Translations under genes and position numbers: made by a program
Notes under the pieces: generated by a model
Told to the model about the DNA's origin: nothing
The model's database searches: none
The model's input: only the letters and a program-made list of their open reading frames with translations
Virus record (IMG/VR): IMGVR_UViG_3300025120_012797
Span: 1-49,540 of that record
Direction: 5' to 3' (one strand)
DNA length: 49,540 bases
From: a virus
Shown here: positions 1 through 49,540 of the stretch, piece after piece
How the letters are laid out: each line of letters opens with the position of its first letter
Position numbering within the stretch: the first letter of the stretch is position 1

Positions 1-2
1 AA

Positions 3-587
3 ATAATATTAGCACTAGCAGTAAAATTTTGGCAATGGACAGTGTTGATCGCTGTTGTACTTGTTGCCGCATGGATAAATTGGACAGACAAGAGAGCAAA
101 AACAAAATTAAAATTCTATTACAAAGGTATGCCCAAGTTACAGCCACTACCCATCAAAACAAAAGGAAAAGGTTTTTGGAAAGGTATTGTGTTGTGGTTA
201 CTTTCTACAAGAAATTGGGTATTGACAGACGACTGGAAATACAACATAGACGGCACCGAGTATGTGATACCAGAAGGCTTCCAATTTGATGGTGCAAGTA
301 TTCCAAAATTCCTAAGATCTTTCTTCTCACCAGTTGGTGTGTTATTGATAGGTGGACTTGTACATGACTACGCATACAAGTACAAAACACTTCTTAAGAA
401 AAACAAAAAAGACACAATGGGTGAAATTACACAGAAAAGAGCAGATGAGATATTCAGAGATATAAATGTGATAGTGAACGGTTTCTACACAATGAACAGA
501 CTTGCATATTGGTCATTGAGAATAGGTGGCTTCATGGCATGGAACGGACACAGAAAAAGAAACGCTAAAATCAAAGGTGTGAAATAA
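3..587 (+). CDS. DUF1353 family phage protein, 5' end cut by window edge
   Basis: The reading frame is open from the left edge, so the true start lies outside the window; a GTG at 42 is an internal candidate only. The N-terminal part is a hydrophobic helix (ILALAVKFW through VLVAAWINW) followed by a basic stretch. The middle carries the DUF1353 signature: a Trp/Tyr strand, then IPEGFQFDGASIP, then GGLVHDYAY. This family is common in phage genomes and has no firmly established function; its His-Asp pair is strongly conserved. The gene sits immediately before a small membrane protein, with the stop and next start overlapping (TAATG). The family call rests on visible motifs; a role near lysis or the envelope would be inference from the membrane helix and neighbour. 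Confidence 0.7.
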   Translation: MILALAVKFWQWTVLIAVVLVAAWINWTDKRAKTKLKFYYKGMPKLQPLPIKTKGKGFWKGIVLWLLSTRNWVLTDDWKYNIDGTEYVIPEGFQFDGASIPKFLRSFFSPVGVLLIGGLVHDYAYKYKTLLKKNKKDTMGEITQKRADEIFRDINVIVNGFYTMNRLAYWSLRIGGFMAWNGHRKRNAKIKGVK

Positions 588-907
588 TGGCTGAATTAAA
601 AGAAGACAAACTGATTGTAAAAAACGACAATGTAATTAAAAAAGGTGCTAAAGATGGTTGGGCATTGATCAAGGTCGTTTGGGTATTCTTGAGAGACGAA
701 CTTCCACAGTTCCTATCTAACTGGAGAACAGTTCCAAGAATAATGATGGGTTTATATGGATTGGTATTCTACAACACTATGCAATGGTTCATGGCTCTTG
801 ACGCTCCGAACAATGCACAGGCAGGATTTGTTTCAGTTGTGGTTGGTGCAGGCGCGGCCTGGTTTGGTCTTTACGTCAACGGCAAGAAGACAGACATCAA
901 AAAATAA
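587..907 (+). CDS. Small two-helix membrane protein, holin-like
   Basis: A 106-residue protein with a charged N-terminal third. Two hydrophobic segments follow, at about residues 52-68 (MMGLYGLVFYNTMQWFM) and 78-96 (AGFVSVVVGAGAAWFGLYV), then a short Lys-rich tail. Size, two membrane segments and a charged C-terminus fit class II holins, but such topology is not specific. The start ATG overlaps the stop of the DUF1353 gene, so the two are probably translated together. A sigma70-like promoter begins about 10 nt after the stop, so this gene ends a transcription unit. It could equally be another small phage membrane protein; no lysis enzyme is visible beside it. Confidence 0.5.
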   Translation: MAELKEDKLIVKNDNVIKKGAKDGWALIKVVWVFLRDELPQFLSNWRTVPRIMMGLYGLVFYNTMQWFMALDAPNNAQAGFVSVVVGAGAAWFGLYVNGKKTDIKK

Positions 908-917
908 TTACCACACA

Positions 918-945
918 TTGACAGTAAATAATTCTGTTATATAAT
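918..945 (+). promoter_or_regulatory. Sigma70-like promoter upstream of dnaJ-like gene
   Basis: TTGACA (918-923), 16 nt spacer, TATAAT (940-945). The -10 ends 7 nt before the ATG at 953, so the expected start site falls on or next to the start codon and the transcript would be essentially leaderless. No Shine-Dalgarno sequence is present. The stretch AATTCTGTTATATA (930-943) recurs at 24843-24856. Confidence 0.75.
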
Positions 946-952
946 ATTACAT

Positions 953-1831
953 ATGATAAATTATTACGACGTACTAGGTGTGAATGAACAAAGCACCAGT
1001 GCGGATATCACAAAAGCATTCAAGGACCTAGCAAAGAAGCATCACCCAGATAGGGGAGGTGATGAATCAAAATTCAAAGAGATCAATGAAGCACATAACA
1101 CACTAAAGGATTCACAGAAACGACACGACTACGATACCATGCGTAAGTTTGGTGGCACCAATACAGGTGGCGGACAACATCCGTTCTTTAACGAGGAAAT
1201 CTTTGGTGACTTCTTCTCAGGGTTTGGCAATGGTGGGGACATGGATTTCAACGGCAGGTTCAACTTCACTGGACGAAATGGTGACGAGAGGATATTTAGG
1301 AATGTTCGTAACCAACAGAGGGGCAACAGAAATGTACAAGTAAGGATGGCACTCAGCATCAAAGAAGCAATGATGAATAATAACAAAACTATCAATTACA
1401 AACTGCCCAGTGGCAGGGAAGAATTTGCCACAGTTAAAATACCTGCAGGTGTCCAACACGGGGTGACATTCAAGTACACAGGAATGGGCGATGATAGTAT
1501 AAAGAATGTGCCACGTGGTGATCTAATGGTTGTAATGAGTGTGTTGGACTCCGATGGTTACACACGTAAGGGCAATGATCTTTACACTGATAAGACCATA
1601 GATTGTTTTCAAGCCATACGTGGACACGAATTCAACCTCAATACCTTAGAGGATAAAATAATTAAAGTTAAGGTACCAACAGGTACACAGCCTAACACAA
1701 TTCTACAAGTAAAGGGGCAAGGCATGCCAGTACACAAAACAATAGGTATAAGAGGTAATCTTTACGTAAAGGTACACGTCTTAATACCTCAACTGTCAGC
1801 ACAAGATTTAAAAAAGATAAAGAATCTATGA
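953..1831 (+). CDS. DnaJ/CbpA-like co-chaperone
   Basis: A J-domain protein of 292 residues that would stimulate an Hsp70 (host DnaK). Residues 1-65 form the J domain with the HPD triad at 31-33. A Gly/Phe/Asn-rich linker spans about 70-125, and two beta-sheet substrate-binding domains follow to the C-terminus. The four CxxCxGxG zinc repeats of full DnaJ are absent, so the layout is that of CbpA. The start is the ATG directly after a strong promoter. The stop overlaps the start of the DUF1289 gene (ATGA), linking it to the deformylase and ClpA-like genes in one protein-handling group. DnaJ-like proteins occur in some large phages; a role in phage protein folding or replication-complex remodelling is inference. 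Confidence 0.9.
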   Translation: MINYYDVLGVNEQSTSADITKAFKDLAKKHHPDRGGDESKFKEINEAHNTLKDSQKRHDYDTMRKFGGTNTGGGQHPFFNEEIFGDFFSGFGNGGDMDFNGRFNFTGRNGDERIFRNVRNQQRGNRNVQVRMALSIKEAMMNNNKTINYKLPSGREEFATVKIPAGVQHGVTFKYTGMGDDSIKNVPRGDLMVVMSVLDSDGYTRKGNDLYTDKTIDCFQAIRGHEFNLNTLEDKIIKVKVPTGTQPNTILQVKGQGMPVHKTIGIRGNLYVKVHVLIPQLSAQDLKKIKNL

Positions 1832-1995
1832 TACCAAGTCCGTGCATAAGCATCTGTACTTTAGATCAAGAGAGTGGCTACTGTCTTGGATGTAGTCGTA
1901 CTGAAGAAGAAATTATACTATGGGGAGATCCGGAGACAACAGATGAATGGAAAAAAGAAAATTTAAAAGAGTTGAAACAAAGAGAAGGACAATGA
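1828..1995 (+). CDS. DUF1289 small Cys-rich protein
   Basis: A 55-residue protein with four cysteines at positions 6, 10, 19 and 22 in the order PCISIC, YCLGC, followed by SRTEEEI and a Trp. This is the DUF1289 signature (PC-x3-C, GxCxGCxRTxxEIxxW) found in short bacterial proteins, often next to metabolic genes. The four cysteines suggest a metal or Fe-S site; function is not established. Its start overlaps the dnaJ-like stop by 4 nt and its stop overlaps the deformylase start by 4 nt, so all three are translationally coupled. The C-terminal half is charged and probably helical. Confidence 0.8.
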   Translation: MIPSPCISICTLDQESGYCLGCSRTEEEIILWGDPETTDEWKKENLKELKQREGQ

Positions 1996-2486
1996 TACAA
2001 GTATTCCAATATCCACACGAGACACTGCTACAAACAAGCCTACCATGGACCAAGGATGACAGCATCTCAGGTTACAACGACATCGAGAAGTTTGAGGCGG
2101 ACATGATTAAACTAATGCTGGACGAACGGGGCATGGGACTGGCCGCAAACCAAATAGGCATTACCAAAAGATTCTTTGCAATAGGACACGAAACATTTGA
2201 CACATTTAAGAAACATGCTATAATTTGGAATCCACACGTGATAAACTTCAGTGAAGAAAAAGTGATCGATGAGGAAGGGTGTCTAAGTTTTAAAGATGTC
2301 TTTATAAAAGTAGAAAGACCAAAGATAATAGAAATACAATATGAAACAACACAAGGCAAAACAAGGTTCGCAAAACTCGACGGGATGGAGTCAAAATGTT
2401 TCCAACATGAACTCGATCACCTTGACGGTATTACATTTAATAAGAGAGTCTCTAAACTCAGATGGGACATGGCAAACAAAGGATAG
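1992..2486 (+). CDS. def: Peptide deformylase
   Basis: Removes the formyl group from the N-terminal Met of new proteins. All three catalytic motifs are present: GMGLAANQ (residues 47-54), EGCLS (95-99, metal-binding Cys97) and QHELDH (138-143, metal-binding His139 and His143, catalytic Glu140). Length is 164 residues, typical of type I enzymes, with a short C-terminus like other phage and organellar forms. I chose the ATG at 1992, which overlaps the DUF1289 stop (ATGA); an upstream in-frame ATG at 1947 lies inside DUF1289 and adds a basic extension that the family lacks. Phage deformylases are known from marine cyanophages. Position between DUF1289 and the ClpA-like gene suggests a protein maturation and turnover module. 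Confidence 0.95.
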   Translation: MIQVFQYPHETLLQTSLPWTKDDSISGYNDIEKFEADMIKLMLDERGMGLAANQIGITKRFFAIGHETFDTFKKHAIIWNPHVINFSEEKVIDEEGCLSFKDVFIKVERPKIIEIQYETTQGKTRFAKLDGMESKCFQHELDHLDGITFNKRVSKLRWDMANKG

Positions 2487-2489
2487 AAA

Positions 2490-4835
2490 ATGTTAGAAGC
2501 AAATGAAGGACTAGAGAACATATTTGAAAACGCAGTAAAAGAAGCAGAAAAGAGAAGGCACGAGTATGTGACTATAGAACATGTGTTACTGTCTCTGATC
2601 AAAGACAAAGGGATAGGAACTGTGTTGCATGATTTCAAAGTGAACGTTGGATCATTAATCAAGGACGTAGAAGACTATCTAAATACAAAATGTAGCGACA
2701 TAATTGCAAAGGGAAGTGAACCAATGACCCCTAGGAAAACTGCTTCATTAGAAAGACTAATGAACAGAGCATTTACACAGGCATTGTTCCAGGGCAGACA
2801 GGATGTAAGTTCAATAGACATACTGATATCCATATTTTCTGAGAAAAAAAGTTATGCCGCATTCTTCCTAAAGAAACATCAAGTGAACAAACAAGATCTT
2901 ATAGACCTTGTGTCCACAGAAACTATACTAGACGAAGGCATGGCAGGCATGGGAGGACCAGGCGAGGTAGGACAAGAACAGAAACTTAGACCCAACCAGG
3001 CAGATAGAATACTTAAAAGTTATTGTGAGAACTTGAATCAGAAGTACTTTGATAAGAAGATAGATCCTGTAATAGGCAGAGAACAAGAAACAGAGGATCT
3101 CAAACAGATTCTAGCGAGGAGGAACAAGAACAATGTTCTTATAGTTGGTGATCCAGGTGTTGGTAAGACAGCAGTCGTGGAGGGACTTGCTAGAAGGATC
3201 GCAAAGAACAAAGATGATATCCCAGGATACTTAAAAGATCATATAGTATGGAGTTTAGATGTAAACAGCCTTATAGCAGGAAGTAAATTCAGGGGCGACT
3301 TTGAAGAGAGATTGAAACTGATTGTGAACGCACTCGATCAAAAAGGCAAGAGCATACTGTTCATAGACGAAGCACACATGATAGTTGGTGCTGGTGCAAC
3401 AGGACAGGGCAATAACATGGACATGGCAAACATGCTGAAACCTGCACTACTTAAAGGATCAATTAAAGTACTTGCTTCTACTACATGGGAAGAATACAGA
3501 AAGTATTTTGAGAAGGACAGAGCATTGATGAGACGATTCCAAAGACTACAAGTAGGAGAACCATCTAAGGAAACGTCAGTTAAGATATTAAAAGGTGTGA
3601 AACAATACTATGAAAAGTTCCATAACTGTGTAATAACAGATGAAGCCTGTGAGGACGCAGTGGACTATTCAACTAAATTTATTGCTGACAAGAAACTGCC
3701 TGACAAGGCCATTGACGTAATAGACGTTGCATGTGCTAGATTGAGATTGAACAACGTGAAAGACGGCAAGATAGATCATGAGGAAATTATTCATGAGATA
3801 TCTGTCATGACAGGGATAAGCATAGAACAATTATCTCAGAAGCAGGCTAGTAATCTAAAAACACTCGAAGAGAAGATGAAACTGCAAGTTTACGGACAAG
3901 ACAAAGCAATCAACACTATTACAGACAAGATACTAGTTGCTAGAGCAGGATTGAAAAGCCTTACCAAACCAGTAGGATCATTCTTATTCCTAGGACCAAC
4001 AGGATGTGGTAAGACCGAGACTGCTAGACAACTAGCAAAAACACTGGGTGTTGAATTAATTAGATTTGACATGTCAGAATATCAAGAGAAACATTCTATC
4101 TCAAAACTAATAGGATCACCTCCGGGGTATGTAGGCTATGAGGACAGTAACATGGGTGGTGGTATGTTTATAAATGAAGTGGAAAAGAATCCACACGCAG
4201 TTGTGTTGTTTGATGAGATAGAGAAAGCACATAGAGATGTATCAAACATGCTTCTACAAGTAATGGACTATGGTACAGTGACTGGATCTAATGGTAAAAA
4301 AGCAGACTGTAGAAACATAACACTCATAATGACATCTAACCTGGGTGCTGAAGAACAGGAAAGAAATAACATTGGCTTTGGTAAGAGCGAAAGACAAGGT
4401 GAGGACGACAAGGCACTCAAGAAGTTCTTCCCACCAGAGTTCAGGAACAGACTAGATGCAGTTATCAAATTTGACAAACTGGGCAAAGACACAATGAAGT
4501 CAGTGGTCAAGAAGTTCTTGCAAGAACTAAACACGATGACTATGGAGAAAGACGTGGAAGTAAATGCTACTGATAATGCAATCGAGTTCTTGATGACAAA
4601 AGGCTTTGATGCTAAACTTGGAGCGAGACCATTGCAAAGAGTTATTGATGATGAGATCAAGAAACCATTATCTAAGATGATGTTGTTTGGAGAACTTACA
4701 TCAGGAGGTATGGTCGAAGTCGGATTATCCGATGACATTGTACCCAAACTTACAGTGAACTTCAAAGCAAAGAAAGAGCCACAAACACTGAATCAATTTA
4801 AACCTAAAGTGTCTGATGAGAAAAAATCACAATAA
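2490..4835 (+). CDS. ClpA-like AAA+ unfoldase
   Basis: A double AAA+ ATPase of 781 residues. Residues 1-145 are a Clp N-domain (RRHEYVTIEH). D1 has Walker A GDPGVGKT near 220 and Walker B LFIDEAH; D2 has Walker A GPTGCGKT near 502, Walker B VVLFDEIEKAH and arginine finger FRNRLD. The absence of the long ClpB middle coiled coil and the N-terminal sequence fit ClpA. An exposed loop carries IGF at about residues 628-630, matching the (I/L/V)GF/L tripeptide used by ClpA and ClpX to dock on ClpP. It could therefore recruit host ClpP and redirect proteolysis; no clpP lies in the window. It starts 3 nt after the deformylase stop. Confidence 0.92.
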   Translation: MLEANEGLENIFENAVKEAEKRRHEYVTIEHVLLSLIKDKGIGTVLHDFKVNVGSLIKDVEDYLNTKCSDIIAKGSEPMTPRKTASLERLMNRAFTQALFQGRQDVSSIDILISIFSEKKSYAAFFLKKHQVNKQDLIDLVSTETILDEGMAGMGGPGEVGQEQKLRPNQADRILKSYCENLNQKYFDKKIDPVIGREQETEDLKQILARRNKNNVLIVGDPGVGKTAVVEGLARRIAKNKDDIPGYLKDHIVWSLDVNSLIAGSKFRGDFEERLKLIVNALDQKGKSILFIDEAHMIVGAGATGQGNNMDMANMLKPALLKGSIKVLASTTWEEYRKYFEKDRALMRRFQRLQVGEPSKETSVKILKGVKQYYEKFHNCVITDEACEDAVDYSTKFIADKKLPDKAIDVIDVACARLRLNNVKDGKIDHEEIIHEISVMTGISIEQLSQKQASNLKTLEEKMKLQVYGQDKAINTITDKILVARAGLKSLTKPVGSFLFLGPTGCGKTETARQLAKTLGVELIRFDMSEYQEKHSISKLIGSPPGYVGYEDSNMGGGMFINEVEKNPHAVVLFDEIEKAHRDVSNMLLQVMDYGTVTGSNGKKADCRNITLIMTSNLGAEEQERNNIGFGKSERQGEDDKALKKFFPPEFRNRLDAVIKFDKLGKDTMKSVVKKFLQELNTMTMEKDVEVNATDNAIEFLMTKGFDAKLGARPLQRVIDDEIKKPLSKMMLFGELTSGGMVEVGLSDDIVPKLTVNFKAKKEPQTLNQFKPKVSDEKKSQ

Positions 4836-5457
4836 GTTGTACTACGGCAAGTACCGTCACAAGACAGTTTTTAAAATGCCCGGAAGTCTGATGTTCTACC
4901 CAACAACGGATGAACACCTAGTGTGGTTAAAGAAAGAATACGCAGATGCACCTGACATGAATCATCTTGCCAGTTTTATCATGGCGAACAGGAAAAATGT
5001 TAAGTTCCGTATGCAGGATAAGAAGACCATATTCTATTCTGACTTAGACAAGTCGCAACATTTGATAGAACGTTTTTGGGATTTCTGGATTGGTTCTGAG
5101 ACTGTTGATCCTAAATTTAAGAACTTAGGAAAAGACACAGTAGGGTGTACAAGACTACCACATGGCAAGTACCAGTACCAAGTGTACTTAAAAAAGGACG
5201 CACAGAGTTTAATAAATGAAACACAAAAGAGAAACTTGTGGGAGTTCCTGGAGAGAAACGTTGATGACTGCTTGGTTACCAACTACAACATAATAGACTT
5301 CTTGGAGAACAAGTCTCCATACTGTTTTGGTGGATACTTCTATGTGAAGGAAGAGAAGTACTTGACACCCATATACATGTTAGCACAGCAGGCAATAGAT
5401 AAAGTAATTCAATTTAGAAAGGTAAAAAATGGAAGCAATAAGAAAACTACGAGATAA
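4816..5457 (+). CDS. Conserved phage-type protein of unknown function
   Basis: A 213-residue protein, rich in aromatic and basic residues, with no signal peptide or membrane helix. I do not recognise a catalytic motif. The start at 4816 lies inside the last codons of the ClpA-like gene; TTG at 4834 is an alternative that would avoid most of the overlap. The C-terminal end overlaps the next gene by 29 nt. The region from CTRLPHGKYQYQVYL to NYNIIDFLENK looks like a compact alpha/beta domain. The position between replication/proteostasis genes and virion-like genes gives no clear clue. Confidence 0.7.
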   Translation: MRKNHNKLYYGKYRHKTVFKMPGSLMFYPTTDEHLVWLKKEYADAPDMNHLASFIMANRKNVKFRMQDKKTIFYSDLDKSQHLIERFWDFWIGSETVDPKFKNLGKDTVGCTRLPHGKYQYQVYLKKDAQSLINETQKRNLWEFLERNVDDCLVTNYNIIDFLENKSPYCFGGYFYVKEEKYLTPIYMLAQQAIDKVIQFRKVKNGSNKKTTR

Positions 5458-5725
5458 GAACATATTCAATGATCAAAGCATCGTTGAAAGCATGATCGAA
5501 AAGAACTGGATGGGTTCTCCTGTGATAAAAAGAAGTCTATTGAGAGTAAGAAAAGTCAGAGAAAACGATTGTGTTTGTGAAGAACTAGGTGAAGCGGATG
5601 GCAAAGCCTACAAGATCAAGTACATAAACATACTGACAGTTGACGGACAGGAACCAAACGAACTGGCCGCTGTGTACGGACTTGGTCCAAAAACAGCAAG
5701 ATTCAAAAGAAAAAATACTGAATAA
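5429..5725 (+). CDS. Small phage protein, unknown function
   Basis: A 98-residue soluble protein with a mixed charged sequence and two Cys in a DCVCEEL stretch. No known motif is visible. It overlaps the preceding gene by 29 nt, which supports translational coupling. Its TAA stop (5723-5725) lies inside the ATAAATA late-promoter motif of the next gene, an arrangement seen at several other junctions in this window. Confidence 0.65.
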   Translation: MEAIRKLRDKNIFNDQSIVESMIEKNWMGSPVIKRSLLRVRKVRENDCVCEELGEADGKAYKIKYINILTVDGQEPNELAAVYGLGPKTARFKRKNTE

Positions 5726-5728
5726 ATA
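5722..5728 (+). promoter_or_regulatory. T4-like late promoter ATAAATA
   Basis: ATAAATA ends 6 nt before the ATG at 5735, no Shine-Dalgarno sequence. In T4, TATAAATA sits at about -13 to -6, so the start site would be within 1-2 nt of the ATG. The upstream gene's TAA stop is embedded in the motif. Confidence 0.65.
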
Positions 5729-5734
5729 ACAACG

Positions 5735-6310
5735 ATGGCACAGACAAGCACTACACTACTAGCATCTAAATCGCACATAGCGAATGTATCAGGCACGGAC
5801 ATCAGTTTCACTGCAACGGGATCAGAGTACAAGATCACATCAACTACCACAAGTTTGGCCGGTTTTGCCGTTAGAGACTTAATAACTGTGACAGGTACTA
5901 CTAGCAACAATGCAACGTTCACCGTTAAAACAGAAACTTCTGCCAATGAATTAATTGTGGAAGAAGTAGTGACAACAGAAACATCAGACGGTTCGTCAAC
6001 TACCACGTTGGATCACACAGGTTTCGTCAGTGATAAGGTAAAAGGTGACGGATACTATTCACAACCAGATGGTGTACACACAGTGGCGTACCAAGTAAAT
6101 TCAACTATGACAGGATCAATTAAAATGCAGGGTTCACTTGCAACTACTCCAACCGAGGATGATTGGTTTGATGTGTCTGGATCAACATTCACTGCTGACC
6201 AAAGTACCTTAATTTCAACAGCCAATTTCACAGGAAATTTTGTTTGGGTAAGGGCAAAGGCAACTTCGGTTACCGCTGGCACAATAAGTTCAGTATTATT
6301 AAACAACTAG
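5735..6310 (+). CDS. Beta-rich virion-like protein
   Basis: A 191-residue protein dominated by Thr, Ser, Val and Gly with alternating polar/hydrophobic residues, as in beta-sandwich phage structural proteins. The C-terminal half (MQGSLATTPTEDDWFDVSG to FVWVRAKATSV) resembles the small repeated beta domains of phage decoration or fibre proteins. It has no signal peptide. A late-type promoter directly precedes the ATG, consistent with a structural role. Exact virion location cannot be told from sequence. Confidence 0.6.
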   Translation: MAQTSTTLLASKSHIANVSGTDISFTATGSEYKITSTTTSLAGFAVRDLITVTGTTSNNATFTVKTETSANELIVEEVVTTETSDGSSTTTLDHTGFVSDKVKGDGYYSQPDGVHTVAYQVNSTMTGSIKMQGSLATTPTEDDWFDVSGSTFTADQSTLISTANFTGNFVWVRAKATSVTAGTISSVLLNN

Positions 6311-6314
6311 TACC

Positions 6315-7259
6315 ATGTTCTCAAAAAAAGATCAGTCTTTTTACCTTGGCGACCTACTTTGTGGCCTAAAGCAATTGGATCCCAATGGAGGTTGGTTCAA
6401 GCACAGTCCCCAAACAGGGTGGGATATAGACACACCACCAGTTGAGCAGTGCAATAAAATATATCTACAAGATGATCTTACATTCAAAAATAACAAAGTT
6501 CTTGAATTAGAAAAATACATAGACCACTACAAACAGGATATTTCAAAAATAACTTTTTACACTTGGCACAAAGGGTTGAATAAATTATACCCTGCCCTAA
6601 AAATTAAATGGCATCCTTTTTTCCTACAGCAACACCTTGATAACGCTATTAAGCACAAAGATGAACTCGAACAAGTGTTCAATTTTACGAACAAGACAAA
6701 TAAGTTTCTGTGCTTAAATCGAAATATACGACAGCACCGAGACATCATATACAAAAAGTTAAAGGACAATGCTAACTGCGTCATCTCCTATAAACAACGT
6801 GGAATAAACAGTCCCCTTGAAAATGATTGGAATCTCTTAGATTATCGAGATTGGCACAATAGCAATAAAGAATATCTCACCAACACAAAAAATCTGCTAG
6901 TGGCCAGTAAACTATATAACCAATGTTGTTTTTCGTTAGTAACCGAGACAAGGACTACACTGCCTTTCGACTTTGTGACTGAAAAAACAACACAATGTTT
7001 TATTGCACTACATCCTGCCCTGTATGTAAGCAACAAAGATCACGTTGAATTCCTGAGAAATTGGGGATTTGATCTATTTGACGATATTTTTAATCATTCA
7101 TACGATAAAGTTGAGGATCATGAAAAAAGGATAGATGTACTGTTAGATGACAACAAAGACGTATTGGACAAAGGTTTTGAAATGACCGAGAACATCAAAA
7201 AAAGACTACTTTCAAATAGAGAGCATTACTTTACCAAATATATAGACCATCTACAGTAA
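6315..7259 (+). CDS. Glycosyltransferase-like protein
   Basis: A 314-residue soluble protein. The central segment KFLCLNRNIRQHRD and the C-terminal stretch SLVTETRT, then VTEKT, CFIALHPALYV, FLRNWGFDLFDD and SYDKVEDHEKRI match the layout of a family of putative glycosyltransferases common in marine phages and giant viruses. In that family a VTEKT-type motif and a GF-x-F-(D) motif are conserved near the end. Donor and acceptor are unknown. It follows the beta-rich protein by 4 nt and ends exactly where the minus-strand gene ends (convergent, no gap). A role in decorating virion or host surface glycans is inference. Confidence 0.5.
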   Translation: MFSKKDQSFYLGDLLCGLKQLDPNGGWFKHSPQTGWDIDTPPVEQCNKIYLQDDLTFKNNKVLELEKYIDHYKQDISKITFYTWHKGLNKLYPALKIKWHPFFLQQHLDNAIKHKDELEQVFNFTNKTNKFLCLNRNIRQHRDIIYKKLKDNANCVISYKQRGINSPLENDWNLLDYRDWHNSNKEYLTNTKNLLVASKLYNQCCFSLVTETRTTLPFDFVTEKTTQCFIALHPALYVSNKDHVEFLRNWGFDLFDDIFNHSYDKVEDHEKRIDVLLDDNKDVLDKGFEMTENIKKRLLSNREHYFTKYIDHLQ

Positions 7260-7961
7260 CTACATAAAGTTTTTTACCCGTGGCCAAACGACCTTGTCCA
7301 CAAAGGCTTTGTGTTGTTCAGTGCTTGGATGTGTCGCTTCCTTGTAAGGAAGTGGTAGCCCACTACTGTCTTTACACCAGGTGTACATACTAGATACAGG
7401 TAGAAAACTATCAAAGTCTATCTGTTTATAAAGATGTTCAGTATGAGGGTGTTGTGCAAGTGTGTTAGGCAATACTTCGTCCATGTATGTGGTCATAAAA
7501 TATTTTATGTTATTCATTTTAAGATACATTTGTGCAAAAAGTATATGTTCAAGTGTAGAAATATATGCCCCTGTGTTGTCATGAAAATTTTTATAATAGT
7601 TTTTTGACTGTTCGTTTTGCCAATGAACATTACATATTACCCAACTAGGCGGTTGATTGTAAACAAAACCAGTTGGATTGTTCATCCAATAATCAATATT
7701 TTGATCATAGGTCACCCGCGAATTGTAAAAGTCATGCCTATCAGGACCTGACCACATTATGCCCACCAACAATTCAGAATGTTCCATCCTTGAACATTCG
7801 TATATTATACTTCTGCTGATCAATCCGTTGCCTTGTGATCCCATAGCCTTTGAAATGTGTTTATGTTTTGGTAGGAATCTTGCCAGGTGTCTGGGCCAGG
7901 TGTCTATATGGCTACTAATACATTCACTGAAACTGCAACCTGATGTTAATAAAGTAGGCAT
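7260..7961 (-). CDS. SGNH/GDSL-like hydrolase candidate, only minus-strand gene
   Basis: A 233-residue protein with an N-terminal LLTSGCSFSE block, resembling block I of SGNH hydrolases (G-x-S-x-S), and a C-terminal ATHPSTEQH block resembling the catalytic Asp/His block, here with Thr-His. No signal peptide. Two other SGNH-like proteins sit at 14866 and 15547, so the family is repeated in this phage. It is the only gene on the minus strand, placed convergent to the glycosyltransferase-like gene and divergent from the S8 protease operon. This pattern is typical of a separately acquired cargo gene. Substrate unknown; deacylation of a glycan would be a guess. Confidence 0.6.
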   Translation of the reverse strand: MPTLLTSGCSFSECISSHIDTWPRHLARFLPKHKHISKAMGSQGNGLISRSIIYECSRMEHSELLVGIMWSGPDRHDFYNSRVTYDQNIDYWMNNPTGFVYNQPPSWVICNVHWQNEQSKNYYKNFHDNTGAYISTLEHILFAQMYLKMNNIKYFMTTYMDEVLPNTLAQHPHTEHLYKQIDFDSFLPVSSMYTWCKDSSGLPLPYKEATHPSTEQHKAFVDKVVWPRVKNFM

Positions 7962-7985
7962 CTAAAGTAGTTATCGTAAAAAAAC

Positions 7986-7998
7986 TCGCATAATCATT
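7986..7998. repeat. 13-nt motif shared with the moxR promoter region
   Basis: TCGCATAATCATT in the divergent spacer (7962-8056); its exact reverse complement is at 48204-48216. Both copies lie upstream of a sigma70-like promoter, so a shared regulatory site is possible. Confidence 0.4.
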
Positions 7999-8022
7999 AG
8001 GTTTTTGTAAGACCAACTTGAG

Positions 8023-8050
8023 TTGACACATCTAGGTTCCATGTTATACT
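8023..8050 (+). promoter_or_regulatory. Extended -10 sigma70-like promoter of protease operon
   Basis: TTGACA (8023-8028), 16 nt spacer, TG-n extension (8042-8043), TATACT (8045-8050). The ATG at 8057 follows 6 nt after the -10, so transcription should begin at about the first base of the start codon. No Shine-Dalgarno sequence. Confidence 0.8.
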
Positions 8051-8056
8051 AATAAC

Positions 8057-8239
8057 ATGAACGATAAAGACTTAGAACAGATACAGACAGTAGATGTTAA
8101 CATCACAGCGGAATCAATTGATGCTCACGTGATTTGCCTTAGAGAGAACGGATACAAAATATCTCGACCCTTTTCCTTATACACAAGATACATCCTATCA
8201 TTTTTAGTGGGTGCTACTTTAATGGGGGCAATATTATGA
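8057..8239 (+). CDS. Small single-helix membrane protein
   Basis: A 60-residue protein. The first 40 residues are polar and acidic, and the last 18 (YILSFLVGATLMGAIL) form one membrane helix ending at the C-terminus, as in tail-anchored proteins. It is the first gene after a strong promoter and its stop overlaps the S8 protease start by 4 nt (ATGA). It could help translation or export of the protease, or act as a small anchor; nothing in its sequence shows which. Confidence 0.65.
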   Translation: MNDKDLEQIQTVDVNITAESIDAHVICLRENGYKISRPFSLYTRYILSFLVGATLMGAIL

Positions 8240-11200
8240 AACTTAGGAGCAAATTAAAGAACACAGTACTGGCCGGTCTGGCTGGTATTTCACTTACTGC
8301 CTGTGGTGGCGGTGGTGGCAGTGGTGGAGCAGTTGGAGATGTTGGTAATTTTATTAACGATGATCTATCAAACTTATCTGGATCAGCAAGTTTGGTTAGT
8401 TCTTACAGTAATCTTTTATCTGATTTTCAATTCGCCATATCAAGCGGTGACATAAGTGCTATAAAGGGTGTGATCACAGGTCCTGACCAGGGTGATATCG
8501 ATCAAGCAAACACACTTCTTACACAATTACAAACAGCAAAAAGTTTATGGGATCAGACCGAAGAACTGATTAGTAATCAAACTGATGCAGAGAAATATCA
8601 TGTCTATAATTCAGACTCATTCAAGCAGGCACATGCGGCCATGCTTTACCTACAGAACTATGTTAAGCCTGTGATACAAAAAGTTGCTAACGGACAAACT
8701 ATTACCCTAGCAGATTACAACCTTGTAGATAAAGAAACTAAGGCAAATGAGATTATCGAGCAAGAGAAAAATTCCACTTCAAGTGAGTATGCAAATACTA
8801 AAAAAATTAAATCAGTACAAACGATCAACAATGACAACGATGAAACGTCAGACGCAACAGGCACATCAAGTGTGAGTTACACTGAATGGTCTACTGTACA
8901 CGCAGGAGGTGGTGATGAAACTAGAACAAAAACAACCACAACCACAAACATAAGAACAACGGTAACAACTAGATGTTCATTCGTAAGAACAACATTTTTA
9001 AACAATACAACATCAAACGGTGCACAGACTTGTTCAGTGCTTAACACCACAACAGCAGATTTGGATCCTACTGTTGCAGAAGTTACAGAAACTAGAACAG
9101 GTGATAATCCTATAACGGCAACAACAAATATTGATTCGACTGTTGTTGCAGTAACTGAAAATTCGGCAAACTACACAGAAACAACACACACAGATGCGAC
9201 GGACACATCAACGGAAACACAGGAAGGTAGTGCTACTACTAATAATGCAAACAGAGATGTGACAACAACCACAGACCACGGAGACAACACAGCCACCGTG
9301 ACAGTAGTAAGATATGTTGATACAGTCGTTACCACACCGATCACAACAAGAGTCTACAGAACTAGAAACTACACAGACACAGTCAAGAAAGATTCAAGGA
9401 CAGTGACAACCACAACTCCTAGACAACAACTGACATACAAAGACGGTACTACCGAAATAGTAAACGGTTCGGCAATTGTCGTGACAGGAGACTGGTCTAC
9501 TACACAGTTAAGCCAATCTGCTAGATCTGAAAACATATTACAGAGTGAATCAACTGCCGATCGAGTTGTAACAACAAGTGATTCTGGCACACAGATAAGC
9601 ACACAACTTGTTTCCAATGCCTACACTGATGATGACATCAACCTAGGTACAGTGACCGCAAACATGAGCACAACTGTTGCAGATCACAAGACAGCAGAAT
9701 ACAATAGCAATTACGGTCTCAATACGATAAACGCCGCGGATGCCTATGCGAGGGGTTGGACAGGTAAAGGTGCAGTGCTCGGAGTACTCGACACTTGGCA
9801 GGACACTGATCATGAGAACCTGGATGGCAAATACCTTTACTATAAAAATTATGACCCATACAACGGAACAGTTGTAGAAAGACAATGGCACGGCACACAC
9901 GTTGCCAGCATCATTGCAGGTAAAAAAACCGGAGACTCCTACGATGCCAATGGCAGATTAACCACAGGAGATTACACATCTACTCAAAAATGGGTGAACG
10001 GTACTCCTGTAACGGAGTATTCATTAGTCAAGAATAACAACACGCACGGGGTGGCCTTTGATGCAAAACTGGTCGGTGCTAACATAGACCGGCACAGTAA
10101 CGCAAGAATCAGCATTAACCAAGCACAGTTGGCCTTGCACGATTTTGCGAAGCTCAAGTCTGCTGAATCAAATGGTGGAGAAGGCATGAACATAGTGGCT
10201 GTGAACATGAGTTTCAACAACAGTGCATATTTCAAAGACTACACAGATCACGACAACGATCCTAACACACGGAATCAATGGACCAGCACAGTGACACAAT
10301 TGGATGACGGTACCTACAAAGCAAGTGAGTTGGTCGAAAAGATGGCCAGCAATAACGGACAAGGAGATTCGAGTTACTGGAAAGTTGCAACAGACAGTGA
10401 CATCATACTAGTGAACTCTGCAGGTAATTCAGGATATGCACACGCAGGCGATCCTGGCATATGGGCAGTAGAGGAAGACAGCAACGGAAATCTTATACTG
10501 GGTGGCAAGATGGTCATAGTTGGTAACTGGAACGGTACTGAGGTTGAAGGTAACAAGGCCGGACATGTTTGCTTAAAAATTAATACAAGCAACAACACCT
10601 GTAACGACACGAACAGGATATCGGACTTCTACATACTGGCACCGGGATTTAACATTATGGCGGCCACACCAAATGGTGCTTACAACAATGGCTCTGGGAC
10701 AAGTATGGCGGCTCCGCACGTGACGGGTGCGTTCGGTGTGTTGAATCAGATGTGGCCTTACATGGCAGGTGATAACCTTGTGAAACTTGTGATGAACACA
10801 GCAGACAAGACCATGTTCGGCAATGACTACAACGTGAACGTACACGGTCAAGGTATGTTGGATCTTAACGAAGCAACCAAACCACAGGGTGCAGTTGGAT
10901 TGGCAACATCAGGCAGAGTAGATCATCCTACTGTGAGTTTGAACAACACATATTATTCCACAGGTACAGCGGCACCATCAAGCCTACTAAACTTGAAAAT
11001 AATGGTACTTGACGACTACGACAGGAACTATTACATGGATCTGGGATCAAGTTTCACTGTAAAAGATAATAGAAAATATTCTGACGTTGAGATGCTGGTG
11101 GACAACAAGAACACATTCCTACCACATCAACAGATGTACGGCAGTTTCGCACAGGGCGGACAGTGGAATCTTATTAAAAACTACAACTTTGGTGTTTACA

Positions 11201-11979
11201 CAGGTGAAAATGGTTCGGGAGATTATTCATTAAACGTAGGAAAAGACTTCTACTTCAATAACAAATTTAAACTGAAAACGTCACTGGGACACATGAGTGA
11301 GCAGGACACATGGTTGGGCAACAGTTCAGATGGTGTGTTGGCTGTCGGTGACAACAACGATACGACATCGGCAAATATTGGTGTTGCGTACCAGTTGGGC
11401 AACAACGTGTTGACCCTGGATTACTCTAAAGGCTTCACAGATGTTAACACAACAGACAACAGTCTGATCAAATCATTCTCAGACATAGAAACAGAATCTT
11501 ACAGGTTGGCGTATGAAATACACAAAGATACGCACACAACTTTCGGTTGGTCGTTCTCACTTCCAAGTCACATAACATCGGGAACGATGGATTTGGAAGT
11601 AGCCGAAAGCGTTAATCTAGATGGAACGATAAACTACACGGACATAAACAGCAACCTTACACAGGGCACGAAAGAGAAGAACATAGGCTTCTACTACAAC
11701 AAGTCAGGAGCAGATGACCTGGATGCCAGTTTCAACTTCACAGCAGAATACAGAATGGACAAGTCTGGTGTAGCCAACAACGACGGTGTCGAAGTAGGAA
11801 TGAACTTCGTGAAGAAGTTCGCAGGCAGTTGTAAGTTTTTATGGATGAAGAACCCCAAGTGTTTTGACAAGGATGGCAAAATGAAGGCAGACTTGTTCAG
11901 CAAAACTGTAGACAACAGCACTAAACACGGACTAGTTTACGATCTCGAGACAGATAAATTCATACCAATTAAGAAATAA
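8236..11979 (+). CDS. S8 (subtilisin-type) protease lipoprotein with beta-barrel-like C-terminus
   Basis: A 1247-residue secreted serine protease. An N-terminal signal ends in a lipobox (SLTAC) followed by a Gly-rich linker, so it is predicted to be lipid-anchored. Residues about 190-480 are extremely Thr/Ser-rich with a coiled, stalk-like look. The S8 catalytic domain follows with Asp519 (VLDTWQD), His552 (HGTHVA), oxyanion Asn731 (AGNSG) and Ser823 (GTSMAAPHV), all intact. From about 925 alternating beta-strand sequence resembles an autotransporter barrel (ending VGMNFVKKF), but about 55 more residues with two Cys follow, whereas true autotransporters end on the last strand. Expression from an early-type promoter suggests action on the infected host envelope rather than in the virion. 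Such genes are typical of bacteria and very unusual in a T4-like phage. Confidence 0.88.
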   Translation: MKLRSKLKNTVLAGLAGISLTACGGGGGSGGAVGDVGNFINDDLSNLSGSASLVSSYSNLLSDFQFAISSGDISAIKGVITGPDQGDIDQANTLLTQLQTAKSLWDQTEELISNQTDAEKYHVYNSDSFKQAHAAMLYLQNYVKPVIQKVANGQTITLADYNLVDKETKANEIIEQEKNSTSSEYANTKKIKSVQTINNDNDETSDATGTSSVSYTEWSTVHAGGGDETRTKTTTTTNIRTTVTTRCSFVRTTFLNNTTSNGAQTCSVLNTTTADLDPTVAEVTETRTGDNPITATTNIDSTVVAVTENSANYTETTHTDATDTSTETQEGSATTNNANRDVTTTTDHGDNTATVTVVRYVDTVVTTPITTRVYRTRNYTDTVKKDSRTVTTTTPRQQLTYKDGTTEIVNGSAIVVTGDWSTTQLSQSARSENILQSESTADRVVTTSDSGTQISTQLVSNAYTDDDINLGTVTANMSTTVADHKTAEYNSNYGLNTINAADAYARGWTGKGAVLGVLDTWQDTDHENLDGKYLYYKNYDPYNGTVVERQWHGTHVASIIAGKKTGDSYDANGRLTTGDYTSTQKWVNGTPVTEYSLVKNNNTHGVAFDAKLVGANIDRHSNARISINQAQLALHDFAKLKSAESNGGEGMNIVAVNMSFNNSAYFKDYTDHDNDPNTRNQWTSTVTQLDDGTYKASELVEKMASNNGQGDSSYWKVATDSDIILVNSAGNSGYAHAGDPGIWAVEEDSNGNLILGGKMVIVGNWNGTEVEGNKAGHVCLKINTSNNTCNDTNRISDFYILAPGFNIMAATPNGAYNNGSGTSMAAPHVTGAFGVLNQMWPYMAGDNLVKLVMNTADKTMFGNDYNVNVHGQGMLDLNEATKPQGAVGLATSGRVDHPTVSLNNTYYSTGTAAPSSLLNLKIMVLDDYDRNYYMDLGSSFTVKDNRKYSDVEMLVDNKNTFLPHQQMYGSFAQGGQWNLIKNYNFGVYTGENGSGDYSLNVGKDFYFNNKFKLKTSLGHMSEQDTWLGNSSDGVLAVGDNNDTTSANIGVAYQLGNNVLTLDYSKGFTDVNTTDNSLIKSFSDIETESYRLAYEIHKDTHTTFGWSFSLPSHITSGTMDLEVAESVNLDGTINYTDINSNLTQGTKEKNIGFYYNKSGADDLDASFNFTAEYRMDKSGVANNDGVEVGMNFVKKFAGSCKFLWMKNPKCFDKDGKMKADLFSKTVDNSTKHGLVYDLETDKFIPIKK

Positions 11980-12323
11980 TGCAAAAAGAAATACACAACG
12001 AGGATTACTTCGGAACCCTGATGTCGATACTGGTTGACGAATCACGTAGGATGATGCCAACATTCAATCCCACCGCGGAAACACACAAGATACAGAACGA
12101 TATGTGCAAGGCAGGAACCTGGTTGACCCAAGTGCCACTGAACACAATAATACAAAGTCCACCACAGGACTCTGTAAAAAAAATTGAGGCACAGTCATTA
12201 CCAGAATACAGAAGACTGGCGGCAACATTGATAGAACATTTCATAAAAGAATTCAAGACACAGGGCGGAGATGATGCTAAAATAAGAGAACACTTTGAAA
12301 GGATGTACAAATGGAAACAATAA
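11979..12323 (+). CDS. Hypothetical soluble protein
   Basis: A 114-residue, mostly helical-looking protein with no recognised motif. Its ATG shares one base with the protease stop (TAATG) and its end overlaps the next gene by 13 nt, so it is part of the same operon. It has no signal peptide or membrane segment. Confidence 0.65.
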   Translation: MQKEIHNEDYFGTLMSILVDESRRMMPTFNPTAETHKIQNDMCKAGTWLTQVPLNTIIQSPPQDSVKKIEAQSLPEYRRLAATLIEHFIKEFKTQGGDDAKIREHFERMYKWKQ

Positions 12324-12505
12324 CAATAACCTGTACAAACAATGACAGGACCAAGGAAGCAGACGTATTGGAGCGAACAGACAAGTACATGAAAGTGCAA
12401 GTACCAGGAACTCAGTTATTCATTGAGCTATTCAGGGATGATGTAAATATACCATACACAGGTAGAACAGCCGGATTGGAATTTGAATGGGAACCGAAAA
12501 ACTAA
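12311..12505 (+). CDS. Small hypothetical protein
   Basis: A 64-residue protein predicted to be mainly beta (METITITCT at the start, LFIELFRDDV in the middle). It overlaps both neighbours (13 and 19 nt), which argues that it is translated. No function can be assigned. Confidence 0.6.
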   Translation: METITITCTNNDRTKEADVLERTDKYMKVQVPGTQLFIELFRDDVNIPYTGRTAGLEFEWEPKN

Positions 12506-12969
12506 AATTTAAACTAGAACTGTATGCAACCATGTGGGACAAGCCTCCCCATGCAGAGATCATGCTCGGCAACAAGAGCTATTTCGCAGGTGATATCACA
12601 GGCACTGAAAACAAACCTGATGTTATCGAGTTCGAACACGAATTGACAGAAGGTGAGAACTACGAGCTGATTATCAACAGATCAGGAAAAGGAAAGAATC
12701 AAACTGTGGTCAACGAGAATGGCGATCTACTCAAGGACCAACTATTGCACATAAAAGACATAGAGATAGACGAGATAAACATAGGAGCATTAGTGTATGA
12801 AGGAGTTTATACCCCAACGTATCCAGAACCATGGGCTACACAGCAACGTGAGTTGGAAAATGAACTGCAAGAATCCTTCAAGAACGTCACACAGATGGGA
12901 TTTAACGGAAGATGGACATTTACATTCTCATCACCGTTTTACATGTGGCTGTTAGAGAATCTTTACTAA
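12487..12969 (+). CDS. Beta-rich phage protein, possible carbohydrate-binding fold
   Basis: A 160-residue protein of alternating strands, with a stretch LLHIKDIEIDEINI that resembles the last strands of carbohydrate-binding-like beta-sandwich domains seen in phage tail-associated proteins. The C-terminal part has many aromatic residues (WTFTFSSPFYMWLL). It overlaps the upstream gene by 19 nt. Its TAA stop abuts the late promoter of the next gene. The binding function is an inference from fold-like features only. Confidence 0.55.
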   Translation: MGTEKLKFKLELYATMWDKPPHAEIMLGNKSYFAGDITGTENKPDVIEFEHELTEGENYELIINRSGKGKNQTVVNENGDLLKDQLLHIKDIEIDEINIGALVYEGVYTPTYPEPWATQQRELENELQESFKNVTQMGFNGRWTFTFSSPFYMWLLENLY

Positions 12970-12975
12970 TAAATA
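12969..12975 (+). promoter_or_regulatory. T4-like late promoter ATAAATA
   Basis: ATAAATA with its last base 7 nt before the ATG at 12983; overlaps the last base of the preceding stop. No Shine-Dalgarno sequence. First promoter of the block of capsid-targeting-like genes. Confidence 0.65.
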
Positions 12976-12982
12976 TGCTTAT

Positions 12983-13339
12983 ATGAGAGCATCACAATTC
13001 ATCATAGAGAACATAGACTCAGACGCAGTAAACGAGCTGGATACGTACATCATGAACAATGAGGAACTGTATCGTAGACGTTTCATGCCAATTATATCGA
13101 ACATCAGAAGAAAAGTAGCCAAGAACGTGTACGACCATGAGAAAGCACAGAAACTTTGGATGTACCTCGTGGATGATGCCGCAAAAGAATACGTAAAAGA
13201 ATTTGGTTCAACACAAGACGATGTTAGCAACATGTTTCCTAAAGAGACAAGAGAGCAGGTTGCGAGAGTGATATCAGACAGAGAATTAGAAAACATAAAG
13301 CAAGGCGAATACGATGCACCTCAGGGAACTGTTTCTTAA
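12983..13339 (+). CDS. Unknown protein with capsid-targeting-like N-terminus
   Basis: A 118-residue helical, highly charged protein. The first nine residues MRASQFIIE resemble the N-terminal capsid-targeting peptide of T4 internal head proteins, which ends in an (I/L)xE site cut by the prohead protease gp21; cutting here would follow Glu9. The rest lacks known motifs. It is preceded by a late-type promoter and overlaps the nucleotidyltransferase-HAD gene by 26 nt. I infer a late protein packed inside the head; its activity is unknown. Confidence 0.65.
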   Translation: MRASQFIIENIDSDAVNELDTYIMNNEELYRRRFMPIISNIRRKVAKNVYDHEKAQKLWMYLVDDAAKEYVKEFGSTQDDVSNMFPKETREQVARVISDRELENIKQGEYDAPQGTVS

Positions 13340-14495
13340 CGAGGACGATCGTTCAACAGCAGTCTTTGCCTTTGGCCGATTCAATCCTCCCACAATAGGA
13401 CACGAGAAACTAATTCAGAAAGTACAGTCAATGGCCAAACAGGTTAATGGCAAGGGATTTGTGTTCCTTTCCCACACCGGTGGCACAGAGAAAGATCCAC
13501 TAGATTTCACAACAAAATTATCATACCTAAGACAGCACTTCCAATCAGACAAGAATCTATCATTCGGTGACATCCGAGCTAACACGATAATCAAAGTCAT
13601 GAAGGTGCTCGAACAAGAAGGCAGGACAAGAGTAATAATGATTGCTGGCGACGATAGAGTCATGCAATTCCAAAAGTTATTGAATCAGTACAATGGACAG
13701 AAGACCAAGGCCGGTAATATAGAATACACATTTGATGAGATACAGGTTGTCAGTGCCGGACAAAGAGATCCAGACGCAGATGACATTACAGGAGTCTCGG
13801 CATCCAAGGCCAGAGAACTTGCCATGAAGGGACAGGAACATGAATTCTCTAAAATGGTAATGGGCGGAGATAAAGGTAAGGTACTTTACGACAGAATCCA
13901 AGATAGATTTGGTAAAGAAGTTGACGAAAACAACAAGAAGTTGTATAATGAGAATATGACAGATACAAAGCCAATTGTATATCTTGATATGGACGGGGTA
14001 CTAGCAGACTTCTTTGGTGGTGTTGAATTCCTTTATGGTGTTGAACACTGGAAGCAACTGACCAACGACAAGACAAAAGATCTCAAGAAAGAAGTCATAG
14101 ACAGAATCACAGGCACAGACTTCTTCGCAGTGTTGCCAAAGTTTTCAACAGCAGATGCACTTATAGACATGGTGAAGAAATTCACAGGTGGAAAATTCAG
14201 CATAAACACATCACCATTGAGAGGTGATCATGAGAATTCAGCAAAATATAAAAAATTATGGATACAGAATAAAATCGAGAAACCAGATGAGATAATTGTT
14301 ACAGGCAGGAAAGAAACTTATGCCAAGGATAAAGCAACAGGCACACCCAACATTCTGATCGACGATAGACCAGTCAACATACAGAAATGGCAGGCGGCCG
14401 GAGGTTACGGAATACTATACCAAGCAAACAGAGATCAATTAAACAAAGTACAGAAAGGACTAGAAGACTATGGCAAAGTTCAGCGGGATCAATAG
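13314..14495 (+). CDS. Nucleotidyltransferase-HAD phosphatase fusion, capsid-targeting-like N-terminus
   Basis: A 393-residue two-domain protein. Residues 1-205 are a cytidylyltransferase/NMN adenylyltransferase-type domain: AFGRFNPPTIGHEKL (TxGH nucleotide-binding motif) and GVSASKAR (the SxSxxR signature). Residues 220-393 are a HAD-fold 5'-nucleotidase-like domain: YLDMDGVLADF (catalytic DxDGV) and ILIDDRP near the end. The N-terminus MHLRELFLNE fits the capsid-targeting pattern with LNE as possible gp21 site. It could make or salvage a nucleotide cofactor such as NAD and dephosphorylate nucleotides, but the substrate is not fixed by the motifs. It is in the late block, overlapping both neighbours. 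Confidence 0.85.
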   Translation: MHLRELFLNEDDRSTAVFAFGRFNPPTIGHEKLIQKVQSMAKQVNGKGFVFLSHTGGTEKDPLDFTTKLSYLRQHFQSDKNLSFGDIRANTIIKVMKVLEQEGRTRVIMIAGDDRVMQFQKLLNQYNGQKTKAGNIEYTFDEIQVVSAGQRDPDADDITGVSASKARELAMKGQEHEFSKMVMGGDKGKVLYDRIQDRFGKEVDENNKKLYNENMTDTKPIVYLDMDGVLADFFGGVEFLYGVEHWKQLTNDKTKDLKKEVIDRITGTDFFAVLPKFSTADALIDMVKKFTGGKFSINTSPLRGDHENSAKYKKLWIQNKIEKPDEIIVTGRKETYAKDKATGTPNILIDDRPVNIQKWQAAGGYGILYQANRDQLNKVQKGLEDYGKVQRDQ

Positions 14496-14649
14496 AGCAT
14501 ACGCTATGGGTGATGTACCCAAGACACCACAAGAGTTACAGAGAGAACTTGACGAGAAGATGAAGAAGTTCTTGGCCAAGGGTGGCAAGGTAGAGAAAGT
14601 CAAAGCACACAAACCTACGAAACAACAACAGAAGGACTGGACTATCTAG
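14470..14649 (+). CDS. Small basic protein
   Basis: A 59-residue Lys-rich protein starting at ATG 14470 within the end of the HAD fusion gene and ending at the TAG whose final G is the first base of the next gene's GTG. Residues 18-45 are helical and highly charged (LQRELDEKMKKFLAKGG). The double overlap supports real translation. No known domain. Confidence 0.6.
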   Translation: MAKFSGINRAYAMGDVPKTPQELQRELDEKMKKFLAKGGKVEKVKAHKPTKQQQKDWTI

Positions 14650-14864
14650 TGGACGAACTAGAGAGGATAAAGAAGTTAGCAGGATTGTATGACAATCCTC
14701 ATCGGACAGAAGATTCAATGGGCGAGAATCTATCCTACGTGGGAACACAAAAATCACAATATCAGAGAAAACACAACATCAAACCGGGCACAGACGAGTG
14801 GTTCAAACTATGGTTCGCACAACCTAGACTCACTGGTGAAAACCCAATGCCTCGCAAAAAGTAA
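14649..14864 (+). CDS. Small conserved-type phage protein, GTG start
   Basis: A 71-residue protein starting with GTG at the last base of the preceding stop. It has an N-terminal helix ELERIKKLAG, a motif also common near the N-termini of phage prohead and internal proteins, then a polar, aromatic-rich C-terminal half (GTDEWFKLWFAQ) and a basic tail. A longer ORF in another frame covers the same bases but belongs to the next gene's upstream extension and is not favoured. Confidence 0.6.
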   Translation: MDELERIKKLAGLYDNPHRTEDSMGENLSYVGTQKSQYQRKHNIKPGTDEWFKLWFAQPRLTGENPMPRKK

Positions 14865-14865
14865 A

Positions 14866-15543
14866 ATGGCTTTCCCTAAATCATACTATGATGAGTATAC
14901 CTCGTCATATTGTACGAAGATAGGTCAAGACATGAGGGGTATTTTAAAATATAATTTTAACAATCAAGGATTCATTAATAATCTAGACTATGATGTAAAC
15001 GAAAAAGATGCTATTTGTTTTTTTGGTTCAGCAATAACATCCTCTATAGGTCTCCCATGGGAATTATCTTTTGCTCACAAACTCAGTCAAGAACTAACTT
15101 CTAAAGAATTTAAAGCATATAACTTTGCCCAAGGTTGCATGTTCGTTGACAACCAAGAAATAATCAACACTGTGGAATCTGTAAAAAACATGGAGCAATT
15201 TAAACCTGCTGTGTATGTTGTTCAGTTCATTGGACTAGATAGGCGATTCTCTCCACAGAAGAAAGCCGGGAAATTGAATACAGATGCTGATGAAAATTTA
15301 AAGTCTTTTATCGAACTTTTCAAAAAATTAGAACATATGTTGAAAGATGAAAAATGGATTTTTTTCGCGTGTGACGAACCGGATCACAACATGCCTAATG
15401 AAATAAAACAACATCAAAATTGTTTAATATGGAATCCTCCCTTTATAAGTACCTTGTTGAGAGATCTTCCTGGAGAAAAATTTCATAAGATGATAAGTCT
15501 AGGATTAAAAAATAAATTAAAAAAGCTCTATAACATAGAATAG
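14866..15543 (+). CDS. SGNH-like protein, degenerate
   Basis: A 225-residue protein; I place the start at ATG 14866, one base after the preceding stop, because sequence upstream in this frame is only a shadow of the previous gene. ICFFGSAITSSIGLPWE has the position and shape of SGNH block I (strand, G-x-S/A, then a turn), and the architecture is like the next gene's product. A clear catalytic Asp/His block at the C-terminus is not evident, so it may be an inactive or divergent member. The local sequence is more AT-rich than the flanking late genes. Confidence 0.5.
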   Translation: MAFPKSYYDEYTSSYCTKIGQDMRGILKYNFNNQGFINNLDYDVNEKDAICFFGSAITSSIGLPWELSFAHKLSQELTSKEFKAYNFAQGCMFVDNQEIINTVESVKNMEQFKPAVYVVQFIGLDRRFSPQKKAGKLNTDADENLKSFIELFKKLEHMLKDEKWIFFACDEPDHNMPNEIKQHQNCLIWNPPFISTLLRDLPGEKFHKMISLGLKNKLKKLYNIE

Positions 15544-15546
15544 ATT

Positions 15547-16089
15547 GTGTTTAATAATTGTAATAAAAAAATGCTTTCCCTAGCAGGTTCCTCCGTTGAC
15601 AGATACGGCCTAGACCAGACCGGAAAAGTAGTTTATAAGTTTGACTCTTACGGCTTTAGAGAGGGAAATCAGTACAGTAACAAACCCTCTGTGATTTTCT
15701 TTGGTTGCAGTTACCTGGCCGGTATAGGGGTCACAGTCAATGAAAGATTCTCAAATTATTTCAATAGTTGGAATTTTGGTTTGTATGGCTCATACACCGA
15801 AGAAGAATTATTAATAAATTACGACTTACTAAAAGAAAATTATAAAGACCATGCTCAATGCAAGATTGTTTTTTGTTGGAAATCAACTGACCTCAAACAA
15901 TTAAAAAAACTGATTATGTCCATCGAAAATGATAAAAATATATATCATACTGTTCCTGTTGATTTAAAGTTAGAAGATTATAAGTTGATGAGGATTGTAG
16001 AAAGCATAGATCATGACGTCAGTGGAACACACTATGGGCCTGAATCTCATTTGAAATTAAGCAAATTGTTATGGCATTTCCTAAAATAA
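15547..16089 (+). CDS. SGNH/GDSL-like hydrolase candidate
   Basis: A 180-residue protein. Block I is FFGCSYLAGIGV (Ser as nucleophile), preceded by the FDSYGFREG strand often seen in this phage/bacterial subfamily, and the end carries GTHYGPESHLKLSKLL, matching the (D/T)xxH-x-G/S catalytic His block. The start is GTG at 15547; ATG at 15571 is an alternative that removes eight residues. It forms a tandem pair with 14866 and its last 19 nt overlap the next gene. An esterase or deacetylase acting on a polysaccharide or glycolipid is possible but not shown. Confidence 0.6.
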   Translation: MFNNCNKKMLSLAGSSVDRYGLDQTGKVVYKFDSYGFREGNQYSNKPSVIFFGCSYLAGIGVTVNERFSNYFNSWNFGLYGSYTEEELLINYDLLKENYKDHAQCKIVFCWKSTDLKQLKKLIMSIENDKNIYHTVPVDLKLEDYKLMRIVESIDHDVSGTHYGPESHLKLSKLLWHFLK

Positions 16090-16715
16090 TTATATTAGCA
16101 CAGGGCGGCACCCATGGAGATTTTCTCTATCAATCTTGCCAGATAATCACATCCGATGTAGATGTTAACAAAATCGACAATAACGGTAGAGTGATAGAAT
16201 CATCTATCTTTAAAAGGAAAAATCTTACTATATTTGGAGATGGACAAAAGATGGACACAATGTTAAATCATCTGGACGATGCCCAGCCCGTAGAAGTGTG
16301 TCATGTATGGTATGAGGAATTCATAAATTGGCCCAGTAAATTCTATTATATAGATTATGATGACTCCCTACTAGAGATTATAAAAAAGATGTATTTCGAA
16401 AAAGTTCACAACAATGATAAAAACCTAGCCATGGTATGGTATAAAAAACATCTGCCCGACAGTGTTGCGAGAAAAATCAATCATGATAATCTCGACGAAG
16501 TGATCAATTCATCATACAGGAACGCACAAAAAAAATATAAAAAACAACCGAACGCCAAGGCAGTCAACATAATTGATTTGTATTCGGTAGATAAGTTGAT
16601 AGGCATCATGAAGGACATGGAGATTTACCATGAGAAAAATCTCTCATCTTTGAAAACGTTCCACAGTGAATGGCTCGAAAGAAATGATAAGTGGATAAAA
16701 CAAATAAAAAAATAA
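16071..16715 (+). CDS. Unknown protein, possible sulfotransferase-like fold
   Basis: A 214-residue protein with an N-terminal strand and loop KIIILAQGGTHGDFLYQSC. The position and shape recall the substrate/PAPS loop of sulfotransferase-like proteins, and a similar N-terminus (YVPGTFGNCLRWLF) occurs in the protein at 42268. The C-terminal part has FHSEWLERND. No firm catalytic assignment can be made. It overlaps the SGNH-like gene by 19 nt, so these three genes may act on the same molecule. Confidence 0.45.
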   Translation: MAFPKIIILAQGGTHGDFLYQSCQIITSDVDVNKIDNNGRVIESSIFKRKNLTIFGDGQKMDTMLNHLDDAQPVEVCHVWYEEFINWPSKFYYIDYDDSLLEIIKKMYFEKVHNNDKNLAMVWYKKHLPDSVARKINHDNLDEVINSSYRNAQKKYKKQPNAKAVNIIDLYSVDKLIGIMKDMEIYHEKNLSSLKTFHSEWLERNDKWIKQIKK

Positions 16716-16728
16716 GCCAATAAAACAA

Positions 16729-16735
16729 ATAAATA
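16729..16735 (+). promoter_or_regulatory. T4-like late promoter ATAAATA
   Basis: ATAAATA ending 7 nt before the ATG at 16743 of the superoxide dismutase gene; no Shine-Dalgarno sequence in the gap (CTCGCAT). Confidence 0.65.
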
Positions 16736-16742
16736 CTCGCAT

Positions 16743-17297
16743 ATGCGAGCCATGGAATTCACAGAAACAAGTTGTCCTAGGACCAAAGCCAAGGAATGTA
16801 GTTGTAGCAAGGTAAACAGTATTACCGAAGCACAGGAAACAACTGTGGCACAGTGCATATTGGAGCATTCTGACACCGTTAAGGGGTCAATCCTGCTTAT
16901 ACAGGCGCCAGGAACAGCAACACTAGTCAAAGGCACCATCACTGGACTTACCCCGGGAGAACACGGTTTCCATATACACGAGTTTGGTGACATGTCAGAT
17001 GGTTGTAAATCAATGGGCGGACACTACAACCCAGATGGAGTTGATCACGGTGACATCAGCGAAGGACACGTGGGAGATCTTGGTAATATTACAGCAAACG
17101 ATTCAGGCACTGCCAGTTTCACAATAGAAGCAAAGAGAGTAGACTTGCTAGGTGATAGGTCAGTGATCGGCAGAGGATTCGTTGTACACTCAGACAAAGA
17201 TGATCTAGGCAAGGGTGGAGACGCAGAGAGTTTGAAAACGGGCAACGCAGGTGATAGGTTAGCCTGTGGTGTGATAACAATGAGGGCGGCGGAATGA
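16743..17297 (+). CDS. sodC: Cu/Zn superoxide dismutase without signal peptide
   Basis: Converts superoxide to hydrogen peroxide and oxygen. Copper ligands HGFHIHEFGD (His77, His79), the bridging His in GGHYNP, zinc ligands in HGD and HVGDLGN, the fourth copper His in FVVHSDKDDLG, and the disulfide cysteines (DGC and LAC) are all present, so it should be active. Bacterial SodC is normally secreted, but here there is no signal peptide. Instead the protein begins MRAMEFTE, resembling the capsid-targeting tags of its neighbours, followed by a Cys-rich segment (CPRTKAKECSC). A late promoter precedes it and it overlaps an FMN reductase gene by 4 nt. I infer a virion-packaged or late cytosolic enzyme. 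Confidence 0.93.
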   Translation: MRAMEFTETSCPRTKAKECSCSKVNSITEAQETTVAQCILEHSDTVKGSILLIQAPGTATLVKGTITGLTPGEHGFHIHEFGDMSDGCKSMGGHYNPDGVDHGDISEGHVGDLGNITANDSGTASFTIEAKRVDLLGDRSVIGRGFVVHSDKDDLGKGGDAESLKTGNAGDRLACGVITMRAAE

Positions 17298-17896
17298 AGT
17301 TCGTAATCTACAACGGAACATTGAAGGCAGACGCAGAGTCAAACACCAGCAAAGTTGTACAGATGTTAAAACTGGCATTTGAAAAACTAGGGAACGAATG
17401 CGAAGTTGTAACGATGGCTGAACTCAACTACCAAAGAGGCACCGTGGACATTGATGATGACCTAAAACCAGAATTAATGAAAATGTTCAAAGCAGACGGT
17501 GTCGTGTTTGCCACACCTATATGGTGGAGTGGACAGAGTTCACACATACAGGCAATAATGGAAAGGATGGATCCAATATACAACTGGGCAAAAGAAAACA
17601 AGCATCAACCTTTCTATAATAAAGTATTTGGCAGTCTTATATCCGGTGGCGGAGATGGATTCCAAAAGATACACGGCAACCTTTATAGTTTTGCTTCAAA
17701 CTTTGGATTCACGATAGTGCCACAGGCAAACGTTGAATCGAAAGCACAAGGCGTGGACGAGATAACACAGGACGACGACACAGTGGATCAAGTAAAGAAC
17801 TGTGCTATCAACATGACAGCATGGGCGAGAGTATTAAAAGAAGGCAATCCAGCAAAAGACGGCAGGCACGGATCAGTAGACGTCAATGAAGATTAA
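17294..17896 (+). CDS. Flavodoxin-fold NAD(P)H-dependent FMN reductase family protein
   Basis: A 200-residue protein with the flavodoxin-like fold: N-terminal strand KFVIYNGTL and Ser/Asn phosphate loop (AESNTSK), then the typical FATPIWWSGQSSHIQAIMERMD segment that contacts the flavin, and SLISGGGDGFQ. This fits the NADPH-dependent FMN reductase/quinone reductase family. It overlaps the sodC stop by 4 nt (ATGA), so the two redox enzymes are coupled. It may supply reduced flavin or detoxify quinones. It lacks the N-terminal tag present in its neighbours. Confidence 0.85.
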   Translation: MKFVIYNGTLKADAESNTSKVVQMLKLAFEKLGNECEVVTMAELNYQRGTVDIDDDLKPELMKMFKADGVVFATPIWWSGQSSHIQAIMERMDPIYNWAKENKHQPFYNKVFGSLISGGGDGFQKIHGNLYSFASNFGFTIVPQANVESKAQGVDEITQDDDTVDQVKNCAINMTAWARVLKEGNPAKDGRHGSVDVNED

Positions 17897-18113
17897 AGAA
17901 ATACTGGCGACAAAATACGTACACCCAGACGTAAACAAGATCTTAAAAAAATACGAAAAGCAGGCCAAGGGAAGATCAAGGATGGGATACCATTCAATGA
18001 TGGCATATCCATACAGGGTGGAAGGCTGGAGCAACAAATACAAGAAGTCCATAAACTGTAGCAACCCAAAAGGATTCTCACAGAAGGCCCACTGTGCAGG
18101 GAAGAAAAAATGA
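17886..18113 (+). CDS. Small Lys/Cys-rich basic protein, capsid-targeting-like start
   Basis: A 75-residue strongly basic protein. It begins MKIKEILA, a variant of the tag seen in neighbouring late genes. The C-terminal module CSNPKGFSQKAHCAGKKK pairs two cysteines about ten residues apart among Lys residues; related C...C/Lys modules end the products of 18110, 23419, 24245 and 24430. This suggests a nucleic-acid-binding internal head protein. It overlaps both neighbours (11 and 4 nt). Confidence 0.7.
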   Translation: MKIKEILATKYVHPDVNKILKKYEKQAKGRSRMGYHSMMAYPYRVEGWSNKYKKSINCSNPKGFSQKAHCAGKKK

Positions 18114-18763
18114 AGATAAAAGAATTCATAATAATGCCACACACGGCGGACACGATGGGTCTCATACACAAACCCGGAACAGGTCCAAACAATAGGTTTG
18201 GCTTCAAGAACGTGGGCAACAACAAGGCAAACGAAGATGAACATAGTCCAGATCTAAAATTACCTACTGGCAAAAAAATGGTATTGCAGGCAGAGGATAA
18301 TGAACACACACGAGGTCTCGTAATAACAAGCAACGAAGACGGAAGTTATGATTCATATTATTGGTATAATAACCCTAAAGAGGCAATGCCAATAGAAGTC
18401 AAAATAGATGGTGAATCTGTTTCAAAAGATGCAAAGAATGTTCGTTGGGAATATCATCCTGAACTGGAAGAAGAAGCCGCAGGGGTTGGCATAGTAACAA
18501 AACAGAATGCGACAAAAGACGTGCCTGTGGGCGGCGAGTACATGAACGTGAAAAAATTGAAGTTGGACTGGAAAGAGTTCAACGAGAACTTCGCGGATGG
18601 TAAAAAGAAAGGCAAGAGCAGACCAGGCAGAGTAAAGAAGTCGGGTGCCAGTTGTAACGGATCTGTCACAGCACTGCGTAAGAGAGCAAAAAACAGCAGT
18701 GGTGAGAAGGCCAAAATGTATCACTGGTGTGCCAACATGAAGAGCGGACGTAAAAAGAAATAA
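18110..18763 (+). CDS. Late protein with Lys/Cys-rich C-terminal module
   Basis: A 217-residue protein beginning MKIKEFII, similar to the capsid-targeting pattern but without a clear Glu at the expected cleavage position. The middle is a soluble mixed alpha/beta region. The last 55 residues are very basic and contain GASCNGSVTALRKRAK and MYHWCANMKSGRKKK, the same type of two-cysteine basic module as in its neighbours. It is coupled to the preceding gene by an ATGA overlap. A DNA-associated head protein is the best guess. Confidence 0.65.
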   Translation: MKIKEFIIMPHTADTMGLIHKPGTGPNNRFGFKNVGNNKANEDEHSPDLKLPTGKKMVLQAEDNEHTRGLVITSNEDGSYDSYYWYNNPKEAMPIEVKIDGESVSKDAKNVRWEYHPELEEEAAGVGIVTKQNATKDVPVGGEYMNVKKLKLDWKEFNENFADGKKKGKSRPGRVKKSGASCNGSVTALRKRAKNSSGEKAKMYHWCANMKSGRKKK

Positions 18764-18769
18764 TAATTA
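18763..18769 (+). promoter_or_regulatory. Degenerate late promoter ATAATTA
   Basis: ATAATTA (one mismatch to ATAAATA) ends 7 nt before the ATG at 18777, the same spacing as clear late promoters; overlaps the previous stop codon. Confidence 0.4.
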
Positions 18770-18776
18770 CTTCTGT

Positions 18777-19544
18777 ATGAAGTACAATCTCATAATAGGC
18801 TATCAAGTATTCGAAAGAAATAAAGATTTGCCCGTGATATCAGTCTTTTTGGACGGATCTTTGTTAGATCAATTTAACTGTGATAACGAACAATCGACCG
18901 AAGTTTCCATACGTGAAGAATTCAATGTAGAAGATAACTATCCTTGTTACAAACGAGGCTGTAGTTCTACTAGAGTTTACAAGTATTCCTCGCCAGCAAA
19001 ATATAAAATGATAGAAGTAGACTCATCGACCTGGACTGATCAAACCAAACTTACAATAGAAGTGTCTAGCAACAAATCCAACTACAACAACGGATTCATG
19101 ACTAAAAGAAGTATGGTCTGTATTAGTCCTGTGTTCCTCATGAGCAAGGACATAGACTCTAACCAATCCATTTTACGAAGTATAATTAAAAGATCACAAA
19201 GAGCTAAAATTGGAAAAGAGTCAACAATAATAGATAATGCACTTACTTGGCCTGGGATTTCACAGCATCCAGACCGGGAGGATCAGAGATACATGGGGCA
19301 AGGTGGAAATTTTAAAATGCACTTTGACATCAGAAAGAAACACAAAACACACCTACTAGTGAAGGATGGCACAATCCCTAAAGGTTACTTTGTGCTTGAT
19401 AGATTCGCCACGGCATGGCTACAGCACCATTACAAGAAGTACTTTGATTTTGTGACGAATGTAGTCAATACAAGCACCAACAATGATCCATTGGCAGTGA
19501 AACATGATTGCAAAGTAGAGTTAAGGGAAAAATCAAAGGAATAA
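18777..19544 (+). CDS. Unknown protein
   Basis: A 255-residue protein, N-terminal half beta-rich with several Cys (YPCYKRGCSS), C-terminal half with basic and aromatic residues (FKMHFDIRKKHKTHLLV). No domain recognised, no signal peptide. Its TAA stop is inside the late promoter of the next gene. It may be a virion component given its surroundings. Confidence 0.65.
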   Translation: MKYNLIIGYQVFERNKDLPVISVFLDGSLLDQFNCDNEQSTEVSIREEFNVEDNYPCYKRGCSSTRVYKYSSPAKYKMIEVDSSTWTDQTKLTIEVSSNKSNYNNGFMTKRSMVCISPVFLMSKDIDSNQSILRSIIKRSQRAKIGKESTIIDNALTWPGISQHPDREDQRYMGQGGNFKMHFDIRKKHKTHLLVKDGTIPKGYFVLDRFATAWLQHHYKKYFDFVTNVVNTSTNNDPLAVKHDCKVELREKSKE

Positions 19545-19547
19545 ATA
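19541..19547 (+). promoter_or_regulatory. T4-like late promoter ATAAATA
   Basis: ATAAATA ending 6 nt before the ATG at 19554; the preceding TAA stop (19542-19544) lies inside it. No Shine-Dalgarno sequence. Confidence 0.65.
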
Positions 19548-19553
19548 TCTACA

Positions 19554-19823
19554 ATGAAGATCAACGAAGTAATCATAAAAAGAGTGCAAGAGCAGGCAAC
19601 TGCCGGTGCCACAAGTGCGGGTAATATAGCATCAGTTACATCACCACACATAGCAATTGGCAAGGACCGATTCAAGAAATCATACACAGGATCTCCTGGT
19701 AGATCGGGTACAAAAGCACCCAACGTGCCAAAACCCAAGAAACAGAAACCCACAGACAACGCACTGGACATGAAGGGCACTAGCCTGTTTGGTGGACCAG
19801 CAGTGTCTAGAAACATGTACTAA
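19554..19823 (+). CDS. Small basic late protein, capsid-targeting-like start
   Basis: An 89-residue basic, Pro/Gly/Lys-rich protein that is probably disordered after its N-terminal helix MKINEVIIKRVQEQ. The tag pattern matches neighbours; the possible cleavage Glu would be in RVQE. The C-terminal half has KAPNVPKPKKQKP. It overlaps the zinc-ribbon-like gene start by one base (TAATG). Confidence 0.6.
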   Translation: MKINEVIIKRVQEQATAGATSAGNIASVTSPHIAIGKDRFKKSYTGSPGRSGTKAPNVPKPKKQKPTDNALDMKGTSLFGGPAVSRNMY

Positions 19824-19990
19824 TGGAACCTTTAGTCCTAACAGATCCTATCAAATGTAAGAACTGTGGATTTGATAGTCATTGTGGCAAAGTATCCAAA
19901 AGAACAGAGATAGGATACGCATCAGAAGGTTCAAAAACACACGAAATTGAAGTTTGTAAGCAGTGTAGGTGTGAGGCCTGCGAAGCATAA
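19823..19990 (+). CDS. Small zinc-ribbon-like protein
   Basis: A 55-residue protein with cysteines at 12, 15, 21, 45, 48, 50 and 53, forming CKNCG near the start and CKQCRCEAC near the end. Two CxxC pairs separated by a short beta region is the usual layout of a zinc ribbon. Its start overlaps the previous stop and its own TAA is inside the next late promoter (19987-19993). A nucleic acid or protein contact role is possible; nothing more specific is visible. Confidence 0.65.
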   Translation: MEPLVLTDPIKCKNCGFDSHCGKVSKRTEIGYASEGSKTHEIEVCKQCRCEACEA

Positions 19991-19993
19991 ATA
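19987..19993 (+). promoter_or_regulatory. T4-like late promoter ATAAATA
   Basis: ATAAATA ending 5 nt before the ATG at 19999; the preceding TAA stop (19988-19990) is embedded. No Shine-Dalgarno sequence. Confidence 0.65.
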
Positions 19994-19998
19994 TTGGT

Positions 19999-20322
19999 AT
20001 GAAAGCAAATGAATTCATAAGAGAAGGTGCAGATTTCATGGGATACATGAAAGAGAAAGACCCGGATGGTGGTGTCAGATGGACATACCCGGATGGTTTT
20101 GAAACACAAACTCCACACAGAAGCAACTTCGCCGCAAGAGAATTTTTAAGCAAGGTAGGAATGGATCCAGACTTCGAGAACTCGGGTCCAATAGACATCA
20201 ACACATTCATAGGCAAATTGAGCCAGTTTGGTCACAACGACAAAGAGATCAAGATGTACCACGACGAAGCAGTAAGAATTAAAAAAACACATCCAGAATT
20301 AACACACGTAGCCTTTATATAA
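19999..20322 (+). CDS. Late protein with capsid-targeting-like N-terminus
   Basis: A 107-residue protein starting MKANEFIRE, the best match in the window to a T4-type capsid-targeting peptide with a gp21-like IRE cleavage site after Glu9. The rest is a polar alpha/beta sequence with no recognised motif. A late promoter precedes it, and the next tagged gene starts one base after its stop. Confidence 0.7.
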   Translation: MKANEFIREGADFMGYMKEKDPDGGVRWTYPDGFETQTPHRSNFAAREFLSKVGMDPDFENSGPIDINTFIGKLSQFGHNDKEIKMYHDEAVRIKKTHPELTHVAFI

Positions 20323-20323
20323 C

Positions 20324-21871
20324 ATGAAGTTCAACGAATTATCAGACATGATGCAGAAGCCGGAACCAAAGCCGGACACATACGAAGCGGGCATGGCACT
20401 GAACCAATTGTTAAAAATTGGCACACACGCAATCAAGATACACAACATGATAGACGATGGTGCAGAGATGGAATCTTGGGTGGCCAAGAAGATTGATCTA
20501 GCATCAAACTATGTGAAGAGCGTACACGGTTACACGGCAGGTTCCAAGGTAGGCACTTACGATGACGACGGCATGTCAGAGATGAAACGAATGCCCAAAG
20601 GCACAGGCACCATGCAAGGTGTAAAAGAAAACCCACTTATGGCATTAGGTGTAGCGGCGGCCAGTGGTGCCGGAAATGCAATAGGAAATAGAATTGCAGA
20701 CAAATTAGGTGCTGGCAAGAAAGCCAACACAAACATGATTAAGAAGGAAGACACTCCGGCCACGGATAAAGAGATCAAGATGGCCAAGGGCATAGCGTTC
20801 GACAAGAGGAACAAGGACAACATGTCCAAGGCAACCAGCACCATAGAGAAAGTCAGGAAAGGTCTGTCACAACAGCCAGACGTTGCTGACGCACTTAGGA
20901 CAGCCAACGAGGACGCTGGCGAGGGACACATGAGCAAATCACAGTTGTACGCAACTGCAAAGATGGCAATTGAACTACTGGACATGATTAACAAAGGTGA
21001 CGACCTAGAGGGTTGGGTGCAGACTAAACTTAATTTAGCGGCAGACTACCTACAGGCAGTGTACCACTACGAGGACTACCAGAAGTTAAATCCATACAGA
21101 GAAGAGCTGGACGGTGCGTTGGTGCAGAGACACGCAGGAATCATACAAAAGCATTTAGACGAAATATTGGAGAGAAAATGCAGGGCAGAAGATGTTGACA
21201 CTAAACCTGGCATGATGAGAATTCTTAAGAAGAGAGTGAACGAAGTTGAGAAAGAGATGGCAAAAGAGAACAGAAAAAGCACAGACGAAGGTGACGGACG
21301 CAAGAAAGGTATCCATGGTAAAGGACATCCTATGCGTCAGAAACAACAAGCGGCCATACACGCCAATGAAGAATCATATATAAAACCTTACATTTCAATG
21401 TACAAAGGCAAGGATGGCAAGCAAGTTTATGACGTGTTGGACAAACACGAGAAGTCAGCATACAAAACATCAGACGAGAGATTGGCACAGCACTTCTTTA
21501 AGAAGAACTATGATAAGTTGAGAGAGGCAGAACTCGACGAAGGCATAAAAGAATGGGGTAAAAGGCTAGCAATGGCGGGAGTTATTGTGGCAGGACTGGC
21601 CGGAGCCAACTCAATTAACAATGCAATAGACAATTCAATACCGGCTGTCAAAGCCATGAACACAGCATTGGAACTGGCACAAGATTCGGGCAACACAGAA
21701 CTGGCAAAAATGATAGAAAAAGATCTGTCAGATGCCAAGGTTAGACTGAGTTCTGGCAAGGATCTATCGCATGTAGCGGACATGCAGGACAAATACGCCA
21801 AGTTCATGAAGACAGAGGGCATGGCATACGAGTCAAAACTAGCAGTAAACCTAAAACAACGCCTTAAATAA
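20324..21871 (+). CDS. 515-residue late protein with duplicated helical module
   Basis: The protein begins MKFNELSDMM, a looser version of the neighbouring tags. A helical module occurs twice: about residues 26-75 (MESWVAKKIDLASNYVKSV) and about 206-255 (LEGWVQTKLNLAADYLQAV). This WV-x-K-(I/L)-x-L-A-x-(D/N)-Y module is known from structural proteins of marine T4-like phages. Gly/Ala-rich hydrophobic segments lie near 110-125 and 412-430. Basic linkers (GRKKGIHGKGHPM) separate the parts. It probably belongs to the prohead core or inner head; it is too long for a simple internal protein and could be cut at several sites by a prohead protease. Confidence 0.65.
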   Translation: MKFNELSDMMQKPEPKPDTYEAGMALNQLLKIGTHAIKIHNMIDDGAEMESWVAKKIDLASNYVKSVHGYTAGSKVGTYDDDGMSEMKRMPKGTGTMQGVKENPLMALGVAAASGAGNAIGNRIADKLGAGKKANTNMIKKEDTPATDKEIKMAKGIAFDKRNKDNMSKATSTIEKVRKGLSQQPDVADALRTANEDAGEGHMSKSQLYATAKMAIELLDMINKGDDLEGWVQTKLNLAADYLQAVYHYEDYQKLNPYREELDGALVQRHAGIIQKHLDEILERKCRAEDVDTKPGMMRILKKRVNEVEKEMAKENRKSTDEGDGRKKGIHGKGHPMRQKQQAAIHANEESYIKPYISMYKGKDGKQVYDVLDKHEKSAYKTSDERLAQHFFKKNYDKLREAELDEGIKEWGKRLAMAGVIVAGLAGANSINNAIDNSIPAVKAMNTALELAQDSGNTELAKMIEKDLSDAKVRLSSGKDLSHVADMQDKYAKFMKTEGMAYESKLAVNLKQRLK

Positions 21872-21883
21872 ACATATAACAAA

Positions 21884-21891
21884 TATAAATA
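21884..21891 (+). promoter_or_regulatory. T4-like late promoter TATAAATA (full match)
   Basis: Exact T4 late consensus TATAAATA, ending 6 nt before the ATG at 21898. The gap (CTTCAT) has no Shine-Dalgarno sequence. This is the strongest single match in the window. Confidence 0.75.
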
Positions 21892-21897
21892 CTTCAT

Positions 21898-22746
21898 ATG
21901 AGCACAGCCGACAACAGTTTCGCAAACCTAGTAAGACGTTTAAACGCGATGAGCAACATTACTCCAGAGCAGGAAAGACAGTCCATGATGGAAGCAGTTG
22001 GCAAAGCACCAAAAGTGTTAGATGACAAAGAAGTTTCATTGGCTGACATAGCCAAATTGGCAGGAATCAAAGAATATGTGGAACCTGCAAAGCACTCAAA
22101 GAAAGCAAAAGCACTCGTTGAGTCTATCACAGCAGAACCAAAATCGGAATCAAGTATTGCTAAAGCAATAAAAGAATCAGACGCAGATGACTCTATAGCG
22201 ACTTCAATCAAGAAAGAAGTTAATGAGGAAGTAAATAGATTAGACAAGATAGCAGAATTGGAAGCACAGTTGGCAGAACTGAAGACGGAACAAAAAGAAG
22301 AACAAACGTATGACTCAAAATCATTTAGAGAAGTTATCACAAAAGATATCGCAGAGTACATCAAAGATGCAGAAGATTCTGCTCTCGTGGAACTGTACAA
22401 CACAATCTCAGACAATGAAGCAGTTTACAACGAGGAATCATCAAACATTCTCATCAAGACTCCAGAGACTACTGAGATCATAGCAGACGCTGAACAGGCC
22501 GAAGCACCAGAAGAAAAAGTTGACGAGAAAGTAAAAGACTTTGTAGACTACGACAGGAACAAAGAAGAACCACACACACCAGAAAAAGACGGTGAGGAAG
22601 AAGCAGAAGACAAATCCGACGAACTAGACACGGATGGTGAAGTAGACATGTTAGACCCAGAGTTTGACGAAGGTGAAGAAGTAGAAATAGAAGCATCTGC
22701 AGAAGACAAGTTCACAAACGATCTAGATCCAGCAGACAAAAAATAA
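21898..22746 (+). CDS. Acidic late protein, head-assembly-like
   Basis: A 282-residue, very Glu/Lys-rich protein with long coiled-coil-like helices (IAELEAQLAELK) and a strongly acidic C-terminal third (DGEEEAEDKSDELDTDGEVD). The segment SLADIAKLAGIKEYV is like short helices in prohead scaffold proteins of T4-like phages. Acidic, helical, late-expressed proteins are typical of scaffolds and prohead core. No enzymatic motif. Preceded by the best late promoter in the window. Confidence 0.6.
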   Translation: MSTADNSFANLVRRLNAMSNITPEQERQSMMEAVGKAPKVLDDKEVSLADIAKLAGIKEYVEPAKHSKKAKALVESITAEPKSESSIAKAIKESDADDSIATSIKKEVNEEVNRLDKIAELEAQLAELKTEQKEEQTYDSKSFREVITKDIAEYIKDAEDSALVELYNTISDNEAVYNEESSNILIKTPETTEIIADAEQAEAPEEKVDEKVKDFVDYDRNKEEPHTPEKDGEEEAEDKSDELDTDGEVDMLDPEFDEGEEVEIEASAEDKFTNDLDPADKK

Positions 22747-22755
22747 TCTAAAAAA

Positions 22756-22762
22756 TTAAATA
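22756..22762 (+). promoter_or_regulatory. Late promoter variant TTAAATA
   Basis: TTAAATA ending 5 nt before the ATG at 22768, in a 21-nt gap between genes; no Shine-Dalgarno sequence. Confidence 0.5.
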
Positions 22763-22767
22763 AGTGT

Positions 22768-23409
22768 ATGCAGTTACACTTGACCGACAACAAGTTCAAC
22801 ACCAATCCTTATTGGAGTGAGCGTATAAAAAGCATATTCGCATGTCCGCCCAAAGACGTTGTAGAAATGTTTGACCAGAACGGTTACGATCTCACCAAGT
22901 TGGAACAACTATATGCTGTGGCCAACGATGCAATTACCACACGACACAGGAATTCAGAACACATCACACTACGTCAACCATGGTTCACTGCAGATGACAC
23001 GGAATACGGTCCACACATCAACCATGCCTACATGTTTGAACGCAAGGGATATTCAGGTGACGCATTGGTACAACTTGAAACATGGGCCGACTACAGGCCA
23101 CACTTCCATAAACTGACTGCCATGAGGCCCAAGTGGGGACTGGATTTCTCAATAGACTACTGTGACCGTGAGGGCAACGTGTTTGAACTGCTTCATTGGG
23201 AGTATGACGGGTTCGACTACAACGAAGTGGCCGACAAGAAAGAGATCATGGATGAGTTCCTACAGAACCAGGACTGGGATGAACGGGCACAGACCATGCT
23301 GGAACGCAAGTCAGAATGGCATGAATTGGGCTTTTTTGAGCAGAGTGCATGGAAAACTAAATTCTTTGGCATAGACAAAGAACGTTTCAAGATGGTGATA
23401 TGGAAATAA
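22768..23409 (+). CDS. Conserved-type phage protein, unknown
   Basis: A 213-residue protein rich in Trp, Phe, His and Asp, without signal peptide. No catalytic motif identified. Surroundings and promoter type suggest a late virion-related gene. Its TAA stop is embedded in the next late promoter. Confidence 0.65.
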   Translation: MQLHLTDNKFNTNPYWSERIKSIFACPPKDVVEMFDQNGYDLTKLEQLYAVANDAITTRHRNSEHITLRQPWFTADDTEYGPHINHAYMFERKGYSGDALVQLETWADYRPHFHKLTAMRPKWGLDFSIDYCDREGNVFELLHWEYDGFDYNEVADKKEIMDEFLQNQDWDERAQTMLERKSEWHELGFFEQSAWKTKFFGIDKERFKMVIWK

Positions 23410-23412
23410 ATA
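23406..23412 (+). promoter_or_regulatory. T4-like late promoter ATAAATA
   Basis: ATAAATA ending 6 nt before the ATG at 23419; the preceding TAA stop (23407-23409) is inside the motif. No Shine-Dalgarno sequence. Confidence 0.65.
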
Positions 23413-23418
23413 CTGTAC

Positions 23419-24243
23419 ATGAGCTCAATACCTTACAACTACGGATCATACATAGACGCCAAAGTGGCAATGACTGACACAGGGCACGTGCCCGCGGGCA
23501 AACAGATCCAGTCACCGGCAAGTGCGGGTAGCAGGGGACTGGCAAAAACCATGACTTTTTCAAAAGACAAGACACAGATGCAGTTGGGACAAGAGGCCAT
23601 AGCAGAATCAATGGTGGAGATCAGAAGCATCATAAACAGGATTGACGGTGTGAACGCACCAGTGCAGGAAGCACCAAAAGAGAATGAAGAAACAGTTTCA
23701 GAAGACGAGCCTGGTTTATATAAAAACCCTGATAAAGAATTTAACATTAATGGAATGACAACTAAAAAAGATGTTGTGCAATCTATTATAGATAATTTAG
23801 ATAACAATGAATTAGATACTGCTAAAGACAGTTTAAATCAATTACTTGATGTAGTAACTGCACTACACGACGACTATCAACCAATGCCAGAGGGTGATGA
23901 GTTTGACATAGCAGAGGACGAGGACTTCGAGGAAGTGCTTGGTTCACTAGGTTTCCCAGAAGACGAAACAGATTTATTTGACGCAGAGTACCAAGGCAGG
24001 AAAGTTCCACTTAACAAACCCATGCGTGGTGACACTAAAAAATTCAAAGTGTACGTTAAGGATCCAAAGACAGGCAATGTTAAAAAAGTAAACTTTGGAC
24101 ATGGCGGTACGAGTGCAAAAAGAAAAACAATGAGAATTAGGAAATCTAATCCAAAAGCAAGAAAATCATTTAGAGCACGTCACAACTGTGCAAACCCAGG
24201 ACCAAAGACCAAAGCAAGATATTGGTCATGTAGGAAGTGGTAA
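23419..24243 (+). CDS. Mosaic late protein with basic Cys-containing C-terminal domain
   Basis: A 274-residue protein of three parts. An N-terminal third with little structure is followed by a helical segment at about 95-155 (VVQSIIDNLDNNELDTAK), then an acidic linker and a C-terminal domain from about 190 (KKFKVYVKDPKTGNVKKV) ending in KSFRARHNCANPGPKTKARYWSCRKW-type basic residues with two cysteines. The C-terminal domain recurs in structural proteins of marine T4-like phages. The central segment (about 23710-23870) uses markedly more A/T-ending codons than its flanks, suggesting it was recombined in. The two-Cys basic end is like those of 17886 and 24245. Function unknown; a head or DNA-packaging association is inferred. 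Confidence 0.65.
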   Translation: MSSIPYNYGSYIDAKVAMTDTGHVPAGKQIQSPASAGSRGLAKTMTFSKDKTQMQLGQEAIAESMVEIRSIINRIDGVNAPVQEAPKENEETVSEDEPGLYKNPDKEFNINGMTTKKDVVQSIIDNLDNNELDTAKDSLNQLLDVVTALHDDYQPMPEGDEFDIAEDEDFEEVLGSLGFPEDETDLFDAEYQGRKVPLNKPMRGDTKKFKVYVKDPKTGNVKKVNFGHGGTSAKRKTMRIRKSNPKARKSFRARHNCANPGPKTKARYWSCRKW

Positions 24244-24244
24244 C

Positions 24245-24430
24245 ATGAAGATCACTGAAGTCACAGGAATCACAGAACAAGAATTCGAACAACTAGCAGA
24301 GAAACAAGACGCCTGCTATCACAAAGTAAAATCAAGATACAAAGTATGGCCATCGGCCTACGCCAGTGGTGCATTAGTGCAGTGTCGTAAAAAAGGTGCG
24401 GCCAACTGGGGCAACAGCAAGAAGAAATAA
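24245..24430 (+). CDS. Small Lys/Cys-rich basic protein, capsid-targeting-like start
   Basis: A 61-residue protein. I place the start at ATG 24245, one base after the previous stop; an upstream in-frame ATG lies inside the previous gene. It begins MKITEVTGITE, similar to the neighbouring tags with a possible cut after ITE. The rest is a basic domain, CYHKVKSRYKVWPSAYASG then ALVQCRKKG, with two cysteines and a WGNSKKK tail. This module occurs in phage and giant virus proteins and looks nucleic-acid-binding. Overlaps the next start (TAATG). Confidence 0.7.
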   Translation: MKITEVTGITEQEFEQLAEKQDACYHKVKSRYKVWPSAYASGALVQCRKKGAANWGNSKKK

Positions 24431-24828
24431 TGAGAGCCAGCGAGATAATCACAGAGAAGTGTTGGAAGGGCTACACCAAGAAGGGCATGAAGACCATGTT
24501 CGGCAAACGTGTACCCAACTGCGTTAAAAAAGAACATGTTGACTTCTGCGTTAACTGTCACGGTCTTGTACTACACGAATCACTAAACGAAGACTTAAAG
24601 AAGTGGTTTAAAGACAAATGGGTACGAATGGGTCCAGGTGGTAAAATCAGAGGAGCATGTGGTGGCAAGAGCAAGGGTGAAGGTAAACCTAAATGCTTAC
24701 CGGCCAAGAAGGCACACGCACTGGGTAAAAAAGGCAGAGCAAGTGCGGCATCAAGGAAAAGAAGAAAAGATCCAAATCCGGACAGACGTGGTAAAGCAAT
24801 AAACGTCAACACCAAAAAGAAAAAATAA
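24430..24828 (+). CDS. Basic Cys-rich late protein, capsid-targeting-like start
   Basis: A 132-residue very basic protein beginning MRASEIITE, an excellent match to the capsid-targeting pattern with cleavage expected after ITE. Two Cys/Lys modules follow: residues 11-45 (CWKGYTKKGMKTMFG through PNC and a CVNC pair) and 55-132 (KWVRMGPGGKIRGACGGKSKGEG then KCLPAKKAHALGKK and a Lys/Arg tail). The second module resembles a domain of unknown function shared by phages and large DNA viruses. I infer a DNA-binding internal head protein. Confidence 0.7.
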   Translation: MRASEIITEKCWKGYTKKGMKTMFGKRVPNCVKKEHVDFCVNCHGLVLHESLNEDLKKWFKDKWVRMGPGGKIRGACGGKSKGEGKPKCLPAKKAHALGKKGRASAASRKRRKDPNPDRRGKAINVNTKKKK

Positions 24829-24829
24829 T

Positions 24830-24858
24830 TTGCATTCCTTACAATTCTGTTATATACT
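24830..24858 (+). promoter_or_regulatory. Sigma70-like promoter upstream of dsbA-like gene
   Basis: TTGCAT (24830-24835), 17 nt spacer, TATACT (24853-24858); an alternative -10 is TATATA two bases upstream with a TG extension. Unlike most others here it leaves a leader of about 20 nt with a clear AGGAG Shine-Dalgarno sequence (24873-24877) before the ATG at 24884. Confidence 0.65.
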
Positions 24859-24883
24859 TGTTGGATAACAACAGGAGAAACAA

Positions 24884-25141
24884 ATGGCAGTAAGAAACTT
24901 TAATGATGCTGAAAAGCAGAAATTGATTCAAATCATTTCCCAAGGCTCACAGGTACTAGGTGAAGTAGAGGACTTGAAAGGTGGATTGAAGGACACAGTA
25001 AAAGCAATCTCAGAAGAACTAGAATTGAAACCAGCACTTATCAACAAGGCGATATCCGTTGCACACAAAGGCAACTACCAGAACATCGCTGACGAGATGG
25101 ACACGCTGGAAAGCATACTAAACACAGCCGGCAAACTTTAA
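24884..25141 (+). CDS. DsbA-like double-stranded DNA-binding protein (late transcription)
   Basis: An 85-residue helical protein: FNDAEKQKLIQII, LKGGLKDTVKAISEELELKPALINKAI and HKGNYQNIADEMDTLE. Size and pattern match the DsbA-like proteins of marine T4-like phages; T4 DsbA binds late promoters and stimulates late transcription. Its position directly before DNA polymerase and its strong Shine-Dalgarno leader suggest it is made before late genes switch on. That fits the many late-promoter motifs in this window. Identification is by motif recall, not alignment. Confidence 0.7.
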   Translation: MAVRNFNDAEKQKLIQIISQGSQVLGEVEDLKGGLKDTVKAISEELELKPALINKAISVAHKGNYQNIADEMDTLESILNTAGKL

Positions 25142-25425
25142 TGCTAGACCGAGTCAGATCGTTCTGGCTCCACAGTTATAAATCCGATACTACTGCATTC
25201 TACTTTGAACTAGTCAGTTTCGTGTTTACAGTTGCGGCCAGCATGACCCTAGCAATAGAAGCCAGAAATCCTAACATGTTAATAGTGTATCCAGGATTCC
25301 TAGTTGGTGCATTGACACAATGTTATGCATCATACAGAAGAGGTGCGGCATGGGTAATGATTTTGACTTTTTACTTTGCATGTGTTAATATATTTGGATA
25401 CGGCGTAGCCGCAGGATGGTGGTAA
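25141..25425 (+). CDS. Small three-helix membrane protein
   Basis: A 94-residue protein with about three membrane segments: FYFELVSFVFTVAASMTLAI, MLIVYPGFLVGALTQCYA and AAWVMILTFYFACVNIFGYG. Its ATG overlaps the dsbA-like stop by one base, and the polymerase starts one base after its own stop. Similar small membrane proteins of unknown function occur beside gp43 in marine phages; no function can be assigned. Confidence 0.7.
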   Translation: MLDRVRSFWLHSYKSDTTAFYFELVSFVFTVAASMTLAIEARNPNMLIVYPGFLVGALTQCYASYRRGAAWVMILTFYFACVNIFGYGVAAGWW

Positions 25426-25426
25426 G

Positions 25427-28090
25427 ATGAGTTACATAGATGCATTATATAAAAGAGACGAAGACAAGATATACGTTGTAGAACGTGATCCTAAAAAAGG
25501 TCGTGTGTTCGTTGAGTACGATGCAAGGTATGTTTTCTACTACGAGGACGCAAGGGGTAAACACAGATCAATGACTGGCGCACCCTTACAGAGAGTCCAG
25601 TGTGCAACACAGAAAGAATTCATAAAAGAGCAGAGGATCAGATCCAACAAGACACTTTACGAGCATGATATAAATCCTGTGTTCAGATGTCTTGAAGAGA
25701 ACTACTTGGGCAAAGAGACTCCTAAGTTGAACACGATGTTCTTTGATATCGAAGTCGACTTTGATCCTGAGAGGGGTTATTCAACAACAGATGATCCGTT
25801 CATGCCCATAACTGCCATAAGTTGTTACATGAGTTGGACGGACCAACTGGTCACATTCGCAGTACCTCCTAAAACAATCAGCATGGATGATGCAAAAGAA
25901 CTGACCAAGAGATTTGACAACACGATGCTCTTTGAAAAAGAGAAGGACATGCTAGATGCATTTTTAGAATTAGTGCAAGACGCAGACATACTGTCAGGAT
26001 GGAACAGCGAAGGTTATGATATTCCGTACACAGTGGGTAGAATACAGAAAGTATTGAGTTCAGATGACACAAGACGTCTTTGTTTTTGGGGTGAAAAGCC
26101 TAGAAAGAGGGTGTTTGAGAAGTATGGTCGAGAACAGTTGAGTTTTGATCTAGTGGGACGGGTACACCTGGACTTGCTGGAACTATATAGGAAATACACA
26201 TACGAGGAAAGACACAGTTTTAGACTAGATGCGATAGGCGAGCATGAGTTAGACGAGCGGAAAACAATTTACGAAGGTTCACTTGATAACTTGTACAAGA
26301 ACGACTTTGGCCTGTTCATAGAATACAACAGACAGGATACTGCACTGTTGGCCAAACTGGAGAAGAAACTGAAGTTTATAGAACTTGCCAATGAGATAGC
26401 ACACCAAAACACTGTACTACTACAAACAACAATGGGTGCGGTCGCAGTAACAGAACAAGCGATCGTGAACGAGACGCACAGACGTGGCATGATCGTCCCA
26501 GGTAGGAAATACAAGAAAGACGGTGAGGAGAATCAACCGGCGGCAGGAGCCCACGTGGCAACACCACAAAAAGGAATACACGACTGGATAGGATCTGTTG
26601 ACATCAACTCGCTGTATCCTTCCGTAATTAGGGCACTGAACATGGGACCGGAAACAATCATAGGACAAATAAGACCTGTGATAACATCTGCAGAGATAAA
26701 CAGGGCCAAACATGCAAAGAAATCATTCGCGGCGGCATGGGACAGCCAATTTGGCAGTTGGGAATATGTTGCAGTAATGAATCAAGAGAAAGGCACGGAG
26801 ATCATAGTGGACTGGGGAGATGATACTAGCGTCAGGATGTCGGCGGCACAACTGTATGAGTTGGTGTTTGACGGTAACAACAAATGGATGTTGAGTGCGA
26901 ACGGTACAATATTCACATACGAATACGAAGCAATCATTCCAGGACTGTTGAAACGTTGGTATGAGGAGAGACAAGAAATGCAAAGGAAGATGCGTGATTG
27001 TGGAGATAACGAAATCGAAAGAGAGTATTGGGACAAGAGACAGTTGGTCAAAAAGATCAACTTGAACAGTCTGTATGGGGCAATCCTAAACCCTGGGTGC
27101 AGGTTCTTTGACATGAGGATTGGACAAAGTGTAACACTCACAGGAAGATGTATCACGAAACACATGGCCAGTAAGGTCAACGAGGTTGTGACAGGACAGT
27201 ATGACCATAAAGGTGAAAGCATTGTGTACGGAGACACAGATTCCGTTTACTTCTCAGCATTCAAGACACTGCAGAAAGAGATAAAAGAAGGTGTTATATC
27301 ATGGACCAAAGATTCTGTTGTAGCACTTTATGACAAAATAGCAGATGAGGTTAACAGCTCATTCAAATCATTTATGACCAAGGCATTCCATACGCCAAGC
27401 ACACGTGGAGAAGTCATCGCGGCAGGTAGAGAACTTGTTGCATCAAAAGGATTGTTTATCACAAAGAAAAGATATGCTGTACTCTACTATGACAAAGAGG
27501 GTAAACGTGCAGATGTCGAGGGCAAGGATGGCAAGATGAAAGCGATGGGACTAGATCTTAAACGATCAGACACACCTGTATTCGTACAGGACTTCCTGAG
27601 TGAAATACTGTACATGGTGTTGCAAGGAAAAGATGAGAAGGACGTACTAGATAGAATCAGCACATTCAGGGCAGAGTTCAAAGCCATGCCAGGCTGGGAG
27701 AAAGGATCTCCCAAGAGAGCGAACAACATGACCAAGTACACAGCGGCCGAGGAAAAGGCCGGTAGAGCAAATATGCCCGGGCATGTTAGAGCAAGTATGA
27801 ATTGGAACAGGTGCAGAGAAATGTATGGTGACAAATATTCAATGCCTATAACAGATGGTGCAAAAGTTATCGTTTGTAAATTGAAACAGAATCCACTAGG
27901 CTATACAAGTATAGCATATCCTGTGGATGAGATGCGTATACCGGAGTGGTTCAAGGAACTGCCGTTCGACGGTGATTCTATGGAAACTGGAATACTAGAT
28001 CAAAAACTAGATAATTTGATTGGTGTGCTGGATTGGGACGTACAATCGACAGAAACCAGTAACACATTTAATAAACTGTTTGAATTCTAA
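25427..28090 (+). CDS. 43: T4-type family B DNA polymerase
   Basis: Replicative polymerase of 887 residues, close to T4 gp43 (898). Proofreading exonuclease: Exo I FFDIEVDFD (Asp107, Glu109), Exo II SGWNSEGYDIPY, Exo III YNRQDTALL. Polymerase: motif A DINSLYPS (Asp392), motif B KINLNSLYG, motif C YGDTDSVYF (Asp603, Asp605), and the later KKRYA. All catalytic acids are intact. The C-terminus should bind the clamp encoded at 28927. Its TAA stop lies in a CTAAATA motif used by the next gene, while the clamp loader genes that separate 43 and 45 in T4 are not here. If the phage DNA carries 7-deazaguanine, this enzyme need not accept modified dNTPs, because DpdA acts after synthesis. Confidence 0.97.
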   Translation: MSYIDALYKRDEDKIYVVERDPKKGRVFVEYDARYVFYYEDARGKHRSMTGAPLQRVQCATQKEFIKEQRIRSNKTLYEHDINPVFRCLEENYLGKETPKLNTMFFDIEVDFDPERGYSTTDDPFMPITAISCYMSWTDQLVTFAVPPKTISMDDAKELTKRFDNTMLFEKEKDMLDAFLELVQDADILSGWNSEGYDIPYTVGRIQKVLSSDDTRRLCFWGEKPRKRVFEKYGREQLSFDLVGRVHLDLLELYRKYTYEERHSFRLDAIGEHELDERKTIYEGSLDNLYKNDFGLFIEYNRQDTALLAKLEKKLKFIELANEIAHQNTVLLQTTMGAVAVTEQAIVNETHRRGMIVPGRKYKKDGEENQPAAGAHVATPQKGIHDWIGSVDINSLYPSVIRALNMGPETIIGQIRPVITSAEINRAKHAKKSFAAAWDSQFGSWEYVAVMNQEKGTEIIVDWGDDTSVRMSAAQLYELVFDGNNKWMLSANGTIFTYEYEAIIPGLLKRWYEERQEMQRKMRDCGDNEIEREYWDKRQLVKKINLNSLYGAILNPGCRFFDMRIGQSVTLTGRCITKHMASKVNEVVTGQYDHKGESIVYGDTDSVYFSAFKTLQKEIKEGVISWTKDSVVALYDKIADEVNSSFKSFMTKAFHTPSTRGEVIAAGRELVASKGLFITKKRYAVLYYDKEGKRADVEGKDGKMKAMGLDLKRSDTPVFVQDFLSEILYMVLQGKDEKDVLDRISTFRAEFKAMPGWEKGSPKRANNMTKYTAAEEKAGRANMPGHVRASMNWNRCREMYGDKYSMPITDGAKVIVCKLKQNPLGYTSIAYPVDEMRIPEWFKELPFDGDSMETGILDQKLDNLIGVLDWDVQSTETSNTFNKLFEF

Positions 28091-28093
28091 ATA
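28087..28093 (+). promoter_or_regulatory. Late promoter variant CTAAATA
   Basis: CTAAATA ending 5 nt before the ATG at 28099; the polymerase TAA stop (28088-28090) is inside it. No Shine-Dalgarno sequence. Confidence 0.55.
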
Positions 28094-28098
28094 CTGTT

Positions 28099-28896
28099 AT
28101 GTTAAGCATAGAAGAAATTAAATTATTAATTGAAAAACTAGAAAAAGTTAAAAAAGAGGACCTACAGGAGTTGGTAGATTCAAATCTCAAGATCCTAAAG
28201 GATATTGCATTGGCCGTAGACGCCAACAACAGTGAGGTGATCGACAGGATGGACAAGACTCCGGAATGGTTCGCTAGAGATCTAGAGCAAAAAAAACAAA
28301 ATCCTAATGTTGATTCTGCACTCTTAAGGCAGATACGAACCAAAATATTTCAATTTGCAAAGACTAACCTTTACAACAGCCTAGAGATTGGTCCAGGCAA
28401 TGGAATGTTTTCCACGGAGTTCAAGGCATGGAGGACTAATTTCTTCTTAGACATAACACACAAGATTATTCCCCCAATATCAGGAAAGTTCCCTGCTATG
28501 CATAGGAAACATTTGAAATTCTATAAGACCAATAACACAGAATGTTCAAATATACCACAGGGCAGTTGTAATTTTGTATTCAGTTGGGACACATTTGTTT
28601 TCTTCACACAGAAACACATACAACAATATCTTAAAGATATCAAGAGAGTGCTAATACCAGGTGGTTATTGTTTCATACAATATGCAGACTGTCATTATGA
28701 CATGGACCTACATGAAGCAAAACGTGGTTATTGGAACTATAATACCAAGACTGCAATGACACAGATAATCAAAGACGAGGGTTACGAAATAGTAGAGATG
28801 AACCAATTTAGACCTGGCGCCAGTTATGCTATATTCAAGAAATCTGGTAAACAAAATCCAGCAGTGTACAAAGTTTCTGAAATAACACTAGACTAA
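28099..28896 (+). CDS. Class I SAM-dependent methyltransferase
   Basis: A 265-residue protein. An N-terminal coiled coil (residues 1-40) precedes a Rossmann methyltransferase domain: motif I LEIGPGNGMF (about 95-104), an acidic/Trp strand FVFSWDTFVFF, and IKRVLIPGGYCFIQYAD, the usual post-motif strand. The layout fits the type 11/12 methyltransferases acting on small molecules or proteins rather than DNA methylases, which have DPPY-type motifs absent here. It replaces the clamp-loader genes between polymerase and clamp. Substrate unknown. Confidence 0.8.
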   Translation: MLSIEEIKLLIEKLEKVKKEDLQELVDSNLKILKDIALAVDANNSEVIDRMDKTPEWFARDLEQKKQNPNVDSALLRQIRTKIFQFAKTNLYNSLEIGPGNGMFSTEFKAWRTNFFLDITHKIIPPISGKFPAMHRKHLKFYKTNNTECSNIPQGSCNFVFSWDTFVFFTQKHIQQYLKDIKRVLIPGGYCFIQYADCHYDMDLHEAKRGYWNYNTKTAMTQIIKDEGYEIVEMNQFRPGASYAIFKKSGKQNPAVYKVSEITLD

Positions 28897-28917
28897 GACC
28901 TAAATATCCTATACAAT
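28889..28917 (+). promoter_or_regulatory. Sigma70-like promoter of sliding clamp, overlapping CTAAATA
   Basis: TAGACT (28889-28894), 17 nt spacer, TACAAT (28912-28917), 9 nt before the ATG at 28927. The same TAGACT -35 with 17-nt spacing occurs at 44227. CTAAATA (28900-28906) lies inside the spacer, so early and late signals may overlap. Confidence 0.5.
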
Positions 28918-28926
28918 AAGAACATT

Positions 28927-29664
28927 ATGATAGACATCTTAAAAGACATCGTTAAACATACGCATGGACTGGGGTTCTTAGATCTTGTTAAAATTACTGG
29001 CGACGACAAAGAGACGTCAATTGACAGTATGGCAGAAGACAGATCTGTGATCTTACAAGGGTCTTTCCACAAGCCAGAGACAGAAATGTCTGGTACGTTT
29101 GGTATGCCTCAAATGGGTAAGTTAGACATCCACTTGAAGTGTCCAGAGTACAAGGAGAAAGCAAAAATAACTGTGTTGTCCGGTGAGAGAAACGGTGCAA
29201 CCATTCCTACAGGAATCCATTTTGAGAATGAAAAGGGTGACTTCAAGAATGACTACAGATTTATGAATGCTGAGATTATCAATGAGAAACTTAAGACCGT
29301 GAAGTTCAAAGGTGTTACGTGGGACGTTGAGATCGAACCTTCAGTGGCAAGTGTGCAAAGATTCAACTTCCAGGCAACAGCAAACACTGAACACAACTCA
29401 TTCGTTGTGAGAACTGAGGATGGAAACTTGATTTTCACTTTTGGTGATCAAGCATCGCATGGTGGTGAGTTCACGTTTGCAACTGACGTTAAGGGAACAC
29501 TTAACAAAGGTTGGAGTTGGCCCGTAGGACAGGTGCTACAAATACTTAAACTTTCAGACTCGGCAAAGGTCACATTACACTTCTCTAACGAGGGTGCGAT
29601 GCAGGTCTCTGTTGATTCAGGCTTAGGCAAGTATCAATACATCATACCAGCACAGGCGCAATAA
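28927..29664 (+). CDS. 45: T4 gp45-like sliding clamp
   Basis: A 245-residue processivity clamp, close to T4 gp45 (228). The alternating beta strands and helices match gp45, with typical segments FFLDLVKITG-like at the N-terminus, FNFQATAN in the centre and KVTLHFSNEGAMQVSVDSG near the end before a YQYIIPAQ terminus. It would trim as a homotrimer, tether the polymerase, and in T4 also couples replication to late transcription through gp33/gp55. That coupling fits the late-promoter motifs here. The DpdA-like gene begins at its last base (TAATG). Confidence 0.88.
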   Translation: MIDILKDIVKHTHGLGFLDLVKITGDDKETSIDSMAEDRSVILQGSFHKPETEMSGTFGMPQMGKLDIHLKCPEYKEKAKITVLSGERNGATIPTGIHFENEKGDFKNDYRFMNAEIINEKLKTVKFKGVTWDVEIEPSVASVQRFNFQATANTEHNSFVVRTEDGNLIFTFGDQASHGGEFTFATDVKGTLNKGWSWPVGQVLQILKLSDSAKVTLHFSNEGAMQVSVDSGLGKYQYIIPAQAQ

Positions 29665-31112
29665 TGACGACAGAAAATATCAAGCAGGAGCATTTAGGGG
29701 AGTTGAGCAGAGACTTCGCAGTGTTCCTGCCTGCTATTTCAAACTTCTACAACACGTTTATCAGTAAGCAGAGAGTTTCAGAAGGCAAACACATCTCGGA
29801 AGAGAGAATTCCAAATGGTTTTGACAATGGCGTTGAAGGATTAAACTTTATCAATCCAGACAAGGGTATGTTCACTTATCCAACAGCATTGTACTCGGCA
29901 GGGCATGCCTGCTTGGACATGGAGAAGGTTAATGACAGAGATCACATGTTTGTCAACAGAGATAGGAAGTTCAGCACAATAGTCGGCGACTCGGGTGGAT
30001 ATCAGATAGGAAAAGGTGTAATTAAGTTTGACTGGAAAGATTTCGAGGGTAACAAAGCAAACAAAGTGAGATCAGACATACTTAATTGGTTAGAATTAAC
30101 AAGCGATTGGGCAATGACACTAGACGTACCCACATGGGCGGCAGATGATCTTAACTCACCTAAAACAGGATTAACAAGTTTTCAAGACACACTAGACGGA
30201 ACAATATACAATAACAAGTTCTTCCAGAAGAACAGACTAGGACAAACAAAATTATTAAATGTGTTGCAAGGCGACGACTGGAACACGGCACAGATATGGT
30301 ATGATGCTGTCAAAGACTTCGAATTTGAAGGCTGGGCAATGGGCGGTATTAACATGTGCGACATGGAAGTCATGCTAAAAAGATTGATCATAATGAGAGA
30401 TGAGAAGAAACTTGACGGCAAAGATTGGATGCACGTACTAGGAACATCACAAATGGATTGGGGTTGTTATCTTACTCAGGTACAAAGGCAAGTTAGAAAA
30501 CATATAAATCCTAACTTCACAATAAGTTTTGATAGTGCATCTGCATTCTTATCAACTGCCAATGGACTTGTATACACACACAACTCATTTACACCAGACA
30601 GATGGTCATTTGTAATGGACAAGGCTCCAGATGATAAAACATTGAAAGGATCTGATATACAATTTCCATTTGATAGCGGTATTGGACGTAGATTGAAAAT
30701 GAAAGATGTCTGTTGGTATGGTGAGCAGGATATGAATAAGAATGGCAAAATCGGTGCTACTAGTTGGGACAGTTTCAGTTACGTGTTAATGATGGCACAC
30801 AACGTATACAATCAGATCAGAGCAATACAAATAGCAAACGATTTGAACGACATAGAATCAAGGAAACACAGACCAGAAGTGAAACACTGGAGAAAAACAA
30901 AAGCGAGTGACAAGACTGATGAGCCAAGCATTTACGTTCCGAGGAACATACTGTACTTCAACACTTTGGTGGAAGAGGTATTCACTAGTGAGAAACCAAT
31001 GGATGTAATCTCAAACGCATCAAGTTACCTAGCAGATATAAGAGGTAACAGGTGGGCTAGAGCCACAGGCGGTGGGAAAGGAACGAACAATTTCAGTTCA
31101 TTGTTCGAATAA
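29664..31112 (+). CDS. dpdA: DpdA-like 7-deazaguanine DNA transglycosylase (TGT superfamily)
   Basis: A 482-residue TGT-fold protein. GDSGGYQIGKG contains the catalytic nucleophile Asp109 of the (S/G)DSGG(F/Y)Q motif, and GWAMGGI matches the substrate-binding GLAIGG loop of tRNA-guanine transglycosylases. The four-ligand zinc site of bacterial tRNA TGT (CxCxxC...H) is not evident, as expected for DNA-acting DpdA enzymes of phages. DpdA swaps guanine for preQ0 or a relative in DNA and protects phage DNA from restriction. The same genome carries folE, queE, a QueD-like protein and yhhQ within 15 kb. Coupling to the sliding clamp (one-base overlap) suggests action close to the replisome. DNA rather than tRNA as substrate is inferred from family and context. 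Confidence 0.88.
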   Translation: MTTENIKQEHLGELSRDFAVFLPAISNFYNTFISKQRVSEGKHISEERIPNGFDNGVEGLNFINPDKGMFTYPTALYSAGHACLDMEKVNDRDHMFVNRDRKFSTIVGDSGGYQIGKGVIKFDWKDFEGNKANKVRSDILNWLELTSDWAMTLDVPTWAADDLNSPKTGLTSFQDTLDGTIYNNKFFQKNRLGQTKLLNVLQGDDWNTAQIWYDAVKDFEFEGWAMGGINMCDMEVMLKRLIIMRDEKKLDGKDWMHVLGTSQMDWGCYLTQVQRQVRKHINPNFTISFDSASAFLSTANGLVYTHNSFTPDRWSFVMDKAPDDKTLKGSDIQFPFDSGIGRRLKMKDVCWYGEQDMNKNGKIGATSWDSFSYVLMMAHNVYNQIRAIQIANDLNDIESRKHRPEVKHWRKTKASDKTDEPSIYVPRNILYFNTLVEEVFTSEKPMDVISNASSYLADIRGNRWARATGGGKGTNNFSSLFE

Positions 31113-31115
31113 ATA
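31109..31115 (+). promoter_or_regulatory. T4-like late promoter ATAAATA
   Basis: ATAAATA ending 5 nt before the ATG at 31121; the dpdA TAA stop (31110-31112) is inside the motif. No Shine-Dalgarno sequence. Confidence 0.65.
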
Positions 31116-31120
31116 GCAGT

Positions 31121-32311
31121 ATGGCAGACAATTTTTGCATTATGCCATTTGTACACGCCTTTGTTACTCCAACCAAAATAACTCCGTGCTGTGCATATAC
31201 TGGAGAACTGCAGGTCAATTCAAAAGAACAATACTGGCATAGCGAACAATTAAAAAACATAAGACAAAATTTCCTCGACAACAAGCAGGACAGAGGTTGC
31301 TGGGATTGTTGGGATAAAGAAAAAAGAGGCTACAGCAGTCTTAGACAGCACAGCAATCAAATATACGAAAAACACATACAAGAAGTAAAAGAAGGAAAAA
31401 TACATGATACACCTTTTTACCTTGACCTGAGACTGGGTAATCTATGTAACTTAAAATGTAGGATGTGTGTAAGTGAATGGAGTAGTCAGATTGCAGATGA
31501 AATATTGAAAAATCCGGACGAGAATTGGGGCGAGGACAAACCAGATAAAAAATTGATCGAGCTCGACGACGACACATGGGAATCACTGGATAATTGGATT
31601 CCGTATGTGAAGAGGGTTTTTATGACAGGTGGCGAACCCACAATTATTAAACGTAATTTAGATTACATACAGAGAATAATAGAAACAGGCTACAGTAAAA
31701 ATATAGATTTAATCTTTACAACAAATGCAACAAACGTGAACAAGGATTTCTTGAAAGTAGTCAAAGACTTTAACAATGTACATTTCAGTGTATCCATAGA
31801 TGGCACAGGCGATCTAGCAAATTATATAAGGTTTCCATCTAACTGGGAAAAGGTCAAAGAAAATTTATACACTATAGGACAAAACAATGTTGGAATCGCA
31901 TTAAACACAACAGTTCAGTGGTTGAATATGACAAGGCTTGATGAAATGTTCAAATTTGTTGAGGAGTATATTGCCAGTAACCCAAAACAGTTTGCAGGAG
32001 TATGGTTTCAACTTGTACAACATCCTAGATACCTAGATCCAATGTTCGCTCCGAGATTTATGAAAGAGAAAGCAATAGCGGACATAGAGAGTTATCTCAA
32101 AACAAGCACCATATTAAATGACGATAAGTTTAGTAATATTGCACATGGCGAATTTGCTAGATCATTAAAGCAGACCAAGGAGTTTCTAGAAAATAATATT
32201 GATAATACCAAACATGTAGATGAATTTATAATGAGGATGAACACCCTAGATCGTTTGCGATCACAGAAATTGATAGATGTATTACCTGAATTAAAACAAC
32301 TAGGAGAATAA
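31121..32311 (+). CDS. Radical SAM protein with N-terminal Cys module (1 of 3)
   Basis: A 396-residue radical SAM enzyme. The 4Fe-4S motif CNLKCRMC is at residues 109-116 (Cys109, 113, 116), followed by the FMTGGEPT glycine motif. Ahead of it is a SPASM/twitch-like cysteine module: FCIMPF, PCCAY and GCWDCW within the first 70 residues. In most SPASM enzymes this module is C-terminal, so the order here is reversed. Two relatives sit at 34902 and 47078. Substrate unknown; SPASM enzymes modify peptides, sugars or other small molecules. It follows dpdA but shows no QueE-type features, so a direct link to deazapurines is not supported. Confidence 0.85.
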   Translation: MADNFCIMPFVHAFVTPTKITPCCAYTGELQVNSKEQYWHSEQLKNIRQNFLDNKQDRGCWDCWDKEKRGYSSLRQHSNQIYEKHIQEVKEGKIHDTPFYLDLRLGNLCNLKCRMCVSEWSSQIADEILKNPDENWGEDKPDKKLIELDDDTWESLDNWIPYVKRVFMTGGEPTIIKRNLDYIQRIIETGYSKNIDLIFTTNATNVNKDFLKVVKDFNNVHFSVSIDGTGDLANYIRFPSNWEKVKENLYTIGQNNVGIALNTTVQWLNMTRLDEMFKFVEEYIASNPKQFAGVWFQLVQHPRYLDPMFAPRFMKEKAIADIESYLKTSTILNDDKFSNIAHGEFARSLKQTKEFLENNIDNTKHVDEFIMRMNTLDRLRSQKLIDVLPELKQLGE

Positions 32312-32312
32312 T

Positions 32313-32516
32313 ATGAGAATAGCAAAGAGAAGAAGTAAAAAACTCGAGAAACTCGAGGAAGAACACATATATCTCGACAAAAAGGTAAAACAACTTACCA
32401 AAGACAGGCTCAAAGACAGGAGTACCGAGAGTAAGGATATTTTGTCAAGGCTGAAGAGGACCAAACTAATGGTTAAAGATGCCATCGCAAAGGCAAAAGC
32501 CACGTTGACAAGTTGA
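32313..32516 (+). CDS. Small coiled-coil protein, DUF465/YdcH-like
   Basis: A 67-residue Lys-rich helical protein. LEEEHIYLDKKVKQL and SRLKRTKLMVKDAI match the DUF465/YdcH pattern (LxxEHxxLDxxI ... LKxxKLxxKDxI), short helical-hairpin proteins of unknown role. Starts one base after the radical SAM stop with AGGAG upstream. The strong promoter of the next gene begins inside its last codons. Confidence 0.6.
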   Translation: MRIAKRRSKKLEKLEEEHIYLDKKVKQLTKDRLKDRSTESKDILSRLKRTKLMVKDAIAKAKATLTS

Positions 32517-32533
32517 TCAAACAGTAATATAAT
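32505..32533 (+). promoter_or_regulatory. Consensus sigma70 promoter, leaderless output
   Basis: Perfect TTGACA (32505-32510), 17 nt spacer, perfect TATAAT (32528-32533). The ATG at 32540 is 6 nt after the -10, so transcription should start at the A of the start codon. The -35 lies within the preceding gene. No Shine-Dalgarno sequence. Confidence 0.85.
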
Positions 32534-32539
32534 AATAAC

Positions 32540-33076
32540 ATGGACAGAGATTACAAGACAGGCAAAAGTGATAGTGTAGGTGTATTTTCAGGTCTAGAGA
32601 TAGAGCACACACCCGCACTTGGTAAACAAACATTGTTCCTTGCGAGGAATGATTTACTGTTTGATCAGATAGTAGAACTAGCAGAACAGGTCAATGCAGA
32701 AGCAATTTACTTTGGAGCAAACAGAAGTTTCATGCACAATATAGCCAACACATCACAACTGATTAAAAGATTAATGGACAGCGGTTACTGGTGCACGATA
32801 GACTATCAACACAGCGTACACACAGAAGTCAAGGAAAGATTCAAAGACATATGGAAAGAGGAGAAGTTTATACCATTCTGTTCTGTGATATTCCCTAATT
32901 CAGAGGAGGATGATAATCTATGTATAAAAGTAGATGACGTAGATTTCAATGCAACAGGACCAGGTGTGTGGACAATGAGCATGAACCATTTCAAACAAAG
33001 TGCAGGATTCACATCTTGGGATGAATACAAACAGGATGAACCGATAGAGGAGAACAATGCCAAAAAAGCAGTCTAA
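32540..33076 (+). CDS. Conserved marine-phage-type protein, unknown
   Basis: A 178-residue soluble alpha/beta protein. The patterns GLEIEHTPALGKQTLFLA, AEAIYFGANRSF and KVDDVDFNATGPGVW resemble a protein I recall as conserved but uncharacterised in marine T4-like phages. It is the first gene after the strongest promoter in the window and heads the run leading to the QueD-like gene, so an early metabolic role is plausible. Overlaps the next gene by 20 nt. Confidence 0.65.
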   Translation: MDRDYKTGKSDSVGVFSGLEIEHTPALGKQTLFLARNDLLFDQIVELAEQVNAEAIYFGANRSFMHNIANTSQLIKRLMDSGYWCTIDYQHSVHTEVKERFKDIWKEEKFIPFCSVIFPNSEEDDNLCIKVDDVDFNATGPGVWTMSMNHFKQSAGFTSWDEYKQDEPIEENNAKKAV

Positions 33077-33251
33077 AGAAGATATTGATTACAAGGAAGG
33101 TGTTGCTGTTTTCAACCAATGGAACAGACACAATAAAAATCTAGAGAAAATGGGATTGCATGGCACAGACTACTACGTGAGAAGAGTCGAGGAACTGGAA
33201 GCAAAAGTAAAAAGATTAGAAGCAAGACTAAAAACAAAGGGGAAAAAATGA
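33057..33251 (+). CDS. Small coiled-coil protein
   Basis: A 64-residue basic protein; the C-terminal half VEELEAKVKRLEARLKTK is a heptad coiled coil. Overlaps both neighbours (20 and 4 nt). No function can be assigned. Confidence 0.6.
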   Translation: MPKKQSKEDIDYKEGVAVFNQWNRHNKNLEKMGLHGTDYYVRRVEELEAKVKRLEARLKTKGKK

Positions 33252-33688
33252 GTACTGAACAAATGAGGGATCAAGCATTAACAGAACAAGCCAACAAAGG
33301 TCATAAAATGATATGGGTTACTTTTAGAAAAGAAGGGTTGCACAAATACCCGGCGGCTCTGGATGATCCTAAACTTGCAACAGGTGACGAGTATGATGTA
33401 AGTTTCCTAGGATACGTACACAGACACATATTCCATTTCAAAGTTGCAATAGAAGTAACACATGACGACAGGGATATAGAATTCATACAGTTCAAGAGAT
33501 GGATCGAGAACATGTATGCGGACGGCACAATGAAACTGGATTACAAATCATGTGAGATGATGAGTGATGACTTGTACATGGCCATAACAAAGAAGTATCC
33601 AGGTAGAAAAATTGAGATAGACGTAAGTGAAGATGGTGAAAATGGAAGCCATGCAGTTTACGAAGTACCAGTAATGGGCGGGATATAA
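33248..33688 (+). CDS. Divergent QueD/PTPS-like T-fold protein
   Basis: A 146-residue protein whose strand-motif order parallels 6-carboxytetrahydropterin synthase (QueD): KEGLHKYPAA at the position of the AHRLP zinc His (His32), then GYVHRHIFHFKV at the position of HGHSYRVEV (His58, His60), then IEFIQFKRWIE like the MVxDFxxLK strand. It continues with a KSCEMMSDDLY helix like TAEN, and ends IEIDVSEDGENGSHAVYEV, like the final (V)ETPxxxAxY strand. The catalytic Cys of QueD, four residues before HGH, is replaced by Leu54. Genes for FolE, QueE and DpdA nearby make a pterin-type role plausible. If the alignment is right it has the zinc site but lacks the standard nucleophile. Remote similarity by eye only. 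Confidence 0.5.
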   Translation: MSTEQMRDQALTEQANKGHKMIWVTFRKEGLHKYPAALDDPKLATGDEYDVSFLGYVHRHIFHFKVAIEVTHDDRDIEFIQFKRWIENMYADGTMKLDYKSCEMMSDDLYMAITKKYPGRKIEIDVSEDGENGSHAVYEVPVMGGI

Positions 33689-34017
33689 TGAAAGAGATTC
33701 ATATACAACAAAAGAGAGCGACAACTAGAATGGGACACTTGCCTGTAGAGGGCGGCGGGTTGAATGCTGGATATGATACAGTTGACGCAGTGGCTAACAT
33801 CTGCACAACAGCAGGTAACCTTGGCATGAAGTATGGCAAGGACTTTATCTGGGCATACGCAGGATATGAAGATGTAGGAGAAGACCTTGATGAGTGTATA
33901 ACACTGATGGTCAAAGAAGAAAAATACGAAACATTCCTACAACTTGCTGTACAAAACAATCACAAAATAAAACACACAGACCAAGGTAAGGTTAAATTAG
34001 TCAAGGAGAGAAAATAA
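33688..34017 (+). CDS. Small unknown protein
   Basis: A 109-residue soluble protein with RMGHLPVEGGGLNAGYDTVDAV and a C-terminal basic stretch. No motif known to me. Its start overlaps the QueD-like stop (TAATG) and the peroxiredoxin starts one base after its own stop, so it belongs to that operon. Confidence 0.6.
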   Translation: MKEIHIQQKRATTRMGHLPVEGGGLNAGYDTVDAVANICTTAGNLGMKYGKDFIWAYAGYEDVGEDLDECITLMVKEEKYETFLQLAVQNNHKIKHTDQGKVKLVKERK

Positions 34018-34018
34018 T

Positions 34019-34552
34019 ATGAGAGTACCATACACTAACTTTAAAACAAGAACAGGCGACGAAACTGCAATAGGCGGTTGTGGATTCATAGGCGGTGAAT
34101 GGAAAGATCTAGATACAGCAGAAATATTTGACAACAAGAAAGTTGTAGTATTTGCATTACCAGGAGCATTTACACCAACTTGTAGTTCACAACAACTACC
34201 AGGATACGAGGAAATGTACGATGAGTTCAAAGCACAGGGCATAGACGAAGTATATTGCTTGTCGGTTAATGATGCATTTGTGATGAACGCATGGTTTAAA
34301 AATCAAGATGTCAAGAAAGTAAAACCACTGGGCGATGGTGAAGGCGTTTTCACGCAAGGGGCAGGATTCCTTGTAAGCAAACCAGCACAGGGTTTTGGTA
34401 TGAGATCTTGGAGATACTCAATGCTAGTTGACAATGGTGAGATAATCAAACAGTTCGTTGAAGAAGGACAAAATAATTCAAGTGATGACACCGACCCATT
34501 TGAGGTCTCTGACGCAAAAACAATGTTAGATTTTATCAAGTCAAATGTATAA
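34019..34552 (+). CDS. Peroxiredoxin, Prx5 type
   Basis: A 177-residue thiol peroxidase. PGAFTPTCS contains the peroxidatic Cys55 within the Prx signature PxxxTxxC; the GIDEVYCLSVNDAFVMNAWF region is typical of the Prx5/AhpE-like group, and the Arg in GMRSWRYSMLV completes the active site. A second Cys at about 81 could act as resolving partner. It would remove hydrogen peroxide or alkyl peroxides in the infected cell, complementing the superoxide dismutase at 16743 whose product is peroxide. Overlaps the SET gene by 8 nt. Confidence 0.9.
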   Translation: MRVPYTNFKTRTGDETAIGGCGFIGGEWKDLDTAEIFDNKKVVVFALPGAFTPTCSSQQLPGYEEMYDEFKAQGIDEVYCLSVNDAFVMNAWFKNQDVKKVKPLGDGEGVFTQGAGFLVSKPAQGFGMRSWRYSMLVDNGEIIKQFVEEGQNNSSDDTDPFEVSDAKTMLDFIKSNV

Positions 34553-34859
34553 ACCTTTACCTGATGGATTAACTATTAAGGAGTCTGCTGTACAAGGACT
34601 GGGTCTGTTTGCGACAAGAGATTTTGATGAGGATGTGGTGCTAGGGATAGTACACGTGCTCAATAAGAATTTCCCACATGGTAGCATAAGGACAGCCTTA
34701 GGTGCATTCTACAATCATTCTGATAATCCTAACTGCAAGAATGTTGCAGGCTTTTGGCATCAACTGCCTGTAAAGTATTTGGTGACCACAAAACCAATCA
34801 GATCAGGCGATGAATTGACTGCCAAATACACTCTGTATAACGATTTTGCAGACAAGTAA
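34545..34859 (+). CDS. SET-domain protein
   Basis: A 104-residue minimal SET domain. GLGLFATRDFDED at the N-terminus, the cofactor motif YNHSDNPNC (NHSxxPN), and GDELTAKYT with the catalytic Tyr (GEELTxxY) near the end are all visible. SET proteins methylate lysines using SAM. The pre- and post-SET zinc clusters of eukaryotic enzymes are absent, as in known bacterial and viral minimal SETs; such proteins occur in marine cyanophages. Target could be a host or phage protein. Starts 8 nt inside the peroxiredoxin gene. Confidence 0.85.
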   Translation: MYKPLPDGLTIKESAVQGLGLFATRDFDEDVVLGIVHVLNKNFPHGSIRTALGAFYNHSDNPNCKNVAGFWHQLPVKYLVTTKPIRSGDELTAKYTLYNDFADK

Positions 34860-34889
34860 GAATAAAATTTTACCAGAAACAAATTACAT

Positions 34890-34896
34890 CTAAATA
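34890..34896 (+). promoter_or_regulatory. Late promoter variant CTAAATA
   Basis: CTAAATA ending 5 nt before the ATG at 34902, in the 42-nt gap 34860-34901. No Shine-Dalgarno sequence; the same CATCTAAATA decamer occurs at 41816-41825. Confidence 0.55.
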
Positions 34897-34901
34897 GTAA
34901 T

Positions 34902-36047
34902 ATGTCAAGACGTGTACTAGATAAAAACTTCTGTGTGATCCCGTGGACCGGATTTCAAGTAGATCCAAACGGAGACGTAAAGAACTGTATAATCAGTAAA
35001 GAAGTAATAGGTAGTCTCAAAGAAAACTCCATACAAGAACTCGTAGAAAAAAACTCTAGTCTAAGGCAAGAGATGCTAGAAGGAAAATTTCCTAAGAATT
35101 GTGAAGGCTGTTACCTGCAGGAGAAACATAGAGCCAAAGACTTTGGATCTCTCAGCAGTAGATTGTATTATGCTAGAGAAATTACTCCACACCTATCCAA
35201 AGACCTATTAGAAAGTGCTGACAACTTCAAGTTACATCACGTGGACGTGCGATGGTCCAACAAGTGTAATTTTGCCTGTGTCTATTGCGGATCTATGTAC
35301 AGCAGTAAATGGGCGACCGAGTTAGGCGAAAAGGTGCCAAAAGACCAAAATTCAAAAGACAGCCTGAAAAAATACCTATACTCTAATATCAAGGACCTAA
35401 GAAATGTCTATCTAGCAGGCGGAGAACCCATGCTCATGAAGGAAAACAAGGAATTTCTCGAACTATTACTAAAAGAGAATCCAGAGGTGCACATACGAGT
35501 GAACACAAATCTAAGTAAGACAAGAACTGGAGTGTTTGATTTACTATGCCAATTTAAGAATGTGCATTGGACCGTGAGTGTGGAATCAATTGAAGAAGAA
35601 TTTGAGTACATACGATTTCACGGAGCATGGCAAGAGTTCTTGGATAACCTTAAAATTATTAGAAAGATTGATCACAAGATATCATTAAACATGTTATACT
35701 TTGTGTTAAACTACAAATCCATATTCAACACGATAGATTTTTTCAAATCAATAGGGTTCCATAATAATAGTTTTGTGCTAGGTCCTTTATACACGCCAAT
35801 CGCACTCAATATATTGAACTTACCAAACAAAGTTCTCGATGAGTGTAAAGTTCTTTTCCAAGAGCAGATAAACAAAAAGCCTGGATTTTTGTTACAGAAT
35901 AGTTATGAGAATGTGCTTTCCTATTTGACTGATACAACTTTTCATGCTAGTATTACTAACACGAAGCAAGAATTACAAAAAATGGACAAAAGAAGAAACA
36001 TAGACAGTAGCAAAATTTTCCAACAATTTTATAAGGAGGTATTTTGA
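34902..36047 (+). CDS. Radical SAM protein with N-terminal Cys module (2 of 3)
   Basis: A 381-residue relative of the protein at 31121. Radical SAM motif CNFACVYC at residues 122-129 (Cys122, 126, 129), then YLAGGEPML. The N-terminal module has FCVIPW, the DPNGDVKNC strand-turn-Cys typical of SPASM, and NCEGCYLQE. It again precedes the SAM motif. It is coupled to a glycosyltransferase gene (4-nt overlap) that is followed by GalE, so a sugar or glycan substrate is conceivable, but no sequence feature proves this. Confidence 0.85.
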   Translation: MSRRVLDKNFCVIPWTGFQVDPNGDVKNCIISKEVIGSLKENSIQELVEKNSSLRQEMLEGKFPKNCEGCYLQEKHRAKDFGSLSSRLYYAREITPHLSKDLLESADNFKLHHVDVRWSNKCNFACVYCGSMYSSKWATELGEKVPKDQNSKDSLKKYLYSNIKDLRNVYLAGGEPMLMKENKEFLELLLKENPEVHIRVNTNLSKTRTGVFDLLCQFKNVHWTVSVESIEEEFEYIRFHGAWQEFLDNLKIIRKIDHKISLNMLYFVLNYKSIFNTIDFFKSIGFHNNSFVLGPLYTPIALNILNLPNKVLDECKVLFQEQINKKPGFLLQNSYENVLSYLTDTTFHASITNTKQELQKMDKRRNIDSSKIFQQFYKEVF

Positions 36048-37213
36048 AAATATTTTACATGGGCCTAGAGCCATACGAAGGCAGATACACTTTACAACTA
36101 CAAGACTGGACTGAAAGAGCATACAAGAAAAGAGGAATTGATTACGTTGTGGTACCAGGTACTACAATAGACGATACTAAAGCGATCAGTGTTGGACAGG
36201 TGCTGGACGCACACGGAAGGTCATACTTTGGCATGAGCCAGATGATGAATCTAGTCCAGATGATGCGTAATGGAGAGGTCACAGACAAGGACGTGATATT
36301 CTTTGAGGACATGTTCCAGCCGGGCATGGAATCATTGCCCTACATATTACATCAAGTTGAAGAGAAACACAGACCAACGATATATCTGAGATGTCTAGCA
36401 CAGGCCATAGATCCAGATGACTTCGTACACGTATGGGGCATGAGCAAATGGATGAGCATGTATGAACAGATGTGTAATGAAATGCCTAATGTAAAAATAC
36501 TTGCAACCAATGAAGAGATGGTGGCGCATATGCGTATAGCAAACTGGTCTGCTCCCATATACAACATATCAGGATTGAGCTTTGGCAAGGAAGAGGTGCA
36601 AGGTAGAGTTCCAGACAGGAAGCCTTTCATTGAAAGGAAACAGAGAGTGATTTTTGGAGCGAGATGGGATCAAGAGAAACAGCCACAATTCTACATGACG
36701 CTGGCATTGAAATACAAAGAGAAACACCCAGATGTTGAATTCGCGATATGTCAAGGTGGTCCTTTGAGATCAAACAACCAATTCTTTGTAGACGAAGCCA
36801 AATATCTTGCGGAGCAAGGCACACTGACCATACATGAGAACTTGAAGAAGAACGAGTACTACGAACTACTTGCAGACTCGAGAGTGATGTTCAACTGTGC
36901 TTTACAGGACTGGGTTTCAAACACAGTGTCAGAAGCAGACGCAATGGGTTGCAACACACTGTTTCCGGCATACAGATCATTCCCAGAGACTTTCGCAAAT
37001 GATCACACGAGAATGTATGTTCCATGGTCAATGGAAGACGCAATCAACAAACTAGAAGTATTATTAAGCAAACCATCCCCTAGTATAGGCAAGATTTCTG
37101 ACTGGACCGACGGTACCATAGACAGGATGATTGACATTATGACAGGCAAGGGAGAACAATGGAGAAGAGATGGAAGACACTACAGGACACCAGTTTCAGA
37201 ACCCAAATATTAA
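36044..37213 (+). CDS. GT-B type glycosyltransferase, TTG start
   Basis: A 389-residue protein with a two-domain GT-B layout. The second domain has VIFGARWDQEKQP, KHPDVEFAICQG, a YYELLADSRVMFNCALQDWVSNTVSEADAMGCNTLFP stretch (the sugar-nucleotide binding E-A-x-x-x-G region of GT4-like enzymes) and a C-terminal helix. It starts with TTG at 36044, 4 nt after a strong AAGGAGG Shine-Dalgarno sequence (36033-36039), and overlaps the radical SAM stop. Donor likely a UDP- or GDP-sugar; GalE follows directly. Acceptor unknown. Confidence 0.75.
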   Translation: MKIFYMGLEPYEGRYTLQLQDWTERAYKKRGIDYVVVPGTTIDDTKAISVGQVLDAHGRSYFGMSQMMNLVQMMRNGEVTDKDVIFFEDMFQPGMESLPYILHQVEEKHRPTIYLRCLAQAIDPDDFVHVWGMSKWMSMYEQMCNEMPNVKILATNEEMVAHMRIANWSAPIYNISGLSFGKEEVQGRVPDRKPFIERKQRVIFGARWDQEKQPQFYMTLALKYKEKHPDVEFAICQGGPLRSNNQFFVDEAKYLAEQGTLTIHENLKKNEYYELLADSRVMFNCALQDWVSNTVSEADAMGCNTLFPAYRSFPETFANDHTRMYVPWSMEDAINKLEVLLSKPSPSIGKISDWTDGTIDRMIDIMTGKGEQWRRDGRHYRTPVSEPKY

Positions 37214-38201
37214 AGGCTCTAGCAAGGCTGTTCTAGTAACAGGCGGAGCAGGTTACGTGGGTTCGCACACTTGCAAACTACTAGCCAAGAATGGCTATCT
37301 GCCAGTAACGGTAGATCGTCATTACAGAGAAGGTCTTAAATCATATGGTCCAGTTCACACCATACAACTCCCACAGGAAGTTGACAGGCTTGAAGAACTC
37401 ATAAAGAGGTACAACATAACCAGTTGTATACATTTTGCAGGTAGTACTAGTGTTCCTGAAAGTGTTGCTAATCCATCCTTGTATTACAAAAACAATTTTA
37501 TTGTGACAGTATCCTTACTAGATAAACTTATCGAGTGTGGTGTAAAAACGTTTGTGTATAGTTCTAGTGCGGCCACATACGGTGATCCAGGTTTTAGGAA
37601 ATGTAGAGAGTCAGATGTCGCTAAACCCATTAGTGCATATGGCAGTAGTAAATTGATGATGGAAATGTTGTGTAAAGATTATCTAGGTGCTTATGGTTTA
37701 TCAAGTGTTGGTCTAAGGTATTTCAATGCCGCTGGGGCGGATCCGGAAGGTGACGTGGGTGAGTTAAGAGAAAAAGAGACACACATTGTACCTTTGGCTA
37801 TAGATGCCTCTAGGCAGGGCAAGACATTTAAGATTTTTGGTGACAAGTATGACACACCAGACGGAACGTGTGTTAGAGATTACGTGCATGTGATGGACCT
37901 AGCAGACGCACATATCAAGGCTTTGAACTATGCTTCTGAGAATGAGGTATCCGAAGTTTTTAATTTAGGATCAGGTGCACCTGCATCAAACAAAGAACTT
38001 ATTGAGACCGTGCAAAAACACACAGGTAAAATGAATATAGAGATGCACGATAACAGACCAGGAGATCCAGCATATCTCGTGGCAGATATTGATAAGGTAA
38101 AGAAGGTACTAGGATGGGAGCCCACGCAAAGTTCAATTGACAACGTGGTGGCAACTGCTGTACAATGGTATAACAAGACACACAAGAAGGAAATACAATA
38201 A
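37170..38201 (+). CDS. galE: UDP-glucose 4-epimerase-like NAD-dependent epimerase
   Basis: An extended SDR of 343 residues. NAD-binding VTGGAGYVGSH near the N-terminus, catalytic YSSSAATYG (Ser/Thr) and YGSSK (Tyr, Lys), plus RYFNAAGAD and the long substrate loop RDYVHVMDLADAH, all as in GalE. It interconverts UDP-glucose and UDP-galactose or the N-acetyl forms. The start at 37170 gives a 19-residue extension and a 44-nt overlap with the glycosyltransferase gene; no other in-frame start precedes the Rossmann motif. It probably supplies the sugar donor for the upstream glycosyltransferase. Confidence 0.92.
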   Translation: MEDTTGHQFQNPNIKGSSKAVLVTGGAGYVGSHTCKLLAKNGYLPVTVDRHYREGLKSYGPVHTIQLPQEVDRLEELIKRYNITSCIHFAGSTSVPESVANPSLYYKNNFIVTVSLLDKLIECGVKTFVYSSSAATYGDPGFRKCRESDVAKPISAYGSSKLMMEMLCKDYLGAYGLSSVGLRYFNAAGADPEGDVGELREKETHIVPLAIDASRQGKTFKIFGDKYDTPDGTCVRDYVHVMDLADAHIKALNYASENEVSEVFNLGSGAPASNKELIETVQKHTGKMNIEMHDNRPGDPAYLVADIDKVKKVLGWEPTQSSIDNVVATAVQWYNKTHKKEIQ

Positions 38202-38914
38202 TGAGCGAAGATATATTAAAAGATAGTTGGGTACCCGAAGGACCAATCAGTAAAAAGATAAAAGAGAGAATTAAAAAAGCAGGAAAAAGATTTCATTCCA
38301 ATGACAACATCGCCGAGTTCATAGAGGATGGAGAGTTGGATCAATTACAAGCAGAAGTGCAGGAAAAACTGCAAGGTGTGTTAGACAGTCTTGTTATCGA
38401 CACAGAAAACGATCACAATACAAATGAGACTGCGAAACGTGTGGCTAAAATGTATCTCAGAGAAACATTTGGTGGCAGATTTAAACCAGCACCGAGAGTT
38501 ACAAGTTTCCCTAACATGGGTTACAAGAGCATGTACACCAGTGGTCCAATATCAATCAGATCAACATGTGCCCATCACTTCCAGAACATTGTGGGCAAGG
38601 CATGGGTAGGTATTATCCCCAACGGAGAAGTAATTGGATTGAGTAAATTCAATAGGATTGTACATCACATTGTGGAACGACCGCAGATACAAGAAGAGAT
38701 GACAACACAAATTGCAGATGAATTGAAGAAATATGCAAAAACAGAGAATCTCGCAGTCGTGGTGAAGGCAGAACATCACTGCATGACACACAGAGGTGTT
38801 AGAGAACATGAATCAGACATGACCACAGCAATAATGTTGGGTGCATTCAAAGATGATCCGGCAACGAGAGATGAATTTTATAAAATCTGTATGAGTATGA
38901 AGGGCCATGGTTAA
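38201..38914 (+). CDS. folE: GTP cyclohydrolase I
   Basis: Converts GTP to dihydroneopterin triphosphate, the first step to folate and to queuosine/7-deazaguanine precursors. Zinc ligands Cys123 and His126 (STCAHHF) and Cys194 (EHHCMTHRGV) are present, plus IGLSKFNRIV. At 237 residues it carries an N-terminal extension relative to the bacterial enzyme. Start overlaps the galE stop (TAATG). In this window it most likely feeds DpdA-dependent DNA modification, since queE and a QueD-like gene are also present. Confidence 0.96.
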   Translation: MSEDILKDSWVPEGPISKKIKERIKKAGKRFHSNDNIAEFIEDGELDQLQAEVQEKLQGVLDSLVIDTENDHNTNETAKRVAKMYLRETFGGRFKPAPRVTSFPNMGYKSMYTSGPISIRSTCAHHFQNIVGKAWVGIIPNGEVIGLSKFNRIVHHIVERPQIQEEMTTQIADELKKYAKTENLAVVVKAEHHCMTHRGVREHESDMTTAIMLGAFKDDPATRDEFYKICMSMKGHG

Positions 38915-39203
38915 AAGTAAAAAGAAACTGAAGGCAAAGCAGGCAAACATACAATCTGACTTTAGTGCCTCCAGCACTATGACCAGTGAGGGTTTAATTA
39001 TGAGTGGACCGGTAATGACAACATCAACTGTTGATACGCTTGATGCCGGATTCACATACAGTTATGACGATATAGGACAACTAGACATGTTTGACGAGAT
39101 GGATATGCGAGAGAAATACCCGGCTCTAAATCAAGCATACGAACACTACCAAAGTGTACTAGAGATTTGTAAAACAAAAGAGAAGGAAGATAATGAGGAT
39201 TAA
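38907..39203 (+). CDS. Small unknown protein
   Basis: A 98-residue protein with a Lys-rich N-terminus (VKSKKKLKAKQ), a Ser/Thr/Met-rich centre and an acidic C-terminal third. No recognised motif. Overlaps folE by 8 nt and the GMP reductase gene by 11 nt, so it is coupled into the purine group. Confidence 0.6.
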   Translation: MVKSKKKLKAKQANIQSDFSASSTMTSEGLIMSGPVMTTSTVDTLDAGFTYSYDDIGQLDMFDEMDMREKYPALNQAYEHYQSVLEICKTKEKEDNED

Positions 39204-40242
39204 TACTGAACCAAAATTAAACTTCGAAGACGTATTACTACAACCTAAACGTTCTACACTTTCCAGCAGGAGAGATGTAGACATGACTAGAAAGTTTACG
39301 TTTAGAAACTCAGGGAAAGTTATGGATTTCCTTCCTATATTCGCAAGTAACATGGACGGTGTTGGCACATTCTCAATGGCAAAGGCCATGCAAGAACACA
39401 AGATGATGACTGTTATCACAAAAACTACTACACCAGAACAGTGGAAAGCGGCCGCAGGCACAGGACTAAGAATGCAGTCGGTGTCAGTGTGTACAGGTAC
39501 CAATGTGATGTTTGATCCAGACGCACCAGACTGGGCAAACATGAAAAAAGTACTAGAAATGTTTCCAGATGTTAAAATGATCACAGTAGATGTTGCAAAC
39601 GCATATCATCAAAACTTCGTAGACTTTATCAAGAAGGTCAGAGATGAATATCCAACAAAGACTATTGTAGCAGGTAATGTTGTTACACCAGAAATGGTTG
39701 AAGAATTAATCATATGTGGTGCTGACGTAGTAAAAGTCGGTATAGGACCAGGATCGGTTTGTACAACAAGGACAATGACCGGTGTTGGTGTACCACAATT
39801 TTCAGCGATAGTTGAATGCTCAGATGCCGCTAACGGTGTTGGTGGACACATAATGGCAGACGGTGGATGTGTGCATCCAGGCGACATAGCGAAAGCATTT
39901 GGTGGCGGAGCCCACATGGTGATGATAGGCGGTATGTTGGCAGGTCATGACGAATCAGAACAGCCAGTGGTCAACGGCAGAGTAGAATTCTATGGCATGA
40001 GCTCAGACAGAGCTCGTGAAGTACACGGTAAACGCAAGGACGGATACAGGGGCAACGAAGGTAGGTTGATATCTTTGCCACACAGAGGACCGGTTGGACC
40101 AACATTGGAAGACATATTAGGCGGAGTAAGGAGTGCTTGTACATACATTGGTGCAAGAAAACTTAAAGACATGGCCAAGTGTGCCAGTTTCGTAACAACC
40201 AACAACGTAATCAACAGGGTATATGAACACTACACCAAATAA
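39193..40242 (+). CDS. guaC: GMP reductase
   Basis: A 349-residue IMPDH/GMPR-fold enzyme that converts GMP to IMP and ammonia with NADPH. The N-terminus (NFEDVLLQPKRSTLSSR), ASNMDGVGTFSMA, active-site loop IGPGSVCTTRTMTGVG with Cys190, and the C-terminal LPHRGPVGPTLEDILGGVRSACTYIGA follow E. coli GuaC (about 346 residues) closely. There is no CBS insert, which favours GMP reductase over IMP dehydrogenase. In a phage carrying DpdA it would pull guanine nucleotides toward IMP, which can become adenine nucleotides. It lies two genes before a phosphoribosyltransferase. Confidence 0.93.
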   Translation: MRINTEPKLNFEDVLLQPKRSTLSSRRDVDMTRKFTFRNSGKVMDFLPIFASNMDGVGTFSMAKAMQEHKMMTVITKTTTPEQWKAAAGTGLRMQSVSVCTGTNVMFDPDAPDWANMKKVLEMFPDVKMITVDVANAYHQNFVDFIKKVRDEYPTKTIVAGNVVTPEMVEELIICGADVVKVGIGPGSVCTTRTMTGVGVPQFSAIVECSDAANGVGGHIMADGGCVHPGDIAKAFGGGAHMVMIGGMLAGHDESEQPVVNGRVEFYGMSSDRAREVHGKRKDGYRGNEGRLISLPHRGPVGPTLEDILGGVRSACTYIGARKLKDMAKCASFVTTNNVINRVYEHYTK

Positions 40243-40555
40243 CATAGAACCTATCAAAGAAAAACTAGACGACAAGATAAAAAAACTCAATTCTTCAAGG
40301 GTAATCAAAAAGGTCACACCCAAAGGAGACCTTTCTTGGTACGTGAAATGGGTGTCTGTTTTCTTTATACTGATAGCCACTGCGGCCAGAAGTGTTGGCA
40401 CAGTTCCACATATTGACATGTGGTTCGGACTCGTTGGTACAGTAGGGTGGGCATGGGTAGGATACCTATGGCACGATAGGGCACTGCTGTTCCTGAATGC
40501 AGTACTTGTTACACTATTGATAATGGGTTTAATGAATTACTATTTTGGAATATGA
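40223..40555 (+). CDS. Small membrane protein
   Basis: A 110-residue protein with a charged N-terminal 40 residues, then three membrane segments: WVSVFFILIATAARSVG, WFGLVGTVGWAWVGYLW and LFLNAVLVTLLIMGLMNYYF. The pattern GDLSWYVKW followed by these helices is like a small uncharacterised membrane family of marine bacteria. It overlaps guaC (20 nt) and the phosphoribosyltransferase (4 nt). Confidence 0.65.
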   Translation: MNTTPNNIEPIKEKLDDKIKKLNSSRVIKKVTPKGDLSWYVKWVSVFFILIATAARSVGTVPHIDMWFGLVGTVGWAWVGYLWHDRALLFLNAVLVTLLIMGLMNYYFGI

Positions 40556-41016
40556 GCGAAGAAATTAAAAAAAATTATTTCACCACAGGACAGATGCGTA
40601 ACGCACTGATCCAGATAGAGGATAAGATGGTGCACTCCGGTTGGATGCCGAGTGTCATACTAGGAATCAATAGAGGTGGTTGCATACCAGGAGTATATCT
40701 TTCTCACAGACTCAACACTGCTCACGAAGTATTAGATGTAAGATTGAGAGATCACACTGCCAAACCAAATTTAAGTGTGCTAGAAAAAGCATTTGCGTTC
40801 CAAAAGAAAATATTGATCATAGATGACATCAACGACTCGGGAGCCACATTCCAATACATACTGGACAACTTCGGCAAACACGAAGAACGTATAAGATTTG
40901 CCGCACTGATCAATAACAAGCCAAGCAAGGTCAAAGTAGATTACCACGGTTACGAGATCAACAAGGACGAAGTGCCCAGTTGGATCGTATTCCCATGGGA
41001 AGATTGGGACAAGTAG
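40552..41016 (+). CDS. Phosphoribosyltransferase, xanthine/guanine type
   Basis: A 154-residue type I PRTase. ILIIDDINDSGAT is the PRPP-binding motif, ILGINRGGCIPGVYLS is the N-terminal loop typical of Gpt-like enzymes, and WIVFPWE near the end resembles the C-terminal hood with the base-contacting Trp/Phe of xanthine-guanine PRTases. It would convert a 6-oxopurine base to its nucleotide, with GMP then available to GuaC. Specificity is inferred from size and end motif. Confidence 0.82.
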   Translation: MSEEIKKNYFTTGQMRNALIQIEDKMVHSGWMPSVILGINRGGCIPGVYLSHRLNTAHEVLDVRLRDHTAKPNLSVLEKAFAFQKKILIIDDINDSGATFQYILDNFGKHEERIRFAALINNKPSKVKVDYHGYEINKDEVPSWIVFPWEDWDK

Positions 41017-41029
41017 ACCAAAGGTTGTA

Positions 41030-41058
41030 TTGACACAACAAATAATCACTGCTACAAT
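41030..41058 (+). promoter_or_regulatory. Extended -10 sigma70 promoter of yhhQ
   Basis: TTGACA (41030-41035), 17 nt spacer, TG-C extension (41050-41052), TACAAT (41053-41058). It leaves a leader of about 26 nt with AAGGAG before the ATG at 41091. The leader is too short and lacks the pattern for a preQ1 riboswitch. Confidence 0.8.
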
Positions 41059-41090
41059 TACTGACATTAATAAAACCTTAAGGAGATTTA

Positions 41091-41693
41091 ATGTTTAAAA
41101 ACGTAGACAAATCAATGCTGTTGAAATTAGTAGCACTTCACGTGATAGTGATTACAGTTTCAAATGCGTTAGTGGCAATACCTGTAGAAATACTAGGTGT
41201 CAAATTAACGTGGGCGGCATTCACTTTCCCATTAGTAGTAATAGCAACTGACTTGACTGTCAGACTACTGGGCAAAACAATAGCAAGACAAACCATCGCG
41301 GCGGCTTATCCATTAGCAATAATCGGATCCATAGCAGTTGTGTTGGCAGAAGGAGCACCGGGATCGGTCGCAGTAAGAATTGGTTTCGCAAGTGCCACTG
41401 CTTATGCTGTCGGTACTATGCTTGACGTGTATGTATTCCAATACATCAGAGAAGGGTTCAAGAACAATTGGTGGTTGGCACCAGCGGTATCAACTATCGC
41501 GGCTAACATCATCGACACTTACACTTTCTTTGCAGTTGCATTCAACAACAGTGCAGACGAGTACATGGCGGCAAACTGGGTGGAGATCGCAGGATCTCAA
41601 GTTGTAATAAAAATTGCAGTCGGCTTATTAGTATTCCTACCAGCATATGGTATCTTACTGAAGAGACTACAGAAGACTTACAAACTCAAATAG
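41091..41693 (+). CDS. yhhQ: Queuosine precursor transporter, YhhQ/VUT family
   Basis: A 200-residue polytopic membrane protein with about six helices. The family hallmarks are clear: FPLVVIATDLTVRLLGKTIAR in the middle, YAVGTMLDVYVFQYIR, WWLAPAVSTIAANIIDTYTFFAVAF and a FLPAYGILLKRL end, very close to E. coli YhhQ. These proteins import preQ0 and preQ1. In a DpdA phage this could let the infected cell take up ready-made deazaguanine. It has its own strong promoter and AAGGAG site, unlike the nearly leaderless genes. Confidence 0.93.
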   Translation: MFKNVDKSMLLKLVALHVIVITVSNALVAIPVEILGVKLTWAAFTFPLVVIATDLTVRLLGKTIARQTIAAAYPLAIIGSIAVVLAEGAPGSVAVRIGFASATAYAVGTMLDVYVFQYIREGFKNNWWLAPAVSTIAANIIDTYTFFAVAFNNSADEYMAANWVEIAGSQVVIKIAVGLLVFLPAYGILLKRLQKTYKLK

Positions 41694-41694
41694 T

Positions 41695-41778
41695 ATGATG
41701 AACAAAATCTACACAGGTGCTGGCATAGTTGCAGTAATACTTGCCATAACGGCCGTGTTAGTGTTTTCATTAATATAA
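41695..41778 (+). CDS. 27-residue membrane peptide
   Basis: Starts 1 nt after the yhhQ stop (ATGATG; either Met may be used): four polar residues, then one hydrophobic helix (GAGIVAVILAITAVLVFSLI) to the C-terminus. A terminator-like hairpin follows 6 nt later. It could be a small subunit of the transporter; unproven. Confidence 0.5.
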   Translation: MMNKIYTGAGIVAVILAITAVLVFSLI

Positions 41779-41784
41779 AATATT

Positions 41785-41805
41785 GGGGGAGTTTTTTGCT
41801 CCCCC
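41785..41805. terminator. GC-rich hairpin, weak terminator candidate
   Basis: GGGGGAG (41785-41791) pairs with CTCCCCC (41799-41805) across a T-rich loop. On the + strand no U-tract follows (ATTGACA begins), so it is not a classical intrinsic terminator; it may slow polymerase, protect a 3' end or act as an insulator before the next promoter. Confidence 0.45.
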
Positions 41806-41806
41806 A

Positions 41807-41836
41807 TTGACAACTCATCTAAATACCTTGTATAAT
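41807..41836 (+). promoter_or_regulatory. Sigma70 promoter with embedded CTAAATA
   Basis: TTGACA (41807-41812), 18 nt spacer, TATAAT (41831-41836). CTAAATA (41819-41825) sits inside the spacer, as in the clamp promoter at 28889. Leader of about 20 nt to the ATG at 41862, with AGGAAGG upstream. Confidence 0.7.
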
Positions 41837-41861
41837 AAGAGTATAGGAAGGTACAAAATTT

Positions 41862-42257
41862 ATGACAATAAAAGCAGGAAAAATCTGGGGTGAAACGGAA
41901 CTGATACTCGCAAACAACTCACTGGAGTTCCACAGGATCGACTACAAGAAAGGCGGAGTGTGTTCAAAACACCTACACGAATGGAAATGGAATGGCTTCT
42001 ATGTCATGAGCGGACAGATGAAGATCCGGGTGTGGCAGAAGGACTACGACCTAGTGGACGAAACAATACTGAACCCAGGCGACTTCACCGCGGTAAAACC
42101 TGGACTGTATCACAGTTTCGAAGGCCTGGAAGACGGTGTGGCATTTGAGCTGTACTGGGCAAATTTCTCAGTGCATGACATCAAGAGAGAATCCGTTGGA
42201 CACCTTAAAGACATAGACGGCAAAGTCGTTCGATTAGACAAGAACAAAAAGAAGTAG
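41862..42257 (+). CDS. Cupin-domain protein
   Basis: A 131-residue single cupin. First metal motif CSKHLHEWKWNGFYVMSG (HxH, then a Glu/Gly-type turn) and second motif LNPGDFTAVKPGLYHSFE (PG then His) are visible, so a metal site is likely. Resembles small mannose-6-phosphate isomerase-like or sugar-modifying cupins common in marine phages. Basic C-terminal tail (DKNKKK). Substrate unknown; glycan-related genes are nearby. Confidence 0.75.
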   Translation: MTIKAGKIWGETELILANNSLEFHRIDYKKGGVCSKHLHEWKWNGFYVMSGQMKIRVWQKDYDLVDETILNPGDFTAVKPGLYHSFEGLEDGVAFELYWANFSVHDIKRESVGHLKDIDGKVVRLDKNKKK

Positions 42258-42267
42258 TGTCTGATTA

Positions 42268-43185
42268 ATGCAGAAAAAAATTCAAGTAATATATGTGCCG
42301 GGCACTTTTGGCAATTGTTTGCGTTGGTTATTTTATAGGTGCATCGAAGACTCTCCCTTTAAAGACGTAGATTCCCCATGGGACGAAGATGGTCGTGTCC
42401 ACGGATTCTTTGATCATCCCGGACACGACGGAAGATTTAGGAGGGGACACCAAATAAACGAGGGTGTTCACGCACCGGACTCAGATGCTGACAAGGTAGT
42501 AATCAATTTTAAACCTAAGGATCTGCTGTTTGTGGAACGCTGTAAATTCTACAGGAACCCAGGATGGGAAAATAACCAAAAAAGATATGAGAATATTATC
42601 AATCTTGCCGATGCTACTTTCCTGCAGGAAGCATTTGGCAACGTGACCTCAAGTAAAAGCGTGGCAAGAGAACTTCTAAAGATACAGTTCCATGACATGG
42701 AAAATCACACATGGTGGAACAATGCCAAGAAGTTTTTAGCAGACGTAAACTGTCATCAGTTTGACATGTATTCGCTGTGGGATCATGATAACTTAAAAAA
42801 AGAGCTGACAAAAGTTTCAGAAAGATACGATCTAGATTTTGTTATAGAAGAAAAAGTCATACACAATGTCGTGGAGGAAATAAAAAAGTCATATCCGGTA
42901 ATTACTAGGGACAGAGCACACCAAGTCCTGGATGCCATAGTTTCTAAAAGAAAGATAGATTGCAACGATCTAGACATTTTAGAACAAGCATTCATTGAAG
43001 CGGAGTTGGAGAAAATACATGACAGTGTTATTTTTCCGTATGGATCACAATGGTTTGAAAACACAGATCAGATCAGAGAATTTATAGACACATATCCCAC
43101 CTATCTAAAACACATGAATCCAAGATTACCATGGTACAACAATATGAAGAATCCTTTCTACCTCACAGGCAAGATCGATGAGTGA
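42268..43185 (+). CDS. Unknown protein, possible sulfotransferase-like
   Basis: A 305-residue soluble protein. The N-terminal IQVIYVPGTFGNCLRWLFY could be the phosphosulfate loop of a sulfotransferase-like P-loop fold, and VVINFKPKDLLFVERC and the long helical C-terminal half fit that fold loosely. The ending HMNPRLPWYNNM is not diagnostic. A similar N-terminus occurs at 16071. Assignment is weak. Confidence 0.45.
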   Translation: MQKKIQVIYVPGTFGNCLRWLFYRCIEDSPFKDVDSPWDEDGRVHGFFDHPGHDGRFRRGHQINEGVHAPDSDADKVVINFKPKDLLFVERCKFYRNPGWENNQKRYENIINLADATFLQEAFGNVTSSKSVARELLKIQFHDMENHTWWNNAKKFLADVNCHQFDMYSLWDHDNLKKELTKVSERYDLDFVIEEKVIHNVVEEIKKSYPVITRDRAHQVLDAIVSKRKIDCNDLDILEQAFIEAELEKIHDSVIFPYGSQWFENTDQIREFIDTYPTYLKHMNPRLPWYNNMKNPFYLTGKIDE

Positions 43186-43330
43186 TGGTAATATATCACC
43201 AGACGGTAGGTGGAAAATTATCATAGAAGACAACCAAGTAAAATGGGTCGAGTTGACTGAAACTGAAGATCAGTATAAAATACAAGAGCTAGTAGACGCA
43301 ACAAAAAGGATATTACCAGAGATATGGTAG
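43178..43330 (+). CDS. Small unknown protein before queE
   Basis: A 50-residue protein: N-terminal strand-rich part (GRWKIIIEDNQVKWVEL) and a C-terminal helix (IQELVDATKRILPEIW). It overlaps the upstream stop by 8 nt and the queE start by 7 nt, which supports translation. No known family. Confidence 0.55.
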   Translation: MSDGNISPDGRWKIIIEDNQVKWVELTETEDQYKIQELVDATKRILPEIW

Positions 43331-44223
43331 ATGAGAAAAAATATTACTATTCAGAGATATTTCACAGCATACAAGGTGAAGGGCACTACACGGGTGTTCC
43401 AACAGCATGGATAAGATTCTTTCTTTGTAACTTACAGTGCAGTGGGTTTGGACAGGTTGATCCAACCAATCCAGAAACATATGATCTTCCTTTCGAGGAC
43501 TTTGATGTATCTAGTGTGAAGAGGGTTGAAGACTTGCCTGTATGGGAAAAAGGTTGTGACTCAAGTTACACATGGGCAAAAAAATTTAAAAGTTTAATGG
43601 GGCAAGAAACACCCACAGTAATGGCAAACAAAATTGTAGACATAATAAAGACAGACTCAAATCCAGATGGTTTGTTTCTACATCCTAATTCTAAACAACA
43701 TCAACATCTATGTTTTACAGGCGGTGAGCCTTTGATGATCACAGGACAGGCCGCAAGTATGGGCATATACAGAGAACTGGAAAGACAAAACAATCTTCCA
43801 GGCTCTATGACATTTGAAACAAATGGCACACAGATATTAAAAGAACCTTTTAAAAATTGGGTGAGCTCTATTGATACAGAAGTGTTCTTCAGTGTGAGTC
43901 CTAAACTGTTTACAGTTTCGGGTGAAAAGACAGAGAAAGCAATCAAACCTGAGAACGTGGCAGAATACTACAAACTATCTAAAGCAGGACAGTTAAAGTT
44001 TGTGGTTGGGTCAGCAGATAGACAATGGGATGAAATGGAAATGACCATACAGAAGTTCCGAGATGCTGGCGTTGATTGGCCTGTATGGGTCATGCCCACA
44101 GGTGCGAGAGAAGAAGAACAAACAGCAGGTGCCGGTAAAGTAGCAGAGAAGGCATTTAAGAAAGGCTACAATGTGGCGGCCAGAGTTCACGTGTATCTGT
44201 TTGGTAATGCAATTGGTACATAA
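43324..44223 (+). CDS. queE: 7-carboxy-7-deazaguanine synthase, QueE, with split cluster motif
   Basis: A radical SAM enzyme of 299 residues that makes 7-carboxy-7-deazaguanine from carboxytetrahydropterin. The start FHSIQGEGHYTGVPTAWIRF is characteristic of QueE. Cys35 and Cys39 (LCNLQC) form the first part of the CxxxCxxC cluster motif, but Phe replaces the third Cys; a GCDSSYTWAK stretch with Cys78 follows after an insert of 38 residues and matches the CDSxYTW end of normal QueE. So the 4Fe-4S motif appears split by an insertion. Later FTGGEPLM and TFETNGT motifs are intact. At 299 residues it is longer than most bacterial QueE, partly because of this insert. Confidence 0.9.
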   Translation: MVDEKKYYYSEIFHSIQGEGHYTGVPTAWIRFFLCNLQCSGFGQVDPTNPETYDLPFEDFDVSSVKRVEDLPVWEKGCDSSYTWAKKFKSLMGQETPTVMANKIVDIIKTDSNPDGLFLHPNSKQHQHLCFTGGEPLMITGQAASMGIYRELERQNNLPGSMTFETNGTQILKEPFKNWVSSIDTEVFFSVSPKLFTVSGEKTEKAIKPENVAEYYKLSKAGQLKFVVGSADRQWDEMEMTIQKFRDAGVDWPVWVMPTGAREEEQTAGAGKVAEKAFKKGYNVAARVHVYLFGNAIGT

Positions 44224-44226
44224 CAG

Positions 44227-44255
44227 TAGACTAAAAGGTAAAAATAAGGTATAAT
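44227..44255 (+). promoter_or_regulatory. Sigma70-like promoter, leaderless output
   Basis: TAGACT (44227-44232), 17 nt spacer, TATAAT (44250-44255). The ATG at 44262 is 6 nt after the -10, so the transcript should begin at the start codon. Shares TAGACT and spacing with the clamp promoter at 28889. Confidence 0.6.
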
Positions 44256-44261
44256 ATTATT

Positions 44262-44588
44262 ATGAAGGTAAAAAAAACAACAAAGACAACTATCAAGAAG
44301 AAGAACAAGAAAGGTTCTAAGAAAAGTGAAGAGCCAGTTGTAAAAGTTCTTAATCTTAATGTAAACCCTGAGAATCCTAGGAATGGTTTCTTTGAGCTAG
44401 ACTGGAATCCTGAATTCGTGAACATGTTGAAACAATCTGGATATCAAGGTGAGAGCGAAGAAGAGATTGTTGACAAGTGGTTCCAGACACTGTGCCAGAC
44501 TATCGGCAATGAGCAAGGACTAGATGTCAATGCTTCAGGTTATGTAAAGATGACTAGAAGAGATGACGGCAAGACAGAGGTGTCGTAA
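44262..44588 (+). CDS. Small protein with Lys-rich N-terminus
   Basis: A 108-residue protein. Residues 2-25 are almost entirely Lys/Thr (KKKNKKGSKK), the rest a compact soluble domain (FFELDWNPEFVNMLK, then YVKMTRRDDG). The basic tail suggests nucleic acid contact. It ends at the first base of the exonuclease gene (TAATG), so they are co-translated and may work together in replication. Confidence 0.6.
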   Translation: MKVKKTTKTTIKKKNKKGSKKSEEPVVKVLNLNVNPENPRNGFFELDWNPEFVNMLKQSGYQGESEEEIVDKWFQTLCQTIGNEQGLDVNASGYVKMTRRDDGKTEVS

Positions 44589-45574
44589 TGACACACATAC
44601 TCGTAGACACAGCAAACACATTTTTTAGAGCAAGACACGTGATCAGAGGTGACACTTCTGAGAAAGTGGGCATGGCCATACATATCATGTTCGCTTCTAT
44701 CAAGAAAGCATGGCAGGACTTTAATGGTTCTCATGTGGTGTTCTGTTTGGAAGGTAGATCATTCAGGAAAGATATGTATGCACCCTACAAAAGGAATCGT
44801 AAGGTGATGGCAGATGCAATGACACAACAAGAGAAAGAAGAGAACGAGGTATTCTGGGAAGTCTATGACGACTTCGTTGAATTTGTTAAAACAAAAACAA
44901 ATTGCACAGTTCTAAGGAACGGTAGAACAGAAGCAGATGATCTGATAGCAAGATGGATAGACAAACATCCTGACCAGAATCATGTGATCATAAGCACAGA
45001 CAAAGATTTAAATCAGTTGATAACACCCAAGGTCAGACAGTACAACGGTGTTAACGAAACAACTATGACACATGAGGGTTGGTTTGACAGCAAAGGTAAT
45101 CCTGTGATAGACAAGAAACTGAAAGCACCTAAACCTGCTCCAGATACAGAATGGCTTATATTTGAGAAATCAATGAGAGGTGACCCAAGTGATAACATCT
45201 TTAGTGCATACCCAGGTGTGCGTACAAAAGGCACAAAAAACAAGATAGGATTACAAGAAGCATATGCGGACCGTAATGAAAAAGGTTACACATGGAACAA
45301 CTTGATGTTAAGCAAATGGGTTGATCATGATGGGAACGAACACAGAGTAATGGAAGACTATGAAAGGAATAGAGCATTGGTAGATTTACACGCACAACCA
45401 GAGGCCATAGTAGAAGAACTTGATCAAACGATTGCACAGGCTATAGCAGAGAACAAAAGCGTAGATCAAGTTGGAATCAGATTCATGAGGTTCTGTGGCA
45501 AGTACGATTTAAATAGAATTAGTGAGCAGGCTCAACTATATGTGGAGCCTTTTAATGCGAGGTTAGTATCATGA
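44588..45574 (+). CDS. rnh: T4 RNase H-like 5'-3' exonuclease (FEN family)
   Basis: A 328-residue flap endonuclease/RNase H of the T4 Rnh type that removes RNA primers from lagging-strand fragments. ILVDTANTFFRA gives the first metal Asp; FCLEGRSFRKDMYAPYKRNR is the characteristic PYKxxR arch region; EADDLIARW and STDKDLNQL carry the conserved acidic residues; MRGDPSDNI and the following GIG-like turn begin the helix-hairpin-helix part. All expected acids appear. It follows the Lys-rich protein and overlaps the next gene by 4 nt (ATGA). Confidence 0.9.
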   Translation: MTHILVDTANTFFRARHVIRGDTSEKVGMAIHIMFASIKKAWQDFNGSHVVFCLEGRSFRKDMYAPYKRNRKVMADAMTQQEKEENEVFWEVYDDFVEFVKTKTNCTVLRNGRTEADDLIARWIDKHPDQNHVIISTDKDLNQLITPKVRQYNGVNETTMTHEGWFDSKGNPVIDKKLKAPKPAPDTEWLIFEKSMRGDPSDNIFSAYPGVRTKGTKNKIGLQEAYADRNEKGYTWNNLMLSKWVDHDGNEHRVMEDYERNRALVDLHAQPEAIVEELDQTIAQAIAENKSVDQVGIRFMRFCGKYDLNRISEQAQLYVEPFNARLVS

Positions 45575-46074
45575 CAGTACGTGCAAAGACCTTAGTCAAG
45601 GACAAATTTTGGATAGTCGAGCAAAACGGCCAAAAGTTAGGTACCCTTCAGAAACAAGCGGACAACGGTTGGATATTCCTCAGCAAACAACAAAGCAAAG
45701 AAGTGTTCCATACACAGGAAAGCCTGTTCACAAAGTTTGGATTTGGCATGTTTGATGAGTCAAACATTAAAAAACCTGCAGAAGAAATACAAACGGACAA
45801 CTTTGATGTGCATGGATACCCGTGTGGACAACATCCATACAATCCCATGTTTGATGTAAAGAATCAATTGCCGGTGTACACAAAGACACCAAAGAGCAAA
45901 AGCCAGTTCTGTGCAGGTTACTACATAATCTGTTTTGAAAAGGGATGGCGTAAGGCCTACTGTCCCAAGATGATCACACTCTCGAGATACAAGTACAAAG
46001 GCCCAATCAAGACCAAACTAGAAATGCAACAGGTATTAAATGACGCAGTCAAACAATTCCAAGATTCAAACTAG
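45571..46074 (+). CDS. Conserved marine-phage-type protein, unknown
   Basis: A 167-residue soluble protein with DVHGYPCGQHPYNPMFDVKN, FCAGYYIICFEKGWRKAYCPKM and LSRYKYKGPIKT, patterns I recall from uncharacterised proteins of T4-like cyanophages. Four cysteines, two in CAGYY and YCPK, could bind metal. It overlaps the exonuclease gene, so a DNA-metabolism role is possible. Confidence 0.65.
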   Translation: MTVRAKTLVKDKFWIVEQNGQKLGTLQKQADNGWIFLSKQQSKEVFHTQESLFTKFGFGMFDESNIKKPAEEIQTDNFDVHGYPCGQHPYNPMFDVKNQLPVYTKTPKSKSQFCAGYYIICFEKGWRKAYCPKMITLSRYKYKGPIKTKLEMQQVLNDAVKQFQDSN

Positions 46075-46300
46075 ACCCATAGAAGATCTCATAGGTAGGA
46101 TTAGAACCTTGAGACAAAAAGGCGAAAGACAGATTGTGATCCCGGCCAAAGAAGCAGACCAACTGGCTGACAGCCTTACACAGGTGATGACTAGGATGGT
46201 CACAATACAAGAAGAAATCATACAAGCACTGAAGACTGCCAGAGAAGCACAGACCATTGACATAGAAATGGACGGCGGCGGATTTGAAGATAAAAAATAA
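46040..46300 (+). CDS. Small helical protein
   Basis: An 86-residue protein, mostly one long amphipathic helix pair (IEDLIGRIRTLRQKGE; ADQLADSLTQVMTRMVTIQEEIIQALK) with an acidic Gly-rich tail. Overlaps the previous gene by 35 nt. No recognised family. Confidence 0.55.
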   Translation: MTQSNNSKIQTRPIEDLIGRIRTLRQKGERQIVIPAKEADQLADSLTQVMTRMVTIQEEIIQALKTAREAQTIDIEMDGGGFEDKK

Positions 46301-46366
46301 CGTCAATAGGTTGCAACGATAATATCCACAAACCTTTCCAATATTCATACACGAAGCGTTTTTTGG

Positions 46367-46372
46367 TAAATA
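46367..46372 (+). promoter_or_regulatory. Possible late promoter TAAATA with leader
   Basis: GGTAAATA in the 93-nt gap 46301-46393; it would give a leader of about 16-20 nt with AAAGAGA before the ATG at 46394, unlike the leaderless pattern. Weak; I see nothing else in the gap. Confidence 0.3.
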
Positions 46373-46393
46373 CACATAGTAAAGAGATATTCT

Positions 46394-46681
46394 ATGAGCA
46401 GACCAAAACCCACAGTGCTGTTGCAACACAGCAATAAATCCACCTTCAAAATGGACGAAGTCCTAGCCGCGGAAGGTATCTGGGCGGTGTTCTATGATGG
46501 TAAACCAATTAACTTGAAGAGTTCAAGTTTGGTTGCCAATTATCCTGGTCCAAAATACAAGAAGGTTTCGTTCTCCAATCCCGGACACGCGGAGAACCTT
46601 GCCAAGAAATTAAATGCTCAACACAACACAGACAAGTTTGGTGTGTATCTTTTAAAAACCGGCGACAAATTCACTAGATAA
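46394..46681 (+). CDS. Conserved marine-phage-type small protein
   Basis: A 95-residue protein: MSRPKPTVLLQHSN, WAVFYDGKPINLKSSS and NYPGPKYKKVSFSNPGHAENLAKKLN resemble a small uncharacterised protein conserved in T4-like cyanophages. No enzymatic motif; probably structural or regulatory. Its end overlaps the weak ATAATTA promoter of the next gene. Confidence 0.65.
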   Translation: MSRPKPTVLLQHSNKSTFKMDEVLAAEGIWAVFYDGKPINLKSSSLVANYPGPKYKKVSFSNPGHAENLAKKLNAQHNTDKFGVYLLKTGDKFTR

Positions 46682-46684
46682 TTA
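46678..46684 (+). promoter_or_regulatory. Degenerate late promoter ATAATTA
   Basis: ATAATTA ending 5 nt before the ATG at 46690, the same element and spacing class as at 18763; overlaps the previous stop. No Shine-Dalgarno sequence. Confidence 0.35.
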
Positions 46685-46689
46685 ACTGT

Positions 46690-47085
46690 ATGGATCGTAA
46701 GACTGCGTACACCCGTGCCTTCATGGAACTGCTGGAACAACCAGTGCATGATGAAACCATTAAGAACAACTATTACTTGTGGTGGCAGAATGTACGTGAG
46801 AGTTACCAGGCCAGATCACTGCGGTTGACCAAACCAGGACTACAGATGTTGGAGAATATAGACCTCAAAACCTATGACATCAAATTTCCTGCCAAAGTTA
46901 TATTCACACCCCAAACCTACCTATGGCTAGACGAATTTGTTGACTGTCCCTATTACGTTGACAAGAAACACATCAAGGTCACAATGGAGAAAATGGCTCT
47001 ACAACTGATGCTTTTCGCTGGAGATATCACCAAATACGGACTTGCACGTGCGATGAGCAAGATGGATGAACAAAAAGATGAGTAA
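46690..47085 (+). CDS. Conserved-type phage protein, unknown
   Basis: A 131-residue soluble protein with SLRLTKPGLQML, FTPQTYLWLDEFVDCPYYVDKK and LMLFAGDITKYGLA, a pattern I recall from uncharacterised T4-like cyanophage proteins. Overlaps the third radical SAM gene by a few bases. Function unknown. Confidence 0.65.
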   Translation: MDRKTAYTRAFMELLEQPVHDETIKNNYYLWWQNVRESYQARSLRLTKPGLQMLENIDLKTYDIKFPAKVIFTPQTYLWLDEFVDCPYYVDKKHIKVTMEKMALQLMLFAGDITKYGLARAMSKMDEQKDE

Positions 47086-48196
47086 GACTTACTGTAACAT
47101 GATCAGTAAGGGACTTTTTGTTTCACACAGGGGGGTTGGCCTATGTTGTACCAACAAAGACAAGTACCCCATGAGCTCCACTGATTTCTGGACTGGCGAA
47201 ATCAGGAAAACAGCACTGGAAGATATGGAAAAAGGCAAACATGTAAAAGGCTGTGATTCATGCTATTACAACGAATCAAAAAATGATATTAGTCATAGGA
47301 ATCTTTACAACTCGTACAACGATTTACCCCTTAAAAATTTACCTACGATGCTAGATCTGGATTTCTCAAATTTTTGTAATCTTAAGTGTGTGATGTGTGA
47401 TGCCAGCAGGAGTTCTCAATGGGCCAAAGATGAAGGAGCACCTAACAACGGTATATCAACGGTGTCACAGAATTTTATTGATAATCTAATTGAGATATCA
47501 GGAGAAGTAACAGAAATAGAAATACAGGGTGGCGAACCTTCTATCATGAAAGAATACGAGTATTATTTTGAAAACCTAAGTAAACGTAACCTAACAAAAA
47601 ATATAAATTTACGGATAGTTACTAATGTGACTAACATCAATAAAAAGTTTTATGCACTACTGGAAACTTTCAAGAGTGTAAAATTAAATGTGAGTATAGA
47701 TGCATTTGGATTGGCCAACACTTACATAAGGTGGCCGAGCAATTTTGATCAAATAGAAAAGAACTTGATCAAGATGAGTGATCTAAACAAAGTGGTCAGC
47801 GTGGAAATATTCAATTCTTTAAACTTGTTATCATTGTTCAATTATGGACAGTTCTTAAATTGGTGTAAAAAGATAGAAAAAATTTATGAGGATAAGAACC
47901 AATATTTTAGTGTACAGGTAATGAAAGTGACATATCCTAAAAAATACAATCCATTTATAGCACCACACTCTCTGAAGGAAAAATTCCAGGATGATGTGCG
48001 TTCATTTTTTACTAACAATCGCTTCAAACACAATATCAATTTCAAAACAGAAAACAGTTTGATAGCAAGACGTATGTTGGCTACCCAACCAGACGAAGAT
48101 GCATTACAGGATTTACGAAACACAGTAGAGCATCTAGATACAAAAAGGAATGTAAAAATTACCAATTACATTCCAGATTTCTACAATTACCTATAA
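47078..48196 (+). CDS. Radical SAM protein with N-terminal Cys module (3 of 3)
   Basis: A 372-residue radical SAM enzyme (an in-frame ATG at 47066 would add four residues). Motif CNLKCVMC at residues 100-107 (Cys100, 104, 107) is followed by IQGGEPS. The N-terminal module has YCNMI, GLCCTN and GCDSCYYNES before the SAM motif, as in the proteins at 31121 and 34902. It stands apart from them, between unknown phage genes and moxR. The body after the motif is typical of the partial TIM barrel of the family. Substrate unknown. Confidence 0.85.
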   Translation: MSKTYCNMISKGLFVSHRGVGLCCTNKDKYPMSSTDFWTGEIRKTALEDMEKGKHVKGCDSCYYNESKNDISHRNLYNSYNDLPLKNLPTMLDLDFSNFCNLKCVMCDASRSSQWAKDEGAPNNGISTVSQNFIDNLIEISGEVTEIEIQGGEPSIMKEYEYYFENLSKRNLTKNINLRIVTNVTNINKKFYALLETFKSVKLNVSIDAFGLANTYIRWPSNFDQIEKNLIKMSDLNKVVSVEIFNSLNLLSLFNYGQFLNWCKKIEKIYEDKNQYFSVQVMKVTYPKKYNPFIAPHSLKEKFQDDVRSFFTNNRFKHNINFKTENSLIARRMLATQPDEDALQDLRNTVEHLDTKRNVKITNYIPDFYNYL

Positions 48197-48203
48197 AAAA
48201 GTC

Positions 48204-48238
48204 AATGATTATGCGACTTCTGTACGGTTGACGCATAA
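48204..48238. repeat. Inverted repeat over moxR -35, possible operator
   Basis: TTATGCG (48209-48215) and CGCATAA (48232-48238) form a 7-bp inverted repeat with a 16-nt spacer, overlapping the -35 (48228-48233). The left arm is part of AATGATTATGCGA (48204-48216), whose reverse complement is at 7986-7998. Confidence 0.45.
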
Positions 48239-48255
48239 CACATTCCTGCTATAAT
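48228..48255 (+). promoter_or_regulatory. Extended -10 sigma70 promoter of moxR
   Basis: TTGACG (48228-48233), 16 nt spacer, TG-C extension (48247-48249), TATAAT (48250-48255). Leader of about 28 nt with AGGAG (48277-48281) 8 nt before the ATG at 48290. Confidence 0.8.
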
Positions 48256-48289
48256 GATACTATAAACATTTTAAACAGGAGTGTACAAA

Positions 48290-49396
48290 ATGGCAAGAGC
48301 AAACAAAAACAAAGAGGCGGCGATAGGTTCGCAAAACAGAACAGTTTCACCCAACGAGGCGAAATCAGCACTAACACATTGTATCAAATTACAGAGACCC
48401 ATAATGATGTGGGGTGCACCAGGTATTGGTAAATCCGATATAGTAAAACAGATCGCAGATGCAGAAGGCAGAGAAGTTATTGATATCAGACTTCCGCTAT
48501 GGGAACCAACAGACATCAAAGGTATTCCTTATTACAATGCAAAAGAAAACAACATGGTATGGGCAAGTCCGGCAGAACTGCCAACCGATCCCAAATCTAC
48601 TGCAATCGTTTTCTTGGACGAGTTGAACTCGGCGGCACCGGCTGTACAGGCGGCGGCATACCAACTTATATTAAACAGAAGAGTAGGACAGTATCACCTA
48701 CCAGAAGGCGTTTCAATCGTAGCGGCAGGTAACAGAGACTCAGACAAAGGTGTCACTTACAGAATGCCGGCTCCATTGGCAAACAGATTTGTCCACGTAG
48801 AATTAAGAGTGGACTTCGAAGACTGGATGGAATGGGCTACCAACCAACACGTACATGCAGATGTCGTAGGTTATTGCACATTTGCCAAACAAGATTTATA
48901 CGACTTTGATCCTAGAGGCAGTTCTAGATCATTCGCAACTCCTAGATCATGGAGTTTCGTATCCCAACTTCTATCAGATGACCTGCCAGAAAGTACGCTC
49001 ACTGACCTCGTAGCAGGTTGCGTAGGAGAAGGCCTGGCCGTTAAGTTTATGAATCATCGTAAGATTAGCGGTCAGTTACCTAACCCATCTGATATATTGA
49101 GCGGTAAGGTCCGAGACCTTAAGACAAAGGAGATATCAGCGATGTACTCTCTTACAGTTTCTTTGTGCTATGAACTACAACAGGCACACGAGAAGAAAGA
49201 CAAGACTTGGAATGAACAAGCGGACAGGTTCTTCAACTACATGATGGACAACTTTGAAACAGAGTTGGTTGTTATGGGTGCGAAGATTGCCTTAACAAAC
49301 TACAAACTTCCGTTCGATCCTAGCAAGTTGAAATCATTTGATAGGTTCCATAAGAAGTTTGGCAAGTATGTCATAACTGCTATGGAGTCTAAATAA
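48290..49396 (+). CDS. MoxR-type AAA+ ATPase
   Basis: A 368-residue AAA+ ATPase. Walker A GAPGIGKSD near residue 38, Walker B VVFLDELNSA-like stretch (AIVFLDELN), sensor AAGNRDSD and arginine finger PLANRFVH. This is the MoxR/AAA_5 group, common in marine T4-like phages. I chose ATG 48290 after AGGAG; an in-frame GTG at 48281 overlaps the Shine-Dalgarno sequence. MoxR proteins act as chaperones for metal centre or complex assembly and are often paired with a VWA-domain protein, which could follow outside the window. Confidence 0.9.
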   Translation: MARANKNKEAAIGSQNRTVSPNEAKSALTHCIKLQRPIMMWGAPGIGKSDIVKQIADAEGREVIDIRLPLWEPTDIKGIPYYNAKENNMVWASPAELPTDPKSTAIVFLDELNSAAPAVQAAAYQLILNRRVGQYHLPEGVSIVAAGNRDSDKGVTYRMPAPLANRFVHVELRVDFEDWMEWATNQHVHADVVGYCTFAKQDLYDFDPRGSSRSFATPRSWSFVSQLLSDDLPESTLTDLVAGCVGEGLAVKFMNHRKISGQLPNPSDILSGKVRDLKTKEISAMYSLTVSLCYELQQAHEKKDKTWNEQADRFFNYMMDNFETELVVMGAKIALTNYKLPFDPSKLKSFDRFHKKFGKYVITAMESK

Positions 49397-49527
49397 TGGA
49401 CAAAGCAAAAATAATAGATCCTAAAAATAAACATACAGTAGGCAAAAGTTGGAGCAATCTCGGTAATCATGTTTTGATTACAGGCTTCATTGCTTGTATT
49501 GTATTTGTAATATATGCGAGTTATTAA
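49396..49527 (+). CDS. Small single-helix membrane protein
   Basis: A 43-residue protein: charged N-terminal half (MDKAKIIDPKNKHTVGKSW) and one membrane helix (VLITGFIACIVFVIYA) ending near the C-terminus. Its ATG overlaps the moxR stop by one base and its own stop overlaps the next start by one base, so it is translated as part of the operon. No family recognised. Confidence 0.55.
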   Translation: MDKAKIIDPKNKHTVGKSWSNLGNHVLITGFIACIVFVIYASY

Positions 49528-49540
49528 TGTCAGATCAAAG
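49527..49540 (+). CDS. Start of next gene, cut by window edge
   Basis: ATG at 49527 shares one base with the preceding stop (TAATG) and reads MSDQ before the window ends. Nothing can be said about the product; in related phages a VWA-domain or similar partner often follows moxR. Confidence 0.4.

Follow-up and report, generated by a model that had tools for sequence, protein, structure and literature searches.

The window analysed here, 49,540 nucleotides of viral DNA (IMG/VR record IMGVR_UViG_3300025120_012797), comes from a marine relative of T4. Between positions 12,983 and 24,828, it carries ten genes whose products begin with a similar short tag. We consider it likely (probability roughly 0.83) that these tags represent a nine-residue form of the T4 capsid-targeting sequence (CTS), and that the tagged proteins bind the prohead core, are cut by a gp21-type protease, are packaged in the head, and are perhaps delivered to the next host. 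The tag would consist of a basic residue at position 2, a hydrophobic residue at 3, an acidic residue at 5, hydrophobic residues at 6 and 7, and Glu at 9. A sequence-only reading had previously proposed head cargo of this kind. That proposal is supported by tagged homologs in virions, the S-CREM2 proteome (5 of 5 genes), a sharp Glu peak, the capsid junction within gene 19554, and a tag at the gp67 position of relatives.

Results

All ten N-termini listed in the earlier reading are present at the gene starts (genes are named here by start position), that of 24245 being an ATG within an open reading frame listed from a GTG at 24188. The pattern originally given for them, M[KRH]xx[EQ][FILV][IL], describes six (12983, 17886, 18110, 19554, 19999 and 24430); the other four differ at residue 7. 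It occurs at 6 of 71 starts in the window and at none of 410 internal methionines, with a mean of 0.06 in shuffles. A strict form, M[KRH]xxE[FILV], is found at 8 of the 71 starts, compared to 0.3–0.5 expected and a maximum of 3 in 2000 shuffles. In the relative G001, this form is seen at 10 of 209 starts (0.4–0.7 expected), eight of which lie within the block orthologous to that of the window. Across 144 related loci and nine records, a combined tag pattern marks 7.7% of 2617 starts versus 0.05% of internal methionines, the former rate being inflated because the 144 loci were fetched around block genes. INPHARED contains no close phage DNA relatives of the window. The general shape of the T4 CTS (N-terminal location, ~10 residues, a basic residue 2, hydrophobics at i, i+3 and i+4) is evident in the window tags, with one residue fewer. 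Because the pattern is short and degenerate, its likeness to the CTS could be a low-complexity coincidence, the proteins being ordinary late cytoplasmic enzymes. We find this very improbable in light of the enrichment of ~15-fold or more, the clustering of the tags in one block, and the presence of tagged homologs in virions.

The tags cluster in a single late-promoter block, conserved in relatives. Late-type promoters had been ascribed to this block, and TAAATA indeed precedes 13 window genes by no more than 40 nt, including 12983, 16743, 19554 and 19999, where 0.5 would be expected. Untagged genes make up about half of the interval (14470, 14689, 15547, 16071, 17294, 18777, 19823, 21898, 22768, 23419). 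The bodies behind the common tag are unrelated, as had been claimed; they include a superoxide dismutase (SodC), an NMN adenylyltransferase joined to a 5′-nucleotidase, and several families without assignment. It is conceivable that the common N-terminus reflects recent duplication, or a translation-initiation or regulatory signal in the DNA, rather than a protein tag, since the tags are at gene starts adjoining promoters and some neighbours use similar codons (MKIKE in 17886 and 18110). We find this highly improbable. The bodies show no relationship, and domain families recur with a long T4-type tag in one phage and a short one in another. Moreover, identical tags differ by synonymous codons, on which ground a DNA-level regulatory signal was rejected; such variation within MRASEIITE is indicative of selection on the protein.

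The window, itself a fragment, contains no head genes. A gp21-type protease and a gp23-type capsid protein are found in the close relative G001 and in G006, and the head genes of the relatives are of the gp20-gp21-gp22-gp23 type, as in T4. At the position of gp67, which encodes a prohead core protein, both G001 and G002 have a gene bearing the same tag.

The earlier reading also posited an (I/L)xE cut site. Glu occupies the predicted cut position in 7 of 10 window tags; 17886, 18110 and 20324 have no site. Among 143 tags chosen without looking at the cut position, Glu at P1 peaks at residue 9 (50/143, versus a background of 6.7%) and falls to 6/143 at residue 10. In SodC homologs, the site is retained while the tag changes (EFTE|, DLIRE|, DLIAE|). 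It has to be considered that the tag is a docking helix only, which binds the prohead core or shell and in many cases is no protease substrate, with Glu simply part of the helix. The three proteins without a site fit this idea, as does the T4 CTS, in which residues 4 and 7 serve targeting, residues 8 and 10 serve processing, and the two functions are separable; Asp10, for example, stops cutting but not targeting (PMC9026906). Nonetheless, a docking helix alone seems improbable, as Glu peaks sharply at one position. In addition, the family of 19554 retains P1 Glu in 49/49 members and a hydrophobic P3 (I/L/V/M) in 49/49, despite variable tag length (mostly 8–14), and does so precisely where its copy of the capsid maturation junction lies.

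All genes described here are on the plus strand. The first tagged gene of the block (12983..13339, TAAATA upstream) encodes a conserved 118-aa protein of unassigned function, with the tag MRASQFIIE|N; orthologs in relatives start MRASQFISE, MRASQFIKE and MRASEFLNE. Gene 13314..14495 (393 aa, tag MHLRELFLNE|D) encodes an NMN adenylyltransferase-like (cytidylyltransferase) domain followed by an NT5C 5′-nucleotidase domain, and is a homolog of virion-detected S-CREM2 gp154 (1e-16). In the 184-aa product of 16743..17297, the tag MRAMEFTE|T is followed by a Cys/basic linker, a second site (ITE|A), and Cu/Zn superoxide dismutase (Pfam Sod_Cu, 4e-44). Both sites are kept in 12 relatives. A Sec signal peptide, the mark of bacterial periplasmic SodC, is absent from this protein, which starts MRAMEFTETSCPRTKAKECSCSK; a signal-peptide reading of its N-terminus was rejected for want of a hydrophobic stretch. 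An untagged gene inside the block, 17294..17896, encodes an NADPH-dependent FMN reductase-like protein (Pfam FMN_red, 1e-13). SodC and the FMN reductase could act in the infected cell as well.

The tags without a cut site are MKIKEILA in 17886..18113 (75 aa, basic Cys C-terminus CSNPKGFSQKAHCAGKKK), MKIKEFII in 18110..18763 (217 aa, basic C-terminus SCNGSVTALRKRAKNSSGEKAKMYHWCANMKSGRKKK), and the weak tag MKFNEL in 20324..21871 (515 aa), whose G001 ortholog starts MKIKEFHEP. Gene 19999..20322 (107 aa, tag MKANEFIRE|G) belongs to a family that keeps (F/V)(I/L)xE|GA behind varied tags. Two small products resemble virion-detected S-CREM2 gp160. That of 24245..24430 (61 aa, tag MKITEVTGITE|Q) has a KSRYKVWPSAYASGALVQCRKKG module, a weak match to DUF5872, and 70% identity to gp160 over 53 aa; that of 24430..24828 (132 aa, tag MRASEIITE|K) has a CWKGYTKKGMKTMFGKRVPNCVKK module, a basic tail, and 60% identity over 30 aa. 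Gene 23419..24243 is untagged here, and encodes a C-terminal EYQGRKVPLNKP...RHNCANPGPKTKARYWSCRKW module (phrog_7595, 4e-14) that is tagged in G001 (MKINEIV) and in phage C48C1 (MKKFKQYIDE|G).

Virion proteomes of relatives provide further evidence. A T4-derived tag pattern, which in a T4 control retrieves IPII and IPIII, matches five genes of S-CREM2. All five are in the published virion proteome, versus 46 of 172 other genes (Fisher p 0.0017), although the pattern was set after part of the S-CREM2 list was known, so that only the result for S-SM1 and S-SCSM1 is prospective. Homologs of 13314, a NAD-synthesis enzyme, are virion-detected in S-SM1, S-SCSM1 and S-CREM2, with a perfect T4-type tag in 3/3 (PMC3037559, PMC9602691, PMC10665884); these tags include MKKFSAFLNE|A in S-SM1 and MKSFLQFLKE|A in S-SCSM1. 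S-CREM2 homologs of 13314, 24245 and 24430 are found only among virion proteins, and matches to non-block genes are not in the virion. Virion detections may include contaminants, as the authors point out (PMC10665884). A targeting tag is not mentioned in the S-CREM2 paper, nor in the passages of the S-SCSM1 paper that were examined. Phage CBB, whose virions have been analysed, has no clear tags and no tag block (4 matches versus 1.0 expected). In S-CBWM1, the cytidylyltransferase has no usable N-terminus, and a gp23-type capsid protein was not found.

Gene 19554..19823 (89 aa) joins the tag MKINEVIIKRVQE| to a copy of the N-terminus of the mature major capsid protein (QATAGATSAGNIA; the 'N-fist' of T4), followed by a basic tail. 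This arm has a z of 10.6 versus shuffles, and scores 62 with the G001 arm and 21 with the T4 arm. The junction at which tags of this family end is also present in gp23 of G001, Phosso and CBB. Similar arm copies are seen in T4 gp61.1, CBB_293 and cyanophage genes beside primase, each fitting its own lineage's capsid protein, and two of the arm-copy proteins are virion-detected. No mimic was found in G006, Melnitz or C48C1, six-frame ORFs included. Within the Straboviridae, there is no preference for the own arm (own 73.4, other 73.5, p 0.51; five phages), hence co-divergence can be seen at the level of deep lineages only. Like 19554, the hypothetical protein gp61.1 has a CTS-like start, a copy of the mature gp23 N-fist, and a basic tail. 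The arm-copy gene adjoins primase/helicase in T4, CBB, S-SM1 and S-SCSM1, and is two genes away in S-CREM2, whereas 19554 lies in the cargo block and copies a jumbo-lineage arm. Because gene position differs, we do not claim orthology with gp61.1.

The copy comes right behind the predicted cut in both 19554 and T4 gp61.1. Hence, the arm may be only an extended protease recognition site, or an assembly regulator (decoy arm), and not a shell anchor, which would be compatible with our explanation of the tag. We regard this as somewhat unlikely, because S-SM1_197 and S-SCSM1_97 have the arm at their own N-terminus, with no site ahead. Together with the annotation of S-SCSM1_97 as a virion protein, this suggests that the arm acts without cleavage.

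Discussion

Based on these sequences, we propose that expression of the tagged proteins is driven by TAAATA promoters late in infection. During prohead formation, the tag would bind a gp22-type scaffold core, before cleavage behind (I/L/V)xE by a gp21-type protease. The packaged head would then retain, among others, SodC, the NMN adenylyltransferase-nucleotidase and small basic Cys-rich proteins, all of which, going by the precedent of T4, might enter the next host together with the DNA. The new N-terminus of cut 19554 would mimic the start of the mature major capsid protein (gp23* N-fist), so the protein probably docks on the shell lattice. More speculatively, it might occupy the N-fist pocket itself, with its basic tail facing DNA.

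The resemblance to the CTS of T4 IPI-IPIII and Alt (Mullaney and Black; review PMC9026906) is clear: both place a short N-terminal K/R, hydrophobic pair and xE on unrelated late proteins. The window tags differ in having nine residues rather than ten, one below any experimentally proven CTS, and an acidic residue at position 5. The cargo differs as well, with SodC and an NMN adenylyltransferase-nucleotidase in place of the small restriction inhibitors of T4. Virion-associated non-structural proteins of cyanophages S-CREM2, S-SCSM1 and S-SM1 share the homologous cytidylyltransferase, the Cys/basic modules and the same tag logic, but their tags have the ten-residue T4 form. A functional analogy, with no sequence relation claimed, can be drawn to DarA and Hdf of phage P1, which are head-internal, bind the inner shell and exit with DNA; DarA is cut by the prohead protease (PMC12810830).

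If the tag is a readable address label, it points to the auxiliary gene products that uncultured marine phages carry in their virions. Tagged auxiliary proteins, including superoxide dismutase and the NAD-synthesis enzyme, may act at once on infection. The tag could also explain why cytidylyltransferase has been detected time and again in cyanophage virions, a finding hitherto unaccounted for.

The capsid-arm mimic is little-noticed, and we found no published discussion of it. Tentatively, and at slightly less than even odds, we suggest that a small head protein of the T4 superfamily (gp61.1, CBB_293, S-SCSM1_97, S-CREM2 gp160, 19554 and relatives) copies the N-fist of its phage's major capsid protein. 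It would fill N-fist pockets that are vacant, such as those near pentons or the portal, and tether basic, DNA-binding or cargo modules to the inside of the shell. Combined with the transferable, cleavable tag, this would give the phage a system of two parts by which enzymes such as SodC are brought into the head. The mimic gives a testable role to T4 gp61.1, a protein of the best-studied large phage to which no function has been assigned, and might be of use for attaching cargo to the inside of a capsid.

A probable head-targeting tag

The sequence-only reading proposed that up to ten products of the window's late-promoter block (12983-24828) share a capsid-targeting-like N-terminus, and all ten (genes 12983, 13314, 16743, 17886, 18110, 19554, 19999, 20324, 24245 and 24430) indeed begin as it described. 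The tag is demonstrably enriched. Its strict form, M[KRH]xxE[FILV], occurs at 8 of 71 window starts, where internal methionines or shuffles predict 0.3-0.5 (maximum 3 in 2000 shuffles). No head genes lie on this 49,540-base IMG/VR fragment; G001, a close IMG/VR relative of 196,581 bases colinear with it, encodes both a gp21-type protease and a gp23-type capsid protein. G001 carries the strict tag at 10 of 209 starts (0.4-0.7 expected), eight of them inside the block orthologous to the window's. The ninth gene (65940-66182) encodes a small protein that starts MKLMEFFTYG and is flanked by the portal gene on one side and the gp68/gp21 genes on the other, in the place of T4 prohead core gene 67; a second genome, G002, has a tagged counterpart, starting MKLFEFFTYG, at the same gp67 position of its head cluster (96794-97036). 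The tenth is probably due to chance. Across 144 loci and nine records, tags begin 7.7% of 2617 starts versus 0.05% of internal methionines, the former rate being inflated by the selection of loci near block genes.

Tagged homologs are present in virions. Ten N-terminal residues of IPIII are enough for head loading in T4; within the capsid-targeting sequence (CTS), targeting involves residues 4 and 7, and processing involves 8 and 10 (PMC9026906). A pattern built on these positions matches IPII, IPIII and one further gene in T4. In Synechococcus phage S-CREM2, which has a gene-by-gene virion proteome (PMC10665884, Table 3), all five genes matched are in the virion, versus 46 of the 172 genes that lack the tag (Fisher p 0.0017), a comparison that is not prospective, as part of the virion list had been seen when the pattern was fixed. 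The five encode a SAM hydrolase (MKDFDSFLEE), a small protein (MKDLHSFLTE), a kinase (MKRFDAFLTE), gp136 (MQTFSMFFSE) and a cytidylyltransferase (MKNFSSFLTE). Virions of S-SM1 (PMC3037559) and S-SCSM1 (PMC9602691) are also reported to contain the cytidylyltransferase, and a prospective check of these two N-termini gave MKKFSAFLNE↓A and MKSFLQFLKE↓A, respectively (↓, predicted prohead protease cut). Its homologs in Phosso and Atu_ph07 showed no tag. Window 13314, an NMN adenylyltransferase/cytidylyltransferase-nucleotidase, is homologous to the virion enzyme (1e-16), with its tag at the equivalent place. When the whole window was compared with S-CREM2, 13314, 24245 and 24430 matched only virion-detected proteins; the S-CREM2 matches of non-block genes are absent from the virion.

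Tag-like sequences also end two virion proteins, S-SCSM1_93 (KKRTFKEFLEYIE; MK867354, 91626-91835) and S-CREM2 gp12 (KTFRDFLN; OR473000, 7704-10313), possibly as C-terminal targeting signals. In the Kyanoviridae phage C48C1, T4-type tags (MMLDFKNFITE, MLSFKQFVSE, MITFKKYLEE, MKKFKQYIDE) start several adjoining genes (L232, 856-4158; record positions 68091-68408), a second cargo-like cluster.

Predicted cut sites and the capsid junction

The geometry of the cut site is evident in 143 distinct tags selected by residues 1-7 only: Glu stands at residue 9 in 50 and at residue 10 in 6 (background 6.7%). Seven of the ten window tags contain hydrophobic-x-Glu, which 17886, 18110 and 20324 lack. Homologs of the Cu/Zn superoxide dismutase SodC have the tag followed by FTE↓, LIRE↓ or LIAE↓, and a second conserved site, [ILM]TE↓[AGS], immediately before the enzyme domain. 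The window's own SodC (16743-17297) begins with the head tag and not a signal peptide; it has two protease-like sites, both conserved. Chlorella viruses reportedly carry SodC in their virions, which the window enzyme would parallel if virion-carried.

Gene 19554 reads MKINEVIIKRVQE↓QATAGATSAGNIASV, a tag joined to a copy of the capsid arm, the start of the mature major capsid protein; in the G001 capsid protein, the position matching the T4 gp23 cut (SFLTE↓A) has KKYLSE↓QATAGATSAGNVATLN. All 49 distinct junctions in the 19554 family have Glu at P1 and one of I, L, V or M at P3; the residues ahead of the cut vary in number, mostly 8 to 14, and some tags end right at the site (e.g., MRIHEIIRE↓QATAGATSSGNIATV). 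This is sequence evidence, separate from proteomics, that connects the end of the tag with the prohead protease.

The window tags share the testable features that define the T4 CTS, except that their set of cut sites is incomplete and the virion evidence comes from homologs in other phages, and are therefore classed as a short form of it. In the window's phage, tagged proteins would bind the core, be cleaved and be packaged, 19554 would dock to the shell, and release into the host may follow.

Mimicry of the capsid arm

The most novel of our findings is the capsid-arm mimic, a small protein that copies the arm of its own lineage. When each phage's mature arm was searched against its own proteome, with shuffles as control, a single small protein outscored every shuffle in each of G001, CBB (CBB_293, the weakest case, 47 versus a shuffle maximum of 42), S-CREM2 (gp160, in virions), S-SM1 (SSM1_197), S-SCSM1 (SSCSM1_97, annotated as a virion protein) and T4 (gp61.1, MKTFKEFIKE then VAGDSGGNPENISIGTTSGAVVNKGP); none was found in the genome G006, in Melnitz or in C48C1. 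Matches are block-diagonal between three lineages, with gp61.1 scoring 69 with its own arm versus at most 21 with others; within Straboviridae, no own-arm preference was seen. Against the whole PDB, the first match of gp61.1 is T4 gp23 58-94, gapless across the cut (E 0.0067). The matched segment is the N-fist, 25 residues that contact four subunits, lie inside the prohead, shift outward on expansion and are disordered in five portal-facing subunits (PMC9958956, PMC7136217). Seven other Straboviridae have a longer gp61.1 that closes with the arm and a basic tail. A passage in one paper gives gp61.1 no description beyond conserved hypothetical; in some records the T4-type gene carries a capsid-domain protein label. 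The mimic gene adjoins primase/helicase in T4, CBB, S-SM1 and S-SCSM1, and lies two genes from primase in S-CREM2. There, gp160 unites three modules that in the window sit on three different tagged genes: the capsid arm on 19554, CWKGY on 24430 and WPSAYASG on 24245.

Relatives and other features of the window

The closest counterparts of the window DNA polymerase belong to jumbo T4-like phages (Sinorhizobium Phosso, 50%; Agrobacterium Atu_ph07, 46%), followed by RaK2-like phages; INPHARED held no near DNA match to 12000-25000. In 8 of 13 cases in the window and 20 of 36 in G001 (L160-L169), 5-7 nt separate the end of the TAAATA late promoter from the start codon; in T4 and S-CREM2 the distance is mostly 18-28 nt. 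This clade may make leaderless late mRNAs. Immediately upstream of the tagged block, a 1247-aa lipoprotein-like protein (8236-11979), also present in G001, has a subtilase domain (Peptidase_S8, 3e-24). A 7-deazaguanine DNA modification-like set, judged by eye, comprises TGT-like (no Pfam hit), FolE-like, YhhQ-like transporter and QueE-like proteins (29664-31112, 38201-38914, 41091-41693 and 43324-44223). Three proteins are radical-SAM-like: 31121-32311 (phrog_14086 match), and 34902-36047 and 47066-48196, both by eye.
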